Source of the DNA: Nymphaea colorata
Taxonomy: Eukaryota; Streptophyta; Magnoliopsida; Nymphaeales; Nymphaeaceae
Length of the DNA stretch: 64,000 bases
Assembly (NCBI RefSeq): GCF_008831285.2
Contig: NC_045147.1
Coordinates: 21,158,981 to 21,222,980 of the forward strand
Direction of reading: 5' to 3'
In this document: positions 1 through 64,000 of the stretch, in pieces
Numbering within the stretch: the first letter of the stretch is position 1
Layout: each line of letters opens with the position of its first letter
Notes under the pieces: generated by a model
Databases searched by the model: none
The model's input: the letters and a program-made list of their open reading frames with translations, nothing else
What the model was told of the DNA's origin: nothing
Made by a program: the position numbers and the translations under genes

Positions 1-30
1 CTGAATATATAAGGATCCAACCCGAATCCC

Positions 31-503
31 GAGTTTGAATTCGATTAGGGAGATCAGACTAAGCCAAATTTGTTCCCAACTCGATTACGTCCCTATTGAC
101 GCAGAGAGACGAGAAAAAAAAAAACATGAAAAAGTTAATCATGGAGTTAAAAAATTTAGGTCAGATGAATCACGTAGCGTGAAAAGGACATAACTTTAAC
201 ATATGAATATATTAAAACATCTATTTTTTGAATTAAATTCTCTCATCGTGTTAGAAGACTAGACTAGGAGGTCAAGTTTTGCTAAAAGTCAAACACGTAA
301 AAACTTTGCCTGGACTTTGAAGCAAAGTGCCATATTATGGCAATTAAAAGTGTGTTAGTTGTTGGTTAGTACAATGACGTTTGCAATCATAGGCGTTGCA
401 TTTGCAAATGAGCCGAACTTGATCATAGAATTGATATATGACATCTTCAATTTTGAGACACTTAGGCTACATTTGGATTTCAGATCTCGTGCAGATTTCA
501 AAT
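31..503. repeat. Left copy of a ~470-bp dispersed duplication
   Basis: This stretch matches 49535-50005 in the same orientation with scattered substitutions and small indels. Both copies share the block around attagggagatcagact and end with ctcgtgcagatttcaaat. At 49.5 kb the copy lies beyond the promoter side of receptor pseudogene G12, so the left copy may be the flank of a further array unit outside the window. No gene is visible in it. Confidence 0.8.
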
Positions 504-2203
504 GTATCGGACCACAAAATACAGGATTGTTTCATCTTCAATAATTGTTGAATAGAAGAAACTCATTAGACTGAAATCCATCCCGTGTTTGTTTCGTTCA
601 CAGATTTAGCATCGTCAATGAGAATCGAACAAGAGATATGCTGCTTTATTGGTCCCCATCCGACCAACCATACTAAGCCTCTTATCTAGCAAATTAAAGG
701 GAATGATGCCATTTAGGGTGTTAAAATTTACAAGTAATGGAGCCACCCACCATTATTGAGTTGAGCTGTAATGCAATGCAAAGGGTCTATGTCAAGCCAG
801 CAAAGTGGAAGGCGAGGGGCTTGCAAGAGCTCCGGTTGGCAACTTTGGAATCTTTTGATGTGAAGTGCACGCACAGGTCATTTCTAGGAAGCTTCTTTGT
901 TGCATTGTTCATGAATTCAATTCTACAAATCAAGCATTTAATTTCATGTTAGAAAACGACAGCAACCTCTATGAAATTATTTACATGAGAAAATTTTTCT
1001 GGTATCGTAATCTTTTGTGGTATATAATTTATTTCACTTCAAAAAAAAAAAAAAACAAACTTACGTGTTCGATGGCTTTTCTAATATATAAAAAAAAAGT
1101 CTTCTTCAACCTAGTTAAGAGAATTGCATTTATTTTCTATTGATTCTATTCTAAAGCCCCCATAAATGTCTGCTATAACTTTTTGTTTTGACCCAACGGA
1201 TTGGGTGAGTTCAACAAGAACACAAGGAAAATCTAAAAAATGTTTGATGAGTATCGGTTTGACTTTTTCGCCGAATAAAGTTCTTATTGAGATCACAAAT
1301 TAAATTTAATATATTTTCAGCTATTGGCTCGTGAATAATGAAAACAAGTGAATCGCAAAAACATCTGTTCACTCAATACCATTTTTGAACTGGTTTTTCC
1401 AACTCATTTTTTTTTCTTTCACCTATCTTATTTTTCTCTCTCTTTTTTTTTATCACCACCATTGTTTTCAACTTTAAGATCAGTTGAATTTTAGAGAGAG
1501 AAAAGTACTTTAACACGCATTCAATAATAATAAGAAAAAGTAAAATTTGTCGTGAATCTTTTATTAATATATCTGCTGATATTAGTCGATCCACCAAATA
1601 CATGCCATTAGCTTGGCCCCCACTTGAATATTTTGCACACTATATATTTAAATAAATAGATTGGATTTGGACCGAATAGGCGAATATCGGACGGAATTGC
1701 TTGAAAATAAGGAAAAAGTTAAACATCCAACTAAGAAATCGGATTGAATTTGGATTCAACAAATGACATTCGAACATATTTTGGTTTCAAATTCAGTTTT
1801 AAATAAATACTCTATATCCAATATGCATATATTTTCGAATTTTTTCTTGACATGTTATAATACCGCTCAGATTCAGTAGTTAGTGCAGTTAAAGGAAGGA
1901 TTGAGATTTGGTTGTAAAAAAGAAAAAGTCACAAACACATATTGAATTTAAAAGTCGGATTCAGATATAGTATTAGACTCTTCTCCGTTCCTATTCGGAT
2001 CCAACCGAATTTTAGTAGGGGCAACGCGATCAATATTTCACGTCCAAGAATTTTTTTATATATAATTCTGAATAAGCAACAATCTGCCCAAGAGTTCATG
2101 TATGATACTGGAGGTAATGTTATTATTTTATTATTTTATTATTGTTTGCTATAACGATCTAATCTGAAATGGTTTTTGCATTTATAGAGCTCATTTCGAT
2201 TTG
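504..2203. other. Intergenic, no gene recognised
   Basis: AT-rich DNA with short open frames that have no recognisable domains. Around 1660-2020 there are several gga/cgaa-type words (ggatttggaccgaa, attcggatccaaccgaa). They resemble the degenerate TCCGAA sequence of the hAT-like element at 41.8 kb, but no ends or target duplication could be found. Confidence 0.5.
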
Positions 2204-2590
2204 ATATATTTACAAAATCAAGCATCTTTTTCTTACAAGTTGATTCTCTTTATTGAAGCAACACCAAAATCAATAAGCAATAAAAAGGTTCGCACTTATA
2301 TTTTCTCGAATCCATGAGAAGCCATCACTTATATCTAATTACCCATCAGGCGTTTGATTGCCCTTTCTTTTAAGATTTGACAACTGTACAGTAGTTTTAA
2401 GATCAGACCTTCCCACTTGTGATCTTAAATCCGACTTTTTGTCAATGCAAAAACATAAAATACAAATTTCGGATCCTAAGATCCTTAGTTTGACGAATCA
2501 TGAATACTACGAGTGGAATTTTTACTGCATCAGCAAAAACATGCCACATAAGATCTATCTCAGATCTATGGATTTCAAATATGAAGTAAA
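2204..2590. repeat. 3'-flank of duplicated two-gene unit, copy 1
   Basis: Matches 12942-13445, for example caataagcaataaaaaggtt and cccatcaggcgtttga. It marks the left end of the roughly 10.7-kb unit that carries G1 and G2. The second copy contains about 150 extra bases near 13050-13200. Confidence 0.75.
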
Positions 2591-3785
2591 CAAATGTCCC
2601 TTACAAAAGAACTCAGATTTGATATGCACTTCTCTCCCATAGTCCTAATAAGAGTATGATTGGAATCTGATAAAGAATCACCCAAGTCAGATATAAATGT
2701 CAGACAATATGCCAGTGGTTGGACCCAATTCTTATCATTTACATCCCAAAATACAAAATGGCTTCCTGCTCTGTTTCCTCGAACATTACATATACAGAAG
2801 TAAAATATTGGGTTACCAATGTACCAATCTTTAAAAACATGAATTCAACATGTAACACCTGTTCCGTTCATGCTCGGAAGTCTTCGAGTATCGAATTCTG
2901 CAGGTTCTTTCTGTGTTCTGTAGTATCTAATCGCATCTTGACTGTGCCAAAGAACCGCATATTGGAACATCTGAAAAACTGAAAGGTGTTTACCAATGAT
3001 GTGTGCCGAAATACAGACACGATCAACTTAGCCGATGAATGCAAAAACGAGCCAGATCAACTCTTGAATGGTGAAACAATTTTAACAGAATATTCCGCTC
3101 AAATAAATCACGTGATCTGTTAAAAATAAAAATGAAATGATTTATATAACCTCAAGAAATATGACGATGCTGCTACCTGCTGCAAACACCCTCCTGAAAG
3201 CTGCGGATTCGTTTGAGCTTTAATGATCAATTCACTAATAAACTCTTTTATCAGCTGGAATAAAGAACCCTGTTTCTTAGGAATTGGGGACTGGAATTCA
3301 CTAAGAATAGGGCATGATTCTCATTCTCCGAGACCGATATCTCAATTCCCATGCGTTGGATATCAACTCTTACATTGCATTCGTTTCTCTTCTAAAAAAT
3401 TGTTATCAATATCAATTTATTATAAGTATCATGGATGATCTAATATATCGTTTCCTGTTTCCTGTTCTTCCTTACCCATTTCCTGTTTGTTAATTCCGAT
3501 TCTAGTACTGCTTCCCGTTTCTAATTTTAGTCCGCAGCAAATATGAGGAGAACCACCATAGTCCTTCCGTCATTTTCCTTCTGCAACTGTGCTCTTCAAG
3601 TGGTGTTCTTGAACAAAGAAGTCCGTTACAATGTAAAAAATAAATTTTCATTTTATAAAATTCATTCAGATTCTCTGCTCTGTGCATCAGTGAGCAGTAG
3701 TGCTTCTTATGTGTCCTGCACGTCCGCATTAGAGTCGGACCACACCGGGTGTTTATCAGAACAACTGAATAGCACCTGCCGGTAG
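2591..3785. other. Intergenic segment present only in the G1 unit
   Basis: The two copies of the G1/G3 3' flank align before and after this stretch, but the roughly 1.2 kb is missing from the G3 copy, where 13445-13490 joins directly. It is either an insertion here or a deletion there. No terminal repeats, target-site duplication or coding domains were recognised. Confidence 0.5.
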
Positions 3786-4444
3786 AGACAAGAAGACCCC
3801 CCTGAAAAACACAACTCATTGGCAGCAGAAACATTTCGGTAACGTGGTCGGTAACTTATTCTGCTGCTTCTTAGCAGAACTCAGAGAAGCAAAAAAAACT
3901 CGTCTTAAAGGATGGTAAACAAGAAGGGAAGCAGAGTCTGAAAAAGCAGAAAAGCTGACCATATTATCCTAATACAAGCGTGACAAAGAAAGGGGTTCCA
4001 TGAAAACGAAGGCAATTTCAGAACACAATTGAGGATTATCATGGAACAAACAATAAAGGGAAGAGATACAAATACTGAGCTATATTGCTCGGATGAATTT
4101 ATTGCTAGGAGGCCGCATTATTGGTTATAAGCTACATTTAGGAGGTGGCATATGGAGGATAAAGACAGCAGAAGGGCGTCGGTTTTAGTTCCTTCTGCAG
4201 CTGAATTCACGGTAGTATACATTAATGCAACAGGAAAAAGGTCTACTGGAAAGGCTGGTGAAGCAAAATAAACCATAAACAGGGCCATCAAGGCCTGTTG
4301 CAGCTCCTCTGCAACTCGTTGGCTGCACAAACTGGAAACTTGAAGCTTCAAAATTTCCTTCCCCGTAGCAAATGGAAACGAGTATCGTCTAATTTCCAAT
4401 ATAACTAGTAGAAGAAAAACATATATAATACCAAGAATCCAAGA
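3786..4444 (-). repeat. 3' flank/UTR of G1, duplicated at G3
   Basis: Close match to 13490-14096, downstream of G3, for example cacaactcattggcagcaga. It probably contains the 3' UTR of G1. An AATAAA on the minus strand (tttatt at 4098-4103) lies about 345 nt after the stop codon and is a candidate polyadenylation signal. The corresponding site in the G3 copy is not preserved. Confidence 0.6.
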
Positions 4445-7147
4445 TTACCGCCCTTTTGGATTCATGATCTGGGAGAAAACTGCACTTGGCTGCATCTGCT
4501 CTGAACCCATGCTGGTGGAGCTCCCACCTTCGAAGCTTGTGCTGCTGTTAAGAGTGTCAGGAGTCGGCCAATTAATGGCGTCATCAGATCGCTTCCCCTT
4601 GGCAGAAAGCGGTGCCTCCTGATCATCCAAGTCGCCAACAAAACCAACGACCACACCCTTCTCGTCTGCCTCCTCTGCGCTGCTCTGCAAGCTGAGAGAA
4701 AACTCTAAGTTCCAGAGCACATTGGTCATGGCGGGACGATCTGCTCCTTCGTCAGCCAAGCACTTCTCTGCAGTCTCAGCAAACTTGCGCAGGCTCTCCG
4801 CTGCGATCTTCCCACTTAGAAAGGGATCAACGATCTGTTCTATCACGCCTTTTCTCATGCAGTGGAGCGCCCATTCCGCCAGGCAGACCTCCATGGTGGG
4901 GCGCGACCTGTCGAGCGCAGGGCGAGCTGAGAGAACCTCAAACAGAACCACCCCGAAAGAATAGACGTCAGATTTCTCGGTGAGCCGCTGCAGGCGGTGG
5001 TACTCAGGGTCGAGATACCCGAAGGTGCCCTTCACACCTGTGCTCACATGGGAAGGTTCAATCTCCGAGCCCATCTTCGAGAGGCCAAAATCAGAGATCT
5101 TTGCCACCCAATTGCCGTCGAGGAGAATGTTGGCGGACTTCACGTCTCTGTGTATAAGGGTGTGCTTGGCTCCGGTGTGGAGATGGTGCAGCCCCTTGGC
5201 CGCACCGATGCAGATCTCGAGCCTTTGTCTCCAAGACAACGGTGAGGCTTTTCTGCCGTAGAGGTGCTCACGCAGATTGCCACGGGCCATGTACTCGTAA
5301 ACCAAAATCATCTCGGAGCTGTCCTCGCAGTAGCCGATCAGGGGGACCAGGTGGCGGTGGCGGAGCTTCGAGAGCATCTCGATTTCGTTTTGGAATTCGT
5401 GAACGCCTTGCTGCGAGAGCTCGCTCCCTCTTTTTACGGCGACTTCATTGCCACCATCAATAACGCCCTTGTAGACCTTACCGAAACCGCCGGCCCCAAG
5501 AAGGAGAGACTCGCTGAAGTTGTCGGTGGCCTCAACGATCTCTGAGAACCTGAAGTGCCGGCAATAACCATGAGAGGCGTTGCTTAGAGCGCCCAGGCTC
5601 TTCTCTGCTGAAAATGCAGTCGATTTCCTGTTTTCCCCTTGTGCATAAGGCGATAGCGGGACCCCTGTCGACCCACTACCATCACTCCCTTTCTCCTTCT
5701 TCTTCCGCAGGCACCCGCACAACAGGCAGCAGATGCAAGCGCCGACAACAAGCGCGGCAGCTATGCCCCCCACGGCGCCTGCAATCTCGTGGCTGTGACC
5801 ACCACCATGACGACCAATGGGAGAACTATTCTCCGGTGCAGGCGCTGGCGGCAGGAGGTCAGGATTTGGTCCGGCAAGGTTACCAGATGAGTCATTGACC
5901 TTGAACACTTCAAGCCCATTAAGGATTGCATCTCCGTAATACGGTCGAACATCAACATCTGGATGGAGCTCAATCCTCAAATCGCTTTGCTTGCCACTCG
6001 TCGGAGGCACTATTACCGTGTAATCTCTATACACTGCTACGCCAGTGTATGGAGGAGATTGGACGTTTTCCTTCGCACTGTAAATCACATCGAATCCAGG
6101 ATCCGCAGTCATGTTGTTCACGTACACATTGAATACCCTTTGGTTCACTTGGAACACCTCAGACTGAATCTCACAAAAATGAAGTCTAATCAAGTAGCGG
6201 AATCCATTATCGACAGTAATAGACCAAGTGAGGTTGTAGTTCAGGTTGATAGAGGCATTATGACCCATAGACCGAGCAGTGCCATACACGTCTGGTGGAG
6301 CAATATACTCCGGGACAGCCTTTGAGTACTGGATACTTACGTTGGGATCACGGGAGTAGGAAACTCCAAAACCAGCTCCAAAGATGTATTTAGAGTCATC
6401 GTACCAGGTTCGAGAGAGGCCGGAATCAAAGGTGGGGGAGATGTAAGCCCCTCCTACGTTTAACCGAACGATAGCTTGCAGAGCATGAGAATGACGTATG
6501 GGGAATATTTGGCTGGTTGGAACAATAGAGGCATCAGAAGGGAACAATTCCGGTGAAGACACAATCTCTATTCCATTGATAAAGGCGAACGAATCGGGGG
6601 TGTTTGGTGAGGGAGTAAATGTGAGGATGAGGAAGCCAGAGGAGGAGACGGTGATGAAGAACTCACGTATGATGTAGGCTTGTGTGAGGGCTAAAGCGGT
6701 GATGAATGGGCTGAAGTTGCTGAGCAGAGTGTAAGGCGCAGTTGTGACAGAAAAGAAAGCATTCTTAGGGTCTCGGTCATTGTAGACAACAGGGAAGAAG
6801 TGGAGCCGAACGAAATAACGACCTTCAGGAAGTGCAGTGAAGTTGTAAGAGGAAGCAGAAGTGAAGATGCGAACAGTTTGGTAGGGAACAACAGATTGGA
6901 GGAGAGAAAGGTCGGTGCTGGAAGCTCGGGCAGAGAAAGAAGATTGTAAATTTGATGGACCAAAGTGGGTGGTGGAGTCGCTGGTCCATCGACGCTTATC
7001 GGCATCAACATTGTCAGAGGAGTCCCCACAGTTGAGAAGGATACTCACGGGTTTGAAGAAAGGTGTGGAGCTGACAAGAGAAAAAAAAAGCAACAAATGG
7101 AAGACAGGTAGCAGAAGGAGAGACTGCCAGCAAGTTGATTCCTTCAT
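4445..7147 (-). CDS. G1: FERONIA-like CrRLK1L receptor kinase (class I tail)
   Basis: A 900-residue uninterrupted frame, close to the length known for FERONIA (about 895). The start chosen is the Met of MKESTCW at 7145-7147. An in-frame Met 11 codons earlier lies within the probable 5'-UTR intron. Visible order: signal peptide (about 1-27), two malectin-like domains (about 35-200 and 225-415), transmembrane helix (about 455-479), basic stop-transfer (RKKKEK), kinase (about 545-818). The kinase has the glycine loop GAGGFG at 551-556, VAVK Lys572, HRD 666-668, DFG 686-688 and GTFGYLDPEY. The tail ends in SQIMNPKGR, which I recall as the FERONIA C-terminus. The family senses RALF peptides and cell-wall state at the plasma membrane. 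All key kinase residues are present and the coding region has no intron, as is typical of this family. Confidence 0.93.
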   Translation of the reverse strand: MKESTCWQSLLLLPVFHLLLFFSLVSSTPFFKPVSILLNCGDSSDNVDADKRRWTSDSTTHFGPSNLQSSFSARASSTDLSLLQSVVPYQTVRIFTSASSYNFTALPEGRYFVRLHFFPVVYNDRDPKNAFFSVTTAPYTLLSNFSPFITALALTQAYIIREFFITVSSSGFLILTFTPSPNTPDSFAFINGIEIVSSPELFPSDASIVPTSQIFPIRHSHALQAIVRLNVGGAYISPTFDSGLSRTWYDDSKYIFGAGFGVSYSRDPNVSIQYSKAVPEYIAPPDVYGTARSMGHNASINLNYNLTWSITVDNGFRYLIRLHFCEIQSEVFQVNQRVFNVYVNNMTADPGFDVIYSAKENVQSPPYTGVAVYRDYTVIVPPTSGKQSDLRIELHPDVDVRPYYGDAILNGLEVFKVNDSSGNLAGPNPDLLPPAPAPENSSPIGRHGGGHSHEIAGAVGGIAAALVVGACICCLLCGCLRKKKEKGSDGSGSTGVPLSPYAQGENRKSTAFSAEKSLGALSNASHGYCRHFRFSEIVEATDNFSESLLLGAGGFGKVYKGVIDGGNEVAVKRGSELSQQGVHEFQNEIEMLSKLRHRHLVPLIGYCEDSSEMILVYEYMARGNLREHLYGRKASPLSWRQRLEICIGAAKGLHHLHTGAKHTLIHRDVKSANILLDGNWVAKISDFGLSKMGSEIEPSHVSTGVKGTFGYLDPEYHRLQRLTEKSDVYSFGVVLFEVLSARPALDRSRPTMEVCLAEWALHCMRKGVIEQIVDPFLSGKIAAESLRKFAETAEKCLADEGADRPAMTNVLWNLEFSLSLQSSAEEADEKGVVVGFVGDLDDQEAPLSAKGKRSDDAINWPTPDTLNSSTSFEGGSSTSMGSEQMQPSAVFSQIMNPKGR

Positions 7148-7160
7148 CTCTCTGAGACAC

Positions 7161-7722
7161 CTGAAGCCCAACAAAAGCACAGAATCTACTTTACCATGCC
7201 ATGCACAAGTAAATGAAAAGTATCTCAGTATCCAAGAGAAATATGAACAAAATTTGCAACTTTTCTAGAATCCCAAGCATTTTTAGAGACTTGAAAATTT
7301 GACCGGGTAGGAAGTAGGGAGAAGAAAAGGAGCTGTGTTTTCACCAAAGCAATTTGATTAGCGATTGAAGAGGTGATAGCACAATGAAATTTACTGAAAC
7401 CACAAATGCAACGATTGAGATTCTCGAAAAAAAATCAGAAAATAGAAAAGAAATAAAATTTGTATAATCCAACTTTTGATATTCCGCAGGGGAAAACGCA
7501 GATAGACCTACTGCACGCGAAAGCTCGCTTATGGGAAACTCGTCTAACGACTTCGATTTCACAGATTGATGCCAAAAATTCGCAGAATAACCCTCTAGTT
7601 TCCTAAGAGAAACAAAGACAGGAAATAAGAGAAAACATGATGCTGGAGCGGAAGGACATCGGATTCCAACACTCCACCAACATAGAGAGAGAGATAGAGA
7701 GAGAGAGAGAAAGAGCAGTTAC
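7161..7722 (-). other. Probable 5'-UTR intron of G1
   Basis: On the minus strand a strong acceptor (TTTTGTTGGGCTTCAG) ends at 7161, 13 nt before the chosen ATG. It is conserved in every copy that begins MKxST. A donor-like CCG/GTAACTG lies at 7722, followed in the intron by the CT-rich tract (GA on plus at 7684-7712). An alternative donor, GGTATTGCCC, lies near 7819. This is inferred from conservation; no transcript evidence was available. Confidence 0.5.
7684..7712. repeat. GA/CT microsatellite in the G1 leader intron
   Basis: A run of GA dinucleotides with one interruption. Every copy with this leader has a GA tract at the same place but of different length: about 7684-7712, 12577-12607, 17368-17421, 23905-23925, 34343-34367, 43613-43632 and 48783-48803. 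The G3 tract is longest, about 54 bp. Confidence 0.85.
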
Positions 7723-8115
7723 CGGTACAGACAACAAATTGCTCCCAAACGAGTTAGGTTCCAGCTGGAAGCTTCAGGAAGAACGGGATTGGAGATGGAG
7801 CTCTGGTGATGGGCAATACCTTTTTGGTAAATATAGCATCGGATGGAGGAGGAAGACTGAGGAGAGGATCGACATTCCGGTCGTCGTCGGGAAGCGACGA
7901 CCATGCATCCATCTCCTCCACTCGACGTACGCAAAGTGTTTTCTCTCTCTTCCAAAATTCCAAAATGAAGACGGAAAAGGCTGCATCAGAAAGCAATGAT
8001 AATGGCGATCCGATGCGACGTGCAGTGGAGACAACCATCGATCGGGTATTTACCTCCTTCCTTTCTCAGGCATCAATTTCCGATCCCCCCAAGCAGAGTA
8101 TTTCAGTCGACCTCG
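7723..8115 (-). promoter_or_regulatory. Conserved leader module upstream of G1
   Basis: This block recurs about 0.6-1.0 kb before the ATG of G1, G2 (truncated), G3, G5, G7, G8, G11 and G12. It is probably the first, untranslated exon plus the proximal promoter. Here the minus strand is open from 8038 to 7754 and would encode a 94-residue peptide starting MVVSTARRIGSP. The same frame is open in G8 but stopped or shifted in G3 and G11, so it is unlikely to encode a needed protein. Just beyond, at 8140-8148, ccgacgtgg combines a CCGAC (DRE-type) core with an ACGTGG (ABRE/G-box-type) core. Confidence 0.6.
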
Positions 8116-9578
8116 TTATGAATTGATTCCTTTTACCGGCCGACGTGGGGCTTCATGTTTCATACGCTTATTATTTGACAAAATATCTTATAAGTTCTTT
8201 TTACCTTAATTATTTGTACACGTTGTTTATATATTTTTCAGACGAATATAGATACGGTACTTTTAACTCTCTATTCAGGCTGATGGTACTTTTAATCTGT
8301 AGATATGTATATAAATATATATATATGTTTATATTTCATGTGTGATAATATACTTTTAAGATCATAACAATTCCAACTGTCGTTACTATTATTTTCTCTA
8401 ATTAAATGTTTACACTTCAACACCGAACATTAAATAAAAAGAGAGGTCAACATCCTCTATATTGTGTCAATTAGTATATATACTGCCTAACGACCAAACT
8501 CCTCTAATTATTTGATAAGTTTTAGTTAGAAAAAAAAAGGCATAAATGAAGAAGCTCGTATACCACACAATTTTTTAGGAAGAGTGACTGTCAGTGTGTG
8601 ATGCCCAATCTTAATGGCAATGACAAGTATGAGGGCAGCGGATTGTGAAGAGTAAGATAGGGACAAATAATAAACTTTAAAGAAACAAAATATGTTTCAG
8701 TGTTTATACCTAACAGGCAATAAAGGAGGTGGTTGATTGGAGACAGGGGCTTATGCTGAGAAGCTATGAAACATAGTATGTTTCAGTAGTATACCTAATT
8801 CTTGAGAGATTGTTTAAAAGAAGTTAACAAACTAAGCAACTTGTTTGATCAATCAATGATATGTGCCGTGCATGACCACGAGTATATCAGATCGTGGTTA
8901 TTTTGTCGCTATAGGCTCAGCCCATGGTTGACTGAGGCCGGCGTGACTAAGCTTATCTCGAGGTAGGTTTTACTATAAGCCCGATTCGATCTTCAGCTAA
9001 TTCATTTGATACTTAGTCGTTAGTAAATTAAGATGAGTAAGATTTTGAGAAGGATATTTTACAATTCATGCCCACTTCTAGCGACCTGGCTAGGACGTTT
9101 AAATTACTATTGGACGTGAAGTCCCATCATCGAGAAATTAAAGTCCGGATCGTCGGATCGAGGAGATGTGCGGCTGAATGATGTTACGTAGGCAAGCTGC
9201 AGTGCTATCTGATTCCTGCCCAAATCTGTGGTTGTGATTTGATGACAACGTAGTTGACAGACATGTCATGTGGAAAATTTGTGCACATTTGTTCATATTA
9301 ATCAACCAAGATTTTTTTTTCTTATGTTTCAACTTTTCTACGTTCTGTTTCATTTATTCTTTAAAAGCTTTCTATGCGTGACAAAAACTGTGATAGTACT
9401 TAAAAAAGAAAAACAAAAACAGAAGTTCATTAACATTTTCTGTTGTTAATTAAGTCGACTCACGACCAAGCTCCACTGATGACGACCTCGCTGTTTCACC
9501 TTCCGGAGTGCTGAGCTAATTAATTTTTCCGTCTTCACAACACGAGTATATGCGAGTACAGTATACCAGATCGCTCGA
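8116..9578. other. Promoter side of G1 and 3' flank of G2
   Basis: From 8116 to about 8800 the sequence is repeated upstream of G3, G8 and G11 (for example gaacattaaataaaaagagaggtcaac), so it is part of the amplified unit and probably the distal promoter of G1. From about 8900 the sequence belongs to the G2/G5 near-identical block and contains the probable G2 3' UTR. A minus-strand AATAAA (tttatt, 9353-9358) lies about 220 nt after the G2 stop. Confidence 0.6.
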
Positions 9579-11953
9579 CTACATGCTCCGTGAATCCATG
9601 GTGGCCTGCTCAGCATAAGTCGAACTGCTTCTATCATCATCAGTATGCCAAACCATGGAAGACAGGGACACCTCTTCATCATCACCATCCACGGTCATGG
9701 AAGGACCGGCAGCCAATCCCTCACCCTTCTTCTCCTCTTCTCCGCTGATCTGCAAAAAGAGGGCAAGCTCCAAACTACTTACCACATTCGCCATAGACGG
9801 ACGGTCTGCACTCTGCTCTGCCAAGCACCTCTCTGCGGTTTCTGCAAACTTGTGGAGGCACTCGAGTGCTATCTTTCCCTCTAGAAATGGGTCGATGATC
9901 CGCTCGGTTCTTCCCAATCTCATAGAGCGCAACGCCCAATCGGCTAGACCGATCTCTTCCATGTGACGTGACATGTCGATCACCGGTCGAGCACACAAAG
10001 TCTCCAGCAGAACCACTCCAAACGAGTAAACATCTGATTTCTCGGTCAGCCTGTGCAAGCGAAAGTATTCTGGATCAAAGTAGCCGAAGGTGCCCTTCAC
10101 CCCTGTGCTCACATGGCTGCAATCCAATGAGGACCCCATCCTAGAGAGGCCGAAGTCGGAAACCTTGGCCACCCAATTCTCATCCAAGAGTATGTTTGTG
10201 GTTTTTACATCCCTATGTATAAGCGTATAAGTGGCTCCGGCATGAAGATAATGAAGCCCCTTAGCGGCACCAATGCATATCTCAAGTCTCTGCCTCCAAG
10301 ATAAAGGCGGGTGGTTAGTGCCATAGAGGTGTTGACGCAGGGTGCCGTGAGCCATGTGGTTATAGACAAGTATCATCTCAGAGTTGTCATCACAGTAACC
10401 GATGAGAGAAACCAGGTGGCGATGGCGGAGCTTAGAGAGCATCTCGATTTCGTTCTTGAATTCACGCAATCCCTGCTCCGCTAGTTGGTTCCCACGCTTG
10501 ATGGCAACTTTGGTGCCGCCATCTATTTCGCCCATGTAGACCTTGCCAAAGCCACCACGCCCAAGGAGGAGAGCATCGTCAAAATTGTTGGTGGCTGCTG
10601 TCATCTCAGAGAACCTGAAGTGCCGGCAATAAGCATTAGAGGCGTTGCTCTGAGCGACCTGGCCCTTCTCTGCTGGAAATAGAGTCGATTTCTCCTTTTT
10701 CCCTTGTGAATAAGGCGATAACGGGACCCACGTAGACGCACTACCATCACTCCCTTTGTCCCTCTTCTTCCGCCGGGCTCTGCACAACAGGCAGCAGGTG
10801 CAAGCGCCGGCAACAAGCGCGGCAGCTATGCCTCCCACGGCGCCTGCAATCACGAGGCTGTGACGACCAACGGGCGGAGAACTATTCTTAGGTGCTGGCG
10901 CCCACGGGAGGTCTGGATTTGGTCCAGCAAGGTTACCAGATGAGTCATTGACCTTGAAGACTTCAAGCCCATTAAGAATTGCATCTGCGTGATTGGGTCC
11001 GATCTCAGCATCTGGATGGAGCGTAATCGACATGTCGCTCTGTTCACTTCCCTCTAAAGGCACTTCTATGATATAGTCCCTGTACACAGCCACACCTGTC
11101 AAAATTCTAGTGTTGACTTTCTTAGATGCATAGTCAAGCACATCAAATTTAAGATCTGCCGTCATGTTGTTCACATATATGTCGAACACCCTCTGGTTCA
11201 CGTTGTTGATCTTTGATTGTATCTCACAGAAATGAAGCCTAACCCAGTAGCGAAATCCGTTGTCTATAGCAATATTCCACTGGAGGTTATAGTTCTTGTC
11301 AACCGATGCATTAGGCCCCATTGATCGAGCAGTGCCATACACGTCTGTTGGTGCAATATAATCTGGGAGAGCATGAGAATACTGTATGCTTATATTTGGA
11401 TCACGGTTGTAGGAAACTCCAAAAGCGGCACCAAAGACATATGGAGTATCATCATACCATGTCCGGAAGAGGAGGCCGGAATCAGAGGTGGGAGAGACGT
11501 AAGCTCCGCCCACATTCAGCCGAACGACGGTTTGCAAAGCCTCGGAATGTTGTATGCGAAATATTTGGTCGGTTTGGCCAACGGTGGAAGAAGGGTTGAA
11601 GGCGAAGGAACGGAAAAGTTCTGGCGAAGACACGACCTCTATGCCATTGATGAAGGCGAACGAATCAGGGGTGCTTTGTGAGGGAGTGAAGGTGAGGGCG
11701 AGGGAGCCAGAGGAGGGGACAGTGACGAAAAACTCACGCATGATGTAGGCTTGTGTGAGGGCTAAAGCGGTGATGGTGGGATTGAAGTTGCTGAGCAGAG
11801 TGTAAGGCCCAGTTGTAACAGAAAAGAAGGCATTTTTAGGGTCTCGGCCATTGTAGACAGCAGGGAAGAAGTGGAGCCGAACGAAATGACGACCTTCAGG
11901 AAGTGCAGTAAAATTGTAAGAGGAAGCAGAAGTGAAGATGCGAGCTGTTTGGT
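8900..11953. repeat. Near-identical 3.05-kb block, copy in G2
   Basis: Aligns to 20221-23275 at a constant offset of 11321-11322 bp. The encoded protein is the same from VPYQTARIF to the stop in both copies. I noticed only a handful of differences, all in the 3' flank: one extra T in the poly-T near 9311/20632, gtaggcaag versus gtagacaag, catttattct versus catttactct, and catttgatac versus catttggtac. The copies diverge abruptly before 8900 and after 11953. Confidence 0.92.
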
Positions 11954-12113
11954 AGGGAACAACAAGAGGGAAGAAAGCAAGGTCGGCGTGGGAAGCTCGG
12001 GCAGAGAAAGAAGATTGTAAATTTGAGAGACCAAAGTGGTTGATGGACTCGTCGGTCCATCTACGGTTATCGCCTATCGGCATCAACATCCTCATAATCG
12101 GAGGAACCGCCAC
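9579..12113 (-). CDS. G2: CrRLK1L receptor kinase body lacking its signal peptide (class II tail)
   Basis: An 844-residue open frame that starts at an internal Met (MAVPPIMRMLMPIGDNRRW). From residue about 52 to the end it is identical to G5, with both malectin-like domains, the transmembrane helix (VGGIAAALVAGACTCCLLC), glycine loop GRGGFG about 518, Lys about 539, HRD about 633-635, DFG about 653-655 and a MDSRSM end. The usual start (ATG of MKKSTCW at 12146-12148) is followed by a deletion that removes the signal peptide core and then by a 7-bp imperfect duplication near 12066-12092. Reading from that ATG ends at a stop after about 27 codons. Without a signal peptide the ectodomain should not enter the secretory pathway. 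The upstream leader is also cut at 12941. It is probably a non-functional or misexpressed copy kept open by recent copying from G5. Confidence 0.8.
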   Translation of the reverse strand: MAVPPIMRMLMPIGDNRRWTDESINHFGLSNLQSSFSARASHADLAFFPLVVPYQTARIFTSASSYNFTALPEGRHFVRLHFFPAVYNGRDPKNAFFSVTTGPYTLLSNFNPTITALALTQAYIMREFFVTVPSSGSLALTFTPSQSTPDSFAFINGIEVVSSPELFRSFAFNPSSTVGQTDQIFRIQHSEALQTVVRLNVGGAYVSPTSDSGLLFRTWYDDTPYVFGAAFGVSYNRDPNISIQYSHALPDYIAPTDVYGTARSMGPNASVDKNYNLQWNIAIDNGFRYWVRLHFCEIQSKINNVNQRVFDIYVNNMTADLKFDVLDYASKKVNTRILTGVAVYRDYIIEVPLEGSEQSDMSITLHPDAEIGPNHADAILNGLEVFKVNDSSGNLAGPNPDLPWAPAPKNSSPPVGRHSLVIAGAVGGIAAALVAGACTCCLLCRARRKKRDKGSDGSASTWVPLSPYSQGKKEKSTLFPAEKGQVAQSNASNAYCRHFRFSEMTAATNNFDDALLLGRGGFGKVYMGEIDGGTKVAIKRGNQLAEQGLREFKNEIEMLSKLRHRHLVSLIGYCDDNSEMILVYNHMAHGTLRQHLYGTNHPPLSWRQRLEICIGAAKGLHYLHAGATYTLIHRDVKTTNILLDENWVAKVSDFGLSRMGSSLDCSHVSTGVKGTFGYFDPEYFRLHRLTEKSDVYSFGVVLLETLCARPVIDMSRHMEEIGLADWALRSMRLGRTERIIDPFLEGKIALECLHKFAETAERCLAEQSADRPSMANVVSSLELALFLQISGEEEKKGEGLAAGPSMTVDGDDEEVSLSSMVWHTDDDRSSSTYAEQATMDSRSM

Positions 12114-12299
12114 AATTGAGGAGAGGCAGCCAACAAGTTGATTTCTTCATCCTCCCCGACACACCTGAAACCCAAGAAAAGCACAGAATCTACTTACCAT
12201 GCCCATGTAAATTTTCAAGAAGCACTTTGATTTGCAAGTGAAGAGGCGACGGTAGCACCTGCAATCAAATTTACTGAAACCACAAATGCAGAGCCTGGG

Positions 12300-12941
12300 A
12301 TTCTCAAAAATTCAGAAAAAAGAAAAATACGAAAATTTGTATCGTCCGGCTTTTGATATTCCGCCATGGAAAAGACAGATTGACCATGTGCACACGGGAG
12401 AGAGCTCCTGAAAAACTCATCTAGCAGCTTAGGGCCGTAGAGTTTACGCGGATAATGACATAGTTCACAGAACAGAACTCCTTAGTTGCCAGAGAATGAG
12501 AGAAACAAGAAACAGGCAAGAAGTGAAAACAAGATACTGGAAGCATCGGATTCTACCGTGCCACCACCATCGAGAGAGAGGGAGAGAGAGAGAGAAAGAG
12601 AGAGAGTTACCAGACACCAAATTGCTCCGAAACTAGTTAGATTCCAGCCAAAAGCTTCATCTAGTCACAGGAAAAACGAGTGAAGTCAGGATCGGATTGG
12701 AGGAGGTGGAGCTTTGGGTGTGGGCGATCCCTTTTGGACCTTAACGCTGGAAATAGGAGTCCACCGGAGAGAATCAACATTCCGGTCGTCGTGGGGAAGC
12801 GATGGCCATGTATCCATCTTCCCCACTCGAGGTGCGCCATCTCTCTCACAATTCCAATATGGTGACAGAAGAGGCTGCATCAGAAAGCGATGATAATGGC
12901 GATCCGATGTGACGTGCAGTGGAGACAACCATTGACCGGGT
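12300..12941 (-). promoter_or_regulatory. Truncated leader module of G2
   Basis: The shared leader, GA tract (about 12577-12607) and donor-like sequence are present. Homology to other copies stops at caaccattgaccgggta, where the sequence switches to the 3' flank of G3 (acaaaatcaagcat). The distal promoter found upstream of G1, G3 and G8 is therefore missing. Confidence 0.65.
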
Positions 12942-13445
12942 ACAAAATCAAGCATGTCTTATACATTAATTCTCTGTATTGAAGCAATACCAAAAGCAAT
13001 AAGCAATAAAAAGGTTCTCACTTCTATTTTCGGGAATCCATGAGAAGCCATCCTTGTTGCCACCCTCAGGCAAACGACCACAGAGATAATTTGACCAAAA
13101 TTTCCGCTCATTTTCTCATCTCAGCTATCGATCTTGATCTCTTATTATGGCAATGTAATGCCAGTTAAAAGAGGTGGATAGTCGTGATGAAAATGAATAT
13201 GATATATCTAATTACCCATCAGGCGTTTGACTGCCCTTCATCTAAGACTTTTTAGGATTTGAGAACTGTAGTTTTAAGATCAGACACTCCCATTTGCGAT
13301 CTTAAATACGACTTCTTCTCAATGCAAAAAGGTAAAATACAAATTTCAGATATGAACCTAAGGTCCTTAGTTTGACGAATCATGAATATTATGAGTGGAA
13401 TTTTTACTGCATCAGCACAAACATGTCACATTAGATCTATATCAG
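12942..13445. repeat. 3'-flank of duplicated two-gene unit, copy 2
   Basis: Matches 2204-2590 (caataagcaataaaaaggtt, cccatcaggcgtttga, gtggaatttttactgcatca). It starts exactly where the G2 leader breaks off, which makes it the junction of the head-to-tail duplication. Confidence 0.75.
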
Positions 13446-13489
13446 AAAGCATTAGATATTAGATCTATACTAAGATCCTTAGTATGACC

Positions 13490-14096
13490 CCTCGAAGAAC
13501 ACAACTCATTGGCAGCAGAAACATTCCGGTAACATAACTTTGTTAACTTATTTTGCTGCTTCTTAAAAGAACTCAGAGAAGCAAAAGAAACGCGTCTTAA
13601 AGGATGGTAAACAAGAACGGAAGCAGAGTCTGTGAAAAAGCAGACAAGCAGACCATATTATCCTAATACAAGCTGACCATTTCAGAACACAATTGAGCAT
13701 TGTCATGTAACAAACAATAAAGGGAAGAGGTACAAATACTGAGCTATATTAGCAGTAGGCCGCATTATTGGTTATAGGCGGAGGTGGCATATGGAGGAAA
13801 AAGACAGCAGAAGGGCGTCTGTTTTATTTCCTCCTCCAGCTGAATTCACGGTAGTATACATTAATGCAACAGCGAAAAGGTCCACTGGAAAAGGCTTGTG
13901 AGGCAAATTAAGCCATAAACAGGGCCACCAAGGCCCGTTGCAGCTCCTCTGTAACTCCCCTTACTTGTTGGCTGCACAAACTGGAAACTTGAAGCTTCAA
14001 AATTTCCTTCCCCGTAGCAAATGGAAACGAGTATGTTCGTCTAATTTCCAATATAACTAGTAGAAGAAAAACATATATAATACCAAGAATCCAAGA
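13490..14096 (-). repeat. 3' flank/UTR of G3, duplicated from G1
   Basis: Close match to 3786-4444 with small deletions, including loss of the part that holds the candidate poly(A) signal at G1. Confidence 0.65.
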
Positions 14097-16796
14097 TTAC
14101 CGCCCTTTAGGATTCATGATCTGGGAGAAAACTGCACTTGGGTGCATCTGCTCTGAACCCATGCTGGTGGAGCTCCCACCTTCGAAGCTTGTGCTGCTGT
14201 TAAGAGTATCAGGAGTCGGCCAATTAATGGCGTCATCAGATCGCTTCCCCTTGGCAGAAAGCGGTGCCTCCTGATCATCCAAGTCGCCAACAAAACCAAC
14301 GACCACACCCTTCTCGTCTGCCTCCTCTGCGCTGCTCTGCAAGCTGAGAGCAAACTCTAAGTTCCAGAGCACATTGGTCATGGCGGGACGATCTGCTCCT
14401 TCGTCAGCCAAGCACTTCTCTGCTGTCTCAGCAAACTTGCGCAGGCTCTCCGCTGCGATCTTCCCACTTAGAAAGGGATCAACGATCTGTTCTATCACGC
14501 CTTTTCTCATGCAGCGGAGCGCCCATTCCGCCAGGCAGACCTCCATGGTGGGGCGCGACCTGTCGAGCGCAGGGCGAGCTGAGAGAACCTCAAACAGAAC
14601 CACCCCGAAAGAATAGACGTCAGATTTCTCGGTGAGCCGCTGCAGGCGGTGGTACTCAGGGTCGAGATACCCGAAGGTGCCCTTCACACCTGTGCTCACA
14701 TGGGAACGATCCATCTCCGAGCCCATCTTCGAGAGGCCAAAATCAGAGATCTTTGCCACCCAATTGCCGTCGAGGAGAATGTTGGCGGACTTCACGTCTC
14801 TGTGTATAAGGGTGTGCTTGGCTCCGGTGTGGAGATGGTGCAGCCCCTTGGCCGCACCGATGCAGATCTCGAGCCTTTGTCTCCAAGACAACGGTGAGGC
14901 TTTTCTGCCGTAGAGGTGCTCACGCAGATTGCCACGAGCCATGTACTCGTAAACCAAAATCATCTCCGAGCTGTCCTCGCAGTAGCCGATCAGGGGGACC
15001 AGGTGGCGGTGGCGGAGCTTCGAGAGCATCTCGATTTCGTTGTGGAATTCTTGAGCGCCTTGCTGCGAGAGCTCGCTCCCTCTTTTTACGGCGACTTCAT
15101 TGCCACCATCAATAACGCCCTTGTAGACCTTACCGAAACCGCCGGCCCCAAGAAGGAGAGACTCGCTGAAGTTGTCGGTGGCCTCAACGATCTCTGAGAA
15201 CCTGAAGTGCCGGCAATAACCACTAGAGGCGTTGCTTAGAGCGCCCAGGCTCTTCTCTGCTGAAGATGCAGTCGATTTCCCGTTTTCCCCTTGTGCATAA
15301 GGAGATAGCAGGACCCACGTCGACCCACTACCACCACTCCCTTTTTCCTTCTTCTTCCTCTGGCACCCGCACAACAGGCAGCAGATGCAAGCGCCGACAA
15401 CAAGCGCGGCAGCTATGCCGCCCACGGCGCCTGCAATCTCGTGGCTGTGACCAGCACCACCATGACGACCAATGGGAGAACTATTCTCCGGTGCAGGCGC
15501 TGGCGGCAGGAGGTCAGGATTTGGTCCGGCAAGGTTACCAGATGAGTCATTGACCTTGAACACTTCAAGCCCATTAAGGATTGCATCTCCGTAATACGGT
15601 TGAACATCAACGTCTGGATGGAGCTCAATCCTCACATCGCTTTGCTTGCCACTCGACCGAGGCTGTATTACCATGTAATCTCTATACACTGCCACGCCAG
15701 TATAAATATCAGCTTGGACATTTTTCTTCGCACTGAAAATCACATCGAATCCATGATCCGCAGTCATATCATTCACGTACACATTGAATACCCTTTGGTT
15801 CTCTTGAAACACCTCAGACTGAATCTCACAAAAATGAAGTCTAATCAAGTAGCGGAATCCATTATCGACAGTAATAGACCAAGTGAGGTTGTAGTTTTGG
15901 TTGACAGAGGCATTAGGACCCATAGACCGAGCAGTGCCATACACGTCTCGTGGAGCAATATACTCCGGGACAGCCTTTGAGTACTGGATACTGACGTTGG
16001 GATCACGGGAGTAGGTAACTCCCAAACCAGCAGCGAAGATGTATGAAAGGTCATCGTACCAGGTTCGAGAGAGGGCAGAATCAGAGGTGGGGGAGACGTA
16101 AGCCCCTCCTACGTTTAACCGAACGATAGTTTGCAGAGCATCAGAATCACGTATGGGGTATATTTGGGTGGTTGGAACAGTGGATGCACCTAAAGGGAAC
16201 AATTCCTTCTTCGAAGACACAATCTCTATTCCATTGATAAAGGCGAACGAATCGGAGGTGTTTGGTGAGGGAGTAAATGTGAGGGTGAGGTAGCCAGAGG
16301 AGGAGACAGTGATGAAGAACTCACGTAAGATGTAGTTTTGTGAGAGGGCTGAAGCGGTGATGGCGGGGCTGAAGTTGCTGAGCAGAGTGTAACGCCCAGT
16401 TGTGACAGAAAAGAAGGCATTCTTAGTGTCTCGGTCATTGTAGACAGCAGGGAAGAAGTGGAGCCGAACAAAATGACGACCTTCAGGAAGTGCAGTGAAG
16501 TTGTAAGAAGAAGCAGAAGTGAAGATGCGAGCTGTTTTGTAGGGAACAACAGAAGGGAGTTCAGTGCTAGAAGTTTGGGCAGCAAAAGAAGATTGTAAAT
16601 TTGAGAGACCAAAGTGGGTGGTGGAGTCATTGGTCCATGGACGTTTATCGTTGTCAACATCGTTAGAGGAAGCGCCACAGTTGAGAAGGATACTCGCGGG
16701 TTTGAAGAAAGGTGTGGAGCTGACAAATGAAGAAAAAAGCATCAAATGGAAGACAGGTAGCAGAAGCAGAGGCAGCCAGCAAGTTGATTCCTTCAT
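14097..16796 (-). CDS. G3: FERONIA-like CrRLK1L receptor kinase (class I tail)
   Basis: An 899-residue frame when started at the MKESTCW Met (16794-16796). The frame is open 48 codons further upstream, but that part overlaps the conserved splice acceptor and is probably intron. Same layout as G1: signal peptide, two malectin-like domains, transmembrane helix (AGAVGGIAAALVVGACICC), kinase with GAGGFG, VAVK, HRD and DFG, and a SQIMNPKGR end. Kinase and tail are almost the same as G1. Differences concentrate in the ectodomain (for example SSKKELFPLGA, and the TADHGFDVIF segment in malectin B). It is the second copy of the class I member of the duplicated two-gene unit and appears fully intact, with leader and distal promoter preserved. 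Confidence 0.92.
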   Translation of the reverse strand: MKESTCWLPLLLLPVFHLMLFSSFVSSTPFFKPASILLNCGASSNDVDNDKRPWTNDSTTHFGLSNLQSSFAAQTSSTELPSVVPYKTARIFTSASSYNFTALPEGRHFVRLHFFPAVYNDRDTKNAFFSVTTGRYTLLSNFSPAITASALSQNYILREFFITVSSSGYLTLTFTPSPNTSDSFAFINGIEIVSSKKELFPLGASTVPTTQIYPIRDSDALQTIVRLNVGGAYVSPTSDSALSRTWYDDLSYIFAAGLGVTYSRDPNVSIQYSKAVPEYIAPRDVYGTARSMGPNASVNQNYNLTWSITVDNGFRYLIRLHFCEIQSEVFQENQRVFNVYVNDMTADHGFDVIFSAKKNVQADIYTGVAVYRDYMVIQPRSSGKQSDVRIELHPDVDVQPYYGDAILNGLEVFKVNDSSGNLAGPNPDLLPPAPAPENSSPIGRHGGAGHSHEIAGAVGGIAAALVVGACICCLLCGCQRKKKEKGSGGSGSTWVLLSPYAQGENGKSTASSAEKSLGALSNASSGYCRHFRFSEIVEATDNFSESLLLGAGGFGKVYKGVIDGGNEVAVKRGSELSQQGAQEFHNEIEMLSKLRHRHLVPLIGYCEDSSEMILVYEYMARGNLREHLYGRKASPLSWRQRLEICIGAAKGLHHLHTGAKHTLIHRDVKSANILLDGNWVAKISDFGLSKMGSEMDRSHVSTGVKGTFGYLDPEYHRLQRLTEKSDVYSFGVVLFEVLSARPALDRSRPTMEVCLAEWALRCMRKGVIEQIVDPFLSGKIAAESLRKFAETAEKCLADEGADRPAMTNVLWNLEFALSLQSSAEEADEKGVVVGFVGDLDDQEAPLSAKGKRSDDAINWPTPDTLNSSTSFEGGSSTSMGSEQMHPSAVFSQIMNPKGR

Positions 16797-16809
16797 CTCC
16801 CTGAGGCAC

Positions 16810-17365
16810 CTGAAGCCCAACAAAAACACAAAATCTACTTTACCATGCACATGTAAATGAATTTCTAAGTATCTCAGAGAAATATGCAGGGAGAAGACTG
16901 TTCCAGACAAAATTTGCAACTTTCCGAGAACCCCAAACATTTTTTGAGACTAGAAATATTGGCTTGAATATTTAACCCGGTCGAAAGTAGGGAGAAGGAA
17001 ATGACCTCTGTTTTCATTAAAGCAATTTGATTAGCGATTGAAGAGGTGACAGGAGCACCTGCAATCAAATTTACTGAAACCACAAATGCAAAGCAACGAT
17101 TGAAATTCTAAAAAAAAATCAGAAAATAGAAAAGAAATAAAATTTGTATAATCCGACTTTTGATATTCCGCCGGAAAAAACGCAGATAGAGCTACTGCAC
17201 GCGAGAGCTCGCTCCTGGGAAACTCGTCTAACGACTTGGATTTTACAGGATGACGCCAAAAATTTACAGAATAACTCTCCAGTTGCCCGAGAGAAACAAA
17301 GACGGGCAATAAGTGCCAACATGATGCTGGAGGGGAAGGACGTCGGATTCCAACACTCCACCAAC

Positions 17366-17424
<59 letters not shown>

Positions 17425-17428
17425 TTAC
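16810..17428 (-). other. Probable 5'-UTR intron of G3
   Basis: The acceptor (GTTGGGCTTCAG) ends at 16810, 13 nt before the ATG. The donor-like CCG/GTAACTAC is at 17428. The intron's CT tract (GA on plus, 17368-17421) is the longest of the array. Inferred from comparison among copies. Confidence 0.5.
17368..17421. repeat. Long GA microsatellite in the G3 leader
   Basis: An uninterrupted GA run of about 54 bp, roughly twice the length found in the other copies. Confidence 0.95.
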
Positions 17429-17850
17429 CGGTACAGACAACAAATTGGTCCCAAACGAGTTAGGTTCCAGCCGGAAGCTTTATCCAGCTAAAGGAAGAAC
17501 GGGATTAGAGGAGATGGAGCTCTGGGGATGGGCGATACTTTTTTGGTAAATATAGCGTGGGAGGGAGGAGGAACACTCAGGAGTCCACCAGGAGAGGATG
17601 GGCATTCCGGTCGTCTTCCGGAAGCGACGACCATGCATCCATCTCCCCCACTCGTCATACCCAAAGTGTTTTCTCTCTCTTCCAAAATTCCAAAATGGAG
17701 ACAGAAAAGGCTGCATCAGAAAGCAATGATAATGGCGATCCGATGCGACGTGCACTGGAGACAGCCATCGACCTTCTTCCTGTCTCAGGCATCAATTTCT
17801 GATCCCCCGAAGAAGAGTATTTCAGTCGACCTGGTTATGAATTGATTCCT
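17429..17850 (-). promoter_or_regulatory. Conserved leader module upstream of G3
   Basis: Homologous to 7723-8115. The leader frame that is open in G1 and G8 starts here too but meets a stop after the WKREKT segment, so the peptide is not conserved. The ACGT core seen at 8143 is changed (ccgatgtggg near 17860). Confidence 0.6.
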
Positions 17851-19196
17851 TTTACCGGCCGATGTGGGCTTCATGTTTCATACGCTTATTATTTTTCAAA
17901 ATATCTTATACTTTCTTTTTACCTTATAATTATTTTCATAGGTTGTTTATCTATTTTTCAGACAAAATATACATAAGGTTTCTTGCTTATTCCCTTGATT
18001 GCCAGAATCATTATATTGCTTGACCAATTCGATTGTATTTCCAATTTTTCCAACAAGGGCTTTGAATTTTAACTCTCAATTTAGGCTGATGGTACTTTTA
18101 ATCTGTAGCAACTAGTATTTGGGCGGTTTTTAAATAATTTTTGATTTATCAAATATATACATATTCATGTGTGATAATATAATATACTTTTAAGATCATA
18201 ACAACTCCAACTGTTGTTACTATTATTTTTTCTAATCAAATATTTACACTGCAACACCGAACATTAAATAAAAAAGAGAGGTCAACACCCTCTATATTGT
18301 TTCAATTAGTATATATATTTTATGCATGTGAAAACTTAGTTGTAGTCTAACGACCAAACTCCTCTAATTATTTGATAAGTTTTGCTAGAAAAAAAAAATA
18401 GAAATAAATGAAGAAGATCGTATACCACACAATTTTTTAGGGAGAGTGACTTTCAATGTGTGATGCCCAATCTTGATGGCAATGACAAGTATGTGGGCAG
18501 CGGATTATAAACAAGAAGATAGCGACAAATAATAAACTTTAAAGAAACAAAACATGTTTCAGTATTATACCTAACAGGCAATAAAGGAGGTGGTTGATTG
18601 GAGACAGAGGCTTATGATGAGAAGCTATGAAACATAATATGTTTCAGTATTATACTTAATTCTTGATAGATTGATAGCAAGTTTTACTATAAGCCCGGTT
18701 CGATGTTAAGCTAATTCATTTGATACTTAGTCGTTAATAAATTAAGATCAATAAGATTTTGAGAAGGTTATTGTACAATTCAGGCCCACTTCTAATTCAG
18801 GTCCCATCATCGAGAAGCTGCAGTGCTATCTGTTGCTGCCCAAATCTGTGGTTGTGATTTGATGACAATGTAGTTGACAGACATATCTTGTGGAAAATTT
18901 GTGCACATTTGTTCATATTAAACAACCAAGATTTTTTTTTCTAGTGTTTCAACTTTTCTACGTACTGTTTCATTTACTCTTTAAAAGCTTTCCATGCGAG
19001 ACAAAAACTGTGAAAGTACTTAAAAATTAAAAGAACAAAAACAGAAGATCATTAACATTTTCTATTGTTAATGAAGTCGACTCACGACCAAGCTCCATTG
19101 ATGACGACCTCGCTGTTTCACTTTCCGCAGTGCTGAGGTAATTTTTCCGTCTTCACAGCATGAGTAGATGAGAGTACAGTACACCATCTGGCACGA
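17851..19196. other. G3 distal promoter and 3' flank of G4
   Basis: The left part (to about 18660) matches the G1 upstream region. The right part matches the class II 3' flank (for example ggttgtgatttgatgacaa). No gene was recognised. Confidence 0.55.
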
Positions 19197-19697
19197 CTAC
19201 ATGCTCCGTGAATCCATGGTGGCCTGTTCAGCAAAAGTCGAACTGCTTCTTTCATCATCAGTATGCCAAACCATGGAAGAGATAGACACCTCTTCATCAT
19301 CACCATCGATGGTTATTGAAGGACCGGGTGCCAATCCCTCCCCCTTCTTCTCCTCTGATCTGCAAAAAGAGGGCAAGCTCCAAACTACTTACCACATTCG
19401 CCATGGAGGGACGGTCTGCACTCTGCTCTGCCAAGCACCTTTCTGCGGTCTCTGCGAACTTGAGGAGGCACTCGAGTGCTATCTTTCCTTCTAGAAATGG
19501 GTCGATGATCCGCTCGGTTCTTCCCAATCTCATAGAGCGCAACGCCCAATCGGCTAGACCGATCTCTTCCATGGGACGTGACTTGTCGATCGCCGGTCGA
19601 GCACACAAAATCTCTAGCAGAACCACTCCAAATGAGTAAACATCTGATTTCTCGATCAGCCTGTGGAAGCGAAAGTATTCGGGATCAAAGTAGCCGA
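19197..19697 (-). pseudogene. G4: truncated class II receptor kinase, cut by a copia LTR
   Basis: Only the kinase C-lobe and tail remain, from [20 protein letters not shown] to MDSRSM at 19197-19199. The N-terminal direction ends exactly at 19698, where a copia LTR begins, so the activation segment, catalytic loop, N-lobe and ectodomain are gone. An 8-bp deletion in the tail (near 19352, relative to G2 and G5) shifts the frame before the class II end. The surviving sequence is most like G2/G5. It stands where the class II member of the second duplicated unit is expected, directly downstream of G3. Confidence 0.9.
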
Positions 19698-20212
19698 TGT
19701 TAAAAAACCATAAGAAGAACAAGGAGAAACAACAAGAATTTACGTGGTTTGTTACTGAGGCCTACGTCCACGGAGGAAGAAGAAGACTTTTTTTTTTTTT
19801 TTTTTTATTTCACTGTTCTATTTACAATTAAAGAGAGAAGAGAGATTTATACACTTTGATTTTGGCGATAACCAAGAGAACGGTTATGCAAAGAATTATG
19901 GAGGATTTCTTTCCCTTATCTGATTAATCGTAACGGCAGGATACTCTTGTTATGCTTGCCAATCTTGATGACAATCTTCCTCCATAAATCTCGTAACAAT
20001 CTCCCCCTCAAGTTGGAGGACAGATATCAATCTGTCTCAACTTGTTTACAATTTCACTTTTGACATGACATGTTTCAATAGTTTCATCTTGATTTTTTTC
20101 TTTAATGAAGTGACAGTCAATTTCGATGTGTTTAGTCCTTTCATGAAAAACTGGATTTGCCCCGATATAGATTGCAGCCATATTGTCGCATATAAGCTTT
20201 ATAGGCTCTAGT
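19698..20212 (-). mobile_element. 3' end of a Ty1/copia retrotransposon (minus orientation)
   Basis: On the minus strand the order is RNase H C-terminus (readable [20 protein letters not shown] and [11 protein letters not shown], about 20212-20030), polypurine tract GAGGGGGAG just before 19998, then a 301-bp LTR (19698-19998) starting TGTTACGAG and ending TTTTTTAACA. The rest of the element, including its 5' LTR, is missing: at about 20213-20221 the sequence passes into the 3' flank of G5. The insertion truncates G4. The LTR shares the words CGTGGACGTAGG and AACCACGTAAAT with the element at 56.1 kb, so the two belong to related families. Confidence 0.85.
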
Positions 20213-20220
20213 ACATCAAT

Positions 20221-23200
20221 ATTTTGTTGCTATAGGCTCAGCCCATGGTTGACTGAGGCCGGCGTGACTAAGCTTATCTCGAGGTAGGTTTTACTATAAG
20301 CCCGATTCGATCTTCAGCTAATTCATTTGGTACTTAGTCGTTAGTAAATTAAGATGAGTAAGATTTTGAGAAGGATATTTTACAATTCATGCCCACTTCT
20401 AGCGACCTGGCTAGGACGTTTAAATTACTATTGGACGTGAAGTCCCATCATCGAGAAATTAAAGTCCGGATCGTCGGATCGAGGAGATGTGCGGCTGAAT
20501 GATGTTACGTAGACAAGCTGCAGTGCTATCTGATTCCTGCCCAAATCTGTGGTTGTGATTTGATGACAACGTAGTTGACAGACATGTCATGTGGAAAATT
20601 TGTGCACATTTGTTCATATTAATCAACCAAGATTTTTTTTTTCTTATGTTTCAACTTTTCTACGTTCTGTTTCATTTACTCTTTAAAAGCTTTCTATGCG
20701 TGACAAAAACTGTGATAGTACTTAAAAAAGAAAAACAAAAACAGAAGTTCATTAACATTTTCTGTTGTTAATTAAGTCGACTCACGACCAAGCTCCACTG
20801 ATGACGACCTCGCTGTTTCACCTTCCGGAGTGCTGAGCTAATTAATTTTTCCGTCTTCACAACACGAGTATATGCGAGTACAGTATACCAGATCGCTCGA
20901 CTACATGCTCCGTGAATCCATGGTGGCCTGCTCAGCATAAGTCGAACTGCTTCTATCATCATCAGTATGCCAAACCATGGAAGACAGGGACACCTCTTCA
21001 TCATCACCATCCACGGTCATGGAAGGACCGGCAGCCAATCCCTCACCCTTCTTCTCCTCTTCTCCGCTGATCTGCAAAAAGAGGGCAAGCTCCAAACTAC
21101 TTACCACATTCGCCATAGACGGACGGTCTGCACTCTGCTCTGCCAAGCACCTCTCTGCGGTTTCTGCAAACTTGTGGAGGCACTCGAGTGCTATCTTTCC
21201 CTCTAGAAATGGGTCGATGATCCGCTCGGTTCTTCCCAATCTCATAGAGCGCAACGCCCAATCGGCTAGACCGATCTCTTCCATGTGACGTGACATGTCG
21301 ATCACCGGTCGAGCACACAAAGTCTCCAGCAGAACCACTCCAAACGAGTAAACATCTGATTTCTCGGTCAGCCTGTGCAAGCGAAAGTATTCTGGATCAA
21401 AGTAGCCGAAGGTGCCCTTCACCCCTGTGCTCACATGGCTGCAATCCAATGAGGACCCCATCCTAGAGAGGCCGAAGTCGGAAACCTTGGCCACCCAATT
21501 CTCATCCAAGAGTATGTTTGTGGTTTTTACATCCCTATGTATAAGCGTATAAGTGGCTCCGGCATGAAGATAATGAAGCCCCTTAGCGGCACCAATGCAT
21601 ATCTCAAGTCTCTGCCTCCAAGATAAAGGCGGGTGGTTAGTGCCATAGAGGTGTTGACGCAGGGTGCCGTGAGCCATGTGGTTATAGACAAGTATCATCT
21701 CAGAGTTGTCATCACAGTAACCGATGAGAGAAACCAGGTGGCGATGGCGGAGCTTAGAGAGCATCTCGATTTCGTTCTTGAATTCACGCAATCCCTGCTC
21801 CGCTAGTTGGTTCCCACGCTTGATGGCAACTTTGGTGCCGCCATCTATTTCGCCCATGTAGACCTTGCCAAAGCCACCACGCCCAAGGAGGAGAGCATCG
21901 TCAAAATTGTTGGTGGCTGCTGTCATCTCAGAGAACCTGAAGTGCCGGCAATAAGCATTAGAGGCGTTGCTCTGAGCGACCTGGCCCTTCTCTGCTGGAA
22001 ATAGAGTCGATTTCTCCTTTTTCCCTTGTGAATAAGGCGATAACGGGACCCACGTAGACGCACTACCATCACTCCCTTTGTCCCTCTTCTTCCGCCGGGC
22101 TCTGCACAACAGGCAGCAGGTGCAAGCGCCGGCAACAAGCGCGGCAGCTATGCCTCCCACGGCGCCTGCAATCACGAGGCTGTGACGACCAACGGGCGGA
22201 GAACTATTCTTAGGTGCTGGCGCCCACGGGAGGTCTGGATTTGGTCCAGCAAGGTTACCAGATGAGTCATTGACCTTGAAGACTTCAAGCCCATTAAGAA
22301 TTGCATCTGCGTGATTGGGTCCGATCTCAGCATCTGGATGGAGCGTAATCGACATGTCGCTCTGTTCACTTCCCTCTAAAGGCACTTCTATGATATAGTC
22401 CCTGTACACAGCCACACCTGTCAAAATTCTAGTGTTGACTTTCTTAGATGCATAGTCAAGCACATCAAATTTAAGATCTGCCGTCATGTTGTTCACATAT
22501 ATGTCGAACACCCTCTGGTTCACGTTGTTGATCTTTGATTGTATCTCACAGAAATGAAGCCTAACCCAGTAGCGAAATCCGTTGTCTATAGCAATATTCC
22601 ACTGGAGGTTATAGTTCTTGTCAACCGATGCATTAGGCCCCATTGATCGAGCAGTGCCATACACGTCTGTTGGTGCAATATAATCTGGGAGAGCATGAGA
22701 ATACTGTATGCTTATATTTGGATCACGGTTGTAGGAAACTCCAAAAGCGGCACCAAAGACATATGGAGTATCATCATACCATGTCCGGAAGAGGAGGCCG
22801 GAATCAGAGGTGGGAGAGACGTAAGCTCCGCCCACATTCAGCCGAACGACGGTTTGCAAAGCCTCGGAATGTTGTATGCGAAATATTTGGTCGGTTTGGC
22901 CAACGGTGGAAGAAGGGTTGAAGGCGAAGGAACGGAAAAGTTCTGGCGAAGACACGACCTCTATGCCATTGATGAAGGCGAACGAATCAGGGGTGCTTTG
23001 TGAGGGAGTGAAGGTGAGGGCGAGGGAGCCAGAGGAGGGGACAGTGACGAAAAACTCACGCATGATGTAGGCTTGTGTGAGGGCTAAAGCGGTGATGGTG
23101 GGATTGAAGTTGCTGAGCAGAGTGTAAGGCCCAGTTGTAACAGAAAAGAAGGCATTTTTAGGGTCTCGGCCATTGTAGACAGCAGGGAAGAAGTGGAGCC

Positions 23201-23275
23201 GAACGAAATGACGACCTTCAGGAAGTGCAGTAAAATTGTAAGAGGAAGCAGAAGTGAAGATGCGAGCTGTTTGGT
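20221..23275. repeat. Near-identical 3.05-kb block, copy in G5
   Basis: Second copy of the block at 8900-11953. Its left edge abuts the copia remnant. Its right edge lies inside the first malectin-like domain, where ttggtaaggaacagaaggga replaces ttggtagggaacaacaagag. Confidence 0.92.
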
Positions 23276-23504
23276 AAGGAACAGAAGGGATTTCAGAGTT
23301 AAAAGCTTGGGCAACTAAAGAAGATTGTAAATTTGAGAGACCAAAGTGGGTGGTGGAGTCGTTGGTCCATCGACGCTTATCTTCATCAACATCGTCAGAG
23401 GAAGCGCCACAGTTGAGAAAGATACTCACCACAAAAGAAGAAAAAAACAACAAATGGAAGATAGGTAGCAGAAGGAGAGGCAGCCAGAAAGTTGATTCCT
23501 TCAT
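20901..23504 (-). CDS. G5: CrRLK1L receptor kinase (class II tail)
   Basis: An 867-residue frame from the MKESTFW Met (23502-23504). Signal peptide about 1-28, two malectin-like domains, transmembrane helix, kinase with glycine loop GRGGFG at 541-546, VAIK Lys562, HRD 656-658, DFG 676-678 and [10 protein letters not shown]; the protein ends MDSRSM. Relative to G1 the mature N-terminus lacks the STPFFKPV segment (an in-frame deletion), so SIFLNCGASS follows the hydrophobic core directly. From VPYQTARIF onward it is identical to G2. It is the intact partner of that pair and the likely source. A leader with the conserved acceptor lies upstream. I see no disabling change. Confidence 0.92.
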   Translation of the reverse strand: MKESTFWLPLLLLPIFHLLFFSSFVVSIFLNCGASSDDVDEDKRRWTNDSTTHFGLSNLQSSLVAQAFNSEIPSVPYQTARIFTSASSYNFTALPEGRHFVRLHFFPAVYNGRDPKNAFFSVTTGPYTLLSNFNPTITALALTQAYIMREFFVTVPSSGSLALTFTPSQSTPDSFAFINGIEVVSSPELFRSFAFNPSSTVGQTDQIFRIQHSEALQTVVRLNVGGAYVSPTSDSGLLFRTWYDDTPYVFGAAFGVSYNRDPNISIQYSHALPDYIAPTDVYGTARSMGPNASVDKNYNLQWNIAIDNGFRYWVRLHFCEIQSKINNVNQRVFDIYVNNMTADLKFDVLDYASKKVNTRILTGVAVYRDYIIEVPLEGSEQSDMSITLHPDAEIGPNHADAILNGLEVFKVNDSSGNLAGPNPDLPWAPAPKNSSPPVGRHSLVIAGAVGGIAAALVAGACTCCLLCRARRKKRDKGSDGSASTWVPLSPYSQGKKEKSTLFPAEKGQVAQSNASNAYCRHFRFSEMTAATNNFDDALLLGRGGFGKVYMGEIDGGTKVAIKRGNQLAEQGLREFKNEIEMLSKLRHRHLVSLIGYCDDNSEMILVYNHMAHGTLRQHLYGTNHPPLSWRQRLEICIGAAKGLHYLHAGATYTLIHRDVKTTNILLDENWVAKVSDFGLSRMGSSLDCSHVSTGVKGTFGYFDPEYFRLHRLTEKSDVYSFGVVLLETLCARPVIDMSRHMEEIGLADWALRSMRLGRTERIIDPFLEGKIALECLHKFAETAERCLAEQSADRPSMANVVSSLELALFLQISGEEEKKGEGLAAGPSMTVDGDDEEVSLSSMVWHTDDDRSSSTYAEQATMDSRSM

Positions 23505-24345
23505 CTCCCTGAGACACCTGAAACCCAACAAAAGTACAGAATCTACTTACCATGCACATGTACATTTTCAAGAAGCACTTTGATTTGCAAGTGAAGAGGC
23601 GACAGTAGCACCTGCAATCAAATTTACTGAAACCACAAATGCAGCGCCTTGAATTCTCGAAAATTCAGAAAAAAGAAAAGAACGAAAATTTGTATCGTCC
23701 GGCTTTTGATATTCCGCCATGGAAAACACAGATTGACCAACACGAGAGAGAGCTCCTGAAAACCTTGTCTAGCAGCTTGGGGCCGTAGACTTTACGCGGA
23801 TAATGACATAGTTCACAGAACATAACTCCCTAGTTGCCAGAGAATGAGAGAAGGCAAGAAGTGAAAACAAGATACTGGAATGCTTCTAACGTGCCACCAC
23901 CATCCAAAGAGAGTGAGAGAGAGAGAGTTACCAGTACTGACACCAAACTGTTCCGAAACGAGTTAGATTCCAGCCAGAAGCTACATACAGTTACAGGAAA
24001 AACGGGTGAAGCCAGGATAGGATTGGAGGAGGTGGAGCTTTGGGGCTGGGCAATCCCTTTCGGTTAACGCTGGAAAGAGGAGTCCACCAGAGAGAATCAA
24101 CATTCCGGTCGTCGTCGGGAAGCGATGACCATGTACCCATCTTCCTCACTCGACGTGCGCAAAGCTTTTTCTTCTCTCAAAATTCCAATATGGAGACAGA
24201 AAAGGAGGCATCTGAAAGCGATTGCAATGGCCGTCCGATGCGACGCACAGTGGAGACCACCATCGGGTATTTACCATCGTCCTTTCTCAGGCCTTAATTT
24301 CTGATCCCCCAAAGTAGAGTATTTCAATCGATCTGGTTATGACTT
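23505..24345 (-). promoter_or_regulatory. Leader, intron and module of G5
   Basis: Conserved acceptor (TTGGGTTTCAG) before the ATG, short GA tract near 23905-23925 next to the donor-like gttaccagtac, and a leader module at 23950-24345 matching that of G12 more closely than that of G1. A distal region with promoter-like homology continues to about 24620. Confidence 0.55.
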
Positions 24346-25024
24346 GATTCCATTTACCGGTCGATGTAGAGTCGTCACATTTGATTTGATTATTATTTTT
24401 CAAAATACTTTTGAAACTTTTTTTGGTTTACTTTGTAATTATTGTTACATGTCGTTTATCTATTTTTCAAATGAATATAAATGTTTTTTTTTTTTTTGTG
24501 TATTCGCTTGATTTACAGGATCATTAGTTTGCGTAGCCAATTGGATTTTATTTCCAATTTTTCCAACAAGGGTTTTCAGTTTTAACTCTCTATTTAGGCT
24601 GACGGTGCTTTTAATAGTAGTCTAACCATTTACTGCTACTCGTAAATGCATTTTTATATAAGTGAATAAGAGTTTGATCCCGGAGATGTGTGGGTGGATC
24701 ACCTTAATTATGTTCACACGGTACACTGCTGCCAGGATTGCTGGTGCCAAATGTGTCAAACTCATCTTGTTAGATACGGCATACAATATTCATGGTTCGA
24801 GCTTTTTCAGTGGTTAAATAATTAATATTATTAAGATTTTGAAGAAGTGGTCTGGGTCGTCGAGTCCGGGAGATGTGTGGTTGGATCAATGGAGTTAGAC
24901 AAACGAAAGTGCTACCTCATTGCTGCCCAAATGTGTGGCTGTGATTTGAAGATACACTGGTGTAGTAATATACGTGGTAGAAAATATCTTGTAGAAAACT
25001 GTCTTTTTCAAAATATTAGAAGAG
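24346..25024. other. Distal promoter of G5 and decayed class II flank
   Basis: AT-rich; includes a poly-T run near 24486. From about 24840 it resembles the class II 3' flank (gtcgtcgagtccgggagatgtg compared with 20470). No gene was recognised. Confidence 0.45.
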
Positions 25025-25596
25025 AACTACATACCTGTGTAGGCACTCCGGCATGATTTTTCCCACCAAGAACCAACCGGTGATCAGCTGGGTTCTTCCC
25101 TCTCTCATAGAGTGCAACGCCCACTCAGCCAGGCTGATCTCTTCCATGGGACGTGACGGCAACTTTGGTGCCTGTAGACCTTGCCAAAGCCACCACAGCC
25201 AAGGAGGCGGGCATCGTCAAAACTGTTGGTGGCTGCCATTATCTCAGAGAGCGAAAAATGCCGACAATGAGTGTTGGGGGAGCGATTGAGTGTCGCCTCA
25301 CTGCATCTAGAATTGTTGGTAGCTGTTGGAAATGCAAACCATTTCCTCTTCTGATCTTAAACACCTCAAGCCCATTAAGAATTGGATCAGTGTAATACGG
25401 TGGACTATCAATATTTGGATGGAGCTCAATTCGCAAATCACTTTGTTAGTCGTTCGTCAGAGGCATTATTATCATGAAATCTTCATACACTGGCACACCA
25501 ATGTAAAGAGGAGCATGGACTTCTCTTTTTGCATAGAAAAGCACACATCTAGCCCAGAGTCTGCAGTCATGTTGTTCAAATACACGTTGAAAGAGA
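25025..25596 (-). pseudogene. G6: decayed, internally deleted CrRLK1L remnant
   Basis: Short blocks in receptor order but with most of the gene missing. There is a C-lobe piece (25025-25155, related to REGRTEQIIDRFLEGKI), then an abrupt jump to the glycine-loop region (25155-25245), then the juxtamembrane region, and then the end of malectin B (25350-25596). The middle of the kinase, the transmembrane helix, malectin A and the signal peptide are absent, and several stops and frameshifts are present. The surviving words gagagcgaaaaatgccgacaatgag and gcgattgagtgtcgcctca are most like G10, so this is a relative of G10 and not of G1. Confidence 0.85.
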
Positions 25597-26040
25597 GAAA
25601 CTGAGATCGACAACATGAATACAAGATGTAGAAAACAAGGAGTGAAAAGACAAATCATTGGTAGCTTGAATGATGGTCAAGCAAGATTCACATCGAACAT
25701 GTGATCAGAGGGTAGTCAACAGCCAAATCAGCCTCCATTTCATCAAGCTGCGGACTTGAACTGGCCTGAGAATAAGACCAGCGGTAGGAAACAAATGCAG
25801 CCTTGTACTAGAGGGTTGAAGGAGGAAGCGGAGGGGAACAGAGTCGGGGTGGCAACGCCTAGCAGAAGCAAGGCAAGTTGTCTGTTCATCTCGTTGAGCA
25901 GCCTTATAATCGAATGCAGATATCTACTTCACTTCACCTGTATTGAGACACTTGTTGCCTTTCCAGGGATGGAAAAAAAGAAAAGGAAAAAGACAATCGT
26001 GGGGTGGATATCATAGTTTTCCATCCTTTCCTCTTCGACG
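25597..26040. other. Intergenic; contains a paralogue of the copia target site
   Basis: No gene recognised. The stretch caaatcagcctccatttcatcaagctgcggacttgaactgg (about 25723-25762) resembles the sequence flanking the copia element at 51594 (cagatcagcctccatttc, tggacttgaact). It therefore looks like an unoccupied copy of that insertion site. Confidence 0.5.
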
Positions 26041-26295
26041 ATCTAGAGAGGCTCTGATACCATTTTAGATTTCAGAGTTACTGAAATCTCTCTGCAATCG
26101 GTGTATAGATACCTGCAAGAAGAAGTGGTCTCAAGGGAGACCGCAGAAACAGAAAGAGAATAGAAGGCGAAAGAAGATTCTTTATTCATTTTCTGTATAT
26201 ATATGTAAATAGAAGTATACTTCTTGGTGGGATACAGTTGTAACACCGCAAGCACTGCTGAGTCTTCGAGACTCTTCTTCAACACGTATCAGCTA
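26041..26295 (-). mobile_element. LTR plus primer-binding-site relic
   Basis: On the minus strand an LTR-like sequence runs from about 26290 (TGTTGAAGAAGAGTCTCG), with a TATA-like run (CATATATATACAG) and AATAAA, to about 26065. It is followed by TGGTATCAGAGC (26049-26060), the initiator-Met tRNA primer-binding site used by plant copia elements. No gag or pol follows, and I could not define a target duplication. Confidence 0.55.
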
Positions 26296-26448
26296 GGTAA
26301 CCAAACACGTGATCTCAAACTTACAATATCTAGACAAGACCTGAGAAGTTGGTTGCCAACTAAAGTACAAATCTGAAAAATGTTTTTAAGGCTGTACAGA
26401 AGATCGATCTATTGGATTCCAAGTCACAAAACACGGTACCAGAGTGCA

Positions 26449-28963
26449 TCATTTCTGAATCACAGGTGAACAATCATCATCAGGTACGCAGGTATTTGCT
26501 AGCTCCTCATTTGCCTCCTCAGCTTGCAGCTGCAGACGGAGAGCCAACTCCAAATTCATGAGCACGTTGGCCATGGAAGGACGGTCTTCTCTCCGATCCG
26601 CCGAGCACTTCTCTGCTATTTGTACAAACTTGTGCAGACATTCTGGTGCAATTTTCCCTTTCAGGAACGGATCGATAATCTCGTTGAGGCTTCCATTCCT
26701 CCGGTGCTGCGCTGCCCACGCAGCCAGGTTCATCTCTGTCGAAGGGCACGACTCATCAAGTGCAGGTCGAGCGCAGAGAACCTCAAGTAGCACAACCCCA
26801 AATAAGTAAACGTCTGATTTTTCAGTGAGCCGCTTTGTCCGAAAGTACTCCGGATCAAAGTAGCCGAAGGTGCCCTTCACCAGCGTGCTCACATGGCTGC
26901 AATCCAGCGATGGGGTCATTTTAGAAATACCGAAATCAGAGACCTTGGCCACCCAATTCTCATCAAGAAGTATGTTGGCGGTCTTCACGTCTCTGTGTAT
27001 AAGGATGTGCTTGGCTCCGGTGTGGAGATGGTGCAGCCCCTTGGCCGCACCGATGCAGATCTCGAGCCTTTGTCTCCAAGACAATGGTGAGGCTTTTCTG
27101 CCGTAGAGGTGTTCACGCAGATTGCCACGAGCCATGTACTCGTAAACCAGAATCATAACTGTCCTCGCAGTAGCCGATCAGGGAGACCAGGTGGCGGTGG
27201 CGGAGTTTCGAGAGCATCTCGATTTCGTTGTGGAATTCTTGAGCCCCTTGCTGCGAGAGCTCGCTCCCCCTTTTTACGGCGACTACGATGCCACCGTCAA
27301 TAACGCCCTCGTAGACCTTGCCGTGACCACCGGCCCCAAGAAGGAGAGAATCGCTGAAGTTGTCGGTGGCCTCCACGATCTCTGAGAACCTGAAGTGCCG
27401 GCAATAACCATTAGAGGCGTTTCTTAGAGCGCCCAGGCTCTTCTCTGCTGAAAATGCAGTCGATTTCCCGTTTTTCCCTTCTGCATAAAGAGATAGCGGG
27501 ACCCACGTCGACCCACTACCACCACTCCCTTTCTCCTTCTTCTTCCTCTGGCGCCCGCACAACAGGCAGCAGATGCAAGCGCCGACGACAAGCGCGGCAG
27601 CTATGCCGCCCTTGGCGCCTGCAATCTCGTGGCTGTGACCACCACTATGACGACCAACGGAAGAACTATTCTCCTGTGCAGGCGATGGCGGCGGGAGGTC
27701 TTGATTTGGTCCGGCAAGGTTCCCTGAAGAGTCATTGATCTTGAACACTTCAAGCCCATTAAGAATTGCATCTGCTTAATACGGGTGAACATCAACATCT
27801 GGATGGAGCTCAATTCGCTTTGCTTGCCACTCGACGGAGGCACTATTACCATGTAATCTCTATACACTGCTACGCCAGTGTATGGAGGAGCTTGGACGTT
27901 TTCCTTCGCACTGTAAATCACATCGAATCCAGGATCCGCGGTCATGTTGTTCACGTACACATTGAATACCCTTTGGTTCTCTTTGAACACCGCAGACTGA
28001 ATCTCACAAAAATGAAGTCTAATCAAGTAGCGGAATCCATTATCGACAGGAATATACCAAGTGAGGTTGTAGTTCAGGTTGAGAGAGGTATTAGAACCCA
28101 TGGACCGAGCAGTACCATACAGGTCTGGTGGAGCAATATACTCCGGGACAGCCTTTGAGTACTGGATACTTACGTTGGGATCACGGGAGTAGGAAACTCC
28201 AAAACCAGCTCCAAAGATGTATTGAGAGTCATCGTGCCAGGTTCGAGAGAGGCCGGAATCAGAGGTGGGGGAGATGTAAGCCCCTCTTACGTTTAACCGA
28301 ACGACAGTTTGCTGAGCCTCAGAATCACGTATGAGGAATATTAGGTCCTTTGAAACAATATAGGCACCTGAAGGGAACAATTATGGCAATCTCTATGCCA
28401 TTGATGAAAGCCAACGAATCTGGGGTGCTTAGTGAAGGAGTGAAGGTGAGGGTGAGGGAGCCAGAGGAGGGGACAGTGACGAAGAACTCACGCATGATGT
28501 AGGCTTGTGAGAGGGCTAAAGCGGTGATGGCGGGGCTGAAGTTGTTGAGCAGATTGTAAAGCTCAGTTGTGACAGAAAAGAAGGCATTCTTAGGGTCTCG
28601 GCCATTGTAGACAGCAGGGAAAAAGTGGAGCCGAACAAAATGACGACCTTTAGAAAGTGTAGTAAAGTTGTAAGAGGAAGCAAAAGTGAAGATGCGAGCA
28701 GTTTGGTAGGGAACAACAGAAGGGAGTTCAGCGCTAGAAGTTTGGGCAGCGAAAGAAGATTGTAAATTTGAGGGACCAAAGTGGGTGGTGGAGTCGTTGG
28801 TCCATGGACGCTTATCGTCATCAACGCTGTCAGAGGAAGCGCCACAGTTGAGAAAGATACTCACGGGTTTGAAGAAAGGTGTGGAGCCGACAATAGAAGA
28901 AAGGAGCAACAAACAGAAGATAGATAGCATAAGCTGAGGCAGCGAGTAAGTTGATTCCTTCAT
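26449..28963 (-). pseudogene. G7: chimeric CrRLK1L pseudogene
   Basis: Recognisable from MKEST (ATG at 28961-28963) to a TGA at 26449, but broken at several places. An 8-bp loss near 28382 comes after malectin A. A 7-bp loss near 27815 and a stop (TAA, 27777-27779) in the PYYADAI motif lie at the end of malectin B. A net 5-bp loss near 27157 precedes MILVYEYM in the kinase. The ectodomain, transmembrane helix and N-lobe resemble class I. The C-lobe ([18 protein letters not shown]) resembles G13, and the tail is short ([10 protein letters not shown]), so the gene was chimeric before it died. The HRD and DFG motifs are still readable. It cannot encode a full receptor without at least four corrections. 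Confidence 0.92.
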
Positions 28964-30045
28964 CTTCCTGAGACACCTGAAACCCAACGAAAGCCCAGAA
29001 TCTACTTGACCATGCCAATGTAAATGAAAAATTTCTAAGTATCAAGAGAACTATTGCTAAAAATATTTATGTTGTTTTGCAGAGGTAAGACTCTTCGAGA
29101 TAAACGTCTACAATTTCCAAATATCAGAGGATCCCGAGCATTTTCGAGACCAAAAAATCCCGGTGGACAGTCTATTATTGGCCTGAAAATGTAAAACGGG
29201 CAGGAAGGAGGGATGAAAAATGGAGCTCTGTTTTCGTAGAAGTATTTGATTAGCGATTGAAGAGATGATAGCAGCGCATGCAATCAAATTCACTGAAACC
29301 ATAAATGCAACGGCAGGAATTCTAGAAAAAATTCAGAAAATAGAAATGAAATTTTGTATATCCGACTTTTGACATTTTGCCATGGAAAACGCAGATTGTC
29401 CAACTGCTCAAAGGAGAGTGCTCCTGGCACACTCGCCTAGCAGCTTAGAGCCTTATATTTCGTGCGGATAACACCAGAGTTCAGAAAACTTAACTCCCCA
29501 GAGTTGCCAGAAAATGAGAGAAACAAAGAACAGTCAAAAGCGGAGACAAGATGCTGGAGGGACGTCGGTTTCTAACCCTTCACCGCTGTAAAAGAAAAGA
29601 GAGTGAGAGGGAGTTACCAGTACTGACAACAAATCGCTCTGAAACGAAGTAGATTTTGGCCGGAAGCTTCATGCAGCCATAGGAAGAACGGGTGAAGCCA
29701 GGATTTGAGGATATGGAGGTCTGCGGGTGGGTGATACCTTTTTGGTAAATATAGCTTGTGATGGAGGAGGAACACTGAGGAGTCCACGAGGAGAGGATCG
29801 ACATTCCGGTCATCGTCGCGGCCATGCATCCATCTCCTCCCCTCGACATACGCAAAGCCTTCTCTCTCTTTTCCAAAATTCCAAAGTGGAGACAAAAAAG
29901 GCTCCATCAGAAAGCGATGATAATGGCGGTCCGATGCGACCTGCAGTGGAGAGAACCATCGATCGGGTTTTTTACCTTCTTCCTTTCTCAGGCATCAATT
30001 TCTGATCCTCCCGAAGCAGAGTATTTCAGTCGACCTCGTTATGAA
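28964..30045 (-). promoter_or_regulatory. Leader, intron and module of pseudogene G7
   Basis: Acceptor-like GTTGGGTTTCAG before the ATG, short GA tract near 29596-29611 and leader module about 29640-30045. The leader frame (MVLSTAGRIGPP) is open at its start. The upstream region is well preserved although the gene is dead. Confidence 0.55.
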
Positions 30046-30614
30046 TTGATTCCTTTTACCGGCCGTCGTGGGGCTTCACGTTTCATGTGCTTATAATTTT
30101 TCAAAATATTTTAAATAGTTTTCACTTTCTTTGTAATTATTTTTACATGTTGTTTACTTATTGTTGAAACGAGTATACATAAATGTTTTTTGCTTATTCG
30201 CTTGATTCCTATGATCATTATGTTGCTTAACCAATTCGTTTTTATTTCCAATTTTCCCAACAAGGTGGGTTTTGAGTTTTAAAACTCTATTTGGGCCAAT
30301 GGTGCTTTAATTGGTAGCAATTAGCATTTGGGCAATTTTATCAAAAGAAATTTGATTTATCAATTCTTAAGGTATATATTTTCCACATGTGATAATATAG
30401 TTTTAACATCATAACAATTCCAACTGTTGTTGCTATTATTTTTTGTAATTAAATATTTACTCTTCAACTCTGAACATGAAATAAAAAGAGTGGATAACAG
30501 AGCGTATATTGTGTCAATAAGCATGTATATTTTTTGAATGTGAAGACCTAGTTTTAGTCTAACGACCAGACTGCGATAATCATTTACTACTCATAAATAA
30601 CTTTTTATTAGTGT

Positions 30615-30700
<86 letters not shown>

Positions 30701-31138
30701 ATATATACGACTTTCAATTTCCATTCGACTGCTTCCTTTTCAAGGATTAAGAAAGAAGAAACTCTGGCGAAAAATTCTGTCCTGCTTGATTAGGTATCAG
30801 CTTCCATGCACATAAACCCCAACACATTCTAAAGTTCGAGCAAGAACACGTGAACTTGGTGTTGAGGCCGGCAGTATATAAAACAAAAGTAGGATTCCAA
30901 AATTTTCTTTTGTTAAATTGTTGGCTGGACATCCTAAGTTTCCCACTCCACACAATAGTTGAGATAAAGAAAACCTTGCTAACAATACGGGTGCAAACTC
31001 TCGTAAAATAGAACAGTTCGATGGTGAGACCATTAAGTTTTCTTTTGCGCAAGGGAGCGACCAAGCTCCACAGGTGACGACGTCAGCCGTCACTATTTCA
31101 CTTTCCACACTACTGAGCTAACTTTTCCATCTTCACAG
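30046..31138. other. G7 promoter side and 3' flank of G8
   Basis: The left part repeats the shared distal-promoter sequence (caacaaggtgggttttgag, gaacatgaaataaaaagag). A long AT microsatellite separates it from the G8 3' flank. No gene was recognised. Confidence 0.55.
30618..30697. repeat. AT microsatellite
   Basis: About 80 bp of TA/AT dinucleotides with a single G interruption near 30647. A likely hotspot for length change. Confidence 0.95.
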
Positions 31139-33751
31139 CTACATGCTCCGTGAATCCATGGCGGCCTGCCCAATACAAGTTGACACGCTTCTGTTATCAT
31201 CAGTTTTCCACACAGTGGAAGACATGGACACCCCTTCATCATCACCATCTAGGCTCACATTGGAATAACCAGCAGCCAATCCCTCATCCATGTTCCCCTC
31301 TTCTTCCCTGATCTGTAAAAACAAGGCAATCTCCAAATTGCTTACCACATTGGCCATAGACGGACGCTTTGCACTTTTTTCTGCCAAGCACTTCTCGGCG
31401 GTTTTTGCATACCTGTGTAGGCACTCCGGCATGATTTTTCCCTCCAAGAACCGATCAATGATCTGCTCGGTTCTTCCCTCTCTAATAGACAACAACGCCC
31501 ACTCAGCCAGGCTGATCTCTTCCATTGGACGTGACATGTCGATCACGGGCCGAGCAGACAGAAGCTCTAACATAACTACCCCGAATGAGTAGACGTCTGA
31601 TTTCTCTGTCAACCTGCGCAGGCGGAAGTACTCTGGATCAAAGTAGCCGAAGGTGCCCTTCACCCCTGTGCTCACATGGCTGCAATCCAGTGACGATCCC
31701 ATCCTCGAGAGGCCGAAGTCGGAAACCTTGGCCACCCAATTCTCATCCAAGAGTATGTTTGTGGTTTTCACATCCCTATGTATAAGCGTATAGGTGGCTC
31801 CCGCATGAAGATAATGAAACCCCTTAGCCGCACCAATGCATATCTCAAGTCTCTGCCTCCAAGATAAAGGTGGGTGGTTAGTGCCATACAAGTGTTGACG
31901 CAGGGCGCCGTGAGCCATGTAATTATAGACAAGGATCATCTCGGAACTGTCGTATACCAGGTGGCGGTGGCGGAGCTTCGAGAGCATCTCGATTTCGTTT
32001 TGGAATTCGTGAGCGCCTTGGTGCGAGAGCTCGCTTCCCCTTTTTACGGCGACTACGATGCCACCGTCAATAACACCCTTGTAGACCTTGCCGAAACCGC
32101 CGGCCCCAAGAAGGAGAGACTCGCTGAAGTTGTCGGTGGCCTCAACGATCTCTGAGAACCTGAAGTGCCGGCAATAACCACTAGAGGCGTTGCTTAGAGC
32201 GCCCAGGCTCTTCCCTGCTGAAGATGCAGTCGATTTCCCGTTTTTCCCTTGTGCATAAGGAGATAGCGGGACCCACGTCGACCCACTACCACCACTCCCT
32301 TTCTCCTTCTTCTTCCTCTGGCACCCGCACAACAGGCAGCAGATGCAAGCGCCGACAACAAGCGCGGCAGCTATGCCGCCCACGGCGCCTGCAATCTCGA
32401 GCCTGTGACCACCACCACCATGACGACCAATGGGAGAACTATTCTCCTGTGCAGGCGCTGGCGGCGGGAGGTCTGGATTTGGTCCGGCAAGGTTACCAGG
32501 TGCGTTATTGATCTTGAACACTTCAAGCCCATTAAGTATTGCATCTGCGTAATGTGGTTCAACATCAATATCTGGATGGAGCTCAATCCACAAATCGCTT
32601 TGCTTGCCATTCGACCGAGGCAGTATTACCATGTAATCTCTATACACTGCCACCCCACTGTAAGGAGGAGCTTGGACGCTTTCCTTCGCACTGAGAATTA
32701 CATCGAATCCAGGATCCGCAGTCATATTATTCACGTACACATTGAATACCCTTCGGTTCTCTTGAAACACCTCAGACTGAATCTCACAAAAATGAAGTCT
32801 AATCAAGTAGCGGAATCCATTATCGACAGTAATAGACCAAGTGAGGTTGTAGTTCAGGTTGATAGAGGCATTAGGACCCATAGACCGAGCAGTGCCATAC
32901 ACGTCTGGTGGAGCAATGTACTCCGGGACAGCCTTTGAGTACTGGATACTTACGTTGGGATCACGGGAGTAGGAAACTCCCAAACCAGCAGCAAAGACGT
33001 ATGGAGAGTCATCAGACCAGGTTCGAGAGAGGGCAGAATCAGAGGTGGGGGAGATGTAAGCCCCTCCTACGTTTAACCGAACGATAGTTTGCAGAGCATC
33101 AGAATCACGTATGGGGTATATTTGGTTGGTTGGAACAGTGGAGGCACCTGAAGGGAACAATTCCGGCGAAGACACAATCTCTATTCCATTGATGAAGGCG
33201 AACGAATCGGAGGTGTTTGGTGAGGGAGTAAATGTGAGGGTGAGGTAGCCAGAGGAGGAGACAATGACGAAGAACTCACGCATGATGTAGGCTTGTGAGT
33301 TGGCTAAAGCGGTGATGGCGGGGCTGAAGTTGCTGAGCAGAGTGTAAGGCCCAGTTGTGACAGAAAAGAAGGCATTCTTAGGGTCTCGGTCATTGTAGAC
33401 AGCAGATAAAAAGTGGAGCCGAACGAAATGACGACCTTCAGGAAGTGCAGTGAAGTTGTAAGAGGAAGCAGAAGTGAAGATGCGAGCAGTTTGGTAGGGA
33501 ACTACAGAAGGGAGTTCAGCGCTAGAAGTTTGGGCAGTGAAAGAAGATTGTAAATTTGAGGGACCAAAGTGGGTGGTGGAGTCGTTGGTCCATCGACGCT
33601 TATCGGCATCAACATCGTCAGAGGAGCTGCCACAGTTGAGAAGGATACTCACGGGTTTGAAGGAAGGTGTGGAGCTGACAAGAGAAGAAAAAAGCAACAA
33701 ATGGAAGATAGATAGCAGAAGGAGAGGCAGCCAGCAAGTTGATTCCTTCAT
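31139..33751 (-). CDS. G8: chimeric CrRLK1L receptor kinase with a 6-residue kinase deletion
   Basis: An 870-residue open frame from the MKESTCW Met (33749-33751). The ectodomain, transmembrane helix and kinase N-lobe (GAGGFG at 549-554, VAVK Lys570) are class I. From NYMAHGALRQHLYG to the MDSRSM end the sequence is class II and closest to G10. Exactly at the switch, 18 bp are missing: other copies read RHLV(P/S)LIGYC(E/D)DSSEM, whereas this one reads RHLVYDSSEM. That removes the beta-4 strand region of the N-lobe. HRD (about 658-660) and DFG (about 678-680) are intact. The gene may encode a stable membrane receptor with impaired kinase activity. CrRLK1L kinase-dead forms can retain some function, so loss is not certain. 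Confidence 0.9.
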   Translation of the reverse strand: MKESTCWLPLLLLSIFHLLLFSSLVSSTPSFKPVSILLNCGSSSDDVDADKRRWTNDSTTHFGPSNLQSSFTAQTSSAELPSVVPYQTARIFTSASSYNFTALPEGRHFVRLHFLSAVYNDRDPKNAFFSVTTGPYTLLSNFSPAITALANSQAYIMREFFVIVSSSGYLTLTFTPSPNTSDSFAFINGIEIVSSPELFPSGASTVPTNQIYPIRDSDALQTIVRLNVGGAYISPTSDSALSRTWSDDSPYVFAAGLGVSYSRDPNVSIQYSKAVPEYIAPPDVYGTARSMGPNASINLNYNLTWSITVDNGFRYLIRLHFCEIQSEVFQENRRVFNVYVNNMTADPGFDVILSAKESVQAPPYSGVAVYRDYMVILPRSNGKQSDLWIELHPDIDVEPHYADAILNGLEVFKINNAPGNLAGPNPDLPPPAPAQENSSPIGRHGGGGHRLEIAGAVGGIAAALVVGACICCLLCGCQRKKKEKGSGGSGSTWVPLSPYAQGKNGKSTASSAGKSLGALSNASSGYCRHFRFSEIVEATDNFSESLLLGAGGFGKVYKGVIDGGIVVAVKRGSELSHQGAHEFQNEIEMLSKLRHRHLVYDSSEMILVYNYMAHGALRQHLYGTNHPPLSWRQRLEICIGAAKGFHYLHAGATYTLIHRDVKTTNILLDENWVAKVSDFGLSRMGSSLDCSHVSTGVKGTFGYFDPEYFRLRRLTEKSDVYSFGVVMLELLSARPVIDMSRPMEEISLAEWALLSIREGRTEQIIDRFLEGKIMPECLHRYAKTAEKCLAEKSAKRPSMANVVSNLEIALFLQIREEEGNMDEGLAAGYSNVSLDGDDEGVSMSSTVWKTDDNRSVSTCIGQAAMDSRSM

Positions 33752-34795
33752 CTCCCTGAGACACCTGAAGCCGAACAAAAGCACAGAATCTACTTTACCA
33801 TGTACATGTAAATGAAAAATTTCTAAGCATCCAAGAGAAATATTGCAGTGAAAAAGACTATTCCGGACAAAATTTGCAACTTTCTTAGCATCCCAACCAT
33901 TTTTGAGACTATAAATATTGGCTTGAAAATTTAAGCGGGGAGGTAGGAAGTAAGGAGAAGAAAAGAAGCTCTTTTCACGAAAGCAATTTGATTAGCGATT
34001 GAAGGGGTGATAGCAGCACCTGCAATCAAATTTACTGAAACCACAAATGCAGAGCAGCGATTGAAATTCTAAAAAAAAAAAAAAAATCAGAAAATAGAAC
34101 AGAAATAAAATTTGTATACTCCGACTTTTGATATTCCGCCGGGAAAAACGCAGATAGAGCTACTGCACGCGAGAGCTCGCTCCTGGGACACTCGTCTAAC
34201 GACTTGGATTTTACTGGATGACGGCAAAAAATTTCACAGAATAACTCTCCAGTTGCCTGAGAGAAACAGAGACGGGCAATAAGCGAAAACATGATGCTGG
34301 AGCGGAAGGACGTCCGATTCCAACACGCCACCTACATAGTGTGTGTGAAAGAGAGAGAGAGAGAGAGTAGTTACCAGTGCAGACAACAAATTGCTCCCAG
34401 ACGAGCTAGATTCCAGCCGGAAGCTTCATCCAGCTTAAGGAAGAACGGGATTGGAGGAGATGGAGCTCTGGCGGTGGAAGATACCTTTTTGGTAAATATC
34501 GCGTGGGATGGAGGAGGAAGACTGAGGAGTCCACCAGGAGAGAATCGACATCGTTGGGAAGCGACGACCATGCATCCATCTCCTCCACTCGACCTACACG
34601 AAGTGTTTTCTCTCTCTTCCAAAATTCCAAAATGGAGACAGAAAAGGCTGCATCAGAAAGCGATGATAATGGCGATCCGATGCGACGCGCAGTGGAGACA
34701 ACCATCGATCGGGTATTTACCTTCTTCCTTTCTCAGGCATCGAATTTCTGATCCCCCGAAGCAGAGTATTTCAATCGAACTGGTTATAAATCGAT
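33752..34795 (-). promoter_or_regulatory. Leader, intron and module of G8
   Basis: Conserved acceptor 13 nt before the ATG, GA tract 34343-34367 beside the donor-like gttaccagtgc, and leader module 34375-34795. The leader frame (MVVSTARRIGSPLSSLSDAA) is open for 99 codons, as in G1. The ACGT-core word is kept just upstream (gccgacgtgggg, near 34807). Confidence 0.6.
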
Positions 34796-37144
34796 TCCAA
34801 TTAATTGCCGACGTGGGGAAGTCGCGTTTCATATGCTTATTATTTTTCAAAAAATAAAAAATAAAGTTTTTTGTACCTTGTAATTATTTTTACATGTAGT
34901 TTATCTATTTTTCAAACGAATATGAACAATGTTTCTTGCTTATTCGCTTGATTGCCAGTATCATTGTACTGCTTAGCCGATTCGATTTTATTTCCAATTT
35001 TTCCAACATGGTTACTGAGTTTTGACTCTCTATTTAGGCTGACGGTGCTTTTAATCGATAGCAACTAGCATTTGGGCGATTTTTCATTTAACAATTCTTA
35101 AGATATACATGTTTTTCACATGTGATAGTATACTTTTAAGATCATAACAATTCCAACTGTTTATTACTACTATTTTCTCTAATTAAATATTTGCACTTCA
35201 ACACCGAACATGAAATAAAAAAGAGGTCATACCGTGTCAACTAGCATACACACACATATATATATTTTATGAACGTGAAGACTAACGACCGAAATGTTCT
35301 AATTATTTACTACTCATAGATAAGTTTTTGTTAGTGAAAAGAAATACATATAAGCGTAAGTTTTTAGTAAGAATGATTTCCCGGTTGTTTCATGTTGACA
35401 ATGACAAGCATCTGGGCGGCGGATTATAAACAAGAAGATAGAGACAAATAATAAAACTTTAAAGAAACAAAATATGTTTCGTCTTATACCTAACAGGCAA
35501 TAGAGGCGGTGAAAGATTGGAGAGAATTCAAGGGCTTAAATGTTTCTTTATGATGAGAAGTTATGAGATCACCTTGTCTAGCGACCTAATTGTTGATTGA
35601 TTATTTTAAAGAAGTTAAGAAACTTATTTGACTAATGGATGATATATGCCATGCATGACCACAGATGTATAGATCTTGCATATTTGTCGTTCATTTAAAT
35701 AAATTAAGGTAGATAAGATTTTGAGGAGGTTATTGCACTATTGATTTGTCCACTTCCAATGAGCGAACCCTATCTGGTGTTAGCTAAGACGTTTGAGACT
35801 TTATTGGATGTGAGGTCCTGGATCGTCGGATGGAGAAGATGTGCGGCTGGATGATTGGTTGTTCTGATTTGATGTCAATGTACACATTGTTGACACTTTC
35901 ATATATTCAGATTTCGGATCATATATCTTGTGGTTCAGTTTTACGCTGAATTATGACTCCAATTGGCTTAATTTCCTTTCTTATAATTATTCTATAGGTA
36001 TACAGCATAGTCACAAATAATATTTTGAAGTTACAAATTAAATGGTGAGGTTTTTCTTGAGTATATTACCAAGAACTGAAAAAAGGTGGCAAAAACGGGT
36101 AAAAGAGGGCAAATTTTTAAAAATTAAAAAATAAAAGTAGGGGGAAAATAAATTTAGTGATAAACTAATAACACAAACATAAAAAACTAAGTAGACTTGC
36201 AACAAATAAAAAATAGAAAATTAAAAAAAAACTGCTTGCCATTGATAAAACGTGAACAAAATGAAAAAAAAGGGAAAAAAGTTGTTTTCGTGTATTTCTG
36301 TTTTTAATTTAAAAAAACTTTTTTAAAAATTTTAAAGGGCAATTTGATTTATCGCGTTTTTTTTTTTTGAAAAAAATGTGTTTTTTATGACATTGGATAT
36401 AGTTTGTGATGATTAGGAATATGTTTAGTGGTGGTATTATTATTGATGTGCTTATTCATCGTGTTCTTACGGATCCTATTTTCTCATTCTTATTGATAAT
36501 TTTTTATGATATTATTATATTCTTACATTTTATTGCATTGTATTCTTTTCCTGAATATTGCATCATATAAGATTACAAAATTTTCAATTTTTCTTCCCAG
36601 ATCACTACACAAGTTGTTGTCGTTGTAAATACTTCGCTTGAGCTATAAGCTATGTAAGCTTCTCCCACGATCTGCATGATTTCTTCATAAACTAAAATAT
36701 TATGAAAGATTAACTTAGCTTTTAAAGCTAGTGTTACGCACGCTGCTGCCAAACAAGGGATGTTCAGACGCTAAATTTAGATTTGAAGGAGCTGAGTTGC
36801 ATTTGGAACTGAAACATACGCGACTGGATCAGATATTATTAATTCTTCACCTTGTATGTAAGAAGATGCATTGGATCAGATATTAATTCCATTCATATCG
36901 ATCTATTCCGTCATATTACAACCCAAGCAGGATTGGATACAAAACGTAATTTGAATAAACGGATCCTGCCCCAATCTGAGTGGATATATAGGCAAAATCT
37001 TATTTCAATTCATTTCTAACATCTTCAAGTTGATTAAGAACAACATGACCTCAATGTCCAAAGCGTTTCTTGTCCAAACCAGGCCTGGTACGCAACGGAT
37101 TTGCTCTTGAGCGGAGTCCATAACACAATCGTGAAATTATTACT
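34796..37144. other. Distal promoter of G8 and gene-free AT-rich spacer
   Basis: To about 35560 this matches the shared distal promoter and upstream region. Between about 35640 and 35950 there is decayed class II 3'-flank sequence (gtcggatggagaagatgtgcggctgg). From 36000 to 37140 it is AT-rich with several poly-A/T runs, and I recognise nothing in it. Confidence 0.5.
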
Positions 37145-37400
37145 TTAAGTTGATTCAATTTCATAAATTTCCTGTACATCACGAACAGATGGTCTGCTTC
37201 TCTCGTCCCTTGAAGACACGGATGCCTCTTCATCGTCCATTAAAGAACTGTTAGACGATCCCACCTCCTTCATGTTCCCCTCGTCTGCGCGGAATTGAAG
37301 AGCCAGAGCAAGCTCCAAACTGCTTACCACATTGGCCATAGATGGACGCTCTCCGCTTCTTTTAGCCAAGCAGTTGTATGCGGTCTGCGCGGAATTGAAT
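37145..37400 (-). pseudogene. G9: fragment of a class II kinase tail
   Basis: About 85 codons are recognisable, from the end of the kinase ([20 protein letters not shown]) through an acidic, serine-rich tail (DDEEASVSSRDE) to a TAA at 37145-37147. Everything upstream (rest of the kinase, membrane segment, ectodomain) is absent; beyond 37400 the sequence is unrelated. It is more divergent than other class II remnants and the tail end differs (EIYEIEST instead of MDSRSM). It is an old, separate relic between G8 and G10. Confidence 0.8.
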
Positions 37401-38933
37401 CTGCCAGTACGAGAAACACTCCGAAGATGCCAATGCTCAAAGGAGGATGAACAGAACCGAACAGAGGGGAGGGCGTGAAAGGCGATACCTCCTTGTCGGG
37501 CAATGGACATGTGCTAGGTGGGCCGTTGGCCACACAGTCTCACAAATTTTTAAAATTTCAAATTAGTGATTTTCAATAATTTATTTATTCATATATTAGG
37601 TGCCCCTTAACTTTATTCAATAATTTATTTATTCACTTTACCATGTTTGTTAATTTTTGAAGCAATAGCGATTGAACAAAAATTTATGGTTTTGCCACTG
37701 GCATGATGTAAAAATCAAACCACTTAAATTCTTATTAAAAATACATCAAACAAAAGAGAAACATGCCAACATGCTTACAAACACTAATTTAATATAAAGC
37801 ATACTTTGAAAACGTGGGGATGATTAGGCCCCAGCTTTTGATTAGAAAATAACGAATATATACTGATCATTTGTGTGTGTTTGTTCATTTGTAAAGGAGT
37901 ACCATTTCACCGGTCTAAGTGTTATGTTTGAGATTCCTTATTTTTGGTGTTCAACATGAGGATCTTTGTATGAGTCTTTGAACACTCTTGTAAGTAAAGT
38001 CTAATCAATCTTTTAGCTTACATTCCCTTGTGATGTAATGCCTTTTTAAGTAAATGAAACAAGTCATTACAAGTTCTTCTTCTCCTTGTGTCTATTTACG
38101 CACTCTTTGTTTTCAAGTTATCTGTGCATTTGCTTACCTTTTAAACTTACGACAGTTTGAAGGACTGTCGTATCTCACAGGCCGGCGAGAACAATCGCTC
38201 CGTGACTATTTATAAGTAGTTCTGAAAAACATTGGTTTGTTGTGAGGTGCCCTATAATTTGGGTATGTTTATCAGACATAAGTTCAAGTGACTTGGTGGT
38301 GTTGACCAGTTGGACATCATACCTTTCGATAATAGTATCTGGGTGTCAAGAGCAGGAGCAAAAGTCCATAGACGCGTAGCCTCCCTGAGGCAGATTGGGT
38401 GAGAAGCCAAACATGCAAAAGGATTGTCCAAAAAGATATGGGCTCTTAGTGTTGACATGGCTAACATGTTTCAAATTTTACTAAGGAAAAATGTTAAAAG
38501 CCATAAAAAAATAGAAAACCCTAAATTTGGACTAGTCTTAATATGAAACAAGTAACTGCGATGTGAGAGTAACTGCGATGTGACGGGTGCATCACGATGA
38601 GACAAGTAACTGTGAGATGTGGTGGGCAGGCCGACGTTGGCGCAATAAAAGGCAATGAAGGAGATGATTGTTTTTTCATCATTAACAACGATTTATTTAT
38701 GAACGCAAGAATAATAGGTCAATGAAAACTTAGATAACTGAATCGACAAGGGCTGTATAAAGTGGGTGGACTTGCTTAAAAATAAAACAATTTGATGGTG
38801 ACACCATATTTAGGCCAGAGAATGACCAAGCTCAACAGATAAATTTTACTTTCCACATGCTAAGATAAATTTTAAGATAATTTTCTATCTGAACAACACG
38901 AGTAGATGCACAAGTGCATACCATATCGCTCAG
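37401..38933. other. Intergenic, no gene recognised
   Basis: AT-rich sequence without coding domains. The last roughly 150 bp (from 38780) resemble the class II 3' flank (aacacgagtagatgcacaag) and probably form the 3' UTR region of G10. Confidence 0.5.
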
Positions 38934-41597
38934 CTACATGCTCCGTGAATCCATGGCGGCCAGCCCATCAGAAGTCCACCGGATTTTCTCATCATCAGTT
39001 TGCCACACCATGGAAGACATGGACACCCCTTCATCATCACCATCTAGGCTCACATTGGAATAACCAGCAGCCAGTCCATCATCCATGTTCCCCTCTCCTT
39101 CGCTGATCTGTAAAAACAGGGCAATCTCCAAACTGCTTACCACATTGGCCATAGACGGACGCTCTGCACTTTTTTCTGCCAAGCACTTCTCGGCGGTTTC
39201 TGCATACCTGTGTAGGCACTCCGGCGTGATTTTTCCCTCCAAGAACCGATCAATGATCTGCTCGGTTCTTCCCTCTCTAATAGACAACAATGCCCACTCG
39301 GCCAGGCTGATCTCTTCCATTGGACGTGACATGTCGATCACAGGCCGAGCACACAGAAGCTCTAACATAACTACCCCAAATGAGTAGACGTCTGATTTCT
39401 CTGTCAACCTGCGCAGGCGGAAGTACTCTGGATCAAAGTAGCCGAAGGTGCCCTTCACCCCTGTGCTCACATGGCTGCAATCCAATGATGACCCCATCCT
39501 CGAGAGGCCGAAATCAGAAACCTTGGCCACCCAATTCTCATCCAAGAGTATGTTGGCGGTCTTCACGTCCCTGTGTATGAGTGTGTAGGTGGCTCCGGCA
39601 TGAAGATAATGAAGCCCCTTAGCCGCACCAATGCATATCTCAAGTCTCTGCCTCCAAGATAAAGGTGGCTGGTTAGTGCCATAGAGGTGTTGACGCAGGG
39701 TGCCGCGAGCCATGTAGTTATAGACAAGGATCATCTCGGAACTGTCATCACAGTAACCGATTAGGGACACCAGGTGGCGATGGCGGAGCTTAGAGAGCAT
39801 CTCGATTTCGTTCTTGAATTCATGCACTCCCTGCTCTGCTTGTTGGTTCCCACGCTTGATGGCAACTTTGGTGCCGCCATCTATTTCACCTATGTAGACC
39901 TTGCCGAAGCCACCACGCCCAAGGAGGAGAGCATGGTCAAAATTGTTGGTGGCTGCTATTATCTCAGAGAGCGAAAAATGCCGACAATGAGTGATGGGGA
40001 AGTGATTAAGTGTCGCCTCATTACATCTAGAATCCTTGGTAGCTGTTGGAAGTGCAAACCATTTCCTCTTCGCCTGCTCAAGGGGAGATTGCAGTTTATG
40101 TTGACGTCCACCACCAACATCGCTCCATTTCGTCTTCCCTTTACCTTTCTTCTGTTGTCTAATCAGCACCAAGTAGAGGATGATAGCAATCCCCAACGCC
40201 ACGACAGTTACTGTTCCAATCACAACACCTATGATTGGGGTCTTATGGCCACCGTCACGCCCTACTTTTTCGGGTGAAGGCGGAGGCGAGAGGTCTGGAT
40301 TTGGCCGTGCAAGGTTTCTAGAGAGATCGCTGATCTTAATCACCTCAAGCCCATTAAGAATCGCATCTGCGTAATATGGTTGAACATCAATATCTGGATG
40401 GAGCTCAATCTTCAAGTCGCTTTGTTTGCCACTCGACGAAGGCACTATTACCATGTAATCTCTATACACTGCTACGCCAGTGTATGGAGGAGATTGGACG
40501 TTTTCCTTCGCACTGTAAATCACATCGAATCCAGGATCCGCAGTCATGTTGTTCACGTACACATTGAATACCCTTTGGTTCTCTTGGAACACCTCAGACT
40601 GAATCTCACAAAAATGAAGTCTAATCAAGTAACGGAATCCATTATCGACAGTGATAGACCATGTGAGGTTGTAGTTCAGGTTGACAGAGGCATTAGGACC
40701 CATAGACCGAGCAGTGCCATATACGTCTGGTGGAGCAATATACTCCGGGACATTCTTTGAGTACTGGATGCTTACATTCTGATCACGAGGGTATGAGACC
40801 CCTGAAGCATCAGGAAAGACATACGGCGTGTCATCATACCATGTTCTAAAGAGGCCAGAATCACCAGCGGGTGAGATGTATGCCCCACCAACATTTAGCC
40901 GAGCGACAGTTTGCAAGACATGATAATCATATATTCGGAATGTCAGGCCAGGAGTATTAACTATCTGGGAGGAGTTGGAGATGCCAGAGTTGAACAGTTC
41001 TGGCGAAGACACAATCTCAATTCCGTTGATGAAAGCGAACGAATAGGGTTTGCCCGATGAGGGAGCGAAAACAAGGGTGAGGGTTCCAGCGTGCCGGATG
41101 GTAATGAAGAATTCGTGTATGATGTAAGCTTGGTTGAAGTTTGTGACAATAGTAGCAGGGTTGAAGTTCTCGAGCAAAGTGTAAGCATCAGCAATGACAG
41201 AGAAGGTGGCATTATAGGGGTCGAGGTTGTTGTAGTAAGCAGGGAAAAAGTGGAGTCTAAGAAAATGGCGGCCTTCAGAGAGATCAGGAGACGTGTAAGT
41301 GGAAGTGGAAGTAAAGACTCGTGCAGTTCCATATGGAACTTTAGATGGGATTGGGAAAAAGTCAATGGTTTTGTTAGCTTGAGTGGGGAAAGAAGATGAG
41401 CCAGAGTAAGTGGCGCTAGAATCGTTGCTCCAGCGGCGCTTATCAGCATCGAGATCGTCGGCCGACGCCCCACAGTTTAGAAAGATTACATCCACCGGCT
41501 TGAAGGAAGAGGCAGCTGAGCATAACCGAGGGTCAAGAAGCAAGAAACAGCAGATATATTGGAAAAGCAGTCTCTCTGAAAAACTTGCCCTCTTCAT
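38934..41597 (-). CDS. G10: divergent CrRLK1L receptor kinase (class II tail, mosaic)
   Basis: An 887-residue intact frame with its own N-terminus (MKRASFSERLLFQYICC), signal peptide about 1-28, two malectin-like domains, a distinct transmembrane segment (IGVVIGTVTVVALGIAIILY) and juxtamembrane, and a kinase with GRGGFG at 560-565, VAIK Lys581, HRD 675-677, DFG 695-697 and [10 protein letters not shown]; it ends MDSRSM. Malectin A, the transmembrane region and the juxtamembrane are well diverged from G1, but malectin B from about EYIAPPDVYG to KIELHPDIDV is almost identical to class I copies, which indicates gene conversion. The C-lobe is nearly the same as that of G8. The leader module shared by other copies is absent upstream, so its expression is probably different. 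Confidence 0.92.
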   Translation of the reverse strand: MKRASFSERLLFQYICCFLLLDPRLCSAASSFKPVDVIFLNCGASADDLDADKRRWSNDSSATYSGSSSFPTQANKTIDFFPIPSKVPYGTARVFTSTSTYTSPDLSEGRHFLRLHFFPAYYNNLDPYNATFSVIADAYTLLENFNPATIVTNFNQAYIIHEFFITIRHAGTLTLVFAPSSGKPYSFAFINGIEIVSSPELFNSGISNSSQIVNTPGLTFRIYDYHVLQTVARLNVGGAYISPAGDSGLFRTWYDDTPYVFPDASGVSYPRDQNVSIQYSKNVPEYIAPPDVYGTARSMGPNASVNLNYNLTWSITVDNGFRYLIRLHFCEIQSEVFQENQRVFNVYVNNMTADPGFDVIYSAKENVQSPPYTGVAVYRDYMVIVPSSSGKQSDLKIELHPDIDVQPYYADAILNGLEVIKISDLSRNLARPNPDLSPPPSPEKVGRDGGHKTPIIGVVIGTVTVVALGIAIILYLVLIRQQKKGKGKTKWSDVGGGRQHKLQSPLEQAKRKWFALPTATKDSRCNEATLNHFPITHCRHFSLSEIIAATNNFDHALLLGRGGFGKVYIGEIDGGTKVAIKRGNQQAEQGVHEFKNEIEMLSKLRHRHLVSLIGYCDDSSEMILVYNYMARGTLRQHLYGTNQPPLSWRQRLEICIGAAKGLHYLHAGATYTLIHRDVKTANILLDENWVAKVSDFGLSRMGSSLDCSHVSTGVKGTFGYFDPEYFRLRRLTEKSDVYSFGVVMLELLCARPVIDMSRPMEEISLAEWALLSIREGRTEQIIDRFLEGKITPECLHRYAETAEKCLAEKSAERPSMANVVSSLEIALFLQISEGEGNMDDGLAAGYSNVSLDGDDEGVSMSSMVWQTDDEKIRWTSDGLAAMDSRSM

Positions 41598-41638
41598 CCT
41601 CTTTCCGTGACCTGAATATGAGAAACACTTAATTTAGT

Positions 41639-41799
41639 TCGCTAGGACGTTGATCTCCAGCATGTGAGTTGGAAAATGCTTTACCATTAAAGGCAACAAT
41701 TGGGGGGCTCCTATCATTTGTTTTTTGGTTCTTTTATTTGGCTGGATGAGGGAAAGGATTCTATTAAATCGAAATCAATCGGACTTGTGGAAATAATCT
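41639..41799. repeat. Dispersed repeat shared with 50022-50174
   Basis: The two stretches share ttgatctccagc, gtgagttggaaaatgcttta and aaaggattctattaaa. Here it lies directly upstream of G10; at 50 kb it follows the 49535-50005 duplication. It is likely an old promoter-side segment of a G10-type unit. Confidence 0.7.
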
Positions 41800-41847
41800 C
41801 TGCGTTCGGCAGGCAAATCTAAGACGGGGCAGGGGTTGAAGAGCACT

Positions 41848-42268
41848 TAGGGATGTCAACGGATCCGATTCAGATCGGATACATCTTCAACCATATCCGT
41901 TTTTTCGGATATTCATATATTCGGATTCGGATTTGAATTCGAATTCGGATAAAGCAAAGTCATATCCGAATCCGAAATCCGATTTTACAATCCGAATCCG
42001 ATTCGGATCCGAATTTTGAACCGGATTTTGCCATTTTTCAAGTATTAGATAGAGGATATTTGTCTAAAACTGAATCTGATCCGAATCCGTATCCGAATCC
42101 GATCCGATATTCATGCATATCCGAATTCGAATCCGAATCCGATCGGATGTCATTTATTAAATCCGAATCCGATCCGATTTCCTAATCGGATATTAAATTT
42201 TTATTCATATCCGTTTTTTTCAGATTGGATCGGTGGGATTTCCGATTCAAATGGGATATATTTTCCTA
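41848..42268. mobile_element. hAT-like non-autonomous element (MITE), TCCGAA-rich
   Basis: About 421 bp beginning TAGGGATGTCAACGG and ending TTTTCCTA (short imperfect inverted ends), flanked by the 8-bp near-direct repeat agagcact (41840-41847) and agcgcact (42269-42276). An 8-bp target duplication and TAGGG-type ends are hAT hallmarks. The interior is a degenerate array of gga/tccgaa words on both strands, which could fold back. It has no coding capacity. Confidence 0.65.
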
Positions 42269-42520
42269 AGCGCACTGCAGAACTAGCACCTGAAGTTCTT
42301 CAGAATATGATGGAAAAAATGCCAGAAAAGCGATTCCAAAGCTGACATTTTCACAAAAACGATATTCACAAAAACGGAATAAAGGATGCTATATTCTCAT
42401 AAATGAACTAGAAAAAGTGCCAATCAACTCTTTTGCTCAGAGGCCTACTCAGGACCTAGGAAAAAAAAAAGGAAAAGAAAAGTGAACTGCGCCAAAGAAG
42501 AAAAATATGGCACGTGAAAC

Positions 42521-43041
42521 CGTGGAGGCACCTGAAGGGAACAATTCCGACGATGGCATTGATGAAGGCGAACGAATCAGGGGTGCTTAGTGAGGGACTA
42601 AAGGTGAGGGTGAGGGAGCCAGAGGAGAGGGCAGTGACGAAAACTCATGCTTGTTGTAGGGTTGAGTGAGGGCTAAAGCGGTGATGGCGGGGCTGAAGTT
42701 GCTGAGCACAGTGTAAGGCCCAGTTGTGCCAGAAAAGAAGGTGAATTTAGGGTCTCGGTCATTGTAGACGGCAGGGAAGAAGTGGAGCCGAACCAAATGA
42801 CAACCTTCAAAAAGTGCAGTAAAGTTGTCAACTTGTAATAGGAAGCAGAAGTGAAGATGCGAGCAGTTTGGTAGGGAACAAGAGAAAGGAGAACAGAAAG
42901 GTCGCTGGAAGTTCAGGCAGAGAAACAAGATTGTAAATTTGAGGGACGAAAGTGGTTGGTAGAGTCGTTGGTCCATCGACGCTCAAAAAAAAGCAACAAA
43001 TGGAAGATAGGTAGCAGAAAGGCGTAAGTTGATTCCTTCAT
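42521..43041 (-). pseudogene. G11: N-terminal remnant of a class I receptor
   Basis: Starts with the usual MKEST Met (43039-43041), but the mature N-terminus has a deletion (hydrophobic core joined directly to ERRWTNDST). Further small indels break the frame (for example near 42835 and 42645). The homology covers only malectin A and ends at 42521 with the segment that would encode the inter-malectin linker. Malectin B, the membrane segment and the kinase are absent; unrelated sequence follows. Remarkably, its leader, intron and promoter side (43042-44680) are well preserved. Confidence 0.9.
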
Positions 43042-44075
43042 CTCCCTGAGACACCTGAAGCCCAATAAAAGCACAGAATCTACTTTACCATGCACATGTA
43101 AATGAAAAATTTCTCAGTATCCAAGAGAAACATGCAGGAGAAACTGTACCAGTCAAAATTTGCAATTTTCCTAGCATCCCAAAATCATTTTTGAGATATT
43201 GACTTGAAAATTTAAGCGGGGAAAGTAGGGAGAAGAAAAGGAGCTCTGTTTTCACCAAAGCAATTTGATTAGCGATTGAAAAGGTGATAGTAGCACCTGC
43301 AATCATATGTACTGAAACCACAAATGCAACGATTGAAATTCTAGAAAAAATTCAGAAAATAGAAAAGAAATGAAATGTGTATTATCTGACTTTTTATATT
43401 CCGCCGGGGAAAACGCAGATTGACCGACTGCGCACGGGAGCTCGCTCCTGGGAAACTCGTCTAACGACTTGGACTTTACCGGATGACGCCAAAAATTCAC
43501 ATAATAACTCTCCAGTTGCCTGAGAGAAACAAAGACGGGCAATAAGCGAGAACATGATGCTGGAGGGGAAGGACGTCGGATTCCAACACGCCGCCAACAT
43601 AGTGTGTGTGTTAGAGAGAGAGAGAGAGAGAGAAGTTACCAGTACAGACAACAAATTGCTCCCAAATGAGTTAGATTCCAGCCGGAAGCTTCATCCAGCT
43701 AAAGGAAGAACGGGATTGGAGGAGATTGAGCTTGGGGATGGGCAATACCTTTTTGGTAAATATAGCATGGGATGGAGGAGGAAGACTGAGTCGTCCACCA
43801 GGACCGGACCAGGAGGGAATCGACATTCCGGTCGTTGTCGCGACCATCACTCCCTTTCTCGTCCACTCGACGTACTCAAAGTGTTTTCTCTCTCTTCCAA
43901 AATTCCTAAAATGGAGACAGAAAAGGCTGCATCAGAAAGCGATGATAATGGCGATCCGATGCGACGTGCAATGGAGACAACCATCGATCGGGTATTTACC
44001 TCCTTCCTTTCTCAGGCATCAATTTCCGATCCCCCCAAGCAGAGTATTTCAGTCGACCTCGTTATGAATTGATTC
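43042..44075 (-). promoter_or_regulatory. Leader, intron and module of remnant G11
   Basis: Acceptor-like TTGGGCTTCAG, GA tract 43613-43632, donor-like gttaccagtac and leader module about 43650-44075, closely similar to G1. A 1-bp insertion (attcctaaaatgg near 43905) shifts the leader frame that is open in G1 and G8. Confidence 0.6.
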
Positions 44076-45620
44076 CTTTTACCGGCCGACGCGGGGATTC
44101 ATGTTTCATACGCTTATTATATGTCAAAATATCTTATAGGTCCGTTTTACCTTATAATTATTTTCAGACGTTGTTTATCGATTTTTCAGACGAATATAGA
44201 TAAGGTTTCTTCCTTATTCTCTCGATTGCCAAGATCCTTGTCCAATTCGATTGTATTTCCAATTTTTCCAACAAGGGCTTTGAGTTTTAACTCTCTATTT
44301 AAGCTGATGGTACTTTTAATCTGTAGCAACTAATATTTGGGAGCGTTTTAAATAATTTTTTATTTATCAATTATATATATATATATATCATGTGTGATAA
44401 TATACTTATAAGATCATAACAAGTCTTACTATTATTTTTTATAATTAAATGTTTACACTTCAACTCCGAACATTAAATAGAAAGAGAGGTCAACACCCTC
44501 TATATTGTGTCAATTAGTATATCTATTGTCTTAACGGCCAAACTCTTCTAATTATGTTAGAAAGAAAAAGTAGTAAATGAAGAAGATCGTATACCACACA
44601 ATTTTTTGGGAAGAGTGACTGTCAATGTGTGATGCCCAATCTTGGTGGCAATGACAAGTATGTGGGCGGCGGACTATAAAGAGTGCGCTTCTTTCTTATA
44701 TGGTTTTGGATTTATTCATAGGAGCCGGTTGGGATCCGTCGAACCAAGTGCCTGAGCTCAAGAGTGGGTCGAGTTGTTACAATGGTATTAGAGCTGGTTC
44801 AACATTCGGAGCTAAAGTCCCACACATGTAGACGTGTGTGCCTTAAGGGGTGGATTGTAACACCCAAAAAATTTAGTTCCGTATTAAATATTACGAGAGA
44901 TCTTCAAGAGTTTATAAATGGAGTTATTGAATAGATGGTTGTCCAAGTTTTTAATATTTTTTAGACTGATTAGGAGGCGGATTGGGATCTCTCGAACCTG
45001 GAGCCCTTGCTCGAGAATAGGTCAAACAACAAGAATTTTTTTCTTGAAATAGTTTTTATGAACCATGAGATAGAAGGGATTTCTAGGGAACCTCCACCCA
45101 TATCTAACTGACGCCCTGAAAGGTCATACCATTAAAACACAAATTAAGGGAAATTTTTCAGGTGTTTGATTGGGTATCATGCACCCCAAACATATTTTTG
45201 GTTGGAGGGAGGTCAATAGTTGGAAAATTGAATGAATACTGTTTATTAAATTGGACGTTGTAAACTATTAACTAATTCCATCCGCCTACCAATCGAAGAG
45301 CTTCATCTGTCACATGTTTAATTTTTTAAAGTTCTTTTAAAAATTTGGTTCTTATGTTTTATTTTTTCTACATACACTTATTTAATATAATATTATCGAT
45401 TTTTGACCGATTCAGCTGCATTGCGGCCACCACAAGAATTAGGGTGACTAGGAACAATCGTTTTTAAGTTCTACTATGTTCGTATTATTAAAAGCTTTTT
45501 ATCCGAGATAAAACCGTGATACTACTTGTGATCTATAAAAAAGTTCATTTCGCCCATATAAAATTTTTGAAAAATTTTTTGTCATGAGTAGATGCGAGTA
45601 CAGTATGCCATATCGCTGGA
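44076..45620. other. Orphan promoter side of G11, possible TE relic, 3' flank of G12
   Basis: To about 44690 this is the shared distal promoter. Between 44720 and 45010, two similar words (gccggttgggatccgtcgaacc and gcggattgggatctctcgaacc) and tggtattagagc, a near match to a tRNA-Met primer-binding site, suggest an old retroelement relic whose ends I could not find. The remainder is AT-rich. The last roughly 50 bp match the class II 3' end. Confidence 0.4.
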
Positions 45621-48164
45621 CTACATGCTCCGTGAATCCATGGTGGCCTGCTCAGCATAAGTCGAACTGCTTCTATCATCATCAGTATGCCAAACCATGG
45701 AAGACATGGACACCTCTTCATCATCACCATCCACGGCCATGGAAGGACCGGCAGCCAATCCCTCCCCCTTCTTCTCCTCTTCTCCGCTGACCTGTAAAAA
45801 AAGGGCAAGCTCCAAACTACTTACCACATTCGCCATAGACGGACGGTCTGCACTCTGCCAAGCACCTTTCTGCAGTCTCTGCAAACTTGTGGAGGCAGTC
45901 GAGTGCTATCTTTCCCCTTAGAAATGGGTCGATGATCGGCTCGATTCTTCCCAATCTCATAGAGCGCAACGCCCAATCGGCCAGACCGATCTCTTCCGGT
46001 CGAGCACACAAAGTCTCTAGCAGAACCACTCCAAACGGGTAAACATCTGATTTCTCGGTCAGCCTGTGGAAGCGGAAGTATTCTGGATCAAAGTAGCCGA
46101 AGGTGCCCTTCACCCCTGTGCTCACATGGCTGCAACCCAATGAGGACCCCATCCTCGAGAGGCCGAAGTCGGAAACCTTGGCCACCCACTTCTCATCCAA
46201 GAGTATGTTTGTGGTTTTGACATTCCTATGTATAAGCGTATAGGTGGCTCCGGCATGAAGGTAATGAAGCCCTTTAACCGCACCAATGCATATCTCAAGT
46301 CTCTGCCTCTGGTTAGTGCCATAGAGGTGATGACGCAGGGTGCCGTGAGCCATGTGGTTATAGACAAGTATCATCTCAGAGTTGTCATCACAGTAAGCGA
46401 TGAGGGAAACCAGGTGGCGATGGCGGAGCTTAGAGAGCATTTCTATCTCGTTCTTGAATTCACGCACTCCCTGCTGTGATAGTTGGTTCCCTCGCTTGAT
46501 GGCAACCTTGGTGCCACCGTCTATTATCTCACCCCTGTACACTTTGCCAAAGCCACCAGCCCCAAGGAGCAGTTCATCGTCAAAATTGTTGGTGGCTGCT
46601 ATCATCTCGGAGAACCTGAAGTGCCGGCAATAAGCATTAGAGACCCGTAGTGCCGGCAATAAGCATTAGAGGCGTTGCTCTGAGCGACCAGGCTCTTCTC
46701 TGCTGGAATTAGAGTTGATTTCCCGCTTTTCCCTCGTACGTAAGGCGATAACGGGACCCGCAGGTGCAAGCGCCGGCAACAAGCGCGGCAGCTATGCCTC
46801 CCACGGCGCCTGCAATCACGAGGCTGTGACCACCACCATGACGACCAACGGGCGGAGAACTATTCTTAGGTGCAGGCGCCCACGGGAGGTCTGGATTTGG
46901 TCCAGCAAGGTTACCAGATGAGTCATTGACCTTGAAGACTTCAAGCCCATTAAGAATTGCATCTGCGTGATTGGGTCCGATCTCAGCATCTGGATGGAGC
47001 GTAATCGACATGTAGCTCCGTTCACTTCCCTCTACAGGCACTTCTATGATATAGTCCCTGTACACAGCCACGCCTGTCAAAATAGTAGTGTTGACTTTCT
47101 TAGATGCATAGTCAAGCACATCAAATTTAAGATCTGCCGTCATGTTGTTCACATATATGTCGAACACCCTCTGGTTCACGTTGTTGATCTTTGATTGTAT
47201 CTCACAGAAATGAAGCCTAACCCAGTAGCGAAATCCGTTGTCTATAGCAATATTCCACTGGAGGTTATAGTTCTTGTCGACCGATGCATTAAGCCCCATT
47301 GATCGAGCAGTGCCATACACGTCTGTTGGAGCAATATAATCTGGGAAAGCATCAGAATTCTGGACCCTTATATTTGGATCACGGTTGTAGGAAACTCCAA
47401 GAGCGGCACCATAGACGTATGGACTATCATCATACCAAGTCCGGAAGAGGAGGCCGGAATCAGAGGTGGGAGTGACGTAAGCTCCGCCCACATTCAGCCG
47501 AACGACGGTTTGCAAAGCCTCGGAATGTTGTATGCGAAATATTTGGTCGGTTTGGCCAACGGTGGAAGAAGGGTTAAAGGCGAAGGAACGGAAAAGTTCT
47601 ATGCCATTGTGAAGGCGAACGAATCAGGGGTGCCTTTTGAGGGGGTGAAGGTGAGGGCGAGGGAGCCAGAGGAGGGTGCAGTGATGAAAAACTCTTTAAC
47701 GATGAAGGCTTGTGTGAGGGCTAAAGCGGTGATGGAGGGACTGAAGTTGTCGAGCAGAGTGTAAGGCCCAGTGGTGACAGAAAAGAAGGCATTCTTGGAT
47801 CTCGGTCATTGTAGACAGCAGGGAAGAAGTGGAGGCGAACGAAATGACGACCTTCAGGAAGTGCAGTGAAGTTGTAAGAGGAAGTAAAAGTGAAGATGCG
47901 AGCAGTTTGGTAGGGAACAGAAGGGATTTCAGAGTTAAAAGCTTGGGCAACGAAAGAAGATTGTAAATTTGAGTGACCAAAGTGGGTGGTGGAGTCGTTG
48001 GTCCATCGACGCGTATCTTCATCAACATCGTCAGAGGAAGCGCCACAGTTGAGAAGGATACTCACGGGTTTGAGGTCATGGGTGGATCTGACAAGAGAAG
48101 AAAAAAGCAACAAATGGAAGACAAGTAGCAGAAGGAGAGGCAGCCAGCAAGTTGATTCCTTCAT
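45621..48164 (-). pseudogene. G12: class II CrRLK1L pseudogene with a mutated catalytic loop
   Basis: Recognisable from the MKEST Met (48162-48164) to MDSRSM (45621), but with many lesions. A 1-bp loss near 47800 lies in malectin A, and a deletion near 47600 removes the SSPEL segment. A large deletion (about 46758) removes the membrane-proximal coding part. A tandem duplication of gtgccggcaataagcattagag lies at 46621-46672. The PPLSW segment is lost near 46308, and a 5-bp loss near 45850 shifts the tail. The catalytic loop reads HRNVKTTN in place of HRDVKTTN, so the catalytic Asp is gone. The malectin B part is very close to G2/G5. It is the last class II copy before the retroelement region. 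Confidence 0.92.
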
Positions 48165-48360
48165 CTCCCTGAAACACATGAAACCCAACAAAAGCACAGA
48201 ATCTACTTACCATGCACATGTAAATTTTTAAGAAGCACTTTGATTTGCAAGTGAAGAAGCGACAAATTTACTGAAACCACAAATCCAGCGGCTGGAATTC
48301 TCGAAAATTCAGAAAAAATAAAAGTACGAAAATTTGTATCAGTCTGACTTTTCATATTCT

Positions 48361-48571
48361 TGTTATGAAGTCAGTTCAGAAAGTTCTGAATTAATTAGGA
48401 GACAGCTGTAATGTAGTTGTTTACAACTGTACGCCACTAGCAAATACTTCTGATACATGTATGTACATCTGTCATATGCTGTATATATATATATATATAT
48501 CTGATGAATGAGAATAAAGTATGGCTCTCTCTCACGATACTAACATCTCCTTTCTTGCCCCAACTTCAAGA
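48361..48571. mobile_element. Probable solo LTR in the G12 leader intron
   Basis: Interrupts a sequence that is continuous in G1, G2 and G5 (gacttttgatattccgccatggaaaac). The insert begins TGTTATGAAG, has a TATA run (about 48481-48500) and an AATAAA (near 48513), and ends near CTTCAAGA. The flanks attct and attcc are an imperfect 5-bp duplication. No internal genes are present. Confidence 0.5.
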
Positions 48572-49160
48572 ATTCCACATGGAAAACACAGATTGATGTG
48601 CACAGGAGAGAGAGCTCCTGAAAAGCTCGTCTAGGAGCTTAGGGCCGTAGAGTTTACGCGGATAATGACATAGTTCACAGGACAGAACTCCCTAGTTGCC
48701 AGAGAATGAAAGAAACAAGAAACAGGCAAGAAGTGAAGACAAGCTACTGGAAACATCGGATCCTAACGTGCCACCACCGTCGAAAGAGAGAGAGAGAGAG
48801 AGTTACCAGTACTGACAGCAAATTGTTCCCAAACGAGTTAGATTCCAGCCAGAAGCTTCATCTAGTCACAGGAAAAACAGGTGAAGTCAGGATAGGATTG
48901 GAGGAGGTGGAGCTTTGGGGGCGGGCGATCCCTTTTGGACCATGTATCCATCTTCCCCACTCGAGGTACGCAAAGCTTTTTCCATCTCTCTCAAAATTCC
49001 AATATGGAGACAGAAAAGGCGGCATCTGAAAGCGATGACAATGGCCGTCCGATGCGACGCACAGTGGAAACCACCATCGGGTACTTGCCATCTTCCTTTC
49101 TCAGGCCTCAACTTCTGATCCCCCAAAGTAGAGTATTTCAATCAACATGATTATCAATTG
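48572..49160 (-). promoter_or_regulatory. Leader module of pseudogene G12
   Basis: GA tract 48783-48803, donor-like gttaccagtac and module 48810-49160, most like the leader of G5. Distal promoter homology continues to about 49500. Confidence 0.55.
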
Positions 49161-49534
49161 ATTTCATTTGCCGGCCAATGTAGTTCGTCACATTTGTTTT
49201 GATTATTATTTTTCAATACATTTTTTAAACTTGTTTTTTTTTTGGTTTACTTTGTAATTATTGTTACATGTTCGTTTATCTATTTTTCAAATGAATATAA
49301 ATGATTTTTTTTTTTTTCATATTCGCTTGATTCACGGGATCATTAGTTTACGTAGCCAATTGGATTTTATTTCCAATTTTTCCAACAAGGGTTTTGAGTT
49401 TTAACTCTCTATATTAGGCTGACGGTGCTTCTTTAAATGATTTTTGATTTATCAATTCTTAAGACATGTTTCTTTTTTCGCTTGTGATAATATACTTTTA
49501 AGAGTATCATAACAATTCTGACAACAATTTTTTC

Positions 49535-50005
49535 GAGTTTGACTTCGATTAGGGAGATCAGATTAAGCCAAATTTGTTCCCAACTGGATTACGTCCCTAT
49601 TGACGAAGAGAGAGAAGAAAAAAAATGAAAAAATTAATCATGGAGTTAAAAAAATTAGGTCAGATGAGCCACGTAGCGTGAAAAAGACATTATTTTTAGT
49701 AAAAAATTCTATTTTTTGAATTAAATTTTTAATTCTCTCACCGTGCATTTTCAACTTAGAAGACTAGACCAGGTGTTCAGGTTTTGCTAAAAGTCAAACA
49801 CGTAAAAACTTTGCCTGGACTTTGAAGCCAAATGCCATAATAGAAGCAATTAAACGTGTATTAGTTGTTGGTTAATACAATAACTTTTTAAGTTTTTGCA
49901 ATCATAGACGTTGCATTTGCAAAGGAACCGAAATTGGTTATCTTCAATTCAATTTTGAGACACTTAGGCTGCACTTGGATTTCAGATCTCGTGCAGATTT
50001 CAAAT
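49535..50005. repeat. Right copy of the ~470-bp dispersed duplication
   Basis: Matches 31-503 in the same orientation. It lies at the promoter-side end of the G12 unit. Confidence 0.8.
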
Positions 50006-50021
50006 CGTGAGTTGATCTCCC

Positions 50022-50174
50022 TAGGACATTGATCTCCAGCGTGTGAGTTGGAAAATGCTTTACCATTAAAAGCAACAATTGAAGGGCTCCTATTATTTGT
50101 TTCTGGTTCTTTTATTTGGGTGGATGAGGAAAAGGATTCTATTAAACTAAAATCAATGGGAACTTGTGGAAATG
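50022..50174. repeat. Dispersed repeat shared with 41639-41799
   Basis: See the entry at 41639. The match covers ttgatctccagc through gattctattaaa and aaatcaatggg. Confidence 0.7.
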
Positions 50175-51175
50175 ATGATCCCAGGCAATAATTTATGTTT
50201 CCGATTTTATAAATGGCAGTTCATACTCGTTCGTAAAAGGGTCATAAGTTTCGTCTTTGTCAGCAACACGTTATTGAGCGTTTCTGCAAGTGGCTGCCTG
50301 GCTACATGCAAGAGGGTAAAACGAAAGATCACACTCACAGGCTGCCATTGGTACATCGAATGGTTTGGTATCGAATACTCATTTGCCAACACTCCACATG
50401 CTATTTCATTGAAATCTAATCTTCACGTTACTGTCGAAGGTGAGAATAGTGACTGACTGCGTCACCAAACCACGCCTTCCACTTTTGCGTTACCTTCCGT
50501 GCCTAGTGACTGACTGCGTCAAAATATATAAGTTGGCTAAAGTGTTAATTGGTTTGTATTGAATTAATTTAAATAATTGAGACCTGGTTTTCTTGTTCTT
50601 CATTGAGTCACTCCTAATTTTCTAAACTTGGTGGTACGTTGTTGAAGATATGTATGTATGCTTAACTTCGAAGAATGGTTGTGGTCATAGAAAATCAATG
50701 CATTAGTAACAGGGAAGGGAATCTCGTGGAAAATTTGTGCACCATTTTTTTATCGTTTTGATTTCAATCTTCAAATGAGGCGGTAAGTTGCTACGTTCGC
50801 TTGGCCTGCACGGAGGATGCCTGTTTATTTCTCTACTTTGTTGAAACAAATTCCTAATAGTATACTGTGCTAGTAGTCTTTATTAAGCGGTTAAATATAA
50901 GTAACAGGTTAGGCACGTATTTTTCTTAATGATGAGATTGAACTTTTACCGTCCAAGGTGAGTTTTAATAATAAAAAGTTGGGCAGTCATTTGTGGTAAC
51001 TGAAACGTTTGGCACTGGTCCGTTATTGTCCCAAACATTGGGCGGTAAATTGTAATTTTTCTTATGAAAAACACAAAAACAGAAAACAAAATACATGAGA
51101 GAAAGACTAGTAAACCAGACAGAGAAGACGAAAAAAAGAAGAGAAAAAACGCAAAAGAGAAAAAGCTCTGGGAAA
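50175..51175. other. Intergenic, no gene recognised
   Basis: Short open frames without domains. The words agtgactgactgcgtca occur twice (about 50448 and 50504). No receptor homology. Confidence 0.5.
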
Positions 51176-51540
51176 GCCTTCGCCAATACCTTCAAACAGA
51201 TTGAAGAAGAAAGATTCAGCTCCTCGATGAGAAAGCATGTCATCATCGTTCCAAAAATACAACCAAAGCCTTCGCCAATACCTTCAAACAGATTGAAGAA
51301 GAAAGATTAAGCTCCTCGAGGAGAAAGCATGTCATCGTTTCAAAAACACAACCAAAGCCTTCGCCAATACCTTCAAACAGATTGAAGAAGAAAGATTAAG
51401 CTCCTCGAGGAGAAAGCATGTCATCGTTCCAAAAACACAACCAAAGCCTTCGCCAATACCTTCAAACAGATTGAAGAAGAAAGATTCAGTTCCTGCTCCT
51501 CGAGGAAAAAGCATGTCATCGTTCCAAAAATACAACCACA
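51176..51540. repeat. Four tandem copies of an ~89-95-bp unit
   Basis: Units start at 51176, 51268, 51357 and 51446, each with gccttcgccaataccttcaa. The first three are 92, 89 and 89 bp; the fourth is about 95 bp. Length differences are multiples of 3 (cat and gctcct insertions), so a frame on either strand stays open through the first units. On plus, one reading repeats KAFANTFKQIEEERF. The origin is unknown. The array ends about 50 bp before the copia insertion. Confidence 0.92.
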
Positions 51541-51593
51541 CCGTAATCGACGGTCAGATCAGCCTCCATTTCTTCAGGCCATGGACTTGAACT

Positions 51594-52247
51594 TGAAAAG
51601 AGTCATCACCGACTCTTGAGAAGGGTCGAGAAGACCCAAGAGGCTACAAGCCTCTTCCGTTTTTTCTGTAAGTCGGTGGAAGTCTCCTCTCTTAAGTCGG
51701 TGCTTGTATAGTCGGTTGTATAGTCGGTGAAAAGAAAAATAATTTAAAAAGAAAAAATGGAAAACGGTGGAAGCTTCATCCACCGACCTCCTCTCCCTAT
51801 AAATAGGGATGGAGGGCATAGCGTGTGTGCATGAAAAGTGAGTTGCTCACTTGGTGAGCTTGAGCGTAGTGTGTGAAAAAGTGTGTGTGAGTCTTAGTCT
51901 ATGTGTTCACTTTGTGAGCTTGTGAGGTGTGTGAGTTGGGTGTACTTTATTTGTGAGCTTGTGAGTGTTACCTCGTGTGTTCACTTCGTGAGCTCGAGCG
52001 TTGCAGTTTCAAGTGTGCGCTGCAAGAGTGTTGGGTGTGTTAGCTCACTGCGTGAGTCGAGGTGAGTTTTCTTAAGTCCTCTTTTGTAATATCCAGTTTG
52101 ATGAATAAATAGTTTGCTTGTTCAAGTATATTTTGCCAAGTTATTATTGAGTATCAGTTTGGACGTCGAGACTCTGCTGGATTTTCTCTGTATAAATTCG
52201 AGTTTGTAGCTCAGTTATATTTAGGGTCCGCATTACGTTTCCCAACA
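51594..52247 (+). repeat. 5' LTR of the copia element
   Basis: 654 bp, starts TGAAAAGAGTCATC and ends TTTCCCAACA. A TATA box (ctataaatag, 51797-51806) probably drives element transcription. A duplicated tatagtcggt word near 51706-51729 is absent from the 3' LTR. Confidence 0.93.
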
Positions 52248-52310
52248 AGTGGTATCAGAGCGAGGTTCTGTCCGAGGGCCGATTTATTGGAATAGTTATA
52301 TCCTGGAATT

Positions 52311-55150
52311 ATGGCGGCATTAGCGGTTGCATTAGACAATATTGAGAAACTTAACAATAGTAATTATGGCTACTGGAAATCCTGTATGGAGTCGTATTTT
52401 TTAGGACAGGAATTATGGGAGATAGTATTAGGATCAGACACTAATATTCCTGTCGACAAGGAAGCGAAAAAGAAATGGATGATCAAAGCAGGAAAAGCTT
52501 TGCAATTAAGGTATCAATCGAGAAAGATTTATTAGAGCATATACGAGATGCTACGACTCCTAAAGAAGCATGGGATGCTTTTGCAACTCTATTTTCTCGA
52601 GCTAATGATGCCCGCCTACAATTGTTAGAAAATGATCTAGCTACATTAACTCAGGGAAGCATGTCGATAGCAGAATATTTTATGAAGGTTAAAAATATCT
52701 GTAGAGAGATATCTCAAATTGATCCTGAGTCAAAGATCAGTGAGACCCGTATACGGAGAATACTTATTCGCGGACTTCGTCCAGAATTTGGCAGTTTCAT
52801 AATTGGTGTTCAAGGCTGGCCAGTTCAACCAACTTTGTTGGAGTTAAAAAATCTCTTGATCAATCAAGAAACATTAGCGAAGCAAATGGTCGGGCTTTCT
52901 CTCAAGGGAAATAATGAGGAAGCTTTGTTTAGTAAGGGTCAGAGATCACGTTGGCCAGCTAAGCAAGTCATTCGGTCTCCAAGTAGGAACGTTGGTGAAA
53001 AGAAAGAGAAAAATGTAGAAAAGAAAACAAGAGAAACTACACAGCAGTGGAGACCAAAGATAAAATATTTTAGATGTGGGAAATTGGGTCATATTGCTCG
53101 TGACTGCAGAGTCAAAATAAATGAAGGAAATGCAGTCATGACAAGTAAGCAAGATGGGGGAGCTAATGAGACTGTACAGAAAAGTTCGTTTCTGTACTCA
53201 ATGGAGGTTAAAGAGGATATTATACAAGAAAGATGCAATTCCGCTCATACAAAACCCGTAAAAGAAAAGGAAGAGAAGATCAATTATCAAACTGATTGGA
53301 TAATTGATTCTGGATGCTCAAATCATATGACCGGTGATGAGAGCAAGTTCGTAAGTCTGAAAGAATATGATGGAAATCGAGTTGTTGTTACTGCTAACAA
53401 CACAAAGCTCCCAGTGGCACATATTGGAGAAGCAGAGGTTGTAGCCAATTTTGGCAAAGACAGGATTTTACGGAACGTTTATCATGTTCCAGGAATGACT
53501 AAGAATCTGTTGTCTGTGCCACAACTAACAGCTTTAGGGCACTATGTTGTGTTCGGCCCAAATGATGTAAAAGTTTATAAGGATGCAGATGTTCAAGGAA
53601 CTCCCATGTTTGAAGGAAGGAAAGTTGAGTCAATATATGTCTTGTCCGCAGAAACATCATATATTGACAAAGCAAAGAAACATGACACTGCAGATATCTG
53701 GCATGAGAGACTCGCTCATGTTGGATACAACAAACTTCGGGAGATGTCTAATAAGGGGCAGTTGATTGGCTTGCCCAAGCTTGAGGTACGAACTGACAAA
53801 GTATGCACAGGATGTCAGTATGGAAAGGCGCACAGGAGGCCATACAAAGAATCAAAATATAGAGCTAAAGCGTCATTCGAGCTTGTGCATTCAGACGTAT
53901 TCGGCAAAGTACCAGACCCATCAGTTGGAGGTAAGTGGTATTTTATCACTTTTATTGATGATTTTTCGAGATATACTTGGGTCTATTTTATGAAAGAAAA
54001 GTCTGAAGCACTTGAAAAATTTAAGGAGTTTCACCAGATGGTGAAAAAAGAACTTGGGCATAGAATTCGGTGTGTACGAACCGATAATGGTGGCGAATAT
54101 ACATCCAATATGTTTATGGCATACACGAGACAACATGGCATTCAAAGACAATTCACATGTGCCTATACACCACAGCAAAATGGAGTGGTAGAACGGAAGA
54201 ACCGCCACATAGCAGAAACATGTCGAAGCATGATGCATGCAAAGAACATGCCACCAAGATTTTGGGCCGAGTGTGTCAGCACGGCTGTACACGTAATCAA
54301 TCGACTACCAATGACGGAATTTAATTTTAAGTCTTCATATGAAATGCTCCATAAAAAGAAGTCATCTGTGAGTTATTTTCGAGTATTTGGTTGTGTTTGT
54401 TATGTTTTTATATCTGAGAAGCACATGACTAAGTTCGACAAAAAGGCACAGAGGTGTGTCTTCGGATATGACCCATATCGGAAAGGATGGAGATGCGCTA
54501 ATCCTAGCACTAGGCAAGTCTATGTCTCTCGCGACGTCATTTTCGATGAAGCATCGTCGTGGTGGTCAGAAGAGAAAAAGACGCTTCCAGACTCTTCAGT
54601 TCTTGAGAGAGATGTTCAAAATAAAATACAATTTGAGATAAATCAAGGAGAGCCTGAGCTTGAAGACACAGAAGCAAGACGACCTGATAAACAGGTCCAA
54701 ATGTCTGAACATAGTTCAAGACAAGAAGGACGAGCAGATCCATGGAGAACAGGAGTAAGTCCAATCCAACAAAGAACTGCAGAAGAAGAAAGACCATCAC
54801 AACTTGAAGAGCCAGAAGAAGCACCAATAGCACTAAGAAGATCAACGAGAATACGAAAACCAAATCCAAAATATACAAATGCAGACTGTGCCATCATGGA
54901 GGAGATCGACCCAGCTTCTTTTGAAGAAGCAAAAGATGTTGAAAAATGGCATGCAGCATTGGAGCGTAACGAGACTCGAGAACTCATACAAAAAGCTTAC
55001 CAGTGCAAACATTTACCAAGCTTGAAGAATGTTAAGAGTCATGAGTCGAGAGTCGGTAATGAGGGGGAGATTGAAAAGAGTCATCACCGACTCTTGAGAA
55101 GGGTCGAGAAGACCCAAGAGGCTACAAGCCTCTTCCGTTTTTTTTTGTAA
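52311..55150 (+). pseudogene. Copia gag-protease-integrase frame, frameshifted and truncated
   Basis: Gag begins at 52311 (MAALAVALDNIEKLNNSNYG) and shifts frame near 52490-52530. From there the frame runs open to 55150. In order: UBN2-type gag (LLEHIRDATTPKEAWDAF), zinc knuckle (YFRCGKLGHIARDC, where Tyr replaces the first Cys of CX2CX4HX4C), protease (WIIDSGCSNHM), pre-integrase HHCC finger (WHERLAHVG to CTGCQYGKAH), and integrase core with its three acidic residues (VHSDVFG, RTDNGGEY, NGVVERKN). It ends soon after RRSTRIRKPNPKY, where RT would begin, and runs into the 3' LTR. The element cannot move by its own proteins. Confidence 0.9.
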
Positions 55151-55725
55151 GTCGGTGGAAGTCTCCTCTCTTAAGTCGGTGCTTGTATAGTCGGTGAAAA
55201 GAAAAATAATTAAAAAAGAAAAAATGGAAAACGGTGGAAGCTTCATCCACCGACCTCCTCTCCCTATAAATAGGGATGGAGGGCGTAGCGTGTGTGCATG
55301 AAAAGTGAGTTGCTCACTTGGTGAGCTTGAGCGTAGTGTGTGAAAAAGTGTGTGTGAGTCTTAGTCTATGTGCTCACTTTGTGAGCTTGTGAGGTGTGTG
55401 AAAAAATTGTGAGTTGGGTGTGCTCTATTTGTGAGCTTGTGAGTGTTAGCTCGTGTGTTCACTTCGTGAGCTCGAGCGTTGCAGTTTCAAGTGTGCGCTG
55501 CAAAAGCGTTGGGTGTGTTAGCTCACTGCGTGAGTCGAGGTGAGTTTTCTTAAGTCCTCTTTTGTAATATCCAGTTTGATGAATAAATAGTTTGCTTGTT
55601 CAAGTATACTTTGCCAAGTTATTATTGAGTATCAGTTTGGACGTCGAGACTCTGCTGGATTTTCTCCGTATAAATTCGTGTTTGTAGATGAGTTATATTT
55701 AGGGCCTGCATTACGTTTCCCAACA
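55072..55725 (+). repeat. 3' LTR of the copia element
   Basis: 654 bp, preceded directly by the polypurine tract and followed by the target duplication GAACT. It has the same TATA box (about 55264-55273). Confidence 0.93.
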
Positions 55726-55811
55726 GAACTGACCTATCAAATGACTCAGAAAACTTTACCAAGTGTAAATTTCATTTAGCAAAGAGAGAAAGAAAGAGAG
55801 AGAGAGTTGAT

Positions 55812-56394
55812 TGTTGGTGTATGGAACTTGATCCATACTAAACACTCATTTACAATACCGCGGAGCGATGAGGGAAACCAGGTGGCAATGGCGGAGCTTA
55901 AAGAGCATTTCTATCTCGTTCTTGAATTCTCGCACTCCTTGCTGTGATAGTTGGTTCCCCCGCTTGATGGCAACCTTGGTGCCACCGTCTATCTCACCCC
56001 TGTACACTTTGCCAAAGCCACCAGCCCCAAGGAGCAGTTCATCGTCAAAATTGTTGGTGGCTGCTATCATCTCGGAGAACCTTGTTAGTGTATGGAAGTT
56101 GATCCATATTGGACACTCATTTGCAATACCGCGGACATATATGTCATTTTGTAAGGGCATATATGTCATTTTGTACAAATGCGGGTTTGCCCTAATCCTT
56201 ATGTTTTGAGGATGGCCGCCGGTTGTTGTGTGTCAGTCTGTGTGTTCTTCTAAGAGAGAGAATACAAGAGATCTGTGCGACCGTGGACGTAGGAGATTAT
56301 TGCTCTGAACCACGTAAATCGTTGTCTTCTTCCTTGTTGCTTCTAACCCCCTCTTGAGAGTGTGAGAAGAGAGTTTATTGTGTTGTTCCTAACA
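55812..56394 (+). mobile_element. Small LTR element enclosing an antisense receptor-kinase fragment
   Basis: Flanked by the perfect 5-bp repeat ttgat (55807-55811 and 56395-56399). Order: a 53-bp piece equal to the start of the LTR (TGTTGGTGTATGG to ccgcgga, 55812-55864), then 218 bp of CrRLK1L kinase in minus orientation (55865-56082), then a full LTR-like sequence (56083-56394) that starts TGTTAGTGTATGG and ends TTCCTAACA. The kinase piece covers [11 protein letters not shown], the glycine loop [15 protein letters not shown] and [10 protein letters not shown] and is closest to G12. No primer-binding site, polypurine tract or pol is present. It is either a captured gene fragment or the result of rearrangement at a solo LTR. 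Confidence 0.75.
55865..56082 (-). pseudogene. CrRLK1L kinase N-lobe fragment inside the LTR element
   Basis: About 72 codons with no stop, from [18 protein letters not shown] through the glycine loop and the ATP-binding Lys (VAIKRG) to HLVSLIA. It corresponds to 46396-46615 of G12, with a few differences (FKLRHCH in place of SKLRHRH). Both ends are cut sharply by LTR sequence. It has no catalytic loop and cannot be a working kinase. Confidence 0.88.
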
Positions 56395-56399
56395 TTGAT

Positions 56400-57513
56400 T
56401 TGATAGAATGGAAATGCATGACACATTTTGTAGACAATAAGTCCCTTAAATATAAAAGCAAACCACAAAAAAAAAATTAAAAAAATAAGATATACAAGAC
56501 AACAGCAAAAATAACAAAAATGCGAAAGAGCAAGTGAATAAAAAAGTGTCAACTCCAAGGTTAAGTGGAAAACGAGGGGCCATCTTCCCGTCAACCCTTT
56601 TCTTTCTTTCTTTCAGTTTATCTTGGGTGTTTTTCAATTTTTTTGGTATTATATTCATACCTAAAAATTTTGGTAAATTTTAATGGCCACATATACTATT
56701 TTCTTTCGTAGTATTTTTCGTACGAATCAAACTATAAATACAAGTTACGAAGGAGGTTGAGATTTAGAGCAGTCGCCCGAAACCCCTTACCTCATTTAAG
56801 TGGTATTTCGATCACTTGAAGAAAATAACTTGATCAATTTTATTTTTCAACTTAATCCTGCCATCTGGTGCCCTTAAAATTGGAAGCCCAGTCATCCCCA
56901 TTAAATCTGTCATATTAGAAAATAAATGTTCCAAACAAATTAAATACAGAACTAAGAGGGGCTTCCGAAGAATTCCATTCTGCGTAGATAATTTTGTCAG
57001 CAGCATCGAAATTACATTTAAATGTTCCAAGTTGCAGATCAGGAGGAAGACATCTTCAGTCACTACATTCAAGAGAACTTTACTTGAGTCACTTGTTTTT
57101 CTTAAAACTATAGGCTACAGAACAATTAGAAAAATATGGATGTGGAAGGTGGTTGGAGTTTTCCACCACAGACTCCCCACTTGCAAGAGAAGGGGTTTGA
57201 CCCTTTAAATTCAAGTGTGTAGGGGCGGAACTAGAAATTTTTCATTAAGGGAGTATAATTAAAGTTTTTAAATTTTAATTAGAGCCGAAATATCGTTTTT
57301 CAAAATTTTTATATATAACAATTAAAATTTTCTAAGATGTCAATGTATAAATAAAGAAACATTTGAAGATGTCATCCACACCAGCTCATGCGTGGCTCCT
57401 CCGTGATCTCACATGACTTGTAAGTCTGAGATTTTTTATTTTTTTTTTTTTGGTTATACGATTAAGCTCACTCTGTGGGCTTAATCTTTTTTATTTCTTT
57501 GCCGAATATCTGC
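56400..57513. other. Intergenic, no gene recognised
   Basis: AT-rich. A minus-strand open frame at 56812-57072 (86 codons) has no domain I recognise. Low-complexity A/T runs occur at 56460-56500 and 57430-57450. Confidence 0.45.
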
Positions 57514-57714
57514 TCATGACGTCAGCTCTCTTACAGTAGAGCTTACCAGGAGCTTTGGTTATGGTTTGATGAAATCAGGAGATGGAGATATTAGAGGAAT
57601 TCAACGCAGATCAGCGGTTCATGACGCGAGCTCTCTTACAGTGGAGTTCACCAGGAGCTACGGTTCTACTTATGGTTTGATGAGATCAAGAGATGGAGAC
57701 ATTAGAGGATTTCA
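57514..57714. repeat. Imperfect tandem duplication, about 100-bp unit
   Basis: Two copies share catgacg, agctctcttacagt, accaggagct, tatggtttgatga and agatggaga, at about 57514-57617 and 57618-57714. Not obviously coding. Confidence 0.8.
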
Positions 57715-58263
57715 ATATGGATATTAAAAGATCACCAATTGTAGCTTATCGCATCAACGAGACAGAGCGTTTCGTCCTCTGAAACAGCAATAGAGAATCA
57801 AGGGAATCTTCGCAGAAAATTTGCGTGCGACTGTTTATTATTTTGTTTCCATTATACGACAAAAGCTCTCATCTAGGGCGCCAGATATGAACATCTCTGC
57901 CGAACGAGTAGTTATCATCTAGGGCGAAGAAGCTTCCGCTAAGTATTCTTGAATGCTCGGTTCAAGGAAAATGGATCATGCTGCAGACTCGGATCAATAT
58001 ACAATATTAACACTTTATGTTAAGGACCATATTTTAGCAAGTAGCACTACTTGTGTAAATTGAGAAGAGTTGACACAGACAAAGTAAATGAAGGAATGTG
58101 CCTTCAATCATAGGTATACATTGGAATCCGCCACCACCACAAATCTTAATCATATAGAGGTTAGACTAATTCTATTGCTAGTTCCATTAAATGACTTGTC
58201 ATCGATCAATTGTTTAATTCTCTGTCTCTGCCACTGTACCTCGCGAATTCCGATCCAAATCGT
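57715..58263. other. Spacer and 3' flank of G13
   Basis: No gene recognised. It probably includes the G13 3' UTR. Confidence 0.45.
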
Positions 58264-60795
58264 TCACAAAACTGGTGTCATTGTTTGCCTGTTCGTTTCT
58301 CCCGCGTTCTCCTGCAGCCTGAGAGCTAACTCCAAATTCCATAGCACATCGACCATGGAAGGACGCTCTCCTCCCCTGTTCGCCAAGCACCTCTCTGTGA
58401 TCTCCCAGAACTTGCTTAGGCATCCAGCCTCGATCTTCCCCTTCAAGAAGGGATCAATCACCTCCTCGAGCTTGCCCCTACACTGACAGCTTAATGCCCA
58501 CTCCGCTAGGCCAATCTCCCTGGAAGGACGTGACATGTCGACCGCCGGTCGCGCACAAAGAGCCTCCAGCAGCACCACGCCGAACGAGTAGACGTCCGAC
58601 TTCTGCGTGAGCTTCTTCGTCCGGAAGTACTCCGGGTCGAAGTAGCCGAAGGTGCCCTTCACCTCCGTGCTCATGTAAGCGCAATCCACAGACGTGCCCA
58701 TTCTCGATATCCCAAAATCGGAGACCTTCGCTACCCAATTCTGGTCTATCAATATATTGTTGGTCTTCACGTCTCTGTGTACAAGCGTGTACTTTGCTCC
58801 GGTGTGAAGATAGTGCAGCGCCTTGGCGGCACCGATGCAGATCTCAAGCCTCTGCCTCCACGATAGATGTGGCTTGCCGGCACCGTAGAGGTGCTGGCGA
58901 AAAGTTCCTCGATGCATGTAGTCATAGACCAGTATCATCTCGGAGCTATCCTCGCAGAATCCGATCAGGGACACTAAGTGGCAGTGGTAAAGCTTAGAGA
59001 GAATATCAATTTCATTGTGGAACTGGATAATGCCGTGCTGTGAAAGCTCTTCCCCCCTTTTGACGGCAACTCTGATGCCATTGTCGATCACTCCCATGTA
59101 GACCTTGCTAAACCCACCAACCCCAAGGAGAAGAGTGTCGTCAAAGTTGTTGGTAGCCGCGACGATCTCAGAAAATTTGAAGCGCCGGCAGTTGGTGATA
59201 GGGACGCGGTCTGTAAATCCTGCGCCCTTCATGACATGTCTAATGGTTGCTGAAGTTGGATCCGACTTGCCTTTCTTTGGTTGCCTGTAGCTTGATCCGT
59301 TCCTACACAAAGCTCCGTCGTCATGGCTCTCCTTCTCCTTTTCCCTCTTCTTGAGTATCTTGAGCAACACTAAGAAAAGGAACGCACCAATACTAAGCAC
59401 AGCAGCAAAACCACCAATTGCACATAGAATTATGTGGTCATGTTCACCACCATGCCCACCAATAAGATGAAGAAACTTAGTTTCAGATGGTGGTGGTAGT
59501 GTGAAGCTTCGACTGGGTCCAGCAAGGCTATCAAATGTTTTGTTGACCTTGAAGACCTCAAGTCCATTGAGTATTGCATCTGTGTAAAAGGGTTTAATAT
59601 CAGTAACAGGCTGGAGCTCAATTAGCAAACGGCTTTCCTTGCCACTCTGCCCTGGCATTAATACCATGTAATCTTTATACACAGCCACACCAGTGTATGT
59701 GGGAGCTCTGATTTTTTCGCTTGCATAGAGAATCACGTCGAATTCAGGATCCGCCATCATGTTGTTCACATACACGTTGAATACCCTCCGGTTCTCTTTG
59801 TACACCTCCTGTTGAAGCTCACAGAAGTGAAGTCTGATCAAGTAGCGAAATCCATTGTCCACTGTAATGGACCAAGTGAGGTTGTAGTTCAAGTTCAAAG
59901 AGGTATTAAGCTCCATCGAGCGGGCTGTTGCGTATACATCATGCGGAGCAATGTAGTCTGGAACGCAGTAAGAGTAACGAATGAAGACGTTTCCTTCTGC
60001 TCGTTGTGTCTCTCCAAGAGCAGTGCCAAAGATATATCTGGAATCATCAGACCAGGTTCGGAAGAGCCCGGAATCCTCCATCGGTGAGATTGAACTCCCA
60101 CCAACATTCAGCCGTGCAACGGTTTGAAGGACATCATGATCATATATTGGGAGCAGTAGGCCAACGCCAACTGCAACGGAGGAATTAGTGATGCCAGAGT
60201 AGAACAATTGCGGCGAAGAGATGATCTCGATGCCGTTGATGAAGGCGAAGGTGGCACTTGATGATGGGATGAAGGAGAGGGTGAGATTGCCAGAGGAAGG
60301 GATGGTGATGAAGAATTCCTGGATAATGTAAAACTGGTTCAGGGAAGCAGCAGCTATGGTAGGGCTGAAGTTGCGGAGCAGAGTATATGGGCCGGCTTCG
60401 ACGGAGAAGAAGGCATTCTTGGGGTCGAGGCCATGGTAGAAAGAAGGATAGAAGTACAGCCGCAAAAAGTGGCGACCTTCCGATAGCCCAGTGAAGGTGG
60501 TAGTTGAAGCAGAGGTGAAGATGCGGGCGGTCTTGTGGGGAACTTCAGTAGGAAGAAGATTAGTGAGCGTCTCGGCTGCTTCTGCAGGGAAAGAAGATGA
60601 TGGGACAGAGGAAAAAAACTGGGCACTAGAGTCGTTAATCCAGAGACGCTTATCTGCATCTGTGGCATCGGTCGGCGACCCACAATTCACAAGGACGAAG
60701 TCACGGGGCTTGAAGGAATAAGCAGTTGTGTGAGATACCATGAAACAGAGAACACCTCGCAGAAGCAAAGATGCTGCTGAAGACGGCCTCTTCAT
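58264..60795 (-). CDS. G13: divergent CrRLK1L receptor kinase, short-tailed
   Basis: An 843-residue intact frame starting MKRPSSAASLLL (ATG 60793-60795). Signal peptide about 1-26, two malectin-like domains, transmembrane segment (about ILCAIGGFAAVLSIGAFLFL), basic KKREKEKE, kinase from about 550. The glycine loop reads GVGGFSKV (558-565), so the third glycine of GxGxxG is Ser. Lys579 (VAVK), HRD 673-675, DFG 693-695 and [11 protein letters not shown] are present. The protein stops only about 16 residues after the kinase (QTMTPVL) and lacks the tails of classes I and II. It is the most divergent member, with no shared leader module, and is probably an older paralogue at the edge of the array. 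The kinase looks active apart from the loop change. Confidence 0.93.
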   Translation of the reverse strand: MKRPSSAASLLLRGVLCFMVSHTTAYSFKPRDFVLVNCGSPTDATDADKRLWINDSSAQFFSSVPSSSFPAEAAETLTNLLPTEVPHKTARIFTSASTTTFTGLSEGRHFLRLYFYPSFYHGLDPKNAFFSVEAGPYTLLRNFSPTIAAASLNQFYIIQEFFITIPSSGNLTLSFIPSSSATFAFINGIEIISSPQLFYSGITNSSVAVGVGLLLPIYDHDVLQTVARLNVGGSSISPMEDSGLFRTWSDDSRYIFGTALGETQRAEGNVFIRYSYCVPDYIAPHDVYATARSMELNTSLNLNYNLTWSITVDNGFRYLIRLHFCELQQEVYKENRRVFNVYVNNMMADPEFDVILYASEKIRAPTYTGVAVYKDYMVLMPGQSGKESRLLIELQPVTDIKPFYTDAILNGLEVFKVNKTFDSLAGPSRSFTLPPPSETKFLHLIGGHGGEHDHIILCAIGGFAAVLSIGAFLFLVLLKILKKREKEKESHDDGALCRNGSSYRQPKKGKSDPTSATIRHVMKGAGFTDRVPITNCRRFKFSEIVAATNNFDDTLLLGVGGFSKVYMGVIDNGIRVAVKRGEELSQHGIIQFHNEIDILSKLYHCHLVSLIGFCEDSSEMILVYDYMHRGTFRQHLYGAGKPHLSWRQRLEICIGAAKALHYLHTGAKYTLVHRDVKTNNILIDQNWVAKVSDFGISRMGTSVDCAYMSTEVKGTFGYFDPEYFRTKKLTQKSDVYSFGVVLLEALCARPAVDMSRPSREIGLAEWALSCQCRGKLEEVIDPFLKGKIEAGCLSKFWEITERCLANRGGERPSMVDVLWNLELALRLQENAGETNRQTMTPVL

Positions 60796-63240
60796 CAGGC
60801 TGAGCAGATACGAAAGCAGATTTCTTCGTCACTTTAATATTGAGAGATCTCTTAGCATTCCTAAAAGCAGGGAGAAGAAAAGGTAGGGAAGTGGTCAAAG
60901 ATAATTGTGAGAGATTCTGGACAATTTCTCTCGTCGATCATTTTCGATGCATTTAATTGAACTGTCAATCGAAGGGAATATCCCGGTCTGGTCGTCACCG
61001 GAAAGCATAGTTGCCTTCTGGCCAACGGCACCATGCTTAGCCCTTTTAAGCTCTGTGGTCAAAAATGACTTCCGAAGTGAGCATCGAAAAGAAGGGATTG
61101 AAAGTGATCATCTTAGCCAGTAGCTTAGATTATAAACGACATCAATTTTGACTAAAAGTTGGGGATTTAGATTGCTGAAGGATGATGTTCGGAGACGATT
61201 TAAAAAGAAGAGAGTTTTTGGAGATTACATATAAAAACATAAAGCACATTATCAAAGATTTACATACTTGCGGTCTCCATGCTGGAGAAGGCAAGAAACA
61301 AAAACATATATATGATTCGTCGATGCATAGACATTACCCATCAAGCAGATCTAAAAATCAGTTGATTCACATTTTCCAGCTTACAAATTTCATTTTCCTA
61401 TCATGAAAGGTGATTTCGTGCTACTTTTATTTTGATAGAAAGTCAAGGAAAAACAGCGATTAGGAGGATGAGAAATGTTTTTTTTTTTTTTTAAATTAAG
61501 ACCATCCAATATTTGAAGTATTTTCTCGAAGATAATGCACTAAGAATGACCTTGGAAACGTACAAATGAAGTCGAGGATATATATAGTTGAAGAGTCAAA
61601 AAACATATGAGGTTCGGAGGACTTGGAGCAGGGCAGCCTCATAAGTCATAAATCAACTTTTATTTTTCTTTCCAAAATTATGGATTTGTTGATTTGGATG
61701 TATGAAAAATATTAAAATTTTATCGAAGCCCAGAAGCGATAAAATCTTATCTAAGCATCGAAAAAAGCTAGTGGAAGTAGTGTTTTATGTAGATTCCACA
61801 TACGCAGAAAGGGAAAGTGATCGTTGACGCAGATGAGCAGAGTAGATGGAGAACTTAGAATACCAGAAAGCTAGAAAACTTTTCCAGGACATTCATTCAC
61901 GTGTCAGCTTCGTCTTTCCTTTTCCATATGTACAAACGGAAAGTCGCTTATCAGATCCACATCCCGTCTTACTTTGCATTGACAAGTACAACTTAGTGGA
62001 AAGATCGAAGATCCAACTCTCCAGATTCCGGCATCGAGGATGAAAATTCCGAGGAAAGAAGGTAGTCTTCGTTGAAGTAGACACGAATTCTTCACCGTCC
62101 GATAAGTATTTCGATGTTCGCAGATGTTAGGGTTTGCAACGTAAGGTTCTCGGAAGGCCTTTCAGACGTGGAATTTGTGCGCGAGAGTTTTTGCGAGGCA
62201 GATTTCGCTCTCAGGTTTTAATGGGGGCGCGCGAGAGTGTGCATGTGGGCAGTTGGCCGGTGCTATCGGCTGGCAATGTTTGCCTAGAGCTTGTAGTTCA
62301 GGCCACGAAGTGAAAGGAAGAGTATGGAGGAGCAGTTCCGACCTCCGGAGTCATGCAGCGGTCCACCATTCATCCCCTCCTTCCTGTTTGTCCATCCAAG
62401 CCCTTTCTCCGAAGTATCCACCATGAACCTCTCCTTCCTTTCTCTCAGCGACGGATCCAAGGGCGGCCGGCAAAAAAAATGTCTTTCTTAAATTTACATG
62501 TAAACTTTATGTAAACTTTACAAAATTTCATGTAGCAGATGCAGGCCTGGCCTGGCCTGGCCTTGCCACCATTGTTCTTCAGCAACAGGAGGACGATCTC
62601 TCATCTATACAAACCATTCTTTTTCCATTGTTTTGTTGACAATTTTTAAAGTTCAGCTGCAATTTTTTCGCACTTAATTATTACTAATCGACTTTGGGAC
62701 ACGAAGGGATGAGCCCAAACAGTTTGGGTCGCATGGACAGAAACTCGACCTTAATATTCTAATCGTATTGCCATCACCATTCAAATGAAACTTGTTCAAC
62801 TCCCGACTCGAGAAGCATCTACTTTAAACATGTAATATCGTGATTCCAGTTTCCCTTCACCATAACGCGTCTTATATTCAGAGTCAACCTGTCTGGGCGT
62901 AAAAGGAACAGGAGATAAGGGTAGACATTGGGCCATGCATAACCAGACCAGACTGCACCACCCATCTTGAAACCAGCAAGACAAGAATCTACTCAGATCA
63001 AGTTTAACAAGCAACAGCTATTCAAAAACTTTGATCAGCATTATACCCACTTGGAACAAAGGCAACACAAGATTGATGGGGAGCAACCCAGATACATTGT
63101 CAAAAATGAAACAAAGCGTAGCACCAAAAACTAGTTACTGGTCACAATGGTGAGCTGCAACGAAAAATGCAGAACTAACATGCTCAGCTTGCTCCATCAC
63201 CATGCCAAAAAATAATTGAGGACAACAGCAGCTGTGCTCG
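60796..63240. other. Upstream of G13 and gene-free spacer
   Basis: The first few hundred bases probably hold the G13 promoter; the leader module of the other copies is not found. Poly-T run near 61478-61492. The words ggcctggcctggcctggcc (about 62546-62564) form a short tandem repeat. No coding domain was recognised. Confidence 0.5.
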
Positions 63241-63522
63241 TCACCTTTCATCTGATTTCACCGGCACACCCTTATATAGTTGTACCCGATCCCTGAGGGC
63301 ATCCCTCCGAGGCCGTGCTACCTTGTTATTTGGATCAAAGAGAAGAGCTTCCTCAAATGCCTTGAGAGCAGCCTTTAGATCTTTCTTCTTCTCATACGCA
63401 TCCCCTAAGTTGTTCCATGCTGTGACATAGCCAGGTTGAAGTTTTACAGCTTTCTCGAACTGAGCAACACCCTTCTCAAGTTTACCATCACGAGAGTAGC
63501 TGACCCCAAGTGCATTATGTAC
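63241..63522 (-). CDS. PYG7: Last exon of a TPR-repeat protein gene, probably PYG7-like
   Basis: Partial gene. The exon starts after an acceptor (CTGCCATTAG) at 63523 and ends at a TGA (63241-63243). It encodes about 93 residues: [19 protein letters not shown], then [20 protein letters not shown] and [11 protein letters not shown], i.e. two tetratricopeptide repeats, and a basic end ([20 protein letters not shown]). This C-terminus resembles what I recall of PYG7, a chloroplast TPR protein needed for photosystem I assembly (relative of cyanobacterial Ycf37). Earlier exons lie to the right, mostly outside the window. It is unrelated to the receptor array and marks its edge. The TPR identity is firm; the PYG7 name is less so. 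Confidence 0.7.
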
Positions 63523-64000
63523 CTAATGGCAGTTTTACAAAATAAGTTTGACACATAAAAATTGAAACTGGTTATGTCACTTTCTATCTCTCTCTCTCTC
63601 ACTCTCTCTCAAGCACATGCATGCATACATGCAGAATGCACATGCAAAGAGCCAAATGAACTACCACAGTGGTTGGAGACTAAGAGGAGGCATTCTATAT
63701 GTTCTTTGGAAGGATAAGAGTCAAACAAGTGAAAGCGACAGTTGCAACAAGATGACAAATTTCAGAAACATCCACAATTTCATAGAACGTCAATGTCAAT
63801 AAGTTAAAACGCGCTTCACAGGCCCCTTCTAAGTAAGGAAACGCCTGCAATAACCACAAGTGCAACAAAAGTGAATAAGATGTAAAATTTATATCCTCAA
63901 CTTATAGAATTGCTGATCTTATGTCCAATGAAAAATTGCCTAAAGTGAATCCGGTTCCAGAAATTAAACAACAAATTCAATCGAAATTTCCAAGAAAACC
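63523..64000 (-). other. Intron sequence of the TPR gene
   Basis: No further exon could be recognised before the window end. It includes a TC-rich tract (63584-63610). Confidence 0.45.

Follow-up and report, generated by a model that had tools for sequence, protein, structure and literature searches.

Receptor kinase genes and neighbouring repeats

The window analyzed here is a stretch of 64,000 nucleotides from Nymphaea colorata (NCBI RefSeq assembly GCF_008831285.2, contig NC_045147.1, positions 21,158,981 to 21,222,980 of the forward strand). It contains a cluster of malectin-like receptor kinase genes, as illustrated by 58267-60795, in which Pfam recognizes both PF12819 and PF07714. A tblastn search of the 64-kb window with four cluster proteins detected 14 clusters of genes or gene fragments, all on the minus strand, one of which corresponds to the small LTR-kinase unit that is the subject of this study. 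Stray receptor kinase gene fragments were observed at 19200-19695, 25028-25631, 37193-37390 and 42518-43074; these four isolated fragments all lie on the minus strand and indicate that gene debris is common in the cluster. For Arabidopsis, a cluster of four CrRLK1L genes is mentioned in PMC6093868.

The unit lies beside a rightward Copia element, which we used as a reference for regular anatomy since its TSD, LTRs, PBS and purine tract are all present:

51589-55730, rightward: Copia element
51589-51593 and 55726-55730: Copia target-site duplication (TSD), GAACT
51594-52247 and 55072-55725: Copia LTRs
52250-52261: Copia PBS, TGGTATCAGAGC
55061-55070: Copia purine tract, GAGGGGGAGA

The two Copia LTRs share 94% identity in BLAST, with gaps counted, and differ by 16 mismatches over ~655 bp; an 891-codon frame of the element extends into the 3' LTR. 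Just upstream of the element, an 89-bp unit is repeated four times head to tail (51173-51538, 93% matches). No Rfam family matched at its gathering score within 51000-58000, and no structured RNA was seen there.

Anatomy of the LTR-kinase unit

The components of the unit, together with the closest relative of its kinase piece in the window, are the following:

55807-55811: left TSD, TTGAT
55812-55864, plus strand as for LTRb, promoter direction unsettled: LTRa, LTR bases 1-53 (53 bp), 47/53 identical to 56083-56135
55865-56082, minus strand by its coding sense: 218 bp copied from the N-lobe of a malectin-like receptor kinase (assigned by identity, PF07714 and tree)
56083-56394, plus strand by convention only: LTRb, a complete LTR of 312 bp, TGTTAG...CTAACA, recognized by its TG/CA ends and the TSD
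56395-56399: right TSD, TTGAT
46397-46617, minus strand: N-lobe of a broken receptor kinase gene, 96.4% identical to the kinase piece and ~9 kb from the unit

This arrangement, with a TTGAT pair around an LTR start, a 218-bp kinase N-lobe fragment and a complete LTR, had been proposed in the first-pass annotation, and all its coordinates proved exact to the base. At the local base composition a 5-bp TSD match has a chance of ~0.0012, and an extra TTGAT (56400-56404) directly abuts the right TSD. The LTR start pattern, with up to three mismatches allowed, occurs twice in the window, both times within the unit, and did not occur in 100 shuffles; apart from LTRa, no further copy of LTRb was found in the 64-kb window. 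At the left junction (55864/55865) the LTR ends after base 53, a single bp there matching the context of the closest kinase copy as well, while at the right junction (56082/56083) the kinase sequence meets LTR base 1 with an ambiguity of at most 1 bp. A second copy of these junctions was not found within the 64-kb window, and the kinase/LTR junction pattern had no matches in a collection of viral contigs, which is a weak test for a plant element.

The unit might be the product of two misjoined loci, since assembly is generally difficult where similar kinases and repeats stand in tandem arrays. However, the TSD is intact on both sides and the kinase fragment carries substitutions of its own, which makes an assembly artefact very improbable.

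The kinase piece and its relatives in the window

The minus-strand translation of 55865-56082 yields 72 stop-free residues and matches PF07714 at 5.5e-08. It includes GAGGFGKV and VAIK, which we take to be the glycine loop and the lysine motif, in agreement with the earlier assignment of a glycine loop and an ATP-binding Lys to this fragment. The window holds ten other matches to the piece. The best is 46397-46617, with five substitutions and one 3-bp gap, followed by three at 87.1, 87.1 and 85.4% (the nearest intact genes lie at 85-87%), five at 71.9-72.8%, and one partial match of 80 bp at 83.8%. A tree of ten rows, comprising the unit and nine of the ten window matches (the 80-bp match was omitted), grouped the unit with 46397-46617 with a support of 98/96; the branch leading to the unit measures 0.024 changes per column and that of the 46397-46617 copy 0. 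The piece had been described as part of a neighbouring receptor kinase; within the window, the gene most similar to it is thus a broken one and not an intact receptor. Since 46397-46617 carries a 3-bp insertion that is absent from the unit, it may be a sister of the donor rather than the donor. It runs into ordinary kinase-gene sequence on both sides, with no LTR-like DNA.

The frame of the broken gene is split in three, each part of at least 150 aa (45817-46659, 46709-47515 and 47721-48197), and, compared with the intact copy at 10383-11000, the gene has 29 bp duplicated in tandem and 64 bp deleted. The duplication is visible as 23-bp words repeated at 46620-46642 and 46649-46671; it begins two bases past 46617, where the captured piece ends, and the donor family may have been broken at the same spot.

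Elsewhere in the cluster, the N-lobe stretches 10399-10616 and 21721-21938 are identical to each other, and the genes that carry them share long protein stretches that appear identical by eye, pointing to a recent duplication or conversion. The receptor gene at 31139-33784 looks like a chimera: its N-lobe groups in the tree with the copies at 5334, 14986 and 27174, its C-lobe resembles 38934-41597 by eye, and, also by eye, a few codons are absent at its HLV/YDSSEM join, beside the other boundary of the captured piece.

Evaluation of the unit as a gene-capturing element

Two explanations had been offered for this locus: a miniature LTR element that captured a gene fragment and moved as a whole, and a solo LTR into which a kinase piece entered as filler during repair. 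The second is the better reading and is extended below; the first fails on anatomy, and we ruled it out as the leading view on account of the truncated 5' LTR and because neither a PBS nor a purine tract was found. The LTRs are unlike in length (53 vs 312 bp), the 5' LTR being without 259 of its 312 bp. Our search for a PBS covered two types only, TGGTATCAGAGC and TGGCGCCGTT. For TGGTATCAGAGC, the best site in 55812-56420 has mismatches at 4 of 12 bases (3 of 10 over the first ten bases) and lies at 56062; for TGGCGCCGTT, the best site has 3 mismatches in 10. Nor did 56040-56095, the region before the 3' LTR, contain a run of seven or more purines.

In a new retrotransposon copy, both LTRs are identical after reverse transcription (PMC1950507). 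Given this expectation, the cut 5' LTR, and the PBS and purine tract not found, the present unit could hardly be the direct product of normal reverse transcription or a template for it, and mobility of the unit is disfavoured.

As a mechanism, this first option means that the kinase piece was acquired by template switching during reverse transcription and that integrase then inserted the whole unit as a miniature LTR element. The TSD does enclose the whole unit, as it does in TRIMs, and Sabot and Schulman give flanking TSDs together with similar outer LTRs as the sign of such switching (PMC1950507); gene fragments in TRIMs are also known, with 30 elements from 7 of 289 subfamilies searched (PMC4717578). 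A repaired solo LTR, however, predicts the same TSD. Template switching is further opposed by a 5' LTR of 53/312 bp, by the PBS and purine tract not found, and by a divergence that is greater between the two LTR pieces than between the captured piece and its closest copy. By our reasoning, a captured kinase mRNA should also be sense to the element, whereas the piece would be antisense to an LTR that reads rightwards. We therefore give this origin only a slim chance.

Divergence of the LTR pieces and of the kinase piece

Between LTRa and LTRb, 6 of 53 positions are different; between the kinase piece and its closest copy, the count is 5 of 218 (Fisher p 0.009). If all changes had accumulated at equal rates since one event, five changes on the unit branch would predict 2.4 LTR differences, with a probability of 0.038 for six or more; with four unit changes, the expectation falls to 1.9 and the probability to 0.015. 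This excess suggests that LTRa and LTRb probably derive from two copies that were already different. The argument is a modest one, as it rests on six and five changes and on equal-rate chances of 0.015-0.038. In addition, the mutation rate of LTR DNA may be raised by methylation; transitions, as expected of methylated DNA, make up five of the six LTRa/LTRb differences. The Copia LTR pair, with 16 mismatches over ~655 bp, also differs from the 6/53 ratio (Fisher p 0.004), although the age of that element is its own.

These counts bear on a further explanation, in which a broken retrotransposon cDNA, its LTR ends held by the integration complex, received a kinase copy as a patch there before it was inserted with a normal TSD, which would amount to gene capture without template switching. 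In retrotransposon cDNA, strands naturally end at LTR base 1, and this route would account for both the TSD and the junction at base 1 without any special donor locus. It nevertheless demands that genomic DNA be patched in within the integration complex, and under it the LTR pieces should equal the patch in age, which the counts of 6/53 and 5/218 disfavour; we regard it as improbable.

Repair of a solo LTR as the favoured explanation

Considering the anatomy of the unit, its closest family members in the window, its near-blunt junctions, and the PBS and purine tract not found, we consider it likely that the kinase piece arrived by repair after insertion, in some form. Among such forms, we tentatively favour, at somewhat below an even chance, an old solo LTR that was broken once, repaired from an LTR-bearing kinase copy and closed by end joining. 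A solo LTR between two copies of TTGAT would have suffered a double-strand break behind its base 53. The right end, carrying LTR bases 54-312, would then have paired with a related LTR sitting inside a kinase gene copy, and synthesis would have run back through base 1 of the donor LTR and on for 218 bp into the kinase. The released strand would finally have been joined, without homology, to the left end (TTGAT plus LTR bases 1-53), a route that corresponds to one-sided synthesis-dependent strand annealing (SDSA) closed by end joining. LTRa would thus belong to the original LTR and the start of LTRb to that of the donor, a kinase copy in which a related LTR had inserted right after ...GGAGAACCT.

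This sequence of events explains two features at once. The kinase/LTR join falls on LTR base 1 because the donor LTR would have inserted at that very spot, which a random patch does not give, and the LTR pieces (6/53) are more diverged than the kinase copy (5/218) because the donor LTR would already have been different. Repair is further supported by the TSD, preserved on both sides, and by a closest family member ~9 kb away in the same orientation. As in filler DNA and SDSA, the inserted piece copies identifiable DNA (46397-46617, 96.4%), and homology at the end-joined junction 55864/55865 amounts to 1 bp at most. One-sided repair in tomato likewise copied 966 bp of extra sequence and included 29 bp of unknown origin before re-ligation (PMC4635538), and a comparison in barley attributed filler to SDSA in 38 insertions/deletions (12.7%) (PMC3706897).

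Against the favoured explanation, none of the kinase copies in the 64-kb window is interrupted by an LTR after ...AACCT, LTRa is the only other copy of the LTR in that window, and the closest kinase copy, 46397-46617, has no trace of an LTR at that spot. As this copy also has the extra 3-bp insertion, another copy or allele is required as donor. Another order of events, the insertion of an LTR into a pre-existing kinase fragment, was rejected: the AACCT before LTRb is not repeated after it, where TTGAT is found.

The other form of repair is a deletion with filler. From a full-length LTR element at TTGAT, a single break would have removed the whole internal region and all of the 5' LTR beyond the 53 bp that are left, and end joining would have closed the gap with a copy of a cluster kinase gene. 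Both TSDs would be kept, the product would consist of an LTR start, filler and a full 3' LTR with near-blunt junctions, and plant fillers copied from nearby sites have been described (PMC2686159). The right end of the deletion, however, must hit base 1 of the 3' LTR by chance. The two LTRs of a single insertion are expected to be about as diverged as the filler, or more so if the filler is younger, so that 6/53 vs 5/218 counts against this explanation only if insertion and repair were near in time. Moreover, the fillers quoted in the sources cited here are shorter than 218 bp, with 1-131 bp at maize wx (PMC2686159) and 1-123 bp at rice transposon excisions (PMC4423477). Overall, a deletion with filler is rather unlikely, though the most probable alternative to one-sided repair of a solo LTR.

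Transcript direction and small RNAs

The fragment had been described as antisense to the LTR promoter, which is misleading: the full LTR does not include it, and the promoter of a rightward-reading LTR would not have it downstream. The derived proposal of an LTR transcript antisense to the receptors is excluded by geometry in either orientation of the LTR. Both the kinase genes and the piece have their coding sense on the minus strand. A rightward transcript from LTRb begins past the piece and runs away from it, and a transcript from a leftward-reading LTR crosses the piece in the kinase sense direction. Antisense RNA from the full LTR was therefore rejected. As for LTRa, the first of the plus-strand TATA-like words (few were sought) begins at LTR base 56, beyond its 53 bp.

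The LTR contains GTGGACGTAGG...GAACCACGTAAA, which we take to be a motif of Copia LTRs near the U5 end, and its presence suggests a rightward reading. A literature search for part of this motif returned nothing on the subject by title, and a scan for it gave no matches in viral and bacterial/archaeal contigs, which says little for a plant LTR.

Read-through from the rightward Copia element could cross the piece in antisense. Of the 198 21-mers of the kinase fragment, 95 are present in the broken closest copy, while three intact genes contain 6, 6 and 4 and the other five of the nine copies tested contain none. The idea of siRNA directed against the receptor array thus stands on a weak footing, since the fragment and the intact genes have few perfect 21-mers in common. 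We infer that the kinase fragment is a dead scar without a function of its own.

Comparison with described systems and implications

The unit resembles the plant filler and patch repairs described in PMC2686159, PMC3706897 and PMC4423477, where end joining or SDSA introduced filler, in being a copied genomic piece with near-blunt junctions and no termini of its own; it differs from fillers in plant genes and at excision sites in its length (218 bp vs the 1-131 bp quoted) and in having a junction on an LTR end. With one-sided gene-targeting products (PMC4635538) it shares homologous repair on one side, an illegitimate join on the other, and donor sequence copied past the homology; those products were engineered, whereas the present event is reconstructed from sequence, with no donor found in the window. 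Like the TRIMs with captured gene fragments (PMC4717578), it is a small LTR unit with a TSD and a gene fragment between LTR sequences, but its 5' LTR is incomplete, a PBS and a purine tract were not found in it, and there is no second copy in the window. Bs1 of maize also carries a host gene fragment inside an LTR unit, yet Bs1 is described as a retroelement with captured exons (PMC13317346, PMC4717578), and the present unit lacks parts required to move. Gene fragments in LTR units, including TRIMs and Bs1, are already described in these sources, as are plant fillers in those cited above, and we make no claim that the exact configuration seen here is new to print. Gene movement by gap patching is the subject of Wicker et al. 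2010, cited in PMC4423477.

If the donor is found, the unit would document cleanly, in a natural genome, how one-sided repair between dispersed LTR copies displaces part of a receptor gene whose family has clustered members. The locus also carries a warning, as a TSD around an LTR, a gene fragment and another LTR is insufficient to call gene capture. The unit is most likely a repair scar rather than a mobile gene carrier, and it neatly exemplifies an ordinary feature of plant genomes.
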